DNA from: Branchiostoma floridae
Lineage: Eukaryota; Chordata; Leptocardii; Amphioxiformes; Branchiostomatidae
DNA length: 64,000 nt
Assembly (NCBI RefSeq): GCF_000003815.2
Contig: NC_049990.1
Span: 7,974,758-8,038,757 of the forward strand
Direction of reading: 5' to 3'
Positions 1 through 64,000 of the stretch are shown piece after piece. The notes under the pieces are model-generated. The model was not told where the DNA came from, made no database searches, and saw only the letters and a program-made list of their open reading frames with translations. Within the stretch, counting starts at the first letter, position 1, and the number at the start of each line of letters is the position of its first letter. The translations under genes and the position numbers were made by a program.

Positions 1-1843
1 TGGTTAGTTATCTACTTTACTGAGTGATCTCCTTGCTCTTTACAATAGTACAGCATAACTGGAAATATTATCATCGTCATCATCATCTTGAGCGAGTTGC
101 CCGGACCTTTAAATTTCTAGACGTTTCAGCCCCCCATATGCTCGTTCCAAGATCCCCAACCTATATAAAGTTATACAACCCCAAATCCCGTCGAAAAAGT
201 TGATCTATTTCTAGAGTTGTCAGTATTACATACAGCTGGTATACCGCTCTTCGGCGTAACACACCAGTACGTCGGTTCCACTAGAACAAATACGCTACAG
301 GTTGTTATTTAGCCTGATTAAATCTCGCTTATAGCAGCCCGCCAATTATCCGCCGAGGGGCCAGTTACAGCCCTGGACAGCGGAGTTTGTGTTACACAGA
401 CTAGTTGTTATTTGTTTTTTTTTTTCTTTCTTGCCCGTTCTCTGTAAATCTTCAAGGCCACCTTTTCTTCTCCAATCCAAATTAGATCTAACTTCCTGAT
501 TTGCATTTCCTTAATATTAGGCATTTCCCTAATTGTTTCGCTTGGAAACAATCATAGTCAAGATTCATATCTATAGATCTACTCCGGGAACAGATCTGAA
601 GAGCATATCGGATACACTAGGCAACAAAATACCGGCCTGCCCACAGGACGCAGTAGGATGTAAAGTGACCTAAATTTTGTTTATTTAGCTTAAGTGGATA
701 TTTCCCTATTCATTGCCTTTTTTGTGTTTGAATATTAAATCCCGCATAAATAGGCACGGTAATGTTTTACTCCGAATCTCATACGAATGACACTGGTATA
801 AACCGCACACATTGTATTTAATTTAGACAAAAGCTCTCACAAAAATGTTGGGGAAATAAGACACAACACCATAAAAAGTGAAATGAATTGTATTTCATTT
901 TCCACAGCATCTTAGTGTACACTATACTTGCACAATCTTTCTTCACCTGCTAGCTTTTTATAACGTCTCTAATTAGTTATAACAGTTACAGAAGCCAAAT
1001 TTGACTGTAATGGATATGTGGGCAGTAGCCACTATAAAGAATAGCCTGATAGCAATAAGTGACAAATTCTTTCAGTACCCACTACATCTGAGTTATATCT
1101 GCATCTGAGTTATATTTATTCACATAAAATTACACACGTTAGCATTGGATACTGAAAGGTAAAAATAGATAAATTTGAAGATAAAATTTCATAGCATCAT
1201 TGTACATGTATTCATATCATAATGATTTTCTCTCTTTTTTTGTTAACAGAAAAGAACCACCAATATTAATATTTACAAATGACTAAACACAGCTTTGGAG
1301 TACTATGGACCCATTTTTGCTTACCAAGCCAAATCCGATTTCCTGCAATACCATTCTATTCTGCTAGACGTTACTTTTATGATTAACATAATTAATGTCT
1401 TAATACTACATCAATTGCTTAAGATTAAAAGAGGTGAATATTGTTAAGATGAACATTTCTTAACATGAAAATTTTTCTGTATGAATCAGTATGATATCTG
1501 ATATGGACAAAAGGTTTTAACCGTAGAAAACTGGAATGATAAAATGTGCCCCTAATAAAGCAATTGCCACATATTCCATCCGGCATTCCATCTCTTGCAG
1601 GATTTATTGGTTGCACAAAATTATGCACTTTCTTTCACACACATGTGTGTCATGTACATGTCGTGTGATGTGATAAGCCTTAAGGGGAACCCACTAAATT
1701 AATTTCATTGCACATGTCCAGTGCACATTGATTGTGTAGCTTATTTACATATTCATGTGCTATTACATGTAAAAAAATGAGACAGACTGTAGTACAACTC
1801 TTTCATGTCTAAATACTGGATACTGTTGTTTGTTTAACTCTCA
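1..1843. other. 3' flank of MAO copy 1, no gene found
   Basis: AT-rich. It holds the MITE at 310-403 and a GTATACCGCTCTTCGGCGTAACACACC block (240-275) related to 56335-56365. The near part is probably 3' UTR; no single poly(A) signal could be chosen (minus-strand AATAAA candidates include one near 1114-1119). Confidence 0.5.
310..403 (+). mobile_element. MITE, TAGCCTG family, copy a
   Basis: 94-base element starting TAGCCTGATTAAATC and ending CAGACTA, flanked by a perfect direct repeat GTTGTTATT (301-309 and 404-412). The body (CTCGCTTATAGCAGCCCGCC ... CGGAGTTTGTGTTAC) matches 32298-32404 and, inverted, 32527-32685. Confidence 0.8.
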
Positions 1844-4800
1844 TTACACCAGATAGACACACAGTACAGCCACCAGCAGCACAACAAAGGCCAACAGGAA
1901 ATACAGCAGCTGTGGAACGGACGGGAGGTATTTCTCCAGTGGATCGACTCTAACGGGGGTGGGCGGGACGTCAATGCTGGGAGGTTCCTCCTGCCAGATC
2001 TGGTCTGCAGATATCTTTCCCATGGCATGCAAAATCTGAAAGTACAAATCAACCCTTGGACTTTGTTCAATTGATCTATCAAGCTGATGAAACTATTTAC
2101 AGATGTTTCCAGATGTTCTTGAAACATGAGTTGTGGTAAAATGAATCTAATTTTCATTGAAATCATAGAAGGGTGGCTGTTCTGAATGGCTTTACCTCTC
2201 TTGCAGCTCTTTCTCCAGCCTCCACAGCCCCATCCATGTACCCTCCCCACTTCACAGCAGTCTCTGAACCAGCAAAGTACACACAGCCAAAGGGCTTACG
2301 TAGCTCTCTGTAGAGTGAATGCATGAATGAATGATTGAATGAGTGAATAAATAAATGAATGGACGGATGAATGAACAAACGAATCGGTCAATAAATCATT
2401 GGGCAGCCCTACTAGCTGTTTGTAAGCAGCTGAACAAATAAGTAAGAAATAAATCATTGAATCAATCAATCAATGAATCTTGGCAGTAGTTAACATGCCT
2501 CTAGTCATAATTCTACATAGTACATGTTGCACACCTTTGGAATACTTAAGCTTGCAGTCTGTGATACATTTTGTACTCAGAAACTGGCTCAACAGAACAC
2601 TGTTTATGCAAGTAATCACACAATAGCTCTCTATCAACATAGATCCTTTTAGAGAGAGAGATGACAGAGATGCTGATCACCATGAACTTGTGAGAGGAAA
2701 GGGTATATTATACATTTGTACATGTATATAATGCAAGTTCCAAGGTGACCTTTATCTGCGGGGTATCGTACATCCGTTGTTTTTTCAAAACAGGGTATTC
2801 AAGGATATCAATATCAATTTGACCAACTGTGGTTTCAAATTGCAATATTTTCAAAATGCTGCAATTTAAAACTACCATACGTCTACTTGATATCTGTAAA
2901 TATAAGTACCCTGTTTTGAAAAACAACGGAAATAGGTTACCCTACGGCTACGTATAAAGGTGAACTAGCATTACACTACCTGCCAAAGCTGGTCAGCACT
3001 CCAGGTCCTAAAGTAGCGACATAGCAGCCCCCGGAAAAGGTTTCCGCCATCCAGTTCTGTTCTACATAGTTCACAGGCTGAAGGGAAATTACACACTGTT
3101 ATTGCACTCAATTTTTATTTTAACATATTATTAAGTTCTTTGAGATATGAGGCTTCACATCACTACTCCTTGCCAATGTGAAGGAACTTCAGTAAGACTT
3201 AGTGATTTACAAAAAGCCCACATCCTTGGCTGTCATTCAATTTTTCATATTGTAGCCTGTTTTCTCAAAAGTTTGGTAAACATTGAAAATCATTGTTTAC
3301 TCAAAATAAAAACTGACATCTGATATAATTTTATACATGTATTCCTATGCAAGTTGTTATTTCTAATCATCTAACACCTTCAATAGATTGTTGTAGAAGA
3401 ATTCGAATGATGGGCTGTGTTACTCACATGAAGGAACTCTGGACACTGGAAAACTTCCGCATAGTGTTCAGACACTGCCTGTTTCCTAAAAACATGCAAG
3501 CCAATTATATATCAGAGTACCTATATTTGAATACATGTTTGTCATTACATCTGAATCAACGTATCAATTCTCTGATATCATCATTGATAATAGTAATGTT
3601 TTATGTGTCTTTTATTTTTGCAAGCCAGTGGCACATAAATGATTCAGGGATGTAGCTAATAGTATATAAACTGCAATATTCGTTTTGAATAACCTGTGCT
3701 ACAAAATTTTTACAACACAACAAATCTACCTTGCAAAAATGAGTTTACAATACATTGGTAAACACTACTGGTAGTACCTTTGCTCAGTGGACATCTCACA
3801 CAGTTCTCTGGCATGTGTAGACAAGATGAAACCCATGATTGCAGGATGGGTGCCGTCTGGTTTTGTGTCATCAAAGCATGCATTGATCGGCCCCTTGTCC
3901 GACATTGCTGAACCACAAAAACCTACAATGCGCAGATTCAATAATCACCAAGCAGATCCTAAATTGGTAGCATAAAATAGTATCAAAAGCTGCCAGAGGA
4001 GGGAAGCTGGTCTAGGAGTGTGGCCTAGGAGTGTGTTTTGCAACACCTCTTGGCTGGCTACACTGCCAGTTTGTTTTGGTACTATTTCATGCGATCGTAG
4101 GATCTGCTTGAAGATTACAGATTCAAAGGCTCTCATTGCATTTCCACAATGACAGGATGTCAGAGCTCTTTAGTTTTAGTGTCCTGAGGCTTATGCTTTC
4201 ATTGGAAATGAAAGTTGCATCTTAGTTTTTTCCTTCATATTATGTAAGACTTGGACAACAATTGCAAGTACAAGCATGTTAGAATATGCAAAGTTAATTA
4301 ACATTCAGTACATTCACTATGATTTCTTGCAAAATGTCTTGCTTTATAACTGAAAACTACCTACCTTTCTCCTTCCAGAATGCTGTTTTGTAGTATGTGA
4401 TGGTTTTGATGATAGATCCCATGGGCATCCTCTGTACCATCTGGTATTGGCAGAAAGAACTACAATTATTCACTTTAAAGTATCAGAATATCCAAACTTT
4501 GAACTGACGATTTCCAGGGCCTTTGACAGACTTTTGGTATTCACATACAATATGAGAAATTGTTACATTTGCACATTTTCTAACATTATGACGGGCACCA
4601 TTTTTCACGGTTTCTTATTTTCTTCTGCAAGCAAATGATAATTACTACAGCAACTACTTTTCTTGTTAAAAATATAGCTTTCGTTCCGGCTTATAAATAG
4701 CACAGAAGAAACTAACCTGTATTTTCAAGTCCGGAAGTGGAGGTTCAAATAGGATTCTGTGCAGAAGGGGTGGTGGTACAGCACTGATGACGTATTTGGC

Positions 4801-7800
4801 CTGAAAATGTGACAGGTAAATCAGTAAAACAAAAGAAAATTGCTGAAGCATTACTCAAAAATACTGTTTATTTACTGCATACTGGACACTTTTTATAGGT
4901 GACAGGAAGATTTAGTTACAATCATGTAGTTACCAGTACATGAATATTGCTATCTAAAAAAAGCGACTACTTAGATATGCAGTTATCTTTATGGCTCAGT
5001 GACAAAAGAGGCTGAAATAGCAGCAATCAAGATACCCATAACTTACTCTGTACTGCTGTCCACTGTGTGTGGTCACCATGGTAACTGTCTCCTCCTGTTC
5101 TATCCTCATGACAGGGCTGGACAGAACAACTCTGTTTCCAAGCAACGCTGCAATCTTCTCACTCACTTGCATAGAACCACCCACAAATTTGTTCTCCTGT
5201 ATAAAGAACACCAAGATCAATATCGCCAAGATCAATTATTTAAATTTTACAATTTGTTGTTAAATTTCAGAAGATAGGCATGACACAAATTGCTTTACCT
5301 CACATATATTATATATACATCCAATTATAAGTATTTGTGGTGTATGTAGACTGATCCCATGTATCTCCATCAAAATGTGGAAAAACAAGATAAGCAAAGC
5401 AGGTAAAAACATTTCTACTAGGTTAAACAAATTTCAGCTTATGAGCTCATTTCAAGTAAAAAAATGATAATGCAAATATTTGACGGACATGCAGCAAATC
5501 TACCATTGGTCAAACTGCTAGGATCATCATCTATCATTGGTTGAACTGCTGCTTGTGATGGACAGTCTACTATACCTGAGCTCCATTAGTGGTGCTGAGC
5601 ATTCTCCTGAGGCCCTGCCCAGAAGCCAGGTAGGTCAGGAAGAACAGGAACGAGATCTCGTGGGGCTCACAGCAGTAGATGGCAGCCACAATCAGACCTA
5701 CCAGGGTCCTGGCTCGGCTGTGAATAGCGTCAAAGTTGTCACAATGATCTGATCTTTTGAAAGTCTCAAAAATTCCTTCAAACAGTGATCAGAACTTTAT
5801 GGAATTACAGCTAAGAGAAGCTCCTGAGTCATCATCTTTGAGCAACATACAAATTCAAGCAAGTCATTAAACACTTTTTAACAGCACAACAGACAATAAA
5901 AGGAACAGTTAGTTAGTGATGTTAGCTAGTTGGTGAGTGAGTGAGTCAGTGAGTGAGAATATGAGTGAGAATATGAGTGAGAATATGAGTGAGAATATGA
6001 GTGAGAATATGAGTGAGAATATGAGTGAGAATATGAGTGAGTCAGCAAGTAAGCTCAAACATGTCTTCTTGGTAAGATTGTAAAGTAAAGGGTGATCCCC
6101 GAGCTCAGCCAACACAGGAAATATCATATCTAAATAAATAAAATCTTATATAATTTAGTAGAGTTGCTACGCATCAATACCTTGTCCAGCACTCCTTGTC
6201 CATGAACTCCTTGACTGTCATACTGTCCCATTCTTTAGCCCTTGGTGCTTTCCAGGGAGCGTCAGGTGGGACCTTGTATCATTCAAAACCGATTGTTACA
6301 ATGTTGATCATGAGTGGTATACAACAGTTCATGTAGTTATAACCAATGGTTTATTGAGCAAAACTGCTGGAAAGTCCAGAAGTGGCTGCCGCCCAGCCAA
6401 AGCAAAGCCAAAGGAGTGTTTCCTGGACTTAACATCAAGTTAAAAGCAGAACAAGGCAATGAAAACAACTTAAATATAACATCAAAATGTTATGGGCTAT
6501 GGGTTGATACATGTTTCAGCCTAGTCTAAAGTATATCAGTCACAATCAATTTTTGCATCAGAGTTTCGGGGATGATATTCGCTCAAGACAGTTGTTAAGT
6601 AACTTTTAGATATTTCTTTCTTTTCTACTCAACGTTCACCAGGAGATATCTAAGAAAGAAGAGTAATTCCTTATAAACAAATAAACAAACCTGTTTGGAG
6701 AAATCCTCTATTTTCAGCAAGCAGCTGTTTACATCAAAAAGGTCCAGTGGGTTGCTTGACAGGGACGAGGGGTCATCAGGGTTGCTAACAGCTCGCTGTA
6801 CTCCCTAGAAGGATACAAAGTGGAATGGTAATAATTACACATCTTTGTGATAAGGATATCCTTACCACAAGGATGTGTCTTGAGCCCTATCCTACATCTT
6901 ACATCTTCCCCAAGTTTAATACTGAGACCTTTAAGGGTAACGGGGCCATTTAACTCTCACAAACATGCAAATGAGTTACTTCTAATAATAAGACATCTTA
7001 TCACAAAGATGATTGTGGACATCTCACTTCTTCCCCAACTTTATTACTGAGATCTTTACTAAGGGCCTCAATCGAGAGTCCTAATCCAATTGTCTTTATC
7101 TGGAAGACCACCTTTTCTTCGAGTCTGTCTAGTGATTCTAGTCTGTCTGTTCGAAACTTCATAATACTGTGGCTTGCATAACGTCCTTCCCAAAGTATTC
7201 TATGATTCTATGCTGTCCTGATGGACGTTAGCTTTGACTTTAGAGTAATATTGCATTAAAGTTCTAACATTGATAACTGAAATTCAAGTAATTTATTCAT
7301 ATATATGCAAAATAATGTTCATCCAAAGTCAGCTCCACTAAGTTTTTACTTATCCAATTCCAAGCCTGAGACAGAATAGGCCAATGAACTGGAGTCTGAA
7401 AATAGTAATGGGCACCAGGTCAGAGTAATACTCTGTGTATAATAAAATAAATACTGGAATATATAACATACCTTGAAGTAGCTCACTATTCTCTCCTTTT
7501 CATTGACCTTGTAGAGTTTCAAGTCCAGTTCCTTTGCAATGCGCAGGATTCTGTCCTGTGTGGGGCCCACATACGCTCCTCCCAAGTCAACATACCCATA
7601 ACTGGGGTCCTGGAGAAGGAGTAGCGAAAAAAATGAGCTTCATATGAAATAGCTGAATTATCGATACTAGTAGTAGTACTAGTAATAGCATAAAATAGAA
7701 TTTTCAGGGCCCAAGGCAGAGATGATTGACTTCTACCCTTCATTGCCTGTGTGATGTTCATGAACATGAACAGCTGTTTACACTCACCCTGGCAGTAAAG

Positions 7801-8320
7801 GTCCTTCCTCCAACCCTGTCCCTGGCCTCCAGAACTTGAACATCCAATCCAGTCTCATGGAGGAGCTTGGCAGCACACAAACCTGTCATGATTAAGTAAG
7901 AACAATTCTTAATACTGTAAAAGTAATATCAAAGCTCAAGTTGGTGTGAAATTAAAGCTTTAAAAAAATTGAATGCTATTATTATAGTATTAAAAAGGAT
8001 CAAAGTTCAGGCCAATAATATTATGATGAAAATAATTGACACGGTCGCCATGGCGATGATTTTTACAGTCTTGTTACAGTTATAATTATCTAAATTTTAA
8101 TCAACTTACTTTCCGGGTTGTTTAAGGACTCCACTACATAATGATAACGTAATATTTTGTATCATATTATATAGCACTGTCCGTGTTTATGAGTAAGTAA
8201 AACAAGGTCCGCCAAATCATTCAGCTGAGCGCCTCAGACTCCCTTGAAAATAGCGGCCTGCTCACCACTTATCCCTGCTCCGATGACGACGACATCCGTC
8301 TCGATAAGTTCCTTCACCAT
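1844..8320 (-). CDS. MAO: Flavin monoamine oxidase (MAO-like), copy 1, complete, 14 exons
   Basis: Exons in gene order: 8266-8320, 7788-7882, 7472-7609, 6691-6804, 6181-6272, 5576-5717, 5047-5196, 4717-4800, 4365-4440, 3778-3922, 3428-3485, 2980-3077, 2196-2307, 1844-2035. All have GT-AG borders and phases join to 516 residues, close to the 520-527 of vertebrate MAO-A/B. Seen: dinucleotide-binding motif [10 protein letters not shown] (about residues 10-19), EARDRVGGR (37-45), GGAYVGPTQ, lysine 302 in MGSIIK, flavin-attachment motif SGGCY with Cys401 and Tyr402, WGGYMDGA with Tyr439, and a hydrophobic C-terminal tail (about 495-516) that in this family anchors the enzyme in the outer mitochondrial membrane. 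Family role: oxidative deamination of monoamines to aldehyde, ammonia and hydrogen peroxide. The start is the ATG just before the Rossmann motif. Substrate preference cannot be read from the sequence. The two downstream paralogues lack the Cys-Tyr pair. Confidence 0.93.
2320..2398. repeat. Degenerate (GAAT)n tract
   Basis: Tetranucleotide-like GAATGAATG/AATAAATAAATG run in the intron between exons 12 and 13 of MAO copy 1. Similar GAATGAATG tracts sit in intron 6 of copies 2 (19349-19402) and 3 (about 29530-29573). Confidence 0.7.
2743..2964. mobile_element. MITE with long imperfect inverted repeats in MAO copy 1 intron
   Basis: CCGTTGTTTTTTCAAAACAGGGTA near the left side pairs with TACCCTGTTTTGAAAAACAACGG on the right; outer parts GGTGACCTTTAT and ATAAAGGTGAAC also pair approximately. 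About 220 bases overall. Confidence 0.65.
5951..6034. repeat. 12-base tandem repeat, seven copies
   Basis: GAGTGAGAATAT repeated seven times without change, with GAGTGAGT-like text on both sides. In intron 5 of MAO copy 1. Confidence 0.9.
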
Positions 8321-8460
8321 GCTAGCGTTAAAGTGGGCTAAGACGAAGCCAAATCTGGCTCAAACTCCTAACGTTTTAGACGAGTCGATCGTTCACTTCA
8401 GCGCCAGCTGACTGAGTGACTGTTGTATCCAACTTTCGTCAGTATCTAACTTTCGTAATA

Positions 8461-9155
8461 TGCCGAATCCTGGATATCCAGGAATCGTCCTGAGCAGAAG
8501 GACGATTCCTGGATATCCAGAAATCGTCGCAAACAGGACGTTTCCTGGATAGACGACGGTGTTTATCCAGAACGTGTACGTGGGGGTGGAGCTTCCTGTT
8601 TTCGAGGGAGGAGACTATGCGGAGGGCGGGGGCATGTTGTTTTCGTCAGAAAGCCGCCATCTTTGTATCTCCCCGCAAGAAGATCGTGTAGTTTATTCTG
8701 CTGATCCTGGTGTTACAGAACTTAAACGAATGTTGATAATGATACTTTGATGTTTACATGTTACTTACGTATCAGGCCCAAAATGCTTTTTGCGTAATGA
8801 ATTAACAAATGGCAGTCAAGATGGGATAAAGTTACTGTTGTTTTCCGTATAGCGACACATTCACGGTAACGTGTTAATAGCATCCAGATGGCGTCTCTTT
8901 CTCACACAAGGCCTGGTCCACATCCTGGATATCAAGGAAACGGCTTGAACACGAGGACGCTTCCTGGATATCCAGAAAACGGCTTGAACAAGCTCAGGAC
9001 GAATCCTGGATATCCAGAAAACGGCTTGAACAGACTCAGGACGAATCCTGGATATCCAGAAAACGGCTTGAACAGACTCAGGATGAATTCTGGATATCCA
9101 GAAAACGGCCTGAACAGAAGGACGATTCCTGGATATCCAGAAAACGGCCTGAACG
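8461..9155. repeat. GGATATCC minisatellite, two clusters
   Basis: Core CCTGGATATCCAG (TGGATATCCA is its own complement) recurs at 8471, 8508 and 8545 and then six times from 8924 to about 9150. In the second cluster successive cores start 39, 42, 42, 42 and 39 bases apart. A further pair lies near 9605-9655. Located between MAO copy 1 and its displaced promoter block. Confidence 0.85.
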
Positions 9156-9654
9156 CCTGACGAAAATAAGGAATTCTCCCGCCATTTTTGATTTGCGAGC
9201 AAGCGGTCACTGTGGGTCACGCACGCACCGCAATGGTAGATGGTATCCTGCACTGCGGGTGCCCCGTAATACTCTGAACGCATGTCTAAAGACAACCGTT
9301 GTCCACAACGATAGACAATAACAGTCGCACGACTATATTATGTGTTGTGTGTTTGAAGTTGTTTTTCGTGTAGCATCACATTCTATTTACGTGTTAGTAG
9401 CATCAAGGAGCTCAATATAAGCTCCTTGGTAGCATTCAGATGACGTCCTATCATGGGGAGGGCAGCGGTCACTTCCGGGTTTTAATCTCTCGCAACTTGA
9501 GTCTGTCGAGGTCTCACGAGGTCGACCCATATATGGAAACATGGGCGTGCATAATAATGTTTTCTGTACTGTCAATCACCATGATTGACGGCACCGGAAG
9601 TACGAATCCTGGATATCTAGTTTTCGTAAGGTTTTTGGACGATTCCTGGAGCCG

Positions 9655-9960
9655 CCGAAAAGTAGATGCGACAGTGACCTCCTGGTCGCACCGGATGAAC
9701 TTTGACATTCAAAGTTTGAATACCCACAACTCTCCGCGCGGGACAGAACTTGGAGGTGACTAAATTTAGTACCTGAACTTTGCGTTCTGGCCAAAAAAGT
9801 GACTATCAACTAGGACGTCGACTGAATATACACAAAAAAGTAGTTTATATTTTTTTCAATCCAACATACGATAGGTTTTCGTCACGTTTCTTCTTCTTCT
9901 CCTGTCATACCTTCAAAGGGACCCATCTCAGAATGACCTGAAATCTGGCTGTGGCACAAC
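9655..9960 (-). promoter_or_regulatory. Diverged MAO-promoter homologue, displaced 1.4 kb from copy 1
   Basis: This block aligns with the promoters of copies 2 and 3: GAACTTTGAC, TACCCACAACTCTCCGCGCGGGACAGAA and GGACGTCGACTG are in the same order. The CRE is gone and the DR1 has one change (ATGTCAAAGTTCA, 9696-9708). It lies about 1.35 kb upstream of the copy 1 ATG; the interval holds the GGATATCC minisatellite. It may still be the promoter with a long 5' UTR or first intron, or a relic. Confidence 0.45.
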
Positions 9961-10419
9961 AATGGAGTGGGCCAATACCCCCGTGCGTTTTTTTTTTTCT
10001 ACCGTGTTGCCTCCGTTCAAGATAGGGTTGTTCTCTAAAATATTACATTACTTAAACAGCCACGGTGTGTGCATCAGCTCGCAACTACGTAACGTTACGA
10101 GCAGACTGAATGCCAAACTACATACGAATCTATATTCGGAGCTGCCCCCCTCCCCGGAGGAAAAAGATCGCCAATTAGAGAAAATATCGTCGCGTCTGAT
10201 TATGGCGACAGTTATCTTAACTGGACTTTCGTCTTTCCAAATTCAGTGGGATAAAAGAAAGGAACACACGTGGTTTAAAACTGTTTATTAGTGACTGTCT
10301 ATCAACAACTGCTATCAAATGAGTATAATGTTTCAGTGCTCAGATTGTAACATTTAAACTGCGTCGCACCAAAACTTAAAACCAATTGATCTAAACCACC
10401 AGAGTTTATTCAAGTAGCT

Positions 10420-11050
10420 GGGAATGACCTTTGCTCTCAAAGCCTAATACTATTTAGATATTTTGCTTCTACTCTGGCACAAGGTGGCCACTCTTGCACT
10501 GGAGTAGTCGTAAAATACACGAAATATAAAGGCTTCTAAAGTAGAGCAAAAGACGTCAAGCCACTCTTGTGCAAAGACCATAGGACAAGGAAAGTGTTTA
10601 GCACTATCACATAGAACAAATCTAACGACTACGCACAGTACAAATGTTACACATTAAATTTAGCTGATTATTAATTAGGTAATTACGCAAATAAACATCA
10701 TGAAAGGTAAAAATCATTCTTTTCTAAAGTGTAAGATATGCTGGCGGAAAACATTCACTAATCTTGGTAAATCATTGACCTTTATCTAAATGTACTCCAA
10801 CAGCTTTATTCTTCTAATGTACATATGACTTATCATTCCATATCATACATAAATGGAACCATATTTTTTATGACAATTTCAAAATATATAGAGCCTATTT
10901 CAGAAGAAGAATCTTGCTCTCAAAGCCCGTATTCTTGTATTTGGCAGCTATTCCAGGACAAGGTGGCCACTATTGTACTGGAATAGAAGCGAAATACACA
11001 ATATACTGGCCAGGTGAGAGCAAAAGACTTGACTCTAGTCACTGAAGACC
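10420..11050. repeat. Diverged direct repeat, two copies about 480 bases apart
   Basis: TGCTCTCAAAGCC ... ACAAGGTGGCCACT ... GAAATACAC ... AGAGCAAAAGAC occurs at 10430-10560 and again at 10915-11030. AT-rich, no ORF. The rest of 9960-11790 holds nothing else I could identify apart from the palindrome ATTAAAAATTAATTTTTAAT at 11480-11499. Confidence 0.5.
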
Positions 11051-11790
11051 ACTATCATTACTATATTTGTCTCTATATTGGAATAAAAATGACAACAACA
11101 AAAATGCCTTTATTTTATATAAGCCACATAGTAACCTAAAGTATACTATGATAGTATACTGCATTTAATTAGAGCAAAGGCTGCTAAGATACACGAATCA
11201 CGAGCAGAATCTAATTTAAGTACGTTATTAAATGCTATACTAGTAAATATACTACATGTACATGTATAAGGTAAAAAGCATTGCACTGGCTATACTAAAC
11301 TCATCGATCGACAGTCTCTAGTGAATGAGCTATGTACAAAATGTTCATAATTGCGGTAAAACTCTACACCTTGCAATTGCATCCTATATAAAAGCTATAA
11401 ACAAGAACTTAATCGATCAAATGTTTTGGACACAAATGTTTAATGTTTCACCCCGAGGAATACCACTGGCAGGGTCATTATTAAAAATTAATTTTTAATG
11501 CCACATTCTGTAGCTGGAGCTGAATGCACAATCCCCTCTGTCCGACCTACGGCATTGTCGAAGGGAGAGTCGCGATAGCTTGGTTGGTCGCAAGATTCTC
11601 GGCCGCGTTTTCTTGACATCCTGAATAATATTTTTAGTGGTGGTTAGGACATTTTGAGAGCAGTGGCTTCTTCTGCACACAACACCTAAGCCAATTTCTG
11701 TAGTACACGGGCCCAATGCATGGCTGATTCAGTTCCTAAAACCATGAGGATAGCAGGATTGCATTCAGAGTTACTGCAAAGTTCATTCCT

Positions 11791-12165
11791 TCAAAGAACA
11801 GAAGTCCCTAGCCCTGTCAGTTCATGACGACTTAGGTTCTCCGTCCATCTGTCTTCCCTTCTGGCCCTGTGTATCATCTTGCTTCGGGACCCAAGATGAC
11901 AACACATTAAGGCAATTAATGTAATGGTCCAGGTTCCCGACCCATAGACCACCACACAAAGCAGAAAAGACGACAGGTGGTAGAAGAACCCAAGCAGCCA
12001 TAAACTAACAGAACAAGAAATTCCGTTTTCCAAAGGGCTGAATTTTGCAGTAACTCCGAACAAAATCCCAGCCATCGTCAAGGCCACAGAAACTAAATCA
12101 GCTACACACCGGGCCTGTACACCACAGAAACCGACTGAAGCACCGCATGGAAAAGGAGCCACCAA
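11791..12165 (-). CDS. Hypothetical ORF with hydrophobic segments
   Basis: Open for 125 codons with three hydrophobic stretches (for example LVSVALTMAGILFGV and SVSLWLLGFFYHL) followed by a basic tail (SRSKMIHRARREDR). The first in-frame codon is TTG; an ATG occurs internally. No family was recognised and no flanking splice context was established. In 64 kb an ORF of this size can arise by chance. Confidence 0.15.
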   Translation of the reverse strand: MVAPFPCGASVGFCGVQARCVADLVSVALTMAGILFGVTAKFSPLENGISCSVSLWLLGFFYHLSSFLLCVVVYGSGTWTITLIALMCCHLGSRSKMIHRARREDRWTENLSRHELTGLGTSVL

Positions 12166-12425
12166 TCACAAAATGCCTTAACCACCGACCAGAAAACATC
12201 ACTCATGATGTTAACAAAACACATGGAAGCACCTTACCACCGACCAAGGAACCGTGTTTATCTCTGCCAACAATACTCCAGTTAGACAGGGAATCATAAC
12301 TTCGGCCAGGCTACAAATGCACATCACAAAACATTTACATCATGGCACGTCACGGCAATCAAGTCCATTTCTTGTTTTCTTCATTTTACAACTCCAACAA
12401 CGCTCTACCCGTCAGACGAATTTAG

Positions 12426-12590
12426 TCATACAAAGAAATATTCTCGGCTTCTACTGGCTTTTTTGGGCATAGTAATGGCGACCTTGCCACTCACGGCCAT
12501 GGGCAGACTCTCGTCATAAACATCGCTGTGGTCGATAGATCTGGACCCGATGGTATCGATCCTGTAAGCCCTCCAAACCCTTCGCATCAG
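12426..12590 (-). other. Possible downstream exon or histone H3-like C-terminal fragment
   Basis: An open stretch preceded by a good acceptor (CTTGTTGCAG, at 12591) and ended by TGA. The reading YDESLPMAVSGKVAITMPKK resembles H3 [20 protein letters not shown] position by position, but few residues are identical. It lies 500 bases past the donor of relic B. Either a decayed H3 fragment or a chance resemblance; not a demonstrated gene. Confidence 0.25.
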
Positions 12591-13085
12591 CTGCAACAAG
12601 CATAGAAGGTTCAATTGCTGTCCATTGTGGGAATGTGACATCTCTAGGAAGCGAAGAATGCGCCGATGACAAAAAATTCATGAAAACGCAATGTTAAGTA
12701 ACCTCAAGGCCGGGGCATATATACGACTGACAACTAATTCTATTCACTATTCACCTTGTAATGTGCGGTGCGTGCACGTGTATGTCCTTCAGGTAATTGT
12801 AGAGATGGTTGACACAAGGCTGACCGCATTACTGTTCATCCAGTATGGGATGCTTTCACGCTCCAGCTGGTTGAAAACAAATGTTTAAAATGTACATACC
12901 CTATGTACATACCCAAAATTTAAAAAAAATCATAATCTTTGCTTCATGAAATCTGTTCTTATCTTAGTATTGACCTTTGAAATACGAAAATTCCCAGTAG
13001 ATATAAAAACACAAAGTCGCTTTAATGTTCAGAGGCTGTTTAGATTACAGGCTCGAGTCTTGAGCAAGCGTTAATTTCGTCTCAC

Positions 13086-13223
13086 CGTTTAAAACACCGC
13101 TGGTCCTCTGGTAGATAATCCTGGAGATTCTCTTGACGTGCGCCTCCCTGGATGTTGCGAAGCGCCTGACGAAGTTGTGGTGACGGTGGCGCCTGGTATG
13201 TTCCTTAAACCACGTCCAGACAT
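13086..13223 (-). pseudogene. Histone H4-like relic B
   Basis: Begins ATG TCT GGA CGT GGT (MSGRG), then after a frame change reads RRHR...VRRFA...HVKRISRIIYQRTSGVLN, matching H4 AKRHR...IRRLA...GVKRISGLIYEETRGVLK. About 14 codons shorter than H4 over the same span. It ends at AACG/GTGAGACG, the same position and donor-like sequence as relic A. Divergence is too great for a functional H4 but the homology is clear. Confidence 0.6.
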
Positions 13224-13518
13224 TGCTGCAATATCAGTAGAAGAAAGACATTAATTAGCTGCCTACCCACTGGGGGTGAAACAAACACAGCTTCAACGGC
13301 TATCAAATGGCATGTGGAAATTTGACATGCATGGGCATTACTTCTGCTGTATATATAGAGACAAAGGGCGATTCTGTGCTAACAATGATATACGGATAAA
13401 ATGGACGTGATCAAATTTTGTCATTGATAAAGATAGAAACAAAGTAACACGCTGCGAACCGAAGGCGTCGTACGGAAGGTTAAACAAGTTCTCCGCTCGA
13501 CCATGCCGTCGGTCTCAC

Positions 13519-13689
13519 CTTTACAAGCGGCGGATCTCCTCGTAGATCAGAGTTTCAAGGAGTCAGTTCTCGGCGTCTCCCTGGCTTGTCCTTGTGATGC
13601 TTGTGGCCGGGATGCAGTCGCGAAGGACGTTACGGTGACGTTTGGTGTTTCTTTCCCCAGCCCTTGCCTCCATTGCCGCGTCCAGATAT
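13519..13689 (-). pseudogene. Histone H4-like relic A
   Basis: On the minus strand the text follows histone H4 from residue 1 to about 59: SGRG then GGKG, (frame change) KRHRNVLRD, later LIYEE and LVK-like, in several frames with small indels. The H4 start codon is ATA. It ends at an AAAG/GTGAGAC donor-like site. CCAAT boxes (ATTGGT on the plus strand) lie just upstream at about 13832-13985, as in a histone promoter, so this looks like a DNA-level copy rather than a retrocopy. It cannot encode a normal H4. Confidence 0.6.
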
Positions 13690-14049
13690 TCCGGCCGTTA
13701 CAGTGAGATGTCGATAGAAGAGGCAGAAGATGCAGTCCTCTCCTTGACGGTTGATGAGTCGACTGACAAGGCAAGCCACCCGTGCAGCTCAGGTGTATAA
13801 TGGTCAACAGCTGCAAAGATGGTCTGTGATTGGTATATTTACGAATTCCTGCTGTCCTATTGGTCGGCAAAATGCATTCGTTTCATTGGTCGTCTCTACT
13901 GTGAGACGACTGCGACTGGTCAATATTAATTGAATACAAGCATGATGACGTGTCATTTGTCATAAAATGGACTATTTTCATTGGTTATCTCTGCTGATGA
14001 GACGAATGTAGGGGGTGATAGCGGCTCCACACAAATTAATTGAACACAG

Positions 14050-15297
14050 CTGCAAATGAGCTAGTAGATACAAAGTTTATTGCACATTTCCATGCAAAAC
14101 ACATTTTAACAGGATGACCCTGAATATTTGCATGCAAACACATATATACCATCTTTATCAGAAATAATTCATACAGAAAATACTATTCACAGCTTTCCCT
14201 TAAACTACGAACTCAACAAATCAAATACACCACAGATTAAAGCTCAGAAATGACCATATCATCATCATCATCATCATCTACTGTCTAACGGAGTATATTG
14301 AAACCAAATTAATCGTGTCATCACCTTAAGGAGATAATAGAAAAAGACCAGACTTGCATGGATAGTCATGCAACAACTACGGACCATACTTTTATCTACG
14401 CAATGACTTGTTATACCTGTTTCACACCAGAAACGAAAATTATACATGTATGTGGCTGTCATACTGAATTGTGCTATTCATAAGTATATAAAAAATGATA
14501 GCATTTCAAGATTTAAAAAATCTGGCATTTCAAAATAGTAACATGACATCTTCTAGCATCACATTTGATGATGATGCATAGAACAATATACATTGCATGT
14601 ATACAAAAATGACATCATAGTTTTACAAGTGAATTTTTTAAAGTGCACTTTTTGTTTAGGGTCAGCTAAGACCTTTGGGATCTCAATGTTTTCTTTAAGT
14701 TTCAAAGCACATACCTGAGTTCCACAAAATTTGCATAGTTATCATCTATTCTCAAACATTAAAGTTTGTTAGGCAACAGATTGCAATGGTGACCTCAAAT
14801 CTCTAGAAAATACATTATTCTTTAAATTTCCAACCTTTCTTCAGACAGTTGTAGTACACATAGGGTAGGAAGTTTGCTCGCTGTTTCAGTAGCTGGGTTT
14901 TAATCTAAAGGAGAGCTTGCTGGCCCCTGAACCCTCGAATATGCTCAAGACACCTAATTAAACTCAGGACTCCCATTTTACATCCCTTCCAAAAGATGGG
15001 TGCAGGGCATTGTGATAAACAGCAATCATGCAGATACATGCAGATAATACAGGGAAGCTCACAACTGTACTATGATTACGAAAACAACATAAGTGGCTAA
15101 TCCTAAGTATACATATGTGCACTAATGTAGCTATCTGTACCCAATGTAACAACACCTATTGTAATACACAGCAATCTTGCAGATAGTACAGGGTAGTTCA
15201 CCACAGTAATGTTACATGATTAAGTGTGAGGTTGCTACCATTTGGGATACCGGTTACTAAGCATACATCCTGGTATCCCGGAGTAGTATGTAATGTA
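14050..15297 (-). other. 3' UTR and flank of MAO copy 2, homologous to 23110-24569
   Basis: A long stretch without coding exons. It aligns piecewise with the region past copy 3: shared GATGATGATGCATAGAACAA, CAACAGATTGCAATGGT and others in the same order, with small indels. It is interpreted as a long 3' UTR. It includes an (ATC)n tract near 14255-14279. Confidence 0.55.
14076..14081 (-). terminator. Probable poly(A) signal of MAO copy 2
   Basis: AATAAA on the minus strand, about 1.2 kb past the copy 2 stop codon. The same signal in the same context sits at 23144-23149 past copy 3. Homology between the two loci begins here, which suggests the duplication unit starts near the transcript end. 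Confidence 0.45.
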
Positions 15298-18200
15298 TTA
15301 CACCAGGAAAACACACAGTAATGTTACAGCAACCACCAGCACAACAAAGGCAAGCAGGAAAAACAGCAGCTGCGGAATGGATGGGAGGTATTTCTCCCAC
15401 GAAATGGCAGCCACGGGGGTGGAGGGGACGTCAACACTGGGGGGTTCCTCCTGCCAGATCTCGTCTTCGGATATCTTCCCCATGGCATGCAAAATCTGGA
15501 AGTTTGTACAGGAAATACGGTAGTGACAAACAATCATGTCAGAAATAGAAGGCCCTAAAATAGTAATGTTCTTAACTCGACTCAAACTTGTACAAGATTT
15601 AACTTTGTTTTTACACTTAAAATGGCTGGGTTGTGAAGCAAATCTCCATCTCTTTCTTAAGTTTCTGTCTCTGATGTATTCTGCTTAATCTGCAAGTGTC
15701 TGAGTGTACATAAACCTCTGAAAAAATTACAAAAAGTTACTAGAGATGAAAAAGAAGCACAATAAACTTATGCGCAGGTTTGATGTTTACCTCCCTTGCA
15801 GCTCTCTCTCCAGCCTCCACAGCCCCATCCATGTACCCTCCACACTTCAAAGCAGTCTCTGTACCCGCAAAGTACACACAGCCAAAGGGCTTGCCTAGCT
15901 CACTGCAGGGATAGTCAATAATAGACAACAACATTTAAATGGGATGTGCCCAAAGAACAAACTATGGCACAATTAAAAGTGGCCAAGGGTGGTCGCATTG
16001 TGTTCAAAAAGAAAGTCAGAAGGATGATGACAAAACAATCAGATACCTGTTTTGACTTCTATCAAATTTACAAAGTCTTCATCATTAAACATAAGTGAAG
16101 TTATACTTTCTTGCTTTCTTTCAAGCAGGTCTCTCAAAGAGCAGGTTTTATACCCTAACTATGAATTACCATTGCAAAGGAGGTAAAGACAATTTTTGTA
16201 GTCCAATAAAAAACAAAGACAATAGCAAAGCCAAGTTAAGGTTGATGCAATTGAGTGAATTAGCTCCTGCTGTTTGAGCACAGGAGCTACTGTTGTCTCT
16301 TTGGGATGGGAGAGCTGAGTTCCAAGTGGAAAGTTTGATACATAGGCCTCGATATGAAGTTCAAAACCTGCTTTCCTGTTGAAGGTGGGATTGTTTATTT
16401 ATTGTTTATTGATATTTTTGGCCTCCTGGGTAGCCCGATTTTCATTGGGGCCCAGGTACACATACAAGAAAATAAAAACATATTACAGAAAACATAAATT
16501 GATATATACAACCAGGAACTTTTGTTTCCTACAAAACAGTAAAATTGAAAAAATAGTGAAGAAATTTACAGTACCTGCCAAAGCTTGTCAGCACACCTGG
16601 TCCTAAGTTGGCCCCAGGTCCTCCCCCAGAAAAGGTGTCTGCCATCCAGTTATGTTCCACATAGTGAACAGGCTGAAGGGAAATTAAGACATGGTTGCAC
16701 AAATTACTACATTATGTATAAATAATGTTTCCCTTCACAGAAGGAAACACCATTAATAATGATAATGATCATTGTTTTTACTCTGTTTCTCCCTCCTTTT
16801 CCTCTCTTCTTCAAACAAATTAGAGCAATGACCTGGACCAGATGGGTGCGACCATGGTAACTGGTAAATTATTACATAATGTAGCAAGTGGCAGGACAGA
16901 GTTGGTGGGGCTGGTAACCATGTGTTTCAGTAAGAATAAACAGAGCAGTGGTTTGTTAATTGTTAGGCTTTTCAGTTGATTCATTTAACCACTAGATTGA
17001 TTTGGTTTTCAGTAACCCTTATGTCAGATTTAATACAAATTCCCAGTACGAAAAGTGAAATTCCCATCATTGTGACAGTAGTAACTCCAGTGTATTAAAC
17101 AATTATGTACATCCAGTTTACCACAACTCACATGAAGGAACTCTGGACACTGGAAAACTTCAGCATAGTGTTCACACACTGTCTGCTTCCTGAAAATACA
17201 ACAGCAGACCTTTTTATATAATTTAGAGCTATTATCACTTGAGATGTATCATGTATGAACCTTAGAAAAGGTAAGACTTCCACCTCCTCAACTTACAGTA
17301 TTAACCTGCATGACAGAGGCACCTGGCACTCAAGGTTAAGACATCCTCTGTGACATCTATGTGCTAGCATGTTCTTTATTATGATATCAAAAGTACTAAT
17401 TTCTTCTTTGCCATGTTTTTTCTTGCATGTCACAAAATTTCTCAGGAATGCACAAAAAGTTACAACAAATTACTATATAGTTCATTACTATAATTACAAT
17501 GATCAGACCTTTCCTCTACAGACATGTCACAGAATTTCTGGGCCTGTGTGGATGTAATGAACCCCACTAGCGCAGGGAAGGAGCCGTTGGGTTTAGTGTC
17601 GTCCATGCAGGCAACAACAGGCCCTGTGTCGGACATTGCTGTACCACTGAAACCTGTGAGACACCAAAGATTATCTTGAAACATTTTACTTTAAGTTGCA
17701 TTTTTTTGTGTTGACCCCTTCGTTGAGTTTTCAAGACACCAGGAATATGTGCCTACAATGAAAATACTAGTAGTTTAATACTGTATTACAGAAATGTCTC
17801 GACCTCAAACGAAAACCTCCTTTCCCCTTCCCCACTGCAAAAATAAATGAATTTACAGTATACCGCTAGTGTCATCTGTATGATTTAAAATAATAGTGCA
17901 ATTGTGCCACCATCCAATGTAAATATTCTTTGTTTAACACCTATAAAATTCTCCATATCATGTAAGATTGACACATACCTTGCATTTTGTCTGTATATAT
18001 TATAAATAATGTGACAATTTACCCATGGTAGCTAAGCTAATGAATAAGAGAAAGTTATTGACAATACAGGGAAGTGAAAACTGCTGACCTAAGTTGTCTT
18101 TCCAGAATGCTGTTTCATAGTACGTCATTGTTTTGATGACTGATCCCATGGGCATCCAATGTATCATCTGGTATTACAACAAGAAAGTATTTTAACTAAA

Positions 18201-21200
18201 TTGCATGGTTCGGATATTATGATGATGCCTGAGTTGAAAAAGGAAATGTCGAGTTCAAAACGGTCTTTCATTCATTCAACCTTTCACACAGCCCTCAATG
18301 TATGAGGGAGCTTCAGGTGTTAACCTCAGGTATCAAAATTCTGCACGTCAAAGAACCAAACACTTATCTAGACGACTAGGGGTGATCTGCTGTTGTCCAG
18401 GCTAAATGCAAGTCATAGCAAAACTGCGTTGTACTATTTGATAGCTTAAAACCATCAAGTTTCACCTCAGTTCAGGATGACAACGGAAAATGAATTAAAA
18501 ACTCACCTGTATTTTCAAGCCTGGGAGTGGGGGTTCAAACAGAATCCGATGGAGAAGAGTAGGTGGTACGGCACTTATAACATACTTTGCCTGTAAAATT
18601 AAAAGGAAAGATCCAGTGTGTATCTACATAATTCCCCCAGGTCACATATATCTGCTACCTTGAAATATGACTCTTAAGAGGTCTCCACGCAATGCAATAT
18701 CCCCTAGTACAATGCACTTCTGCATACTATAAGACTACAAAATTTATAAATCATGCTCACATAGCATTGAAAACAAAGCTACTGTCCATGCATTGTTCTT
18801 CTTGATGGGTTACACATGCTACGTTATAACATAGTATAGCAAACATGATTCCTAAGGGCAAAAGACAACCCATAACCTACCCTGTACTGTTGCCCACTGT
18901 GTGTGGTCACCATGGTAACTGCCTCCTGCTGTTCTATCCTCATGACAGGGCTGGACAGAACAACTCTGTTGCCAAGCAACGCTGCAATCTTCTCACTCAC
19001 TTGCATAGAGCCACCCACAAATTTGTTCTCCTGTGTCAAGGACATAACACAAAAATATTCTCTCTGGACAACAAACACAAAGTACACACCCATGTCTACA
19101 CATCATGTCACAGCATAGACTGTACAGTATATGCATGGTGACAGCATGCAAAGCTCTGGAAATCTCTAAGTTATTCCAAGCACAGAAGGTGACTCCTAGT
19201 GAAACATATGCCTATAAATTTGGACAAATAAGTTGTTGAAATATGCAAATTTTGACCAATCTGATACAATGTAGATAACTGTTTTGTAACATGACATCAA
19301 AGCTTGTGTTTCTTGTGACAGGGCATACATGTTGTATATAGCTAAAAAAATGAATGAATGAATGAATGAATGAAAGAATGAATTAATTGATTAATGAATG
19401 AAAGACTCATCATCATCACAAAATCTTAATGCAATTATGCCAATTATACCTGTGCTTCATTTATCGCATTTCCAAATCCACCCGAAGATGCCACACCAGC
19501 CAGGAGAACAGGAATGATAACTCTTCTGGCTCACAGCAGGCCAAAGTAGCCACAAGCAAACCCAACAGCTTCTTTGTTACGCTGAGTATCAGAGGAATAC
19601 ATGTTAGCAATTTCTACTTCATAAGACAGAAGAAATCTGGAGAAGATGCACAATTGTGTTAACAAACATTCAAATAAACAAACATGATTTGAGCTTAATG
19701 CATATTGACCTTTAACATTATCTTTGATATCAGTGTGCCAGTTGAAGGACCCTACCTTGTCCAGCACTCCTTGTCCATGAACTCCTTGACTGTCATACTG
19801 TCCCATTCTTTAGCCCTTGGTGCCTTCCAAGGAGTATCAGGTGGGACCTAATGAATGTATAAAGGCACATGATCAGTGTTATGAACTAAGCACTGCTAGT
19901 ACAGAATCTTATCACCGTTTAGGATTTCTACGAAGAATCAGAAAGTTCTGCCAGATTCTAAACTGACATATATAAGAGTGTCAGTCAGGCAAGATTTTGG
20001 TTGAACAGATCATGTCAGTTACATGTACGCATCACCTTGGGCTCAAAGCTGACAAGTAAACACAAACTATACTTGTTTGTGATTTTTTAATAAAATCATC
20101 TCAAAATTAAACAAGCAAAATGAGTTCACTAAGTCAATTCAGTGTCCAAACCTGTTTGCTGAACTCTCCGACCTTCCATAGCAAGTTGTTCATGTCCAGA
20201 AGAGCCAACGGATTCCTTGTCAGAAGGGAAGGGTCATCAGAGCTGCCTGATCGGTGTACTCCCTGTATGGATACAAATTTGGATGTAACTTAACAAACTG
20301 TTACAATATACTATCAAACCCATCCTGTCTATAGATATAGCCAACACTAGTATTGCATTGTCTCTTTTTATAGTAACCTTAATCACTGACCATTGTCATA
20401 TGCACTACTCTCCAAACTAGTCAAAAATCTAAACTTCATTGATATGAAAGTGATGAAAATATATAATTCATGAGCTTGAAATGAGACGTTTTACAGGAAA
20501 AAACAACAACATGGACTCCCAAACAATAAGTGGGGACTGAAACAAATCAAAGTTGGAGACAGTCCAGACAGACAGTGCCTTAGACTTTAGAGTCACTGAT
20601 CATGATGACCAGTCGTTTGATGAGAGCTGGATCAGACAAGATTACCTCCATGTAGCTCACTGTTTTCCCCTCGGCATTGACCTTGTAGAGTTTCAGGTCC
20701 AGTTCCTTTGCAACCCGCAGGATTCTGTCCTGTCCTGCCCCCACATACGCACCTCCCAAGTCGGCATACCCAGAACTGGGATGCTGGAGAGGAAGAAGAA
20801 AATACTGTCATGATCATCGGGAATTCCAAAATCTTCCTGAAATACTGTAAATCTTACAATATCCAATTATTTGTTTTTTATTAGCCTGGGTACCATCCAA
20901 TTTCTACCGGGGCTCCGATAGCGAGCCGGAGCCCCAGTAGAAATCGGATGAAGCCCAGGCTAGGTTTTTATTGCAGCATGAATATTTCTTTTTGTACTGT
21001 TTTAGACAGCAAACTTAAAACACTTTAAAAACTTCGAGCTACCATGAAATTAAAATCCTTCTGTCTTGGGAGACAATTTTGGAGTTCGCTCCATGAATTT
21101 ACTTACAGTATGAAATACAACAGTCACCAGGTCCAAGAAAAACTTACATAATTAAAAGCACTAAAACTTACCGACACCGTGTAAGTCCTTCCTCCAACCC

Positions 21201-21576
21201 TGTCCTGGGCCTCCAGAACTTGAACATCCAATCCAGTCTCATGGAGGAGCTTGGCAGCACATAACCCTGAACATACCAGTACATTCCATTTTAATTTTCC
21301 AACATATCAAACTGGCAAGTGGACATTAGTTTTAATAAATTCAAATGCTTGGCCTTCTTAAACTGCTATCAAAGAGGTAACTCTCAACAGGGCCTTTTAT
21401 ACATAGCCGTCGGCAAGTTGGGTAAGGCTGGGGAACTCCCAAACCAATAATCAACTACAACTGGTTAATAAATAAACAAACAAAGAGTACTAGTAATCAC
21501 CACTTATTCCAGCTCCTACGACCACCACATCTGTATCTATCACCTCCTTATTCCCTCCAGTTTCAAAACTGGCCAT
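15298..21576 (-). CDS. MAO-like copy 2, 14 exons, frameshifted in exon 6 (possible pseudogene)
   Basis: Exons in gene order: 21501-21576, 21172-21266, 20646-20783, 20152-20262, 19756-19847, 19450-19581, 18881-19030, 18507-18590, 18089-18167, 17509-17653, 17132-17189, 16575-16672, 15791-15902, 15298-15495. All splice sites are intact. Exon 6 is 132 bases; copy 3 has 133 there. One base is missing near 19505, so the frame reaches TAA within that exon; restoring one base would give about 522 residues. Unlike copy 1, the flavin loop reads SGGGPGANL: the FAD-linking Cys and the next Tyr are Gly and Pro. Other departures from MAO signatures: EAQDRVGG instead of [12 protein letters not shown] instead of [12 protein letters not shown] instead of MIQRMPMG, and KCGGYM instead of KWxGYM. 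The lysine in MGSVIK and the membrane tail remain. It may be a decaying gene, or the deletion may be an assembly error or allele. Confidence 0.85.
20882..20962. mobile_element. Foldback MITE, TAGCCTG family, copy b
   Basis: 81 bases that form an almost complete hairpin: TAGCCTGGG ... CCCAGGCTA ends and CCGGGGCTCCGATAGCGAGC with GGAGCCCCAG inside. Flanks GTTTTTTAT (20873-20881) and GGTTTTTAT (20963-20971) look like a 9-base target duplication with one mismatch. It sits in intron 2 of MAO copy 2. Confidence 0.75.
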
Positions 21577-21800
21577 AGTGAGGCAGATACCACCTCAGAA
21601 TTTCGCAAGTCCTGATGATTTTGACTCAGAGCGCGCGAGTCAGAGAAAGTCCAGGGAAAGGAATTAGAAAGTGTCGACCTGTAGGGCGAAAATGACGTCA
21701 CGCCCACCTGGGTGAACTTTGACCTAAAAGTTTCAATTACCCACAGTTCTCCGCGCGGGACAGAAGTTTGGCGGTTACTACACTAAGTACTTTGCGTTCC
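21577..21800 (-). promoter_or_regulatory. Promoter of MAO copy 2
   Basis: Sequence upstream of the copy 2 ATG aligns closely with that upstream of copy 3. It shares a perfect palindromic CRE (TGACGTCA, 21693-21700), a CACCTGGGTG palindrome, a DR1 half-site pair (minus strand AGGTCAAAGTTCA, 21713-21725) and CTCCGCGCGGGACAG. Conservation between duplicated promoters fits functional sites but could simply reflect recent duplication. Transcription factor identity (CREB/ATF; HNF4 or RXR type) comes from motif knowledge only. Confidence 0.55.
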
Positions 21801-22963
21801 GGGCAAAAAAGGTGGCTATCATCTAAGACGTCGACTGGAAATACACAAAAATTATTCATATTTCACTCCACTATACCGTAGATTTTCGTCAATTTTCTTC
21901 TCCTGTCATATCTTCAAAGGGATTCATCTCCGTTGTTCCTGGGCCTTGACCTGAAATTTGGCACATGGGGTAAAGTGGGCGCATTTCTCTCTCTCTCTCC
22001 CTCTTTCTCTCTGTTAACGGTGCACATCCCAGTTCTTCCGCGACCGTGCGCGACAAAAAAAGGTACTGCGCGACAAAAAAGTGACGAAAGGCTTCCGAGG
22101 GTCTATGTTTGATTTGGCATTTCTCATTGCCTGCCTACCTGCCCAAGTGCATCATTATTTACTGCGAAATGACATTAAATGCTAACATGGCTGATAAAGC
22201 GTAGGAAATGGTGTGTTTTGGGTGCAAATTGTGTTTCCGGGCCCGACTCTCATTTCTGGATATTCACGCGCCTTCAATGTTAACAGGCCCGTGACCTAGA
22301 TTGACCTCTGAAGCGCTGTGTTAAGCCAAGTGCCGCGCGCCGTGGATGATTTAAAAAACTGTAGTACTAGAATTGTCTTTATAATTGGCTGGATTACTCG
22401 CTAGATTTTCCTCTTTCCGGCAGTATCAGTCGTGCTTGCCGGAAAAATCGTCTTCATCTGTTTTATCTAATGCGAAAATGCCTGATTTTGTGCATCATTT
22501 TTTACATGAAAAGAATGTTTTTTCCATATAATTTTTCAAAATCAGAGAAGTTGAAGGATCGGAACTCAGTTGGTCTTGTAGCTGAAGGAATATCCTCTCA
22601 CCCCATATACAGTTATTTTGCTTCAGGATAATGTGTAATAATGTTACCATCAAGATATGGATGTTCTCTAAATTACATCTATTACATTACTGAAACAGCT
22701 ACGGCGGAAAAACACAATATAAAAGTGCATCAACTTGCAACTTCGTACAAGCAGATGACATGCCATACTACATACAAATGGAGGAAATGGATTCATCTGC
22801 GAACAGGCATCCCATCTTAAACTGCATTGCCGTGAGACTTTCATATTCTCCAAGCAGAGGTTCGGTCACAGGGATTAGTAGTGACCAGGATTTTTACTGG
22901 CTAGCTACCCTCATGAGGATTAATATTGTGTCTGAAGGACTTTTGTCTGAACTGTAAGACAAT

Positions 22964-23071
22964 TAGCCTGTGTTTACACAAGCTCTCGCTGGCTGGAGTT
23001 AATGACCCCCTCCCCTATGGCAGGCGGCAATTGTAGGCCCAGCCGCTAGGGGCGCGATTTTAGTCAGGCTA
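22964..23071. mobile_element. MITE, TAGCCTG family, copy c
   Basis: 108 bases from TAGCCTGTG to AGTCAGGCTA, flanked by a perfect 9-base repeat TAAGACAAT (22955-22963 and 23072-23080). Intergenic, just before the 3' end of MAO copy 3. Confidence 0.8.
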
Positions 23072-23143
23072 TAAGACAATAGACCATTGTAAAATTAGAG
23101 GCGTGTAAAACAAGAGCAAATGAGCTGGTAGATACAGTTGAAG

Positions 23144-23149
23144 TTTATT
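23144..23149 (-). terminator. Probable poly(A) signal of MAO copy 3
   Basis: AATAAA on the minus strand, about 1.4 kb past the copy 3 stop codon, in the same context as 14076-14081 (both followed on the plus strand by ACATTTCCATGCAAAACAC). Position and conservation suggest the end of the 3' UTR. Confidence 0.45.
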
Positions 23150-23401
23150 GGACATTTCCATGCAAAACACAAACATTTTACAGGATGACCCTGAATATTT
23201 GAATGCAAAAACATAGGACCATCTTTATCAAATTCTGAAATAATAGGAACAGAAAATAATACATTGTATTCACAGCTTTTCCCTTAATTAAACTACGGAC
23301 TCAACAACTCAAACACAAAACAGACTAAAGCTGAGAAATGAGCATACGGAGACCATTATCATCATCATATACTGTCCAACTGAGTATATTGAAACCAATT
23401 A

Positions 23402-23848
23402 AGGTCACACCAATTTAATTTGTTGCTTCTAAAAAAATTTAGTCCCAAGAAAAATAATGTAGGTTTTGCTATTGCAGACCTGCAAAAAACCCATTCCAGG
23501 GGCACATACTGCTGATAAACCAATCATAGATTGAGCTTCTTTGTAGTCACATGATAGAAAACAACCAATAAGCTTCTTGCATTTCTTCAAAACGCATAAT
23601 TTCAGTACATGTATAAAAACAATTTCCTTTATTCAGAACAGTGGTATCAAATCAAAGGAAGAGATTCATTGGATAAATTATGCCATGAAAAGCAGAAAAC
23701 TTGACTAACCTTGTTTTTTGTGTTATATAAGCCTCATATGTTCACCCCAGACTTTTTGCAAAATTTTATTTATTTATTTTTTTCGACCGACCGCCCCAAT
23801 ATTTCTCTGAAAAAATCCAAGAAGCAACAAATTAAATTGGTGTGGCCT
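23402..23848. mobile_element. Inverted-repeat insertion in the copy 3 3' flank
   Basis: The left end contains CACACCAATTTAATTTGTTG and the right end CAACAAATTAAATTGGTGTG, exact complements about 445 bases apart. The copy 2 flank lacks this block: its AATTAATCGTGTCATCACCTT matches the sequences on either side. It behaves as a non-autonomous terminal-inverted-repeat element; ends and target duplication were not resolved exactly. Confidence 0.6.
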
Positions 23849-24569
23849 AATCATGTCATTACCTTAAGAAGATAATAGAAAAAGTCCAGACATGTATGCC
23901 TGGATAGTAATGCAACAGACTATGCTTTTACACCTGTGTTACACCAGGTCCTGTTTTACTTGTTAAGTGAAAATTTCATTTCTGTTGTATATACACATAT
24001 GTGGCTATCATACTAACTTGTGCTAATTATAAGTATATAAAATATGATGGAATGTTAAGATTTAAAAATCTGGCATTTCAAGATTGTAACATGACATTTT
24101 CTAGCATCACATCTGATGATGATGCATAGAACAATATATATTACATGCATAAAAAATTAACATAGTTTTACACAAGCAAACTCTTTGTTTAGGGTCAGCT
24201 AGGACCTTATCTTAAGTTTTTCTGTAAGTTTCAGTGCACATACCTGATGAGTTCTATAAAATATGCATAGCTATCATCTACTAGTATACTCTATATACTA
24301 ACATTTAATTTTGTGAGGCAACAGATTGCAATGGTCACCTCAAATCTCTAGGAAATGCATTCTCTTTCTAACCTATTTTCAGACCAATACACATAGGGGA
24401 GTAATTTATTTGCTTGCTGCTCCAGTAAGCAGGGTACATTATTGCCCTACCCAAGATTGAACCAGGTTACCAACTTATTAAAACCAGGAGCTCAACTGTG
24501 AGGCTGCTACCAGTTGAGATGCCGGTTACTAAGTATACATCCCGATATCCCGGAGTAGCCTGTAATTTA

Positions 24570-27500
24570 TTACACCAGGGAAACACACAGTAAAGTTACA
24601 GCAACCACCAGCACAACAAAGGCCAGGAGGAAAAACAGCAGCTGCGGAACAGATGGAAGGTATTTCTCCCACGAAACGGCAGCCACGGGGGTGGGCGGGG
24701 CGTCAATACTGTGGGGTTCCTCCTGCCAGATCTCGTCTTCGGATATCTTCCCCATGGCATGCAAAATCTGGAAGTTGGTCGGGAATAAATGACAAGAAAT
24801 CATGTCAGAAATAGATGCACTCAAAAATACTGTAACAGTTCTACTCGACTCAAACTTTGTATTTACACTTAGAATGTGTGAGTTGTGCAGCAAATCTCTA
24901 TCATAACTCTTTCTTAAGTCTCTGTGTCCAAGGTTTTTTGCTTAATCTGCACGTGTCTATACATAAACCTGAAAAAAAAATAACCAAAAAGTTGAGACAA
25001 AAAAGAGGCACAATAAACTTATCAGCAAGTTTCATTTACCTCTCTTGCCGCTCTCTCTCCAGCTTCTACAGCCCCATCCATGTACCCATTCCACTTCACA
25101 GCAGTCTCTGAACCAGCAAAGTACACACAGCCAAAGGGCTTGCCTAGCTCACTGCAGGGACAGTAAATAACAGACAGCAACTTACATTTGAATTGGATAT
25201 GTCCAAAGAACAAGCTATGGTGTATTTAAAGGTGACCAAGGGTGGTCGTATTTTGATGACAGCACAATCAGATACTTACTTGTTTTGACTTCTATCAAAT
25301 TTGTAAAGTCTTCTTCAAATGACAAAAAGTGAAGCTGTACTTTCTTGTATACGCTTTTCTCACCTCCGATTGGTTGGTAGTTTCTAAGCAGGGCAGGGCC
25401 CTTGTGTAAGATAACCAATCAGCATCCGAGGTCTCAGTTTACACTGACCAGATAAGCCAATCAGCACTGAGGATCTCAGGCTTTCCTTCAGAATTGTTTC
25501 AACCAGGAACTTTTGTTTTCTACAAAAAAATTGTTAGATTTACAATATGTACCTGCCAAAGCTTGTCAGCACACCTGGTCCTAAGTTTGCCCCAGGTCCT
25601 CCTCCAGAAAAGGTGTCCGCCATCCAGTTATGTTCCACATAGTGCACAGGCTGAAGGCAAAAGACATGGTTGCACAAATTACCATCAATAATGTTTCCCT
25701 TCACAGGACGAAACACCAAAATGATTGTTTTTACTTCTTTTTCTCTCTTCTTCCTCTTCTTCAAGCAAATAAGGTCAATGACCTAAACCAGATAGCTGTG
25801 ACCATAGCAAGCACCCTGTGGTGTTCAATTACATAATGTAGCAAGTGGCAGGACAGAGCTGGTGGGGCTGGTAACCAATGTATTTCAGTAAGAATAAACA
25901 GAGCAGTGGTTTGTTAAGTTATCTAACCACTAGATTGCTTTGCTTTTTAGTAATCCTTTTGTCAGATTTAAAACAATTGACATTCCCTGGTAGAAAAAAA
26001 CTGAAATTCCCATCACAGTAGTAAGTACAGTGGATATCAGGGCTCCAGCCAGCGTCCGTTTTTCCGTCAATTGACAGGAATTTGCTGCGTGTGATGGAAA
26101 TTTTTTAAAACCAATCCGTCAACCTTGACGGACAAAAATGCTTGGTGGAAGCTACAGGTAGCTTGGGGACGCTGTCCATGGTCGGAAAGCCACACACTGT
26201 TTGTTTTGCTATTGTTATGATTGTTGACTTAGTGTGTCGGCGCCCTTTCACATTAAAAACCCGTTTTTCAAGGTCTCAGTTCCGTCTTTCTAACTTAATT
26301 TTCGCGGTTTTCACGACAATGGGAATTGGCTGATGGAAAAAAATTTTGAGCTGGCTAGAGCCCTGGTGGATATATAAAATATGTTTTATAGTTTACCACA
26401 ACTCACATGAAGGAACTCTGGACACTGGAAAACTTTAGCATAGTGTTCACACACTGCCTGCTTCCTGAAAATACAGTTGAACTTATAGACCTATAGAACT
26501 AATCACTTGAGATTATGTATTATGTATGAACCTAAATAAAGCTTTCTTCTCCTCAACTTGCAGTGTTAACCTGCAGGATAGAGGCATCAGGCAGATTGCT
26601 ATTAAGGTAGCCTCAATGACACCTGTGTGCTTGCATATCTTATATTAGAACATCTAAGAGTACATAATTCTTCTTTGCCATGTTTTCTCTTGCCACAAAA
26701 TTTCTCAGGAGCACACAAAAAAGACAGTACTGTACTACAATAAATTTAAGTTTTCTGTATTATCTCATTACTATAAGATTGATCAGACCTTTGCTCTTCA
26801 GTCATGTCACAGACTTTTCTGGCCTGTGTTGAAGTAATGAACCCCACAAGTGCAGGAAAGGAGCCATCTGGTTTAGTGTCATCTATGCAGGCAACAACAG
26901 GCCCTGTGTCGGACATTGCTGTACCACAGAAACCTGTGAGACACCAAAGATTATGCTGTCACTGTGCTTTTTTGTGTTGACCTCTTCATACTCATAGTAC
27001 TGCGTTTTCATGTCACCAGAAATATGATTGTGCCTACAATGGAAATACTAGCAGTTTAACATCCATTGGCATAATACCGGTCGGTTTACTGCAATTTCTC
27101 AAGCAATGCTAATTTGGCAAATGATCAACGCATCATTTTCTCCAGTTACATGTTGCTGTTACAGCTTACCTTTGCCACTTCTTCTGTGTAAATTATTTTG
27201 TCTCTCTGGTCCTGCTAAAAAAATAATATCGTAATTGGAACACACCGCGGAATTGTACGGAGAACGGGCGCGTGGTTGGAAGGGGGTGCACTATACCGGC
27301 CGAACGAAACACGGCACAATTAACTGCCGCTATGTACCTTTATACATCCTCTGTTGTTCCTTTCTTTCCTGTTAGTAGTTGCACAAAACAAAAATCTGCA
27401 TGAGCATACAAAAAGTCATGAGAAAATGGGCGTATACTGACAAGAATTTTCATTTAATTTTGGTCCGTCACAACCGCTATGACGTAAAACTTTACTGCTG

Positions 27501-30500
27501 GCCGTAGCATTAAAAATGGCGGGAAAATGGCGGCGTACGTTCAATTTGACCCATTCAGCCGTAGATCCGGGCGATAATGCAACGGTTCCTCACACTTTTA
27601 CACGAGTTGTAGGTCACCAAAAGAAATTCAAGATTGCTGTTGAATCATGCTCGTCTTGTGCCGTGAGCACATTTGATTATTATCTACAAATCTGGCGATG
27701 AACGTGACAGTGTGTTTGTCCCACGACGAGCTCGCCTGCCCCGAAAATGACCTGAAAACTTTTGGCCTTGTTGTCTTCGAATGGATTGTTATCGATGCTT
27801 TGTAAATTATGTATTGGACACCTAGATGTCTGAAGTGTGCATACCTCAGAAATAACTATTGTTGCATGTGTAGATCTCTTTATAATAAGTTCCACTATTT
27901 TTAATCGACCGGTATAAGGCTTATGACCGGTATTATGCCAATGCATGTTTAATACAATCAGAACAAATACGATTGATTAGAGAAATGTTTCTACCTCAAA
28001 CTAAAAGCAGCTTGAAAACCTTCTTTCCCCTTCCTCTGCAAAAAAAATGAATTTATGGTATACTGCTAATGTCATCTTTGAATGATAGTGCAATAATTAT
28101 TTTGCCACCATCTAATGCAACTTTAATTCCTTGTTTAACATCTGTAGAATTCTCTATATCCTATAAGATTGACACATACACTGCATTTTGTCTGTGAATA
28201 TGATAATAAGACATATAAATCTTTCCCATAGCTTGAATAAGAGAAAGTTATTGACAAATGGAAATGAAAACTGCTGACCTCTCTCCTTCCAGAATGCTGT
28301 TTCGTAGTATGTCATTGTTTTGATGACTGATCCCATGGGCATCCTCTGTATCATCTGGTATTATGGCAAGAAAAAGTATTTCAACTTAATTGCCTGGTTT
28401 GAAACGATATCATGATGATGCCTGATTTAAAAAAAAAGGCAAAGTCAAAAACAAAGACTTTCCTTCAACCTTTCACGCAGCTCAATGTCATATTACTCAG
28501 CATCAGACGGTCTTTTAAGGCATAAAACCTTTGTATGTTAAAGAACCCAACACTTATCAAGAAAAGTAGAGATGACCCGGTGTGCTCCACTAGGCTAGAT
28601 GCAAGTCATAGCAAAACTGTATTGCATTGTACTATATATATTAGCTTCAAACCATCACACTTCATCTCAGCTCATAATGACAAGGGAAGAGAATTAAAAA
28701 CTCACCTGTATTTTCAAGTCTGGGAGTGGGGGTTCAAATAGAATCTGGTGGAGAAGTGTAGGTGGTATGGCACTTATAACATAGTTTGCCTGTAAAAGGA
28801 AAGATATACATAATGTGTAAAAACATAAATCCCCCGCTTACATATATCCACTAACTTGAAATATGACTCTATGCAAGAGATCTCCACGCAATGCAATATC
28901 CCCCTGCCAGTACAATGGACTTAAGAAAAATCATCACATTGAAAAGAAAGCTGTTGGCCATGCATAAACAATGTTTTTTCTGATGCTATGTTATAACATG
29001 ATATAGCAAACATGATTTCTAAGTGCAAAATCCAAGACAACCCCATAACCTACTCTGTACAGCTGTCCACTGTGTGTGGTCACCATGGTAACTGCCTCCT
29101 CCTGTTCTATCCTCATGACAGGGCTGGACAGAACAACTCTGTTGCCAAGCAACGCTGCAATCTTCTCACTCACTTGCATAGAGCCACCCACAAATTTGGT
29201 CTCCTGTATAAACATTACACAAATAATATTCTCTCTGCAAATACTGGACAAAAAACACATCCATGAAGGTATCAAGGCACAGTATAAACTGTGCACTATA
29301 TGGTGACACTGACAGCATGCAAAGCTTTGGAGATCCCTCATTTATTCCAAGACAACAGCACAGATGGTAACTCCTGCAGTTATAGTGAAACTTATTAAAC
29401 ATTTGGACAAAGAAGTTGTGACCCAATAAGTTGCTGAAATATGCAAATTATGACCAATCTGATACAACGTTGATAACTGTTGTAATGGGACATCAAAGCT
29501 AGTGTTTCTTAGGATGAGGCACACATAAAATGAATGAAGGAATGATAGAGTGAGTGAGTGAGTGAATGAATGACTCATTATCATCACAAAATCTCAACAC
29601 ATTTATACAAATAAGTGAGTTGTACCTGTGCTACATTTGTCGCATTTCTGAATCCACCTGAAGATGCCATACCAGCCAGGAAAAACAGAAATGATATCTC
29701 TTCCGGCTCACAGCAGTATATAGTGGTCACAATAACACCCAACAGCTTCTTTGATATGCTGAATATCAGAGGAATACATGTTTGAATACATAATTTCCAT
29801 TTTATAGACAAAATGAGATCTAGAGAAGATGCATGATAATGTGGTTTGAGCTAAATGTTTGGCTACCAAGCATCTATTAATTTCGTAATAAGGGGCTCTA
29901 ATGGTAATCTCTGCATAGGCTATAACGTCCTTGGCATAGGTGACTGTTAAAATATAATTGTTAATGTTTCTATCTCTCTACATGCTAATCTGACCTTCCT
30001 TCCACAATGCCATGGAAAATTCAATCAACTGAAATCCTAAATAACTTTGAAAAAAATTTTAAGATTACTTTTCATTCTTCTTAGGTTTAGGATTTTCTAC
30101 TAAGATACAATACAAAGACATACATATATTGGTACAGTCATACAGTAGTGCTGAAAATCAAGTGACATATATTATTAAAAATGTGACAATACAAACAAAT
30201 AAAGGGGCAATCTTGAGATTGTTTCAAACAATCTTGAGATTTTCCAGAACATCTTCACATCTTGTGGAAAAATCTTTAAACGTTTCACTTGGCATGACAA
30301 CGCCCACTGACTGAGGGTCGTTATGATCCATACAGTGACATGGAAGTTTTTCCACAAAAATATCATCTTTGTAAGAAAGCTTTAAAACGTTACAAGCATC
30401 TGTTTAAAGTTCAATGTGTAGTCCAAAATTATTCTGGATGGTGTTTTTCAGTTGTAGAAGACATAAGATAAAGATTGATGTCGATGTGCTGGTAGAAGGA

Positions 30501-33500
30501 CCCTACCTTGTCCAGCACTCCTTGTCCATGAACTCCTTGACTGTCATACTGTCCCATTCTTTAGCCCTTGGTGCCTTCCAGGGAGCTTCAGGTGGGACCT
30601 TAGGAATGTGTAAGGCACGTGTAAGCTGCGGTGGTTCGTATTACGTATATCTAGAAGGAATTTCAGAACTCTAAGAAGGATTTCTACCAAGAATCAGCAA
30701 TTCTGCCAGACTAAATTCTACACTGACATATATAAAAGTGTCAATCACAATAAATGGTCATCTGAGACTTTGGTAAGAACAGATCACGTCAGTTACAATG
30801 GCTTTGTACATACTCTCCGACTCAGGCAGAGTCTGACGTGTAAAGGACAAACTATATTTGTTAGTGATTTTTTCTTTATATAATCGTCTTGAAATAAAAC
30901 AAGCAAAAATAGTTCAAAAAGCCAATCCAGTGTCTGAACCTGTTTGCTGAACTCTTCAATCCGCCACAGCCAGTTGTTCATGTCCAGAAGAGCCAGCGGA
31001 TTCTTTGTCAGAAGGGAAGGGTCATCAGAGTTGGCTGATCGGTGTACTCCCTGTGTGGATACAAAAGATGTAACTAGAATACAAGATATCAAACCCAACC
31101 TGTACTCAATTAGTATCTTTTTGTAATTATCTTAATCACTGTCCATTGTCCATTGTATGACTCTCAAAACTTAGCCCTTGGGCTCAAACTGGCAAATAAA
31201 CTTTCTCTAACTTTCTGTTATTGAGTTGTCCAGATCATGTATTGTCAGAGGATGAATATTATTCACTCTTAAGTACTGTCTATCGTGAAAAGTTACACGT
31301 AACAATGATCTAGATTTGCGGTGACCTTTCCTGTGTGCAATACACTTAGTTTCCATTTTTGTATTACAACAGTTACTGTACTAAAGAGTTGTTTCAATCT
31401 GACAAATGCAAAACACTGCAAGAACTTCCTTCCCACTGTAAATAAAAAATTAAGTTGCCATGAAAATAAATGAATTTGAATTAAATTAACAGTTACTCAG
31501 TAGTACATCCATGGCAATTAGTATTTGATAATTCCCATTTAACTGTGCAATTATTTTTCCTCAATGTATAATTTATATTCTGAACATTAATTAGTGTCCG
31601 GAAAACCAGAGGTTGATGAAAGCTGGATCAGACAACANNNNNNNNNNNNNNNNNNNNNNNNNNNNNNNNNNNNNNNNNNNNNNNNNNNNNNNNNNNNNNN
31701 NNNNNNNNNNNNNNNNNNNNNNNNNNNNNNNNNNNNNNNNNNNNNNNNNNNNNNNNNNNNNNNNNNNNNNNNNNNNNNNNNNNNNNNNNNNNNNNNNNNN
31801 NNNNNNNNNNNNNNNNNNNNNNNNNNNNNNNNNNNNNNNNNNNNNNNNNNNNNNNNNNNNNNNNNNNNNNNNNNNNNNNNNNNNNNNNNNNNNNNNNNNN
31901 NNNNNNNNNNNNNNNNNNNNNNNNNNNNNNNNNNNNNNNNNNNNNNNNNNNNNNNNNNNNNNNNNNNNNNNNNNNNNNNNNNNNNNNNNNNNNNNNNNNN
32001 NNNNNNNNNNNNNNNNNNNNNNNNNNNNNNNNNNNNNNNNNNNNNNNNNNNNNNNNNNNNNNNNNNNNNNNNNNNNNNNNNNNNNNNNNNNNNNNNNNNN
32101 NNNNNNNNNNNNNNNNNNNNNNNNNNNNNNNNNNNNNNNNNNNNNNNNNNNNNNNNNNNNNNNNNNNNNNNNNNNNNNNNNNNNNNNNNNNNNNNNNNNN
32201 NNNNNNNNNNNNNNNNNNNNNNNNNNNNNNNNNNNNNNNNNNNNNNNNNNNNNNNNNNNAACTCGAGCTCCATGAAATTAAATCCCTATAGAAATAATAG
32301 CCTGATTAAATCTCGCTAATAGCAGCCCGCCCAACATCCGCCGGCCACGCGGGGAGGGGCTAGTTACAGCACCGGACAGCAGAGTTTGTGTTACAGTCAG
32401 ACTATAGAAATAAATGCTGTCATGACAATTCCTTCTGTCTCGGAAGACAATTTTGTAGGTTGCATCATGAATTTGCAGTAATAACAACAGTGGTCCAAGA
32501 AAAGGTTAAGCTGGTCATTGGCTTGCTAGTCTGTGTAACACAAACTCTGCTGTCCGGGGGCTGTAACTTGCCCCTCCCCGCAGAGTTTGTGCTCCACTAA
32601 TCTCATGAGCTGGGGGAACTGTTGTAGAAAATAGGTGGCCGGCGGATGTTGGGCGGGCTGCTATAAGCGAGATTTAATCAGGGTAATGGCTTGCTATTGA
32701 ATTATCAAAAGCACTTTAATTTTAAAAACTTACCGACACCGTGTTTGTCCTTCCTCCAACCCTGTCCCGGGCCTCCAGAACTTGAACTTCCAAACCAGTC
32801 TCATGGAGGAGCTTGGCAGCACACAAACCTGAGCAGACATACCACTTAATAATCAATTACAAGAGATCAAATTTACAAGTGGGCATTTGTTATAACATTT
32901 AACAAATGTGTGACATTCCTGCATATATATTTATTATCATATAGCCTACCCACACTGACCCATTTAAGAGTAGAGTAGAGTAGAGTTTCCGGTTGGGTAT
33001 GAGCGACAAATTCCTTTATAAAACATACATCTTTTATTCAGTACATAAATTTGAACAGTGAATTTGAACAACATAAAACTTGTACGTGAAATGTATTTCT
33101 GTTCCAAGGCTTGAAATAAGAACAAAGTTGATTCATTATGCTACAAACTGTTGCACGCTCCGTATTTCTCCACTCGCCCATTCTCCAGTTTGTCGAGTTT
33201 GTTCGTATCAGGCGCTAAATCTCTGCCGGCTTTCCTGAGGCATTCCAGGATCCCTGTGCTTCACAGCTCTTGAGAATCTCGTTCACTACGAACTCAGACA
33301 CGTCTTCTCCGAAGAAAGGTAGCATTTTGGTCCTCCAGCGCCATGACCGCTACTCAATGGCGGACCGTGGTGTTTTTGTCGTCTGAACTTGAATGGGCGG
33401 GGGTACAAGTAATTTTATTTTCCATTTGCAGTTTAAATTGGACATGACTTGAAATAGATTTTATTGTCTTAAATATTATAGGTAATTCAATGTTGTTTTA

Positions 33501-34020
33501 AGACGGCAAATGTTTTCTTTGAACAAAGAAACACGCACTACTGATGTTAATAGAGGGAGCCATCCCCCCTGCCATGCCTGTACTTATTCCCCTATCTTGG
33601 CAGATGGACAATTCCTAGATATCTCATTCTGATTGGCCAGCGTCCTGTTTGTCTGTCCTTCTGATTGGTTCAAACTTTCAAAAGTCATTATTGCACGTGT
33701 GTATTAATAAAAAATTTAATTCGGCGTCATAACCAGCATGAAATGGGGCCTTCTGATTGGCCCACGTCCCCTGGCTATATGATAATATCAATAATCAAAT
33801 GGGCCAGCAGGGCCCTCTGTGATAGCCATAGGCAATCATTAGCTGGGTAGGCTGCGCACCAGGCCAGGGAACGGCCAAACCAATGAGTAACCCATTAACT
33901 ACATGTAAATAAGGTTAATAAATAAACAAACAAAGAGTAATCACCACTTATTCCAGCTCCTATGACCACCACATCTGTATCTACCACTTCCCTCTTCCCT
34001 CCAGTTTCAAAACTGGTCAT
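24570..34020 (-). CDS. MAO-like copy 3, 13 of 14 exons visible, exon 3 in assembly gap
   Basis: Exons in gene order: 33945-34020, 32734-32828, exon 3 hidden in the N run, 30940-31050, 30507-30598, 29626-29758, 29054-29203, 28706-28789, 28279-28354, 26789-26933, 26407-26464, 25553-25650, 25040-25151, 24570-24767. If exon 3 has the 138 bases of its paralogues the product is about 521 residues. Intron sequence like that bordering exon 3 of copy 2 stops at 31637, right at the gap. Intact motifs: [34 protein letters not shown] and the C-terminal hydrophobic tail. The flavin loop is SGGGPGANL, so the FAD-linking Cys is Gly (25597-25599) and the following Tyr is Pro, as in copy 2. No stop or frameshift is seen, so this paralogue looks functional at coding level, perhaps with non-covalent FAD. 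Its introns carry several transposon insertions that copy 2 lacks. Confidence 0.9.
26038..26365. mobile_element. hAT-type MITE in intron of MAO copy 3
   Basis: 328 bases with terminal inverted repeats CAGGGCTCCAGCCAGC and GCTGGCTAGAGCCCTG (15 of 16 pair), flanked by a perfect 8-base duplication GTGGATAT (26030-26037 and 26366-26373). CAGGG ends with 8-base target duplications are typical of hAT elements. Absent from the same intron of copy 2. Confidence 0.85.
27064..27945. mobile_element. Terminal-inverted-repeat element, about 880 bases, in MAO copy 3 intron
   Basis: The left end CATTGGCATAATACCGGTC is the exact complement of the right end GACCGGTATTATGCCAATG. Copy 2 lacks it at the matching site. 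Both flanks contain GTTTAA, so a TTAA-type target is possible but not proven. The interior includes a CpG-bearing stretch with TGACGTAA and two AAAATGGCGG motifs (27511-27530), resembling a promoter with YY1-type sites, followed by an ORF of about 60 codons (27516-27701) of unknown nature. Confidence 0.75.
31638..32259. other. Assembly gap (N run)
   Basis: 622 N. By comparison with copy 2, exon 3 of MAO copy 3 starts within about 10 bases of the left edge of this gap. Open frames reported across the gap are artefacts. Confidence 1.
32298..32404 (+). mobile_element. MITE, TAGCCTG family, copy d
   Basis: 107 bases, TAGCCTGATTAAATC to CAGACTA, flanked by a perfect 9-base repeat TAGAAATAA (32289-32297 and 32405-32413). 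Intron 2 of MAO copy 2 (about 21040-21180) shows the same surroundings without the insertion. Confidence 0.85.
32527..32685 (-). mobile_element. MITE, TAGCCTG family, copy e (inverted)
   Basis: Reverse-oriented relative of copy d, TAGTCTGTGTAAC to GATTTAATCAGGGTA, with about 50 extra internal bases. Flanks share TGGCTTGC (32519-32526 and 32687-32694). Together with copy d it makes an inverted pair that could form a large hairpin in the copy 3 pre-mRNA. Confidence 0.75.
33141..33344 (-). pseudogene. Small mRNA-like gene relic nested in intron 1 of MAO copy 3
   Basis: The minus strand reads [20 protein letters not shown] then, after a one-base shift, [20 protein letters not shown] and ends ...YGACNSL stop at 33141. 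A 3' UTR-like stretch follows with AATAAA at 33033-33038. An earlier ATG at 33342-33344 is in another frame. Copy 2 has only 234 bases in the matching intron, so this arrived later. The parent protein was not recognised. No poly(A) tail is visible; the region is bracketed by AGCCTACCCA (32943) and its complement (33844), so it may ride in a transposon. Confidence 0.4.
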
Positions 34021-34350
34021 GTTGCGGCAGATACCACCTCAGAATTCCACAATTTCTGATGATTTTGACTCTGACGTCTGAAAGAGCTGGAAAAGAGGAA
34101 GAGACAACCTCCTTGGAGACATGTAGAATGCAGATGACGTCACGCCCACCTGGGTGAACTTTGACCTAAAAGTTTCAATTACCCACAGCTCTCCGCGCGG
34201 GACGGGAGTCAAGGCGGTTGCTAAGGACGATCGTACTGTCATTTCGGGTCAAAATAATGTTTTTCTGACTCCGCCGTCGGCTGAAACTGCACAAGAAGAA
34301 TTCTTTATATCTCTATCTACCCTGTGAGCCTATCAACAGGCGGACAAAAG
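34021..34350. promoter_or_regulatory. Divergent promoter between MAO copy 3 and DNAH2-like gene
   Basis: The MAO copy 3 start codon is at 34018-34020 on the minus strand. A consensus donor (AAAG before GTATGT) at 34350/34351 on the plus strand probably ends the dynein 5' UTR exon, because the first coding exon begins after an acceptor at about 35354, a few bases before its ATG. So about 330 bases serve both genes. Inside are a perfect CRE (TGACGTCA, 34135-34142), a DR1 nuclear-receptor-type site (minus strand AGGTCAAAGTTCA, 34155-34167) and a CpG-rich CTCCGCGCGGGAC block, all shared with the promoter of copy 2. No TATA box is evident. The UTR exon is inferred. Confidence 0.55.
34270..34350 (+). 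other. DNAH2: Probable 5' UTR exon of the DNAH2-like gene
   Basis: The first coding exon is preceded by a pyrimidine-rich tract and acceptor TTCATCAG a dozen bases before the ATG, so an upstream non-coding exon must exist. The best donor upstream is AAAG/GTATGT at 34350/34351. The 5' end is unknown and the start given is approximate. Confidence 0.4.
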
Positions 34351-35366
34351 GTATGTCATTGTAAATAACGGCGTAAGAATGTAGGTTCTTTTTCTGATTG
34401 TTTACAACGGCAGCCATCTTGAATCTAGGGCAATTAGTGACGTTTCGATGCTTCCATCGCAAGTTTCAGCGCAAAGCTGTGATTTCTTTTCATACTTATA
34501 TCGCGAAGAAACCGTTATCCATACCCTTGTCTTTGGAAACTGCATGACAGAGGTTGGAGATGTGTAGTTTTCTTGCTGAAGCTTTATTGCCCCCCCCCCC
34601 CTCCCACTATCGGATCTCTTGGTTGAATTGGTTACAATGGAGGACAATTGCAGTGGTTTTTTATTTCATGGCAATGGCGCAGGTCTTAATTCACACCTAT
34701 GGCTGATCTGACCTATGTCTGTCCTATGTCTGATCTATTTTGCTTGCATGTTATGTTAGATTACAAGTTAATTTGATTGTTGTAACTTATATGTAAGTAT
34801 TCGATCCTGATTTGATATGAAGGTTATTTTGAAGTGATCTGAACTAGGTCAAATCTAGTAACCTACTTTAAGTTTGAGGATAGCCTGCTGCCTGGCATAC
34901 CCTGTTACGTAGAGCAAGGAGGTTAAAAAATCAAACCTAAGCATAGAGAATGATCCATTTTGAATTCCATGTAATTTGTAGCCTGAATGAGATTGCTTAA
35001 ATTTCACATACGGTAGAGATCAAGCAATTGGTGCATTTCTACATTCTAATTTCTATGTACAGCAATAATTATGCTGAGATTTTATTAAAGTGAAGCCAGC
35101 TTACAAATCTAAAAAAGTCCACAGTGTCTCTAAATTTATTGTTAAGCCTTGATGATGGTTACAACCCAGCCCACTTGCCCCACCCACCCCGTGAAGGGCC
35201 CCTTTATTTGGAGTGACACAGACCTAGAAGGAAAAGCTGGATATATCAGATAATTGCTCTAAAAGACTTTCTTTAACTTATCAGTGTTTATCACTTCTTC
35301 AGTATGCTCTCATTGCATATAATTTTTTTTGTTCATTTTACTTTTTTATTCATCAGATTTGAAACA
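34351..35366 (+). other. Probable first intron of DNAH2-like gene
   Basis: No coding signal. It includes a C13-14 homopolymer near 34588-34602 and ends in a strong pyrimidine tract and acceptor at about 35354, followed by a dozen bases of 5' UTR and the ATG. Confidence 0.45.
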
Positions 35367-38300
35367 ATGGCTGATCAGCCAGGAGATGTGCCAGAGGCTC
35401 AGGAAGGAGCCAATGGTGTGACCAATGGAGTGGAGGGGGAACCTGTGGAGAACGGTGAGGACAAAAGGTCTTCAGGAGGGTCTCCAGGTAATGCACACAC
35501 TTTTCAGACTCAGTTTCTCTCGATGAGTAAACTGCAAAACCTGTATTTGCACCAACTATATCCATCCATGTGCATCCATTATCCATATTGCTGATTTTAA
35601 GTTCGATTGTGAGAAACTAAGTTTGTAGTTTGCAAGAAACTAAGTTTGTAGTTTCATATAAACTAATAAAGTCAAAGTTATGGAACAAATTCAAAACTGT
35701 TAAATGCAATTCTGAAATGATAGATCAATAAATCGTTGGAAATATTTTCTTGTAACAGTTGTAATATATGCATAAAATTATATTCCATTGACTGACCATA
35801 TAATTTTACATTCCAGAAAATGCCACAAATGGCGAGCTTGTTGTACAGAATGGAGAGATGGTGAACGGAGAGACCACAGATGTACCAGAGACAAAACCAC
35901 CTGTAGATATGGTAAGGCATATTACAAAACTACCTGTTCCTTTTTCTGTCTTTTTTTGCTCATTTAGTTATCTGTAGTTGTACCCATTCTTCTAACCTAC
36001 TATATGTGCTGCGCAGCAATGTCAAGGAAAGTACAGACTGTAACAATAACTCAACAAAGTCCATAGATAAAAAGCAAAATAATATTTTTTTTACAACTTT
36101 GTGTGTCTTGTTGTCACAGACATCCAGTTTCTTTTATTGCTCATAGGTTACTCATAACCGACCACCATCTAGTGAAAAGGAGGCCTACATAAAAAAAAAT
36201 GACATGAATGTCATGAGACCTTTTTGTATTATGTAATGCAATTTCACTTAAATGTTTTTCAATTCCAGAAAAAGCTGATCAAAGATAGAGTCATCCTTAG
36301 TGCCTTGAAACCTGACATGTGGACAGACGAGCATGATGGAATCATTGAGAGATGGTTCTCTGAGAGCCCCAGTCGGCTGTTGGTGGTGTACCATGACCCC
36401 CATTCTGGTCTGAACGTGACATATTCCACCCCTCATCACCCGCCTGAGGAACTCACATACTTCATAAGGTGAAAACTTACTTTTTTCATATGAAGCAAAA
36501 TATTGTTTTACCTTTCCTTTCCTTTTTTTTTTGTCAAAGCATCTTGAGATTTTTTTAAAGTATCTTGAGAATATTGCAAACCATCCTGAGATTTCTTTTT
36601 TACATCTCAAGATTTTGCACTAAATCTCAAAATATTTTGATCAAGATTTGGGGGTGGTGGTGACATGTAGTGCTACACATGCAATTTTTATTCACAAAAA
36701 TATCAGATATGTAAAGTACAGTTGACTCATTCCACACCCTCAGTATCTTTGCATCACAGTTGTTTCTCAGTAAGACATCTGCAGCCTCTAAGTTCCCTTT
36801 GACAACTTTTATTCAACCTGTAATTCAAGCTGTACACAATCAGAAGTAATAAATCAAAATGCTCTTCTCAGTCCAAAATTTATTACATTTTCCATCAAAT
36901 TTCATGTAATCATTTGTTTATGTCTTTCCCAGGCCTGAGGGTGTAGAGATCACAGCAGTAAACTTCCACAAGAAGGTCCAGTACGGGACGGTGAAGTCCC
37001 AGTACATAGAGAGCCTGCTGAGACTGATGACTGGTGTCTACGCACCCATCTTCTTTGAGAACAAGTCATGGCCTGACAGTATCCTTCCCATGATAATTTT
37101 ATACATTTAGCTTCTTCCAAACTTTCACCCAAAGGCATGTAATATTGGCTGTATGTTTCTCTGCTAGTGCAGTCAAAACTGTCCAGGAAGAAGTCACCAA
37201 TCAGGTGACTGATGAAATCTGGTCTATCTAGACAGGAGGTCATTAGAAATGGAGTGTTAAAACTTACATGTTCTTACTGTCGATGGGAAAAATTATCTAA
37301 GGGACCACTAAAAAGTGGTCACATTGGTCGGGGGATCCTTGTGTAGAGGTGATTACTTGCAGTTGTATGATTATATTGCAATCCATACATAGTATGGGAT
37401 TGCAATATATTGTTTTTCCTTGGTCTCTTCTTCTCCTGTCAAATCTTCAAATTGATTCAACTTTTTCATTTTTTGGCCAAATGAGCTGAAATTTGGCAGG
37501 GTGGTAGAAATACCAAATACCCCCAGACGTTTTTTTTCACTTTCTTGATAGAGGCCTTAAAATTTATGATATTTAGGGTTTTTGGTCATTTTTAGACAAA
37601 ATATGTATATTTTGGGCCCCTGTGCCCTGGTATTACAAGTTAATGACCCAAAATTTGGTACAGAGGTGCATTGGACATATCAGCACAGAAAATCATCAAC
37701 ACTTTCTTCATAGATCACTTCAAAAATTAGTTATTTTAGGGTTTTTGGCCATTTTTGACTAAAAATGTATATTTTTGGCTCCTATGCCCTTGTATTAAAA
37801 CCAAATGACCTGTAATTTGGTACGGAGGTGCATTGAACATATGCTCACAGGACCCCATTGACACTTTCTTCATAGATCACTTAAGAAATTAGTTATTTTG
37901 GGGTTTTCAGTCATTTTTGACTAAAAATGTATATTTTTGGCTTCTATGCCCTTGTATGTAAACCAAATGACCTGAAATTTGGTACAAAGGTAAATTGGAC
38001 ATATGACAACAGGACCCCATCAACACTTTCTTCATAGAGCACTTATAAAATGAGTTATTTGGGGATTTTTAGCCATTTTTAACTAAAAATGTATATTTTT
38101 GGCTCCTATGCCCTTATATTGAAACCAAATGACCTAAAATTCGGCATGAGAGTGTGTAGGACAAGTGCCCACAGTACTTCATTTTTCCTTTGAGCAAACA
38201 TAACTTCAAATTGTTGAATTTTGGGATTTTTTCAAGGATGAAGATGGATTGCAATATGCTGTATTTGCTCCTAAGCAAATGTCGGCCTTTCTAGTATTGA

Positions 38301-41300
38301 TATGTGTAATACTATGCCATTGTGGCAGCCTACAAGTCTTCAAAACATGTTATTGTTGTCAACATGTTGCTTAAAGTTAACAAAAAATCCATGAATAGAA
38401 GCTGATCAATGATAAGCTTATCAATTCATTAATCGTCTCCCTGCTAACAAATTCAAATTTGTTCCAAAATGTCAAGAATTACTTTAGCACACTAAAAGTT
38501 AAGATCTGTGAGATCTTGAAATGCCATGTGTCTGCCAAGTTTCCTTAACCAGCCTTCAGGTATCAAAAACGACTTCTCAGCTCAGCTCCACAAGTTCCTG
38601 GCCAACCTGACAGACACACGGTACAAGATGGAGGGCCACACTGTCCTGTACATTCCCAACGAGGGCACCAGCATTCCTCCTGAAGTAGCTGCTAAAGACA
38701 AGGAGTTGGTCTCAAGGCTGGAGAGTAAGTCTTTGGATGTTTTCTTGAAGTCTTCCCAAATCATTATCATAGTCCTTAAGACCTGAATCAAGGCTATATT
38801 ACTTGTTTTCTATATAAGATATTTGCAATCTAGCATGGAGTTGTCAGGGAGATTTCCCCAGTTGTTGTTGGTCTGTCATTGTCAACGATGACCATATTGT
38901 ACATTTTTTTACTAGTGTATATGCCGTATAGTTTGTCTTGCTTATCACAAGCAACAGAAGATTAGCTCTGCAGTGAGACAATCTGGTTCAAGATCATCAT
39001 AATAAATTTCACTACAAATATCACCCTGTTTTTTCCACAGCTGCTATGATCCACTGGACAAGGCAGATCAAGGAAGTCCTCAGTTCCCAGGACGCAATAG
39101 AGACAGCGGACAACGCTGGTCCCTTGGAAGAGATCGAGTTCTGGAAGTCTCGCTGTGACGACCTGTCCGGCCTGAGTGAGCAGCTGGACAAGCCGGGGGT
39201 GAAGAGAATACAGAGGATCTTAGAGCTGTCCAAGTCTTCTTACGTGGCACCTTTCCTCAAGATGGCAAGGATGATCCAGGTAGGTGGAGTCTTCAGGTAT
39301 TCCAGGTGCTTCTGAACATGCACCTGTAATAGATGGTACAGGTGTACAGTAGTGAATAGATGTGCAGTTACTGTAGATGAATAGATAAATCAAACTCTAC
39401 TGTATGTAACATGTTATGACCTTTCATGATATCGCATGCTGAACATTCTAACCATTTCATTTATAAAGCTTCAAGATTCTTCGCTTTCAGACAAAACAAT
39501 TGTCTCCATGAGAGCAATACATTTCTGCAAGCATAATTTTAACAAAACATCATAGTAATGAAATATTATTCGTTGACGCATGCTTACTTAAATGCTTAAA
39601 ACAAGTTGACCAGGAAGTGTTACACATGTGGCAATGGAACAGAAAATTACCAGGAGATTTTACAGAAGAATCAGTGGCACAAGTAGATTTACCACCCCAC
39701 CCCCCAAAAAAAGAATTCACACACGTCAACAATGACAAACAGTGACCAACTGTTGACCCAGATAAAAGAACTTGGCTCCTAGATTGTAACATTTCCACAT
39801 ATTTGCCCATAAAATGCAGGTGTAACAGGCCAGAATATACCCCTATCCATAGTGTACCTGGGTATATTCTTGCTGGGGTATATTCTGGCCTGCTACACAT
39901 GTTACTGCCCTTCCTGGTCTGTATTGCTTGCCCACTGTAGTAATGTACATGTAACCTCATTCACAGTCATCAGTAGGCAATATAGTCTAGTCCTTCATGC
40001 TTTGTAGTGTTGCATCATCCTAACATCAGTTTGCCCTGTTTGTTATAGGTTGGAGATTCTGAAGTAGTAAGTAAAAAGTACCTCAGTCTGTTTTCACATC
40101 ACTGTGGAATGAAGGAATCCTGATCTCTCACTCTTCCTTACTAATCAGAATGGAGAAAGGCATTTGGCACTTCTTATGTCTTATATTTATTGGATTTTAA
40201 GGTAATATTGGAATGAGCTACAGTTACAATACCATCTCACACACGAGAAAAATAACAGAAAAGGTCTGGTACATTCTTGCACACTTAAAAACAACTGTTA
40301 CATAACACATCTCTTCCAAAAGCCTGCATCACACAGCAGATTTTTAGGCATCTGACTATTTCTAGAGTTCACAGGACATTGATTCCCATCCAATGATGAA
40401 GTTTGGGTAGATTTTCAGGTGAAAGGTACACACCACTCTCTGTCTGGCCAGTTTACATTTTGGCAACCTTCTGGCTAGCTGTAACTTCAGCCAAAGATTG
40501 TTATCAGTGTGATGCAGGCTCGTGCACCTAATAGGTATCCTGGGACCACAGGCACTCTTTGCATGTTGTTGCAAGTCACACACAGTTCTGACAGTTGCTT
40601 GAAAGATTGTTGATTTTGTTGTTAAACGTCACCTTTCTTCCACAGGACGGCTCGGCGCAGGCCCAGAGTAACCTGAAGTTCCTGTCATCGCTTAAAGAGC
40701 CGTGTCAGGCGTTGGACGAGGCCTCCCCCAAGGACATCCCTGCCATGTTACCCAAGATCCTTAGCATCATCCGCATGATCTGGTCCAACTCTGAGTTCTA
40801 CAACACACGGGAGAGACTCACGGGGCTCTTCAGGAAGGTCAGGATTTCTTATAGTTTTGTAGCTACTTTTTGTCATCTGTTTTTGGTACCAAAATTGTGC
40901 TTTTTTTTGGCAACACTGTAGCCTCTTTCACTCCAGATTGGATGAAAATATCTGAAGATCAAAGAATCAAATTGGTGCAATGTCATGAGACTATTATCTA
41001 CCAAAAGATGCAGTTTTCCATGAAGAAAAAACACAACTCTAAAGTAACGGCTCTCGAGTTATTTGGCACCAAATGTCATTTGGAAGGCATTTCAGCACTA
41101 AGGACAGCATGCTCTATATAATGATTCCTCATCAATGTGTGGATGTTTCAGTACCGTTCCATGCTCTATGTGCCTGTGTTCTACTGCATGGCCTCCTGGA
41201 TGGTTTGAGATCTAGAACCATTTTTTTAAACTGCCAATAAAGTTTGCATTCCCAACTTTGCAATTGGCTTGCGATACTTGGGATCTTGAATTGAATGTTG

Positions 41301-44300
41301 AAAAGTTTAGAAAATGCGAGGTTTGATAGAAAAATATAGTGATTTGTATTTGATACAATTGTTTAACACTGGGTAAACATTCATTTGATTTGTTTCTCAC
41401 CTCAGATGAGTAATGAGATTATCCGGAGGTGCTGCAAGGAGATCTCCTTGGAGAGGATTTTTGATGGTTACATCAAGTCCAGCATGCAGAGTCTACATGA
41501 GAGCATCCAGTGCTGCATCTCATGGAAGGAGACGTACCAAAGGGTAGGGCAACTTCAGCATTTCTAATAAGATCAGTGAACTGTCATTAAACATAAAGCT
41601 CCCTAGTCATACATCGGATAACCTTAGTTTAAGCAACACTTTGAGTTACGTCGTTGAAGGTTAGACATCCAGGTAGTAAGATACGCCAAAAAAGCAGTTA
41701 CATTGTACATCTAGGTAATGAATTATGCGCAAAAAGTAGTTACTCAAGCAACAGGATTTGATTTTGGAAGTGGTCAGATGTTTCAGCCAGTCAGCCGGTG
41801 TCTTTCATCAGTGACACTACTGACACTTTGAGTTTGATAGTATAAAACTTCAAACTTTAAATTGCTACTGCCCTAAGTTCCCACTCTTCACTGTATGCTT
41901 CTGAAGATCAATTGTTGTGCTGAAGGGCACATAACCATGAGTCACCTGATACTTGAGCTATAAAATGTAGTAAGATACAAGATACAAACAGATTGCCATG
42001 ATAGCATCGATTGCCTATTTCTATTTTCAATCAGGAGTCTTTTATTGCTGTCATCACTGAAAACTTCATTGGATGGAGACTGGGAAAGTTTGGATGTCCT
42101 TTTATTGACAAAATCATTTTAATAAATATGTTTTCCACATTTTTAAAAAAACACTCTTTTGTTTCAGACGGCAAGAGTCCATCACAGATTCAGCCCCCAA
42201 GGCTGGGTACTGGACCAGACGAGCATCTTTGCACAAGTCGATGCCTTTGTCCAGAGATGTAAGGACCTGCTGGAGGTATGTACTCAAGGTTTTGATGAAT
42301 TACCCTCTAGTGAACAACTTTGCATTGTGCCTCACAAACTCTTCTAAGGTATAGTTTTCCAGGTATTTTTAGACTGTGGATGACGAATGAACGCAAGAAT
42401 GAAAGACCTTTTTCGTATGTCTTAACTCTTACAAGCTAATGCACAATGATATAAGAATTGAATGTATTTGATCAGTACATTGTTAGGCAAGCCAATGTGA
42501 AGGTTAACATCTTGTAGTTGCTTCCAAATGTTACCTTTATATATTTATATCGTTTTTTTCTCTCCTTAGGTGTGTGAGTGCCAGATGCACTTTGCCCGCT
42601 GGGAGGACGGAACCAAGACGCCGTTGCCGCACTTTGCCGGACACCGTGGGCCCGAGGTCGCACGCAGTCTCCTCGAGATCGAGGCCTCGTTCGAGAGAAA
42701 CTTGCAGATCCTTAAAGATGTCAAGAAAACTATTCTTGATGTCAAGGCGACATCATGGCATGATGACTATAACAAGTGAGTTACAGCATGAAATTGTTTT
42801 TGTTGGTCAACATAATCAACATAATGTACACAATGTACAAGCATTGGCAAGTGCTGTGGCATACTATAGCAAACAAAAAATGATAGACTCTTACATCTAG
42901 CAAAAAGTTACATTTTGTATATTATTAAGTGGCATAGTTATAATTTACACAATCTTTTGCAGAACCTTATATCCTGGTTGAATATACATGTATGATTCAT
43001 TAGATATATTCTTTAATATACAGATATTTTTGTAGTTTTAAGGTTGTGCAATTTAACAAGCTGAATTTCCCTACAGATTCCGTGCAGGGGTGAAGGATCT
43101 AGAGGTCATGATGCAGAATGTCATCTCATCAGCCTTCGAGACCATCAGCACAGTGCAGGCTGGTGTGGAACTGCTAGATGCCTTTGCGCATCTCAACAGC
43201 AGAGAGGTTTGTCAATATTACTAGTAGAAATGGGTTGAGCTGATTCAATGATTCAGCTGATTGTCAGGTGTCCATAACTTCTGGTGGTAGTGGTTGCGAT
43301 AGACATGCCATCATCTTTGACATGTGTCTATGGGGACTGAAAATTTTGGGCTAACTGAAAGTGGTCGTATTGAGACCAAGTTTGACTGTGGAAATTTGGT
43401 AGAAATTAATTATAAATTCTACTCTACTTATCTCTTTTTTCTATTGGACCAGTAAGCTCCAAAACATGCAAAAGGTTGCGAATATAATCTGTTCTAATGG
43501 GTTCAAAATCCGGTCCACTGATTTTTATCAGGTCCGTTTTTTTAAGGACCAGCCCAACAAGATAAAATGGTTTTGTACTAGCCCCTACATACTAGCTTTC
43601 CTCACAGCTGGACAACAGTTTATGTCAAATTTTTCTTGAGCGACAAGAAGACAAGGAGATCCTTATACTTTAGAAAGGCCCTCTTTTTTTGCTGTCAAAT
43701 TTTCTTCACATTGACTAATTTTCTTTGTTGCTGCTCAGGCTGTCCGCAGAACTATTGACAAGAAGACGGTGGAGATCCCTGTGAAATAGAAATACCCTTA
43801 TTTTTGTGGAGTTATACCCTTATTCTTCAAAATGACTTATTTTCTTTTTTTGCTGCTCAGGCCGTCCGCAGAACGATTGACAAGAAGACGGTGGAGATCT
43901 GGGGTCTGTTTAACGAGGAGCTGAACATGGTGAAGAAGGAGATGTCCAAGTCCAAGTCCGTGGAGCTGCCACCCATGCACCCCAAGTTTGCAGGGGCGTC
44001 CCACTGGGCACGGGCGCTCAAGAGGAGGATAGACGCACCCATGCAGGTCAGTACAACAAGTAACACTTAGCCACAAAGTAAAAGACAAATAGTAAAAGCA
44101 GCCAACCTCAAAATGAGGTTGGGATGCTTTTTCAAGTTTCTTTTTTACAACTAGGATCTATGTACAGTCAGCAGCAGACGTTTCGGTGACCATCTGTCAC
44201 CTTCTGCAGGGCAATTCTGATAGACAGTCACCAAAACATTGTCTTAAGTAGATAATTATACATTTTGTAACAGTGGGGTTCAAGCGCCTCCAACTGACCA

Positions 44301-47300
44301 GGCTAGTGGGTTCAGACCTTTTGGTTTTGCCGGTATTGGTATTGGTTTGCAAACTGGCAGGCCCGGGTTCGAACCCTGGGAGCCAGGGGACAGTTTCTAC
44401 TCACCTCTCTAGTGTTTCACATTTGCATTGTAGACCCTGGTTGTTGATAAAAAGCCTTGTTATCCAGGGGGTTTTCAACTAGGTAATATTTTTCACAGAT
44501 ACATGATGTAATCCATCATGAACTCTTGCATCTCTTCTTACCCATCAGACATTGGGCAAGGCCTTCTTCCTCCCGAAGACCGGTTCTGGTGCAGAGGCGA
44601 GCACACAGTACCAGCAGCTGGCCCAGGCGCTGGACGAGTTCATCAGGAAGATGTTTAACGAGTGGACGGGGACTGTGGAGAGGGACCTGGGCAAGAGACT
44701 GGAGATCCCCCTCATGTGCCGCAGCCAGGAGAAACAGGGCATGCTGGACATCAACTTCGACAAGTAAGTTGTTTCAGAGTATTACTGTCTCCAGAACCCA
44801 TCTCTCTATCCAGGGATCATGGAAACTTGCTTGCTGGGAAAACTTCACCCCATTCATCCAAAAAATGTGAACTTCATGACATAAGATTGATGAAAATTTC
44901 CTATTTCAGTTTTAAGTAATCTTAATCTTAATAATCTTAAGGATTGACAAAATTTACGACAGGGACAGCTATTTGAGGATGCGCAACACAGAAGATATGA
45001 CTTGTCTCCAAACTTATTCTCAGTTACAGATTAAAGATGCTAGATGCTATCTGAAACCTATGACTATTCATAGAATATCTCCAGTTGCCTACTTGATATA
45101 CTGCTTATTAACAGACTTTCACTCTCTGGTAAGGTCCCTCCTGAAGCTGTTTAACGAGATCCACCATTGGGAGCAGCTGATGTTTGAGATCCCCCACTAC
45201 GCACATGAAGTGTACATGAAGAAGGAAGACCTGCGGGGGCTGAGGGAACATGTGCTGCTGGTGGTCAGGGACTACAACAGGTAACACTTAGGCCATAGTC
45301 TTTCATATGTTGTCTTCAGTTTCATCAGAGATGCATGTGAAGAAGAAGATTACCTTAATCCTAACTTCCCAGGTTAATCTTGCAAATGCGTGCTAGCAAT
45401 CCATAGTTGATATCATAATCTTATGGTACATTTCATCACAATGTGTGTACTTACCCTTGATTTGGCAAGGAACTGATGTCACATTGAAGAGAAGTAGGGC
45501 ATGTTGATATGAAAGTCTGTATTGTACAACAACAAATTTTAACAACAAATTTTAAAGAAATTTGCTTGCTAGAAAGCAAAGCCATTACTAAATGAGTCAG
45601 AAATGTCAAAACATTTTCACGTAAGGGCTTGCAAGTTGAATGAGCCATATGATGTCATCTACTACATAAAAAGGAATCTTTTTATTAACAGTCCATTTCA
45701 CAAAGGCAGGTTATCTGATTGCAACCATATTTTTTTTGACTGTCCAGAATCATTGCTGCCCTGTCGACGGAGGAGAGAGGGTTGTTCCGTGAGAGAATCC
45801 GTTTCTTGGACAAGAAGATCCACCCCGGCCTGACCAAGCTGACCTGGGCCTCCAAGGGCATCTCGGACTTCTTTGTACAGGAGTGCCGCACGCACGCTGG
45901 CAAGGTCAGATGAGCTAATAACCTTGACTCCTGTTGATCTGCCAGCTTTGTTATTTGTTTCAGCTCTGCTTGCAAAGAAGTGATTGAACATAAACATTTG
46001 AAAACATCTTACTAATTCTTAGAAAGTTGTCACTACATTCCAGCATTGAATGATAGTAATCGTAAGATTAATATATTTCATACAATGTAATGAACCAACT
46101 GCAGCTATGCTGTTAAGTATGTGCATGACTGTTTGTCATTTTGTTTGAGTGTGTCACATCTACTCTTATTTGGATTATCCTCATTTGTACATTGTACCAA
46201 AGCTAAATAATTGTTCCAAAACCAGTCATCCTGTTGAAGAAAGGCTGAAGGTTTAGCCAAAGACTTGCTCCACCTCTGACCCTTCATAGAACAAAAAAAT
46301 CAGCACCTTTTGATGAAGTATTATGCTGATAACAGCCAGAAAAACTATATTTTGCTAAAGAAACCCTCCTGACAATATACACACTGTACACTGTATCTCC
46401 AGGTCCAGGCCATTGTTGATGACTACAAGGCAGTATTATGCTGATACTAGACAGAAAGGTTGAATGAAAATCTATTCTTTGCTAAACAAAGTCTCCTAAC
46501 ATTATATACACTGTATCTCCAGGTCCAGGCCATCGTTGATGACTACAAGGCAGCCAACCTGACCATCTCCAGGAACTGTGTGCGTATCAGTGAGATGCTG
46601 CTGGTGAAGATAGACGGGAAGAGGGTGTACGAGGACCTCGCCTTCGAGGATGACCAGGTTTGTTTGCTTGTTTGTTTATTAAGGAATCTCCATTAGTGTC
46701 GACATACAACTACTACTCTTCCTGGAGTCCTCTTCCATAAAATACTGTAACAGTGGGGGGTAAGTAGCGCCAAACAACCATGCCAATTGGCTGGTCAGCC
46801 TTTTGTAACGTAGTTGTTAGAGCATACTGGGTTTGTGATCTGCTGGGCCCGGTTCGATCCTGATCAGTGTTGGTATGTTGTTTCTTTCTGTTTCTACTCC
46901 TTTCTTACAACACAATAAATCATAACTACTATTTGCAAAATGTTGAATGTCATACTAGCACTTATCACCTACTACTGTAAATGTATTTAAGTTCGCGGGG
47001 ATTTAATCGCTGTAGCAGGAAAAAGGACTTTTTGCGGCTGATTTAAGTTTGCGGTAACACCATAGACTGCAATCTAATATCATAATAGAAAAATGTTCCA
47101 GGTGGTTTTAAATTCGCGGTGAAGTGGTCACCGCAAAAAGCTCGAACATTAATCCACCGTGAACATTTCTGCATTTACAGTATTCATAATAACAATTACA
47201 TTTTGACATAACCTGAATCATCATTTGCTGCGTTTCTGATGGTAAATAACAGAATTAACTCAATCAACCAGGTGCGGCACCGAGGGAACCAGCAGCAGCG

Positions 47301-50300
47301 GCTGCAGTCCATCCACGATGAGATTGTACAGATCATGAGGAAAACTTACGAGGTGTTCAGGACTGACGGTGCTGAGGTAAGAACATTCTTTTTTTTTAAC
47401 AATTAGCCACAGAATAGTACTCAGGTATGCTAGTTTGATTACACATTGTGGCCCCTTGTGGCTAGGTAGCCTGAAATCTAGAGGTTTTTGGTTCAAATCT
47501 CTAGCACATCCCATTGTTACGACCTGTAGCTTAGACCAGGAATGTCCTCTTTAATGGAGCATTAATCGGATCATGATCATACCTCAATCATCTCAAAGAT
47601 TCCACCAAACCTATATCACATCAATTTTGCTGCTTGTGGTTCTAACCAGTCTAATTTTATCAAACACTAAAACAGTATGTCACTGTTAAATCTTGAGTTG
47701 AAAATCAAGCTTTTACTTCCCTTTTCCCCACAGGTGCAGAACCACTGGTACCGCTACACAGAGAAGATGGACCGGATGGTGGAGGAAGCTTTCCGCCTGA
47801 ACGTGAAGTGGTCGCTACAGGAACTCTCCCGCGCCATCAATGGGGACGGGAAAACCACACCCAACCCGCTCTTCAGGGTCAAGGTCGTGCTAGAGGGAGA
47901 CAAGGTCAGACTCATTATCTTCATTTTCACATTTTTTAATCTAATGTGTTTTGTAAGGGAATTCATAGACATACATGTAAATGGACTATTGGTTGATCTA
48001 TTCACATGACTAGGGCTGGGTATCGGTACAGCGTACCGGTACAAAACCGGTTTTTCTTATTGGACCGGTCCAGAAAAACCGGACCTGAAAAAATTAGGTG
48101 GGCCGGATGTTGGACCGATTAGAAAATTAACATAATTTATTTTATCAGGCATTCACACGTTTTGGCGCTTGCAGTTGGAAGAAAATGACAAGAGTGAAGT
48201 AGAGTAGAGTTTATAGTAATTTCTACCAAGGTTTACAGTCAATCGTACAGGTGCAGTTAGTGTTGTAGGATTTTAAAACGCCAGTGTAAGTCTAATACTC
48301 CGCCAAACAGATTTCTTTGTAGTGAAATGGACAATTGGTATGAGTCATACTGAATCATCAGGTCCAGGTTCAGGTCCGGACCTGGTCCTGATCCTTTGGA
48401 CCTGAACCGGACCTGGACCTGAATTTTCTGTACCGGTACCCAGCCCTACACATGACAATGTGATGTTATTGTCTCTGATAGTGATAACTTGCATGTTTGC
48501 ATGCTAATATCTTCTGCATGTTCTGCTGTTTCTATTTGCCTCCAAACCAGACCTCTCGCTATCGGAAACTCTATGTAAGTCATGTCATTGCCACAATAGA
48601 AGTACTTATAAGGTTGCATAACGGTACAGACATTTAGATTAAAATGATGAAAATAATAGCATGTTAGGCCTCCCTAGTTAAGGTGGGTTCACACTTGAAA
48701 ATATACGCACATGTGAACTTCCCTTTGGGACTTGAAGAAAACAGACTCAGTGGACAGGTCACTTAAGACGTGATTCTTAACACTTGGATCAATGGGATAT
48801 GTATGGCCAGGTGGTCTGTTGTTACTGTAATACACAGAGGTGGTCACTGTTTTTTTCTGTAATTGGAAACACTTTCGAAGTTACAAATGTAACACTTTAC
48901 TTTAATGTGATTTACCAGCACTGCCTAGTGTATAAAAACATTGCCAATGATGTTAACATTTTTGTTGTCACATTTTGGGATATAACAGTACTGAAAATAG
49001 ATTGAAGTCTTAGACATACAATATATTTTGAAGGACACCATTTCTGTATTGTACTAAATGAAGCTAATATTGAGCTCGGACATATTGCTGTTTCCTTAGG
49101 TTGAGTTCTCACCGACACTGAAGAAGCTTGCCAGCATTGTGAACAACGTCAGCACCCAGCTGTCCCAGTCTGTGGCCATCATCAAGAGGTTACCTGATGT
49201 CCTCACCAGAAGGAGGTCACAGAAAGATGTAAGTCCGGTCGTTCTTTGGAAGCAAGAAGTCAATGTATACTTGAACAGTAGCAGTTAGATTGTGGAAAAG
49301 GCCAGGCTTGATTTTAAGTAGATTGTGACTCAATGAAACTAGAAGCTCACTTGATAGATGAGAAGACTTTATAGGTTCAACTTTTTCTAATTATTCCAAT
49401 TTTTCTGTCAAGTGTTATTTTAGGTCGAAACTGGAAGCTCTAGGATATTACAGCTACATATTGTTTACTCAAAGGCAGGAACCTATCAGAGGCACATTGC
49501 ATAAAGTACATGTATAAGTGGTGGTATGACAGCATTGCACTACTAGCTAATTGAAACAGTATCGTGCTTCACCTCAACTGAGGAGAGGGAAAAGAAGATT
49601 AAACATCTACTAACTGTTTTCAAAATCAAATTCAGTTACATGAGTAACTGCTATTTGGCTATCCTATTGCCTGGATGTCTAACTTTCATCGCTGTAGAAA
49701 AGAAGATTTATGGAACATGTTTTCTGTATTTCTACAGCCCATATATCAGATCATTGAAAGAGATGATGACACTAAGAAGATCCAGGGCAGCATCAGTTCT
49801 GGCATGCAGGCAAACGCACAGCACTTACAGCAGTACCTACAGACATGGGATGGGTGAGTAGGTACTTTATACAGGCAAACGCACAACACTTACAGCAGTA
49901 CCTGCAGACATGGGATGGGTGAGTAGGTACTTTATACAGGCAAACGCACAACACTTACAGCAGTACCTGCAGACATGGGATGGGTATGTACTTCATGCAA
50001 GCTTGTCATATGACATTATTTGTGCCATGTTGGATTACAGTGTATGTCCTTTAAAACACCAACATGCTGCTGCGATGATCCAGTTACTGGCCAACACAGT
50101 CACTGAGGGATTCAAGTTGCAACTGACATTAATGAAATGCTTCTATTGTAATTTTGTATCAGTGAAGAATATGACATGGCCATCCTTCTATGGTTGGAGG
50201 TTTATTTTATTTTACCCAGATTGAAATGCTTTATTCCCACTTTTTGAATGAAAACATTGCAAGTATTTGTTGAGGTAAAAAATATGTCATCATGTTTGCT

Positions 50301-52856
50301 TGTTTGTTTGCACTCAAATAATTGGCCAGGACTTTGCTATCGAGTTGTCAACTGGCAGTAAATATCCTTTATTTGGTTGGTAGAAACTATGAACTTCAAG
50401 TTTCAATTGCATTAAGAACAATTTCACTTTGCAGCTACCGGGAGATCTGGGAGATTAACAAGGACGCCTTCATCAGGAGGTACCAGCGCCTCAACCCTCC
50501 AGTCTCATCATTCGATGCTGACATTGCCAGGTAAGCTCTTCCTTTACACAGACCAATGCCAAAATGTTTATACAGGTAAAGATCATCTGAGCATTGTCAA
50601 CTATCAATCAAAATCAATTTCTCTCATATAACCCAAAAAAATATTTAAGAAATCAACCAACTGAAACTGTTGCATTCAATGTGAAAGCACTATATCTGTG
50701 TTTCCTTTCCTTGGTGCTGAAGTGCCTTCCACTCAAAGTCTCTTTACTAATGAGCCCCAAATATTGACTTTGCCAAGCCTGCCTCCTCAAACAGCCATAA
50801 GTAAGAGATGTAAACTGGATTTGGCTGTAATTGGAGTCTATTATGGGGGTTTCGGGTATCCTGTATTTCGTTATTTCCCCTGAAAGACATTGTGATGCAA
50901 TGCCATTGTTCTATGAAGGCTTGAAGCATAGGAAAATGGCATTTAAGTGCTGTATTGTTTACATGACTTGCCATTTGTCCCCTTCAGGTACACAGAGGTG
51001 GCCAACAATGTGCAGAAGGAGGAAACGGTTCTGAACATCCAGTTTGTCCTGCTGGACTGCTCGCCGCTCAAGTTCTCCCTGCTGAACCACTGCAATGAGT
51101 GGCAGAACAAGTTCACCACACTTCTCAGCGAGATGGCACTGGCCACACTGAACGAGCTGCACAAATACCTCAAGGAAAATGGCGAGAAGTAAGAAAAACC
51201 TTAAGTTTTTATCTTTACTTAAGATCATTTGGTTTGTACTGCCTTTTGAAGAGATTGAGAGGTTCATATCATATAATCATATTTGATGCTAACCAGATTC
51301 TACTAGGTGATGGTAAGCTGGAAAGTTTTCCAGCCCATCTTTTTGGGGGTTAGTTCTCTATTGACTTGTAATCATTACATATTTCTGGCAGTGATAGACT
51401 CTTTCTTGCACTCTGTATTTCAAATTTGATAATAAGCATTAGATTCCAGATAACCTCAGTAAACTGAGGTATAGTTCAGTTTACTGTGAACTTTTTATTC
51501 TCACAAAGAGAAATACAGTAAAAAGTTCCACAATTCAGACTTAGGGCTGCAAAGGTATTTCAAATGCTGTGGGGAAAAGTTGATTACAATACGCACCTTC
51601 CTTTTCATGGAAGTATTATACATTTAATGAAATCAGACAAACAGTGGTGAAGACATGTGCTGTATTGTGTTGCAGAGTAAGTAAGCACCCACAGACCCTG
51701 GATGAGCTTGGGGATGGACTGCAGCTGTTAGAACATCTGCAGGGTGAAGTCCCCAACATTGAGGCACGCTTCCCTCCCCTCAACGACCAGTTCGCCATTC
51801 TGGAGAAATATGATGTGCCCATTGATGATGAGGTGAGTTGGATCATGCCATTACAAATGTGGGGTGGACATGTGTTTAAGTCTTCTAAATCATGGTTTTG
51901 ATAGAAATATGTACTTTAACATGAATGTTCAAAATGCATATCATATTATGTCATATTGTTACAGTATCATATCATATCATATCTTATCTTATCATCATGA
52001 AATGTTAGTTGAACAAATGGTAATCTGTATGTTTAATTTGTTTACAATGAAATGGTACAAGAGACATTGGCAAGACAGCCTTGGTCCTTTTTTTTCTAGA
52101 CCAACTGGCAGGGTTTGTTGCAAAAAATATTGTATGAAATATCAATGTTTTTTTTTCAAAACTAGGTAGTGTTTACAAGCTGTTAGATTTGTAATGATTC
52201 GCCTTCAGCCTTGCTATGATCTTTATTTTTTAAGTATCATTGATGCCGCTGAAGCAACTTGAACATAAGATGATATTTTCTCTTCCAGACACGTCAGCAG
52301 TTAGAGGACCTGAGCAACGCCTGGGTGTCCTTCCAGCAGTGCCTGATCGACAGTGACGCCATGCTGAAACGCCACAAGGACAAGTTCAAGTCTGGGCTGA
52401 TTGCCTCGTCTGAAGAATTCAAGAAACAAGTGGCCAACTTATATGATGAGTTCTCAACCAAGGGACCATTCAGTAGTCAGGTAGGGGTACAGTGTTGTGC
52501 TAAAGAATCCAGCTTGTAGATCGGGTGGTTAGGGTTGGTGAAATTGCCCAAGATATGTACTGGGATGTTTTAACAAGTCAGGCAAGAAAGCTGAGATGAA
52601 AAGAATTCAAGAAGTTGAGAGAGAATATCTGCAAGCACTAGAAAACACTTGTCTATTAGCACATGTACCCCATAATCACATAATAACGTGTGTGCACACA
52701 CAATCTTGTACAAAGGCAAACATGTACACATTAAATACACAAACACACACACATATACACATGAATAGTATAACACATACACACACTAACTCTCATGCCC
52801 TAATAAGAAACAGTGTCACCAAATGAATGCACATACATGTACACATACAGATACAT

Positions 52857-52907
<51 letters not shown>

Positions 52908-55900
52908 CACAGTCACAGTCACAGTCACGCATAAGCCTGCACAAACACATGTATATACAAACACAATCCAATACCATTACAGCAGACTACCTTTAGATTT
53001 ATTGCTGTTTTAAGGAATGTGACAGAATCATGAAAAGCTGTTTGAAATTGTTGCCCATACTAACAATGCTACTTGCTTGTTTCAGGCTGGTTGTGACCCG
53101 GCCCTGGAGCAGATCTCTGCCATCAGACAGAGTCTCAACATGCTGAAACTGCAGGAGAACAACCTTAGAAGGGGGCTGGGGATCTTCAAGATAGAACAGC
53201 CCCCCTCTAAGGAGATTGCCGGTTTAGATAAGGTAAGCAGTAAAAGTTAGAAAAACTGTATAATGCTTTAAATTTGATTCATAATGTCTTTTTCAACGTT
53301 ATCTGCTTGTAAAGTCATCCTGAATATGGTGGAATTCATCTAGCAGATTACTCCTAATAAAAGAAATCATTTCAACTTGGATAAAGTTGTTAAATGTTCA
53401 AGATTTCTGAGATGATGGCAGCAATTATCAATAGCTCAGGACACTCGTCTTTATGACCTTGCCCACCTTGCGCAGGAAGATGCTCATCTAGATCTGTGGA
53501 CATAATAACTCCAGTAGTTGTAGATGAATGGATTCATCGATATTTTTATTCATCATCTAATACATGGATTTAAAAGTTTATGATATCTATTGTATGGGTA
53601 GGTATGTGTTGGCAAAGCAAAGTACAAGGTACTTTGATCATTTAGCAGCTTTCTTTGTACTACAGCAAAGGATCCGGTTTTCATATCTTTATGTCTCTCA
53701 TTTCTCTACCCTCCTAGGATCTGGACTTCCTAGAACAAGTGTGGGAGCTGACCAAGGAGTGGGAGGGGAACTGGGACGAGTGGAAGGTGGGCAAGTTTAA
53801 CGAGCTGGTCACCACAGACATGGAGATGACGGCCGGAAACCTGTTCAAGAAACTCAACAGACTCAGCAGGGAACTCAAGGTGAGGTTTTCAGATGTTTGT
53901 TCCTTGTTTTTTGGCATTGGCTCTTATGTGGTCAGGGGCTAAATGATTAGTTGGTCAGCATTGTACCTTTTAGCTTGTCTTGTGTGATCATTGCATTTTA
54001 TATTGAATATTAAAACAAGATATCATAGGAAAAATAGTGTCATTGCCTTGAGGTGAATGCTTCAAATTTGGATAGTAAAGTTTGAATTTTAGACTCTTGA
54101 TTAAATAACCAATGTATTCCACAGCTTTGAGCAGAATATTTTATTTTGCTGTCATAAGTGTAATGTAGTCATAGTATGAGGATGGTGTAGCATATTGAAT
54201 AATATAACTGACAAAAGGTTTACGTAAACACAACTTCTTACATGTAAACATGTAAGAAAGCCGAAGTAAACAAATCAATATCGTCTACATTTGAATGACT
54301 GGGAGTTTCATTGGATTCATCTTTTATTTGCTTCTCCTGCAGTACTGGACAAGAACTGGGAGATCATAGACACATTAAAGGCGAGAATGGACCAATTATC
54401 AGCCCAGGTCTACGTTTGAACGACTTTTTTTAAAATCATCTTTTATTTGTGTTTCCTCCAATAGGACAAGAACTGGGAGATCATCGACACGTCGAAGGCG
54501 AGAGTGGACCAGTTCCGCCGCACCATGCCGCTAATCCAGGACCTGCGGAACGACGCCATGCGCGATCGCCACTGGGCGCAGATCAAGACGGAAGTCCAGA
54601 AACCATTCGACCACATGGCAGAGGACTTCACCCTGGGGAAGATCATCGAGCTGGGACTGGACCAGTTCAGTGAACAGATCAGTGAAATCTCTGCGGCTGC
54701 CAGTAAAGAACTGTCCATAGAGCAGGCCTTGGCAGAAATCTCAACCATCTGGGAGGACACCAACCTGGAGATCGGACCTTACAAGGACCGAGGGCACTTC
54801 AGACTCAAGTCAGTCTTTTCTTCAGTTTCTAGACCATCATCCTTTTATATTTGTGACCTTGTGAAAAAGTTTATAGAAATTCATATGACAGGAATGACAA
54901 AGTAATTATTGTTGTATTGTTTATTAAGAAACCTTTTAACCTTTAATCAGCTTCAGGACACCAGTGTGCCTAAAAAAAAAGCAATGAAAGCCAGCTACAC
55001 TCTGTTGGAAACATCCATAATACTGTCATTTTACATGACATTCTTATGCTTATAAGGGCATCTTTTGAGTTTACATATCAGCTAGCTTCTCCTTAATCAT
55101 TACCTTAAAAGACTTTTGTAAATCAATTCCCTATGCCAATTTAGATTAATCCCCAGGGGGTCGTTATTGGCTGCTACGTATTTCTTACATCATTTATACT
55201 TACAGCTTACGATATCAGCCCATCTGGGTGTACGGTTGCTGAGATCTGGAAGGTCACTCCCAAATAATAATGGAATTCCCAAATTAAATCGGAGGGTGTT
55301 CTATTCAAACTTTTTCCCTCCTGCTCATGTCTGTTTACTTGATTATTGTCTTGTCTTTCTGATGTGCAAATAAACAAACAAACTATATTTTCCCCTAGGG
55401 GTACAGACGAGGTGTTCCAGCAGCTGGAGGATAACCAGGTGACCCTGTCCACCATGAAGGCCTCTCGTTACATCAAACCGTTCGAGGCGCAGGTGGACAA
55501 GTGGGAGAGGACCCTGTCCCACATCCTGGAGGTCATCGAGATGATTCTCACTGTGCAGAGGCAGTGGATGTATCTAGAGGTGTGGGAAGATTTCTTTTGT
55601 GTTTCTGAGTTGGATTTTTATTCCTTTGTGCACTGTGAGATTCAACATCAACTCTCATAATTCCATCAGATGCCATAATAGTGCCACATGAGAAAAAATA
55701 CATAAATCTAAATGTGATTTAAAGGGATGTGCCAATACAGCATCAATAATCCTGAGGTATATACACTTATTATATATATACTGTATATACAGATATTCAT
55801 GTGTTCAAGACATTCAGGCCGCCATAACTACATTTAACTTTTTGATGTGGCAGCATTATTGTACCCGGCAGTACACTAATAAGTATAAAGGTTTGATTTC

Positions 55901-58900
55901 TATCACTATCATGACACTGTTAATGATGTTATTATGCTAATTTTGCAAATTTATCTTCTTCAGAACATCTTCTTGGGTGAGGACATCAGAAAACAACTCC
56001 CACGGGAGTCGGCAGAGTTTGATGACGTCAACGCCAACTGGAAGGTCATCATGACCCGCCTGAACAAAGATCCCAATGCACAGAGGGGAACGCATTTTGA
56101 GGGTAAGGCATCAATGAATACAATACCTTGAGTGAAAATTTGTAATACACCTGTCCTTGGTGCTGAACGCTATACATACATACAGAACAGATTCGTCTTT
56201 GGTGCAGAACACTTTCTATACATACAGACCTGTCCTTGATGCTGAACACTACACATAGTACTACATACATACATACAAAACACACCTGTCCTTGGTGCTG
56301 AACACTATCTGTATCTATCTGTATCTGTATCTATATAGCCGGTATAGCCGCCCTTTGGCGTAACACACCAGCTTCGCAGGCACGCGGTGCGGCAGCAGCT
56401 GGTTATGTTACACTGAACGATCCGTCACACCTAACTTCTGCACATCTATCTGCAAGTGTTCTTTAAAACTATTCAGAGAAGATGCCCCACTACACATAGT
56501 ACTACCTACATACATTCAAAACAGACCTGTCTTTGGTGCAGAACACTTTCTATACATACAGAAAAGACCTGTCCTTGGTGCTGAACACTACACTTGTATG
56601 CAGAAACAGACCTGTCCTTGGTACTGAACACTATACATGCATGCAGAAACAGACCTGTCCTTGGTGGCAAACACTATACATGCATGCAGAAACAGACCTG
56701 TCCTTGGTGCTGAATGCTATCCATACAGAGAAAAGGCCTGTCTTGGTGCTCAGTACTATCCATACATATATACAATCATACATACATACATACATTCCGT
56801 ACCTGTCCTTGGTGCTGAAAACTATCCAAACATACAAAACAGACCTGTTCTTGTTGCTATATTTTGCACCAAAAGGCATGGACTTAAAAAATTCTCATTA
56901 TATTTTACTTCTTACTTTTATTCTTATGATTTTGTAAACTTGTTGATCACAGGAATCCATGTATTCAAAACAGACCTATCCTTGGTACAGAATGCTATCC
57001 AGACAAATAGAACAGGCCTGTCTTGGTACTGAGCACTATCCATACATTCATACAAACCATACCTGTCCTTGGTGCTGAACACTAACCAAAGTGACTATAC
57101 AGACCTTTTCCTTATTACTATATTTTTGCAGCACTATTGATGAATGGATTTTGATTATAATGATCTTAATATATATATAAATACACTTGTTGATCCCAGG
57201 AATCCTGGAGAAGCTGAATGACATGAACACCAAGCTTGAGGAGATCCAGAAGTCCCTGGACATGTACCTGGAGACCAAGCGGCAGATCTTCCCCAGGTTC
57301 TACTTCATCTCTAACGACGACCTTCTGGAGATCCTGGGACAGTCTCGCAACCCTGAGGCTGTAAGTAGTAGTAGTTGGTTTATTGAGTGATAAAACGTAG
57401 AAAATCAGCATTGCAGCAAAAACTGAATTTAAAACATTGCTCTTTTTACAGTCACTGTGGTTGTTACTGGTTGTGCTGAACCAAGGAAAAGTGATGACAT
57501 TAGATTCTCAAAGAAGCTCTTTCGTCAGTGTGTCTATGATAATAAATGTTTTATACTTCCACTTCTGCAGAAAACTAATCTTTAGTGTTTTTAGTAACCT
57601 TTGCTGTTATTTTTACATACTGTTTTGACATGGGGAAGCTTGATTAACAGCCACAAATGCAAGGATAACTTAGTGTCCGTTGAAACTTGATTTTTACTTC
57701 AGTGCCAAAGATTGCTGCCACCATAATGAGTGATTTTGCCATTTCATAAGTTATCGCAGAGTTGAGCTTGACCCTATTTTCATAACTCCCTTTCCTGCAG
57801 GTTCAGCCTCACCTGAAGAAGTGCTTTGACAACATCAAGTCTCTGAAGACCCACAAGATCGGGGTGGGCAACAAGACAGAGGCTCAGGGCATGTCCTCCA
57901 CGGATGGGGAGTATGTGGAGTTTGGGCACCCTGTGTTACTGGAGGGGCCTGTGGAGGTAGGATATATTTTTATATCAGCACATTGAAAAGATAAATGTTC
58001 TCAACACTTTACAGGAAAAGGGGTCATCTTCTACTGCTTTCACAAAAGAACTCCAACCTAACAAGTTTAAAATATGTAGTTAGTCTAAATATCATAGTCT
58101 TTTGTTATATTGTTCTCCATTGTTTTTTTCCTGTATACATACACTTGCAATTAGCTTTCACACAAGAATTTACAATAAATTTACTGTAAAAGCAATCAAA
58201 TCTACTAACAAAATTCAATCATGCACCTTTGGGGGTAGTGTACACAGTAGAAAAGTTGAGCTTTAAACAGGTTAACAATGTCCAGTCATGTGATAGGTGA
58301 AGACATAATAGCAATGCATTTACCTACTTTTGATCCTTCCTTGCTAACTAATAATACACGTAAGTCATATCCCATGTACAGTCACAACAATCAAGTATAC
58401 AATCATGTTAACTTTCTTTCCTGCCCTATCCAGGCCTGGCTGTGCGATGTGGAGAGGACCATGAGATGGACCCTGAAGGACCTGCTGAAACAGTGCAGGA
58501 CGGCTCTCAAGAAACAAGTCAGCAAGAGGGACAAGTGGGTCAAGGACTGGGCTGGACAGGTACTGGACATCAACTTGGCACTGTTTTACTCCCTGTTATA
58601 ATGTTTATTTGCCCTAGCATAACCACCTTTAAGTTAAACACACCTGATCCAGTTTTGTACAGTAATTACAAGCTTTGATCCACTCACTTGTGATAGACTA
58701 AGTACTGAATATTATTGATAAATGTGGTGGGTTCTTTAACACACTGAAAGTACAAGCTGATAGCTTTGATCCGCTTACTTGACTCTTATGGATAGGTGTC
58801 GTGGGTTCTTTTACACACTGAAAGTGTGTCTCTCCTCAAACACTGACAACATGTACATAATATCATGCTTAATTGATATTGAACCTGACACATCAGTCTT

Positions 58901-61443
58901 CATCCAGCTATCAAGTTATTGTCATGTTCAACACATTCTATAATAATCATCATTGATTTTGTTCTTCCCCTTTTGCAATGAAATATTACTGTCTTAAATG
59001 CCACTGATCATACAATATATTATATTCTTATGTGACATTTTGCTGTAAAACTTTCTTTCCCCCAGATGTTGATCACGTCCAGCCAGATGCAGTGGACAGC
59101 AGACGTCACCAAGGCCCTCGCCCAGACCAAGGAGCGTGGTGACAAGAAGGCCCTGAAGAGCCTGAAGAAGAAGCAGGTTAGTCTAACATTACAATACAAG
59201 AGAATAAATCTTAAACGAAATTCTATCTATACTGACCCATTCGACCACAACTAAGTCTTTCAAATAGAAACCTGGTCAGGCATCCACATGGCACAGGTAA
59301 TCACCTCCAGTCACAAGCACATTAAAACAAACATCCATTTCTACATAGTTTGCCCTACCCTGTTATGAGCAACCACCATTTTTCCTCATTATCTTGAGTG
59401 ATTGCTGAATCTATGTAAATTGACATTACTGTGAGGTTCTTTATAACATCTGCTAAAAATTGTACAGTGCAGCTGTGATGAAAATGCAGTCCCAAACATG
59501 ACTATGCTTGTATCCCCTTATAAAGGTTCTTTGATTGATTGACACTGCTTTTGAAATGAAAAATGGAAATGAATCATACTTGTCAGAAGCACTGTGCAGA
59601 CAGTCTCTTGTATATCATCTCTAAAACTTTCCGTGCCATGTCTTCTGCAGATCTCTATGCTGAACAAGTTCTCAGAGGCTATTCGCGGCAACCTGACCAA
59701 GATCCAGCGTCTGAAGATCGTTGCCCTGGTAACCATCGAGGTCCACGCCCGTGACGTGATCGAGAAGTTGATCAAGTCAGGTGTCAGCGATGTCACCGCT
59801 TTTGAGTGGCTCATGCAGCTCCGGGTCTACTGGGACAAGGTATTTAATGTGTCCTTCATTTTGTTGACCTTGAAAGTTAAAACTTGACCTTCAAAAGAAT
59901 GATCAGGAATGAGATAGGAAATGGTCATAGGGGTAAATGATGTACTTGGATCACTATTGGTGTTTTGTAAGATCTTACCAACAGTAAAAGAAAACAATGT
60001 TAAAACACCCGTTTACATAACTAGTCCAACTACATTATTGCAAACACTATGGAATCAAGCAGATATATTTGCCTTTGACCTTGACAGAAACTCTAAAAGG
60101 CAGTTTCCATTTTTAACTTTCAGTATCAATGGCAGAATAATCAATTCAGTGACTATGCAGTGATATTAATGATGCTTTATTCTTGAGGTTTCCTTACTTT
60201 GTAAACTCTTTCAAATTTTTTTTGCCAGGACATCGATGACTGTGTGGTACGGCAGACCAACACCCAGTTCCAGTATGGGTATGAGTACCTGGGGAACTCT
60301 GGCAGACTCGTCATCACTCCACTCACTGACAGGTAGGGAACTTCAAGTAGAATTTTTTCTTTCTTTCAATTTGCCAAACTTCCTCTGCAATGAGTTATGA
60401 CAAGGAAAGCTTTAATTTTCCAATGTACCTGCAGAGTAATTAGCCCAGATTCTGTCATGCTATCAATCTTGTTCCCTTGGGAAAGGCACTCAACCCAGGT
60501 GTAAAAATGATTACCTAACTTTGGTTGGGGAAGGTAAAAGGCAGTGGAAGAAGAAGGATGGGCCCACCTCCCAATACCATACCCTGGAAACAATGGAAAA
60601 CAACCCACTGCCCCTACAGCCTTAAAAATTCTACGAGACTACCTTTACATTTTAACTTGCAATAGTGAAAGACTGCATACTTGTTTTTCTCCAGATGCTA
60701 CATGACCCTGACCACAGCACTCCACCTGCACCGTGGAGGCAGTCCTAAAGGCCCAGCCGGGACAGGCAAGACGGAGACTGTGAAGGACTTGGGCAAGGCC
60801 CTGGGGGACTACGTCATCGTGGTGAACTGTTCCGAGGGTCTGGACTACAAGTCTATGGGCAGGATGTTCTCAGGACTGGCACAGGTGGGCTACAACTACT
60901 ATCATCCTAAATATGCAAGACTTTATTAATGTAAGACATGCTGGTGTTATCAAAGGTAAGGTTTAGTGATGATCCCAGTCTAGAAGGATTGTGTTAAGAG
61001 TTGTCATGCAGTTGTTTCTTGGAGACTGAATATTTGCAAAAATTTTCAAAGGATCTTTTAATGCTAATTGACTTTATTTGTTGTGAAACATATATCATGT
61101 AAGAAGTATACCTACATTGCATATGGCCAGGATGTATAATTTTTTTCCTTATTCATACTATAGAATGCAAGTGTGACCTTCCTAGCAATTTCTGTACTTG
61201 ACTAAGTTTTTTGTTCTAAGAGTCAAAATGTAACAGATAGCACATAAATTTTCTTTTTCCAGACTGGAGCCTGGGGCTGTTTTGATGAGTTTAACCGCAT
61301 CAACATCGAGGTGCTGTCCGTGGTGGCACAGCAGATCCTGTCCATCCTGTCAGCGCTGGCCGCAGGGTCGCAGAGGTTCGTGTTCGAGGGGCGAGAGATC
61401 AACCTGATCTGGTCCTGTGGCATCTTCATCACCATGAACCCTG
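35367..61443 (+). CDS. DNAH2: Axonemal dynein heavy chain, DNAH2-like, 5' 38 exons (partial, runs off right edge)
   Basis: Force-generating heavy chain of ciliary/flagellar inner-arm dynein. Exons: 35367-35487, 35817-35911, 36269-36468, 36933-37078, 38560-38724, 39041-39279, 40646-40837, 41406-41543, 42168-42275, 42570-42775, 43077-43206, 43861-44046, 44549-44763, 45134-45280, 45748-45904, 46523-46657, 47272-47376, 47734-47904, 48551-48574, 49100-49228, 49738-49853, 50435-50530, 50988-51188, 51676-51832, 52289-52480, 53086-53232, 53718-53879, 54465-54808, 55399-55579, 55964-56102, 57200-57360, 57801-57956, 58434-58559, 59066-59176, 59651-59839, 60229-60332, 60695-60884, 61263-61443. Phases join without a stop for 1,987 codons plus one base. 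The acidic, low-complexity N-terminus is followed by the tail (e.g. [20 protein letters not shown]), the linker (e.g. [20 protein letters not shown]) and AAA1. The ending [12 protein letters not shown] and the tail sequence fit DNAH2 better than other axonemal chains. Roughly the second half of the protein lies beyond the window. Confidence 0.92.
37425..38245. repeat. 162-base tandem repeat in DNAH2-like intron 4
   Basis: The landmark TGCCCT falls at 37623, 37785, 37947 and 38109, exactly 162 bases apart. Each unit contains AAATGACCTGAAATTTGGTA, AACACTTTCTTCATAGA and AAAATGTATATTTTTGGCT. A partial lead unit at 37425 (TTCTTCTCCTGTCAAATCTTCAAA) resembles text near 9890 and 21895. Confidence 0.9.
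39822..39897. mobile_element. Short foldback element
   Basis: AGGCCAGAATATACCCC and its complement GGGGTATATTCTGGCCT are about 70 bases apart, with a second CCTGGGTATATTC between. It lies in the intron before exon 7 of the dynein gene. Confidence 0.6.
40049..40066 (+). other. Possible 18-base optional microexon in DNAH2-like gene
   Basis: TTTGTTATAG / GTTGGAGATTCTGAAGTA / GTAAGT has good splice borders and would add VGDSEV in frame between exons 6 and 7. Joining exons 6 and 7 directly gives [13 protein letters not shown], which fits the vertebrate DNAH2 layout, so the microexon is not needed. Confidence 0.3.
43739..43789 (+). other. Duplicated 5' edge of DNAH2 exon 12, ends in a stop
   Basis: The acceptor CTGCTCAG and the next 39 bases copy the start of exon 12 (43861): the reading [13 protein letters not shown] is kept, then PVK and TAG. 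It lies 122 bases upstream of the true exon. Confidence 0.85.
44273..44420 (+). repeat. tRNA-derived SINE-like fragment
   Basis: Contains a tRNA-type B box in GGGTTCGAACCCTGGG (44366-44381) and a plausible upstream A-box region, but no foldable tRNA. Similar material occurs at 46755-46865, starting with the same ACAGTGGGG. Confidence 0.5.
46403..46433 (+). other. Duplicated 5' edge of DNAH2 exon 16
   Basis: CTGTATCTCCAG followed by GTCCAGGCCATTGTTGATGA is repeated 120 bases later at the true exon (46523). The intron text before it is duplicated too. Confidence 0.85.
46755..46865 (+). repeat. tRNA-derived SINE-like fragment
   Basis: TAGTTGTTAGAGCA (A-box-like) followed about 30 bases later by CCCGGTTCGATCC (B box). 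It shares its ACAGTGGGG lead with 44273. Not an intact tRNA gene. Confidence 0.55.
46973..47182. mobile_element. Short MITE with TACTGTAAATG ends
   Basis: 210 bases with ends TACTGTAAATG and CATTTACAGTA, internally rich in TTCGCGG/CCGCGAA-like text (TTAAGTTCGCGGGGATTTAA). The TA at each end may be the target duplication, as in Tc1/mariner-like elements. It lies in the intron before exon 17 of the dynein gene. This text is familiar from amphioxus non-coding DNA. Confidence 0.7.
48011..48448. mobile_element. hAT-type MITE in intron after exon 18 of DNAH2-like gene
   Basis: 438 bases with ends TAGGGCTGGGTATCGGTAC and GTACCGGTACCCAGCCCTA, flanked by a perfect 8-base duplication CACATGAC (48003-48010 and 48449-48456). 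The interior is rich in ACCGG/CCGGT text. No transposase ORF. Confidence 0.85.
49810..49983 (+). other. Triplicated 3' edge of DNAH2 exon 21 with its donor
   Basis: The last 44 bases of exon 49738-49853 plus 21 intron bases (GTGAGTAGGTACTTTATACAG) form a 65-base unit present at 49810, 49875 and 49940. The repeated intron piece ends in ACAG, so each extra unit looks like a miniature exon with an acceptor and a donor. Confidence 0.9.
52857..52928. repeat. (AC)n microsatellite followed by (ACAGTC)n
   Basis: About 48 bases of pure AC repeat, then four ACAGTC units. Flanked by degenerate ACACAT text from about 52690. In the intron between exons 25 and 26 of the dynein gene. Confidence 0.95.
54345..54405 (+). 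other. Duplicated 5' edge of DNAH2 exon 28
   Basis: GGACAAGAACTGGGAGATCA with preceding TCATCTTTTATTTG is repeated 117 bases downstream at the true exon (54465). The copy has lost the frame (TTATCAGCCC) and is followed by a duplicated GTCTACGTTTGAACGACT intron segment. Confidence 0.85.
56138..57080. repeat. About 40-base tandem repeat in DNAH2-like intron 30, interrupted by an insertion
   Basis: Units of the form ACAGACCTGTCCTTGGTGCTGAACACTAT ACATAC recur about 15 times with variation. An unrelated block at about 56330-56500 (GGTATAGCCGCCCTTTGGCGTAACACACC) interrupts them; a related block is at 240-275. No stable coding frame. Confidence 0.8.
60229..61443 (+). CDS. DNAH2: DNAH2-like AAA1 exons (Walker A and Walker B)
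   Basis: Three exons of the gene above that encode the start of the first AAA+ module. Exon 60229-60332 carries the [20 protein letters not shown] strand that leads into the ring. Exon 60695-60884 carries Walker [14 protein letters not shown] (about residues 1883-1895), the main ATP-hydrolysing P-loop of dynein. Exon 61263-61443 carries Walker B, CFDEFNRI, with catalytic Glu about residue 1936, and ends in GIFITMNP at phase 1. All P-loop and Walker B residues expected for an active AAA1 are present. The next exon should begin with the rest of a Gly codon and a YAGRTELP-like motif; I do not find it in 61444-64000, so the following intron is longer than 2.5 kb. Confidence 0.93.
60455..60605. 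repeat. SINE-like dispersed repeat
   Basis: CCCTTGGGAAAGGCACTCAACCCAGGTGTAAA and the following ACTTTGGTTGGGGAAGGTAAAAGGCAGTGG form a block familiar from short interspersed repeats of amphioxus and other deuterostomes. It lies in the intron before the Walker A exon. Confidence 0.45.
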
Positions 61444-61660
61444 GTTAGTAACCATTCATCATTAAGTTAAGATAAGTTGCCTGTGCATCTGAAACAGGTG
61501 CTTAAGGTGACTCCCATCTTCATGTCTGTAGCCCTTGGGCCACACATTTGTGCAAGCTACTACAGCAGGGGGCTAGTCCGCTGGTAGTGATGTGTGTTAA
61601 ACTCCCATACACTTCCTTACTAGTGCTGAGTGCTACGTAAAGATAGCAACATGTACATGA

Positions 61661-61748
61661 ATTTTAAAGCCTTTGGTATGACTTGCCTGCGGTTCGAACT
61701 CACAACCTGCCAAATGCAAGGCTAACACTCTACCCACTTGGCCAGTGC
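61661..61748 (-). repeat. tRNA-derived SINE-like fragment, minus strand
   Basis: The minus strand reads GGCCAAGTGGGTAGAGTGTTAG then GTGAGTTCGAACCGCAGGC, the A- and B-box layout of a tRNA head. Arm pairing is too poor for a functional tRNA. Confidence 0.55.
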
Positions 61749-61912
61749 ATTCATCGTTACTATTCAATAAAAAAAATCAACTAGAGTTCGGGGACCTCAT
61801 ACCTCCATGAAATATTTATTGCTTTTTTGTGGATGGTATGTATGTTTTTAGTTGGTTGTATTTGAGAGTAAAAGTTATATATGTTATGGGAAAGAAGTGG
61901 TGTAATCATTTA

Positions 61913-62347
61913 AATATCGCAAACGGGAACAAAATATAGGTGCGAAAACCACAGACAGTAACAACTCATTTTCCAAGACAGGCATTATGTTCTACATACT
62001 GGGTAAAATCGCAACTGTATGCTTTGTCCTAATATGACATATAACAAATTCAATAATGAAATACAAGAAATACAATACAGGATACAAACAACCAAAAGGA
62101 CATGAAATATCCGTCAACCAATACCTACATGTAGGATACGGGGACAAGTTGATGCCCGATATATAATAATGCAAGTACTTACCAACACAACATCAGCATA
62201 AGCCACGCGGAGCACAAAATCTAACAGCGCAAACGAAGAATAACACACCAGGTCCCCAAAGGCACAAGTGGCTAAATACAAAATAATTTATCATATTCAA
62301 ATTGTCCAGCATCGGGAAACAGTTGCCCAGCATCGGGAAACAGTTGC
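61913..62347. repeat. 435-base repeat, first copy
   Basis: From AATATCGCAAACGGGAACAA to CAGCATCGGGAAACAGTTGC; nearly the same text recurs at 63510-63957. Weaker partial relatives lie at 62457-62600 and 63310-63440. Confidence 0.85.
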
Positions 62348-62890
62348 TTTAAGGAGTTAAATGTTACATTACCCTAACCAGTTGCTATACGCAACAACTT
62401 TTCAGATAAGGGATTACCTAACACATCCACATATTAGATATGTAATACATCCAATTACATACTAACGAAACGTCCGCGTAATGCAAGGCGCACCACAAAA
62501 CATCTAACAACACAAACGAAATATAACATACTGTGTCCCCAAACGCACAAGTACATACAGGCAATTTATTATCACAATCAAAATTGTCCGCCTCCCAAAA
62601 CAGATGTTCTAAAATGTTGGGCTGGGCAAACAGCGGGTCTAATTAATGTGCCAACTGTTACAAATATTTCAAACAGTCCTAAGCAGACATAAATAAAACT
62701 ACTGGGGGTTCCCCAAACAGCTGTCATAGAAATCACCTCACTATCTGCTTGCAGCTAAGCCCATTAACAAACACATAAAGCACGATGCTTGTTCCAATAT
62801 ATCTCAAATATAGGGGTGATTTCTGATATTATTACATCAATTATAACGACGGATACGGCTCCCAAAATCTCATCGATTCGAGCTTTTATC

Positions 62891-63136
62891 ACACCCCACC
62901 AACACAACAAGTATGAAACCAATCCATCCAGCCGTTCTTGAGTAATCTTGTACACAGACAGAGACACATAACACACCCCACCAACACAACAAGTATGAAA
63001 CCAATCCATCCAGCCGTTCTGCAGTAATCTTGTACACAGACAGAGACACATAACACACCCCACCAACACAACAAGTATGAAATTTAAACCAATCCACCCA
63101 GCCGTTTATGAGTAATCTTGTACACAGACAGCCAAA
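62891..63136. repeat. 82-base tandem repeat, three copies
   Basis: ACACCCCACCAACACAACAA starts at 62891, 62973 and 63055. Units also share CCAGCCGTTC and AGTAATCTTGTACACAGACA. The third unit has a small insertion. Flanking blocks (62705-62830 and 63148-63262, CCCCAAACAGCTGTCATAGA) are a longer direct repeat around the array. Confidence 0.9.
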
Positions 63137-63509
63137 ACTCGGGATTCCCCAAACAGCTGTCATAGAAATGACCTCACTATCTGCTTGGAGCTAAGCCCAT
63201 TAACAAACACTTAAAGCACGATGCCTGTTCCAGTATATTACAATTATAGGGGTGATTTCTGATACGTGCATCGTTTCACGACTGTGTGCAGGCACACCAA
63301 ACAGTATGAGAATATCGCAAACGGGACATCAACTGTAGTTGCGATAATCACAGACAGTAACGACTCATTTTCCAGGACAAGCAATATGTCATACATATTA
63401 GGTAAAACCGCAACTGTATGCTTTGTCATAATATCACATACGAGAAAACCAAGGAACCAACGTGCATCGTAGGACGACTGTGAACACCGGGCACACCAAA
63501 CCATATATC

Positions 63510-63957
63510 AATATCGCAAACGGGAACAAAATATAGGTGCGAAAACCACAGACAGTAACCACTCATTTTCCAAGACAGGCATTATGTTCTACATACTGGG
63601 ATAAATCGCAACTGTATGATTTGTCATAATATGACATATGACAAAAACACTACTGCAATACAAGAAATACAATACAGGATACAAACACATCATCAACACA
63701 ACCAAAAGGACATGAAATATCCGACAACCAATACCTACATGTAGGATACGGGGACAAGTTGGTGCCCGATATATAATAATGCAAGTACTTACCAACACAA
63801 CATCAGCATAAGCCACACGGACCACAAAATCTAACAGCGCAAACAAAGTATAACACACCAGGTCCCCAAAGGCACAAGTGGCTAAATACAAAGTTATTTA
63901 TCATATTCAAATTGTCCAGCATCGGGAAACAGTTGCCCAGCATCGGGAAACAGTTGC
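63510..63957. repeat. 435-base repeat, second copy
   Basis: Matches 61913-62347 with few changes and a small insertion near 63688. The text just after it (CATACTAACGAAACTTCCG) resembles that at 62457, so a higher-order unit of about 1.6 kb is repeating into the right edge. Confidence 0.85.
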
Positions 63958-64000
63958 CCAGCATACTAACGAAACTTCCGGGTTACGCAGCTCAAAACAG

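Follow-up and report, generated by a model that had tools for sequence, protein, structure and literature searches.

Glycine in place of the flavin-anchoring cysteine in two of three neighbouring MAO genes of amphioxus

Background

The cysteine at the flavin site of MAO normally binds the flavin cofactor to the enzyme covalently. To our knowledge, the reason for this covalent FAD bond has not been settled, and engineered cysteine mutants provide an indirect test of its role. The aromatic cage is defined here as Tyr398 plus Tyr435, to which some authors add Tyr188 (and Tyr60); it consists of two residues in PMC13155685 and is counted as two, three or four in PMC4945635, according to which MAO-B remains active when Tyr398 or Tyr435 is mutated. 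Fungal MAO is described as active with non-covalently bound FAD in PMC8538783. In a mud-crab amine oxidase several MAO-B site residues are replaced, and the authors place the protein closer to SMO (PMC6152983). Among the matches listed in a search of the open-access literature, we found no animal MAO lacking the cysteine.

Results and discussion

The window analysed here is the whole 64,000-nucleotide stretch of Branchiostoma floridae DNA. It contains three neighbouring MAO genes, all on the minus strand, which were rebuilt exon by exon:

1844..8320, minus strand: copy 1, an intact 14-exon MAO gene of 516 amino acids reading SGGCY, with AG/GT boundaries and a single open frame
2980..3077, minus strand: copy 1 exon 12, 98 nt, Cys codon at 3024-3026
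15298..21576, minus strand: copy 2, a 14-exon MAO gene reading SGGGP, broken in the present assembly, where exon 6 has lost one base
16575..16672, minus strand: copy 2 exon 12, 98 nt, Gly codon at 16619-16621
24570..34020, minus strand: copy 3, an MAO gene reading SGGGP, with 13 of its 14 exons readable, all of them open, and exon 3 in an assembly gap
25553..25650, minus strand: copy 3 exon 12, 98 nt, Gly codon at 25597-25599

The closest solved relative of copy 1 is MAO-B (3zyx, E=4.7e-175), and the flavin amine oxidase family PF01593 is recognized in copy 1 (E=1e-77) and in exons 4-14 of copy 3 (E=2.8e-49). Exon 12 is one homologous 98-nt exon in the three copies, with AG/GT boundaries in each; 6 of the 9 nt differ between the Cys-Tyr-Val of copy 1 and the Gly-Pro-Gly of copies 2 and 3. 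A six-frame scan of the window for SGGC, SGGGP and a looser pattern matched the three exons 12 and, at 32553 of the plus strand, a stray SGGC with nothing MAO-like around it, and AGGACCTGGGG is present, within the window, at the copy 2 and copy 3 sites only. An earlier, sequence-only reading of this DNA had reported SGGCY in copy 1 and SGGGP in copies 2 and 3 at these codons, which the exon models and the motif scan confirm. It had also named an alternative exon 12 encoding SGGC as a possible objection; in the six-frame scan, which covered the window minus 622 gap bases, none was found on the coding strand. AGGACCTGG occurs both in the Gly-Pro-Gly codons and in the codons of copy 1 that encode LGPG, which lie 18 nt further downstream. 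This resemblance was spotted after the fact; a short template switch might have produced Gly-Pro-Gly in a single step.

In the alignment to MAO-B, the equivalent of Cys397 is the Cys of SGGCY in copy 1 and Gly in copies 2 and 3, where the Tyr398 equivalent is Pro and the Tyr188 equivalent is Gly. Both copies keep the equivalents of Tyr435, Trp388 and Gln206 and the Rossmann residues, the Lys296 equivalent is K in copies 1-3, and the Tyr60 equivalent is Tyr in copy 2. A C-terminal hydrophobic tail is visible by eye in all three translations. The substrate-gate loop is three residues shorter in copies 2 and 3. The features concerned, together with the gap in copy 3, are:

19450..19581, minus strand: copy 2 exon 6, 132 nt versus 133 in copy 3, with a frameshift and an in-exon stop; gate-loop residues also missing
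29626..29758, minus strand: copy 3 exon 6, 9 nt shorter than in copy 1, with Gly as the Tyr188 equivalent and the MAO-B Ile198-Ile199 loop reduced by three residues
31638..32259, no strand: assembly gap of 622 N, covering all of copy 3 exon 3 (the exon that encodes DLGGAYVG of the FAD domain in copies 1 and 2)

The alignment supports the earlier residue assignments and the retention of the Rossmann motif and Lys296; the statement that the other cage tyrosine remains is true of Tyr435 but incomplete, given the Gly at the Tyr188 equivalent and the shortened gate loop. A cis Cys397-Tyr398 peptide bond would suit Pro; this was given no weight, and the literature searched, among the matches listed, gave no support for such a bond.

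The open reading frame is complete in copy 1, frameshifted in copy 2, which carries one disabling change across its 14 modelled exons, and open in 13 of 14 exons in copy 3. Because exon 3 lies wholly inside the 622-base gap, copy 3 cannot be called intact, and the claim that it has no disabling mutation is not borne out. In a genome search for this exon with the corresponding part of copy 1, which scored its best candidates only, no strong match lay outside copy 1, copy 2 and the M12 genes.

Copies 2 and 3 form a clade with support 100/98. Together with AGGACCTGGGG at those two sites only, this agrees with the earlier proposal that the change is common to both copies and older than their split, and supports a single origin of their cysteine loss before they separated. 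Copies 1-3, human MAO-A/B and M12a-c are grouped against the bacterial relatives (100/99, with 10 bacterial rows and two human proteins only), copies 1-3 being the sister branch to the clade of MAO-A/B and M12. The trees were built without M5a, without bacterial L059 (frame not parsed) and without L057 and L058 (near-copies of L056); M5b, a long branch, was left out of the AU-test tree and of the tree with MAO-A added. An amphioxus-only MAO clade (copies 1-3 plus M12a-c, human MAO outside) was rejected at p-AU 0.025, and at 0.007 with MAO-A added.

A second cysteine loss is found in M12c (C12:12.2 Mb; first ATG 12205060, modelled to 12213753), a MAO-B-like gene reading TGGGY in which every modelled exon is open. 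It has Gly for Cys at the same place as copies 2 and 3 but, unlike them, retains equivalents of both Tyr398 and Tyr188 and a gate loop of full length. Its loss is separate from theirs on the tree; one shared loss was rejected at p-AU 4e-54. M5b, a divergent gene on C5 whose place in the tree is unsure, reads IGGGF, and 9 of 12 bacterial relatives, a small sample chosen by two peptide patterns, are also without Cys at the site. The residue counts are without M5a (C5:11.46 Mb; exon 12 not found) and L059, and the comparison at the site is without the other PF01593 loci, on C4, C5, C6, C7, C9, C10, C13 (7.0 Mb) and C17. Since M12c, M5b and these nine bacterial relatives share it, the absence of Cys is less singular than the sequence-only reading implied.

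We give an even chance to the reading that copies 2 and 3 encode proteins of the MAO fold whose active site is remodelled and whose FAD is bound non-covalently, copy 2 being now broken and copy 3 interrupted by the gap. Copies 1-3 arose from an animal MAO gene by tandem duplication. In the lineage leading to copies 2 and 3, before their split, the flavin-site Cys-Tyr-Val became Gly-Pro-Gly; the Tyr188 equivalent disappeared there too, as did three residues of the substrate-gate loop. The proteins would retain their MAO fold with the Rossmann cradle for FAD, as well as the active-site lysine and the hydrophobic tail at the C-terminus. Because the flavin-anchoring cysteine is replaced, the cofactor would, if the proteins still work, be held loosely, without the 8-alpha-S-cysteinyl bond; and because the active site is less aromatic, they may act on amines other than the classical aromatic monoamines, or only weakly. 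FAD binding, catalysis and the change of substrate are what we infer here. Copy 2 was apparently broken later; copy 3 may still work. The reading is based on what has been shown: the gene models and the residues they encode, the common origin of the two copies, the selection on the pair and the separate cysteine loss elsewhere in the genome.

Taken jointly, copies 2 and 3 have an omega of 0.456, below 1 at p=1.2e-4 over 465 codons (0.479, p=6e-4, when exons 5 and 7 are dropped), compared with 0.23 on the copy 1 branch (p=0.0077). The pair is thus under purifying selection, weaker than on that branch. In the dN/dS check proposed earlier for copy 3, that copy alone, at 0.64, is indistinguishable from 1 (p=0.38). 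For copy 2 alone, the p-value for constraint is 0.0013 with all exons, 0.015 once exons 5 and 7 are removed and 0.054 with the divergent exons only. Between copies 2 and 3, exon 12 has four synonymous changes and none that is nonsynonymous, an outcome with a probability of about 0.003 under random hits; this and the 6 of 9 nt replaced at the flavin site go beyond chance. Exon 6, by its dN of 0.175 and dS of 0.21, is nearly neutral, and exon 1 has five nonsynonymous changes versus one synonymous. GT/AG sites are retained at every intron seen in both copies. The joint selection leaves a retained MAO-like protein with non-covalent flavin a real possibility, as had been suggested, although the intactness of copy 3 was overstated.

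Several observations stand against the favoured reading: the copy 2 frameshift, the position of copy 3 exon 3 in the gap and that copy's omega, the weakening constraint on copy 2 alone, the near-neutral exon 6 and the 5:1 ratio in exon 1. The several changed cage and gate positions could also mean lost activity. A serious, if rather doubtful, alternative is that these are decaying tandem duplicates, in which the losses of Cys, Tyr188 and gate loop reflect relaxed selection after duplication, copy 2 being already a pseudogene and copy 3 on the way. The frameshift, the higher omega of the pair than of the copy 1 branch, a copy 3 indistinguishable from neutral and a nearly neutral exon 6 would all fit such decay, but a joint omega below 1, GT/AG sites kept at the introns seen in both copies, an exon 12 in which none of the four changes is nonsynonymous and a single disabling change in copy 2 argue against it.

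It is unlikely that copies 2 and 3 were kept as non-catalytic MAO-fold proteins, for amine sensing, membrane anchoring or as dimer partners of copy 1: their cage and gate positions are altered while many fold-level residues and the hydrophobic tail are kept, which speaks for this reading, yet Lys296, Trp388, Gln206, Tyr435 and the Rossmann residues would be needless for a non-enzyme. That the two copies are haplotypes of one locus placed in tandem, or that codons were miscalled, is very improbable, since, despite the assembly gap at the locus and a protein identity of 86.9%, they differ at a coding dS of 0.17, their 11 comparable introns of 13 show 82-92% identity where they align and differ greatly in length (e.g. 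234 versus 1116 nt), and the same altered codons occur in both, with Gly at the site in two other genes of the genome.

Returning to the reading of copies 2 and 3 as MAO-fold proteins with non-covalent FAD, it is possible, with a chance somewhat short of even, that the lancelet lineage gave up the covalent flavin bond on three or more separate occasions (in copies 2/3, in M12c and in M5b), always with Gly for Cys, and that functional MAOs with non-covalent flavin include at least M12c and possibly copy 3. If so, the covalent bond would be dispensable in a natural animal MAO, and Gly-Pro at 397-398 would give the flavin site another stable floor. Natural Cys-less animal MAOs beside a sister copy that keeps the cysteine would form matched pairs for studying the role of the bond in stability, redox potential and mitochondrial import, M12c offering the cleaner test, since it retains Tyr398, Tyr188 and the gate loop. 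Counts of MAO genes in chordates may conceal copies whose products are not MAOs of the usual kind.

Comparison with known systems

Copies 2 and 3 resemble vertebrate MAO-A and MAO-B in PF01593, the Rossmann motif, Lys296, Trp388, Tyr435 and the C-terminal hydrophobic tail, copy 3 sharing 51.2% identity with MAO-B and 49.5% with MAO-A among the rows compared; they differ in being without Cys397 and its 8-alpha-S-cysteinyl bond, Tyr398 and Tyr188, and in a gate loop three residues shorter. Fungal enzymes of the MAO-N type are much more distant in sequence (MAO N, best E=1.1e-23 versus copy 3). The Nocardioidaceae sequences L050 and L051, like copies 2 and 3, have a small residue followed by Pro at the site (GSP, GAP), but they are bacterial, share 38-41% identity with copy 1 over the best segment and are known here by sequence alone. 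Among deposited putrescine oxidases, the site is Ala (RGAY) in 3rha and 2yg3/2yg4 and Cys (RGCY) in 2yg5, 2yg6 and 2yg7. The putrescine oxidases of the 3rha and 2yg3 family are likewise MAO-family oxidases with a non-Cys residue at the site, but they are bacterial, keep the adjacent Tyr and have Ala instead of Gly. We take Ala to be the natural residue there and the FAD to be non-covalent; putrescine oxidase is reportedly the subject of a redesign paper. MAO-family enzymes without the cysteine at this site are thus already known in fungi and bacteria.

Findings

The window lies on contig 12 (C12) and carries a head-to-tail array of three monoamine oxidase (MAO) genes, all on the minus strand:

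Copy 1: 8320 to 1844, minus strand; 14 exons, all open
Copy 2: 21576 to 15298, minus strand; the same 14 exons as copy 1
Copy 3: 34020 to 24570, minus strand; 13 readable exons, with phases as in the other copies

The top solved-structure match is MAO-B entry 3zyx for both copy 1 (E=4.7e-175) and copy 3 (E=7.4e-145). In exon 12, copies 2 and 3 read alike (SGGGP) and differ from copy 1 (SGGCY), a flavin-site change that the sequence-only reading had reported and that we confirm at the same codons. In an alignment with MAO-B, this corresponds to the replacement of Cys397, numbered by that alignment, by Gly and of Tyr398 by Pro. Across the three codons six of the nine bases are changed, and the new bases include AGGACCTGG, a string also present in the LGPG codons of copy 1, 18 nt downstream; on this post-hoc observation, a template switch could have produced the three-codon change in one step. 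In MAO, FAD is held via an 8-alpha-thioether to a Cys (PMC4945635, PMC6152983).

The feature is real and correctly placed, and its interpretation holds in part. Lys296 and Tyr435 are indeed kept in copies 2 and 3, as are Glu34, Gln206, Phe343 and Trp388, but two changes had been overlooked: the Tyr188 equivalent is Gly in both copies, and both are three residues short in the loop that carries Ile198-Ile199 in MAO-B. PMC4945635 in one passage gives the aromatic cage as Tyr188, Tyr398 and Tyr435, in others, like PMC13155685, a two-residue cage, and in one a four-residue cage including Tyr60; PMC6152983 lists Ile199 among four gate residues. The gate of copy 1 already differs from that of MAO-B (Phe168 to Ile, Leu171 to Ala, Ile199 to Leu, Tyr326 to Ala), so the lineage as a whole was shifting its substrate cavity.

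Copy 2 has 132 rather than 133 nt in exon 6, and this one-base deficit causes a frameshift and a stop within the exon; outside exon 6 the original frame is open throughout. All readable sequence of copy 3 is open. Its exon 3, which in copies 1 and 2 encodes 46 FAD-domain residues, falls within an N run (31638-32259) and is not readable, and therefore the claim that copy 3 is without a disabling mutation is not established. Selection was estimated with a custom-script three-branch codon model over 465 codons, in which the copy 1 branch includes the stem and copy 2 was kept in its original frame past the deletion, giving omega values of 0.23 (copy 1 branch), 0.38 (copy 2) and 0.64 (copy 3). The joint omega of copies 2 and 3 is stable across three exon sets (all exons, without exons 5 and 7, and divergent exons), at 0.456, 0.479 and 0.469, and is below 1 in each (p=1.2e-4, 6e-4 and 0.004); the first value also exceeds that of the copy 1 branch (p=0.0077). 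Taken singly, copy 2 gives p=0.0013, 0.015 and 0.054 for omega below 1 in the same sets, and copy 3 is indistinguishable from 1 in all three (p=0.38, 0.29 and 0.65). Between copies 2 and 3, exon 12 has four synonymous and no nonsynonymous differences, exon 6 is near neutral, and exon 1 has five nonsynonymous and one synonymous. Thus the pair as a whole was constrained, but relaxed relative to copy 1.

Synonymous divergence of copy 1 from copies 2 and 3 is uneven between exons, as seen around exons 5, 7, 11 and 13 (e.g. 5047-5196, 18881-19030, 29054-29203). Between copies 1 and 3, 2 of 33.5 synonymous sites are changed in exon 7 and 13.5 of 20.5 in exon 8 (Fisher 3e-6), and the 60 nt of intron on each side of such exons align poorly; the jumps may reflect exon-limited gene conversion or synonymous constraint. 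Related blocks lie upstream of the three genes, at 9689-9929 (copy 1), 21579-21930 (copy 2) and 34023-34223 (copy 3), with about 77% identity over 245 aligned nt between copies 1 and 2 (21705-21930 in copy 2) and about 77% over 210 between copies 2 and 3 (21579-21780 in copy 2). The copy 1 block is about 1.4 kb from the ATG, and the stretch in between is rich in a perfect palindrome, CTGGATATCCAG, present in seven copies (8470-9140). A neighbouring gene (35367-39280, plus strand) has long coding exons and, by eye, resembles an axonemal dynein heavy chain.

MAO-type loci across the genome

With copy 1 as query against the whole genome (513 Mb, 431 contigs), six outside loci gave multi-exon matches (M12a-c on C12, M5a and M5b on C5, M13 on C13; regions L039-L047) and were modelled with a purpose-written spliced aligner. 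The count of nine MAO-type loci is these six plus the three in the window, further PF01593 loci being left out. Exon 12 was obtained from eight of the nine, the spliced-alignment modelling having failed to find it at one outside locus. The flavin-site residue is Cys in four (copy 1, M12a, M12b, M13) and Gly in the other four (copies 2 and 3, M12c, M5b), and outside the window the Cys-Tyr pair varies, the motifs being SGGCY, SGGCY, TGGGY, IGGGF and NGGCP. M5b (IGGGF) has Ser at Tyr435; M13 (NGGCP) keeps the Cys with Pro beside it. M12c was modelled as follows:

M12c: C12, first ATG at 12205060, plus strand; modelled exons open, with GT/AG sites

It reads TGGGY and keeps Tyr188, Tyr398, Tyr435, Lys296 and the gate loop. 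Its modelled end and the exact start of its second exon are provisional, with no stop met in the 86 codons read from the start of the last exon. Among the loci outside the window it has the top score against MAO-B (1315), M12b being higher in identity (57.8% against 56.1%). Among candidates for a MAO that naturally lacks the Cys, M12c is the cleanest, and the genome-wide pattern is worth more than the pair in the window. In M12b (L041) the exon-10 equivalent is present twice in tandem (C12:6381136-6381232 and 6381657-6381753), possibly as mutually exclusive exons.

Trees were built without columns 396-400, the first including M5b, the second without it, and the third without it and with MAO-A added. 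Copies 2 and 3 form a clade (100/98) nested in copies 1–3, itself supported at 100/99 in the first two trees and 100/100 in the third, and M12a-c group with MAO-B or MAO-A/B (94/99 in the first tree, where M5b is part of the group, then 95/99 and 100/99). A grouping of M12a-c with copies 1–3 to the exclusion of human MAO is rejected (p-AU 0.025 in the second tree, 0.007 in the third), so copies 1–3 look like an older MAO lineage alongside that of MAO-A/B, with the human proteins as sole stand-in for all other animals. Among the nine animal rows of the first tree at least three Cys/non-Cys changes are needed, one of which depends on M5b, a long branch of unsure position. Forcing copies 2 and 3 and M12c into one group was likewise rejected (second tree, p-AU 4e-54).

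Proposed working and comparison with known flavoenzymes

The proteins of copies 2 and 3 would most likely adopt a MAO-like fold, be anchored via the C-terminal tail and, with no thioether to FAD, bind it by the contacts that are left; the altered cage and gate would then admit a different set of amines. SGGCY is present in the MAO-A and MAO-B entries, and in carp MAO this pentapeptide may bind FAD, according to PMC6152983. No Cys-less animal MAO was found among the literature matches listed; because coverage was of open-access papers only, this argues weakly for such an enzyme being new. Across the family at large, a missing flavin-site Cys is ordinary. FAD is described as non-covalently bound in fungal and bacterial MAOs in PMC8538783, and among 13 bacterial relatives fetched, 12 readable at the site, the residue is Cys in three, Gly in four, Ala in four and Ser in one, followed by Tyr in nine, Pro in two and His in one. 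Deposited putrescine oxidase entries differ, with Ala in 3rha and 2yg3/2yg4 and Cys in 2yg5, 2yg6 and 2yg7. The Gly-Pro of copies 2 and 3 resembles the Ser-Pro and Ala-Pro of two bacterial relatives and the Cys-Pro of M13, which suggests that proline is tolerated next to the flavin.
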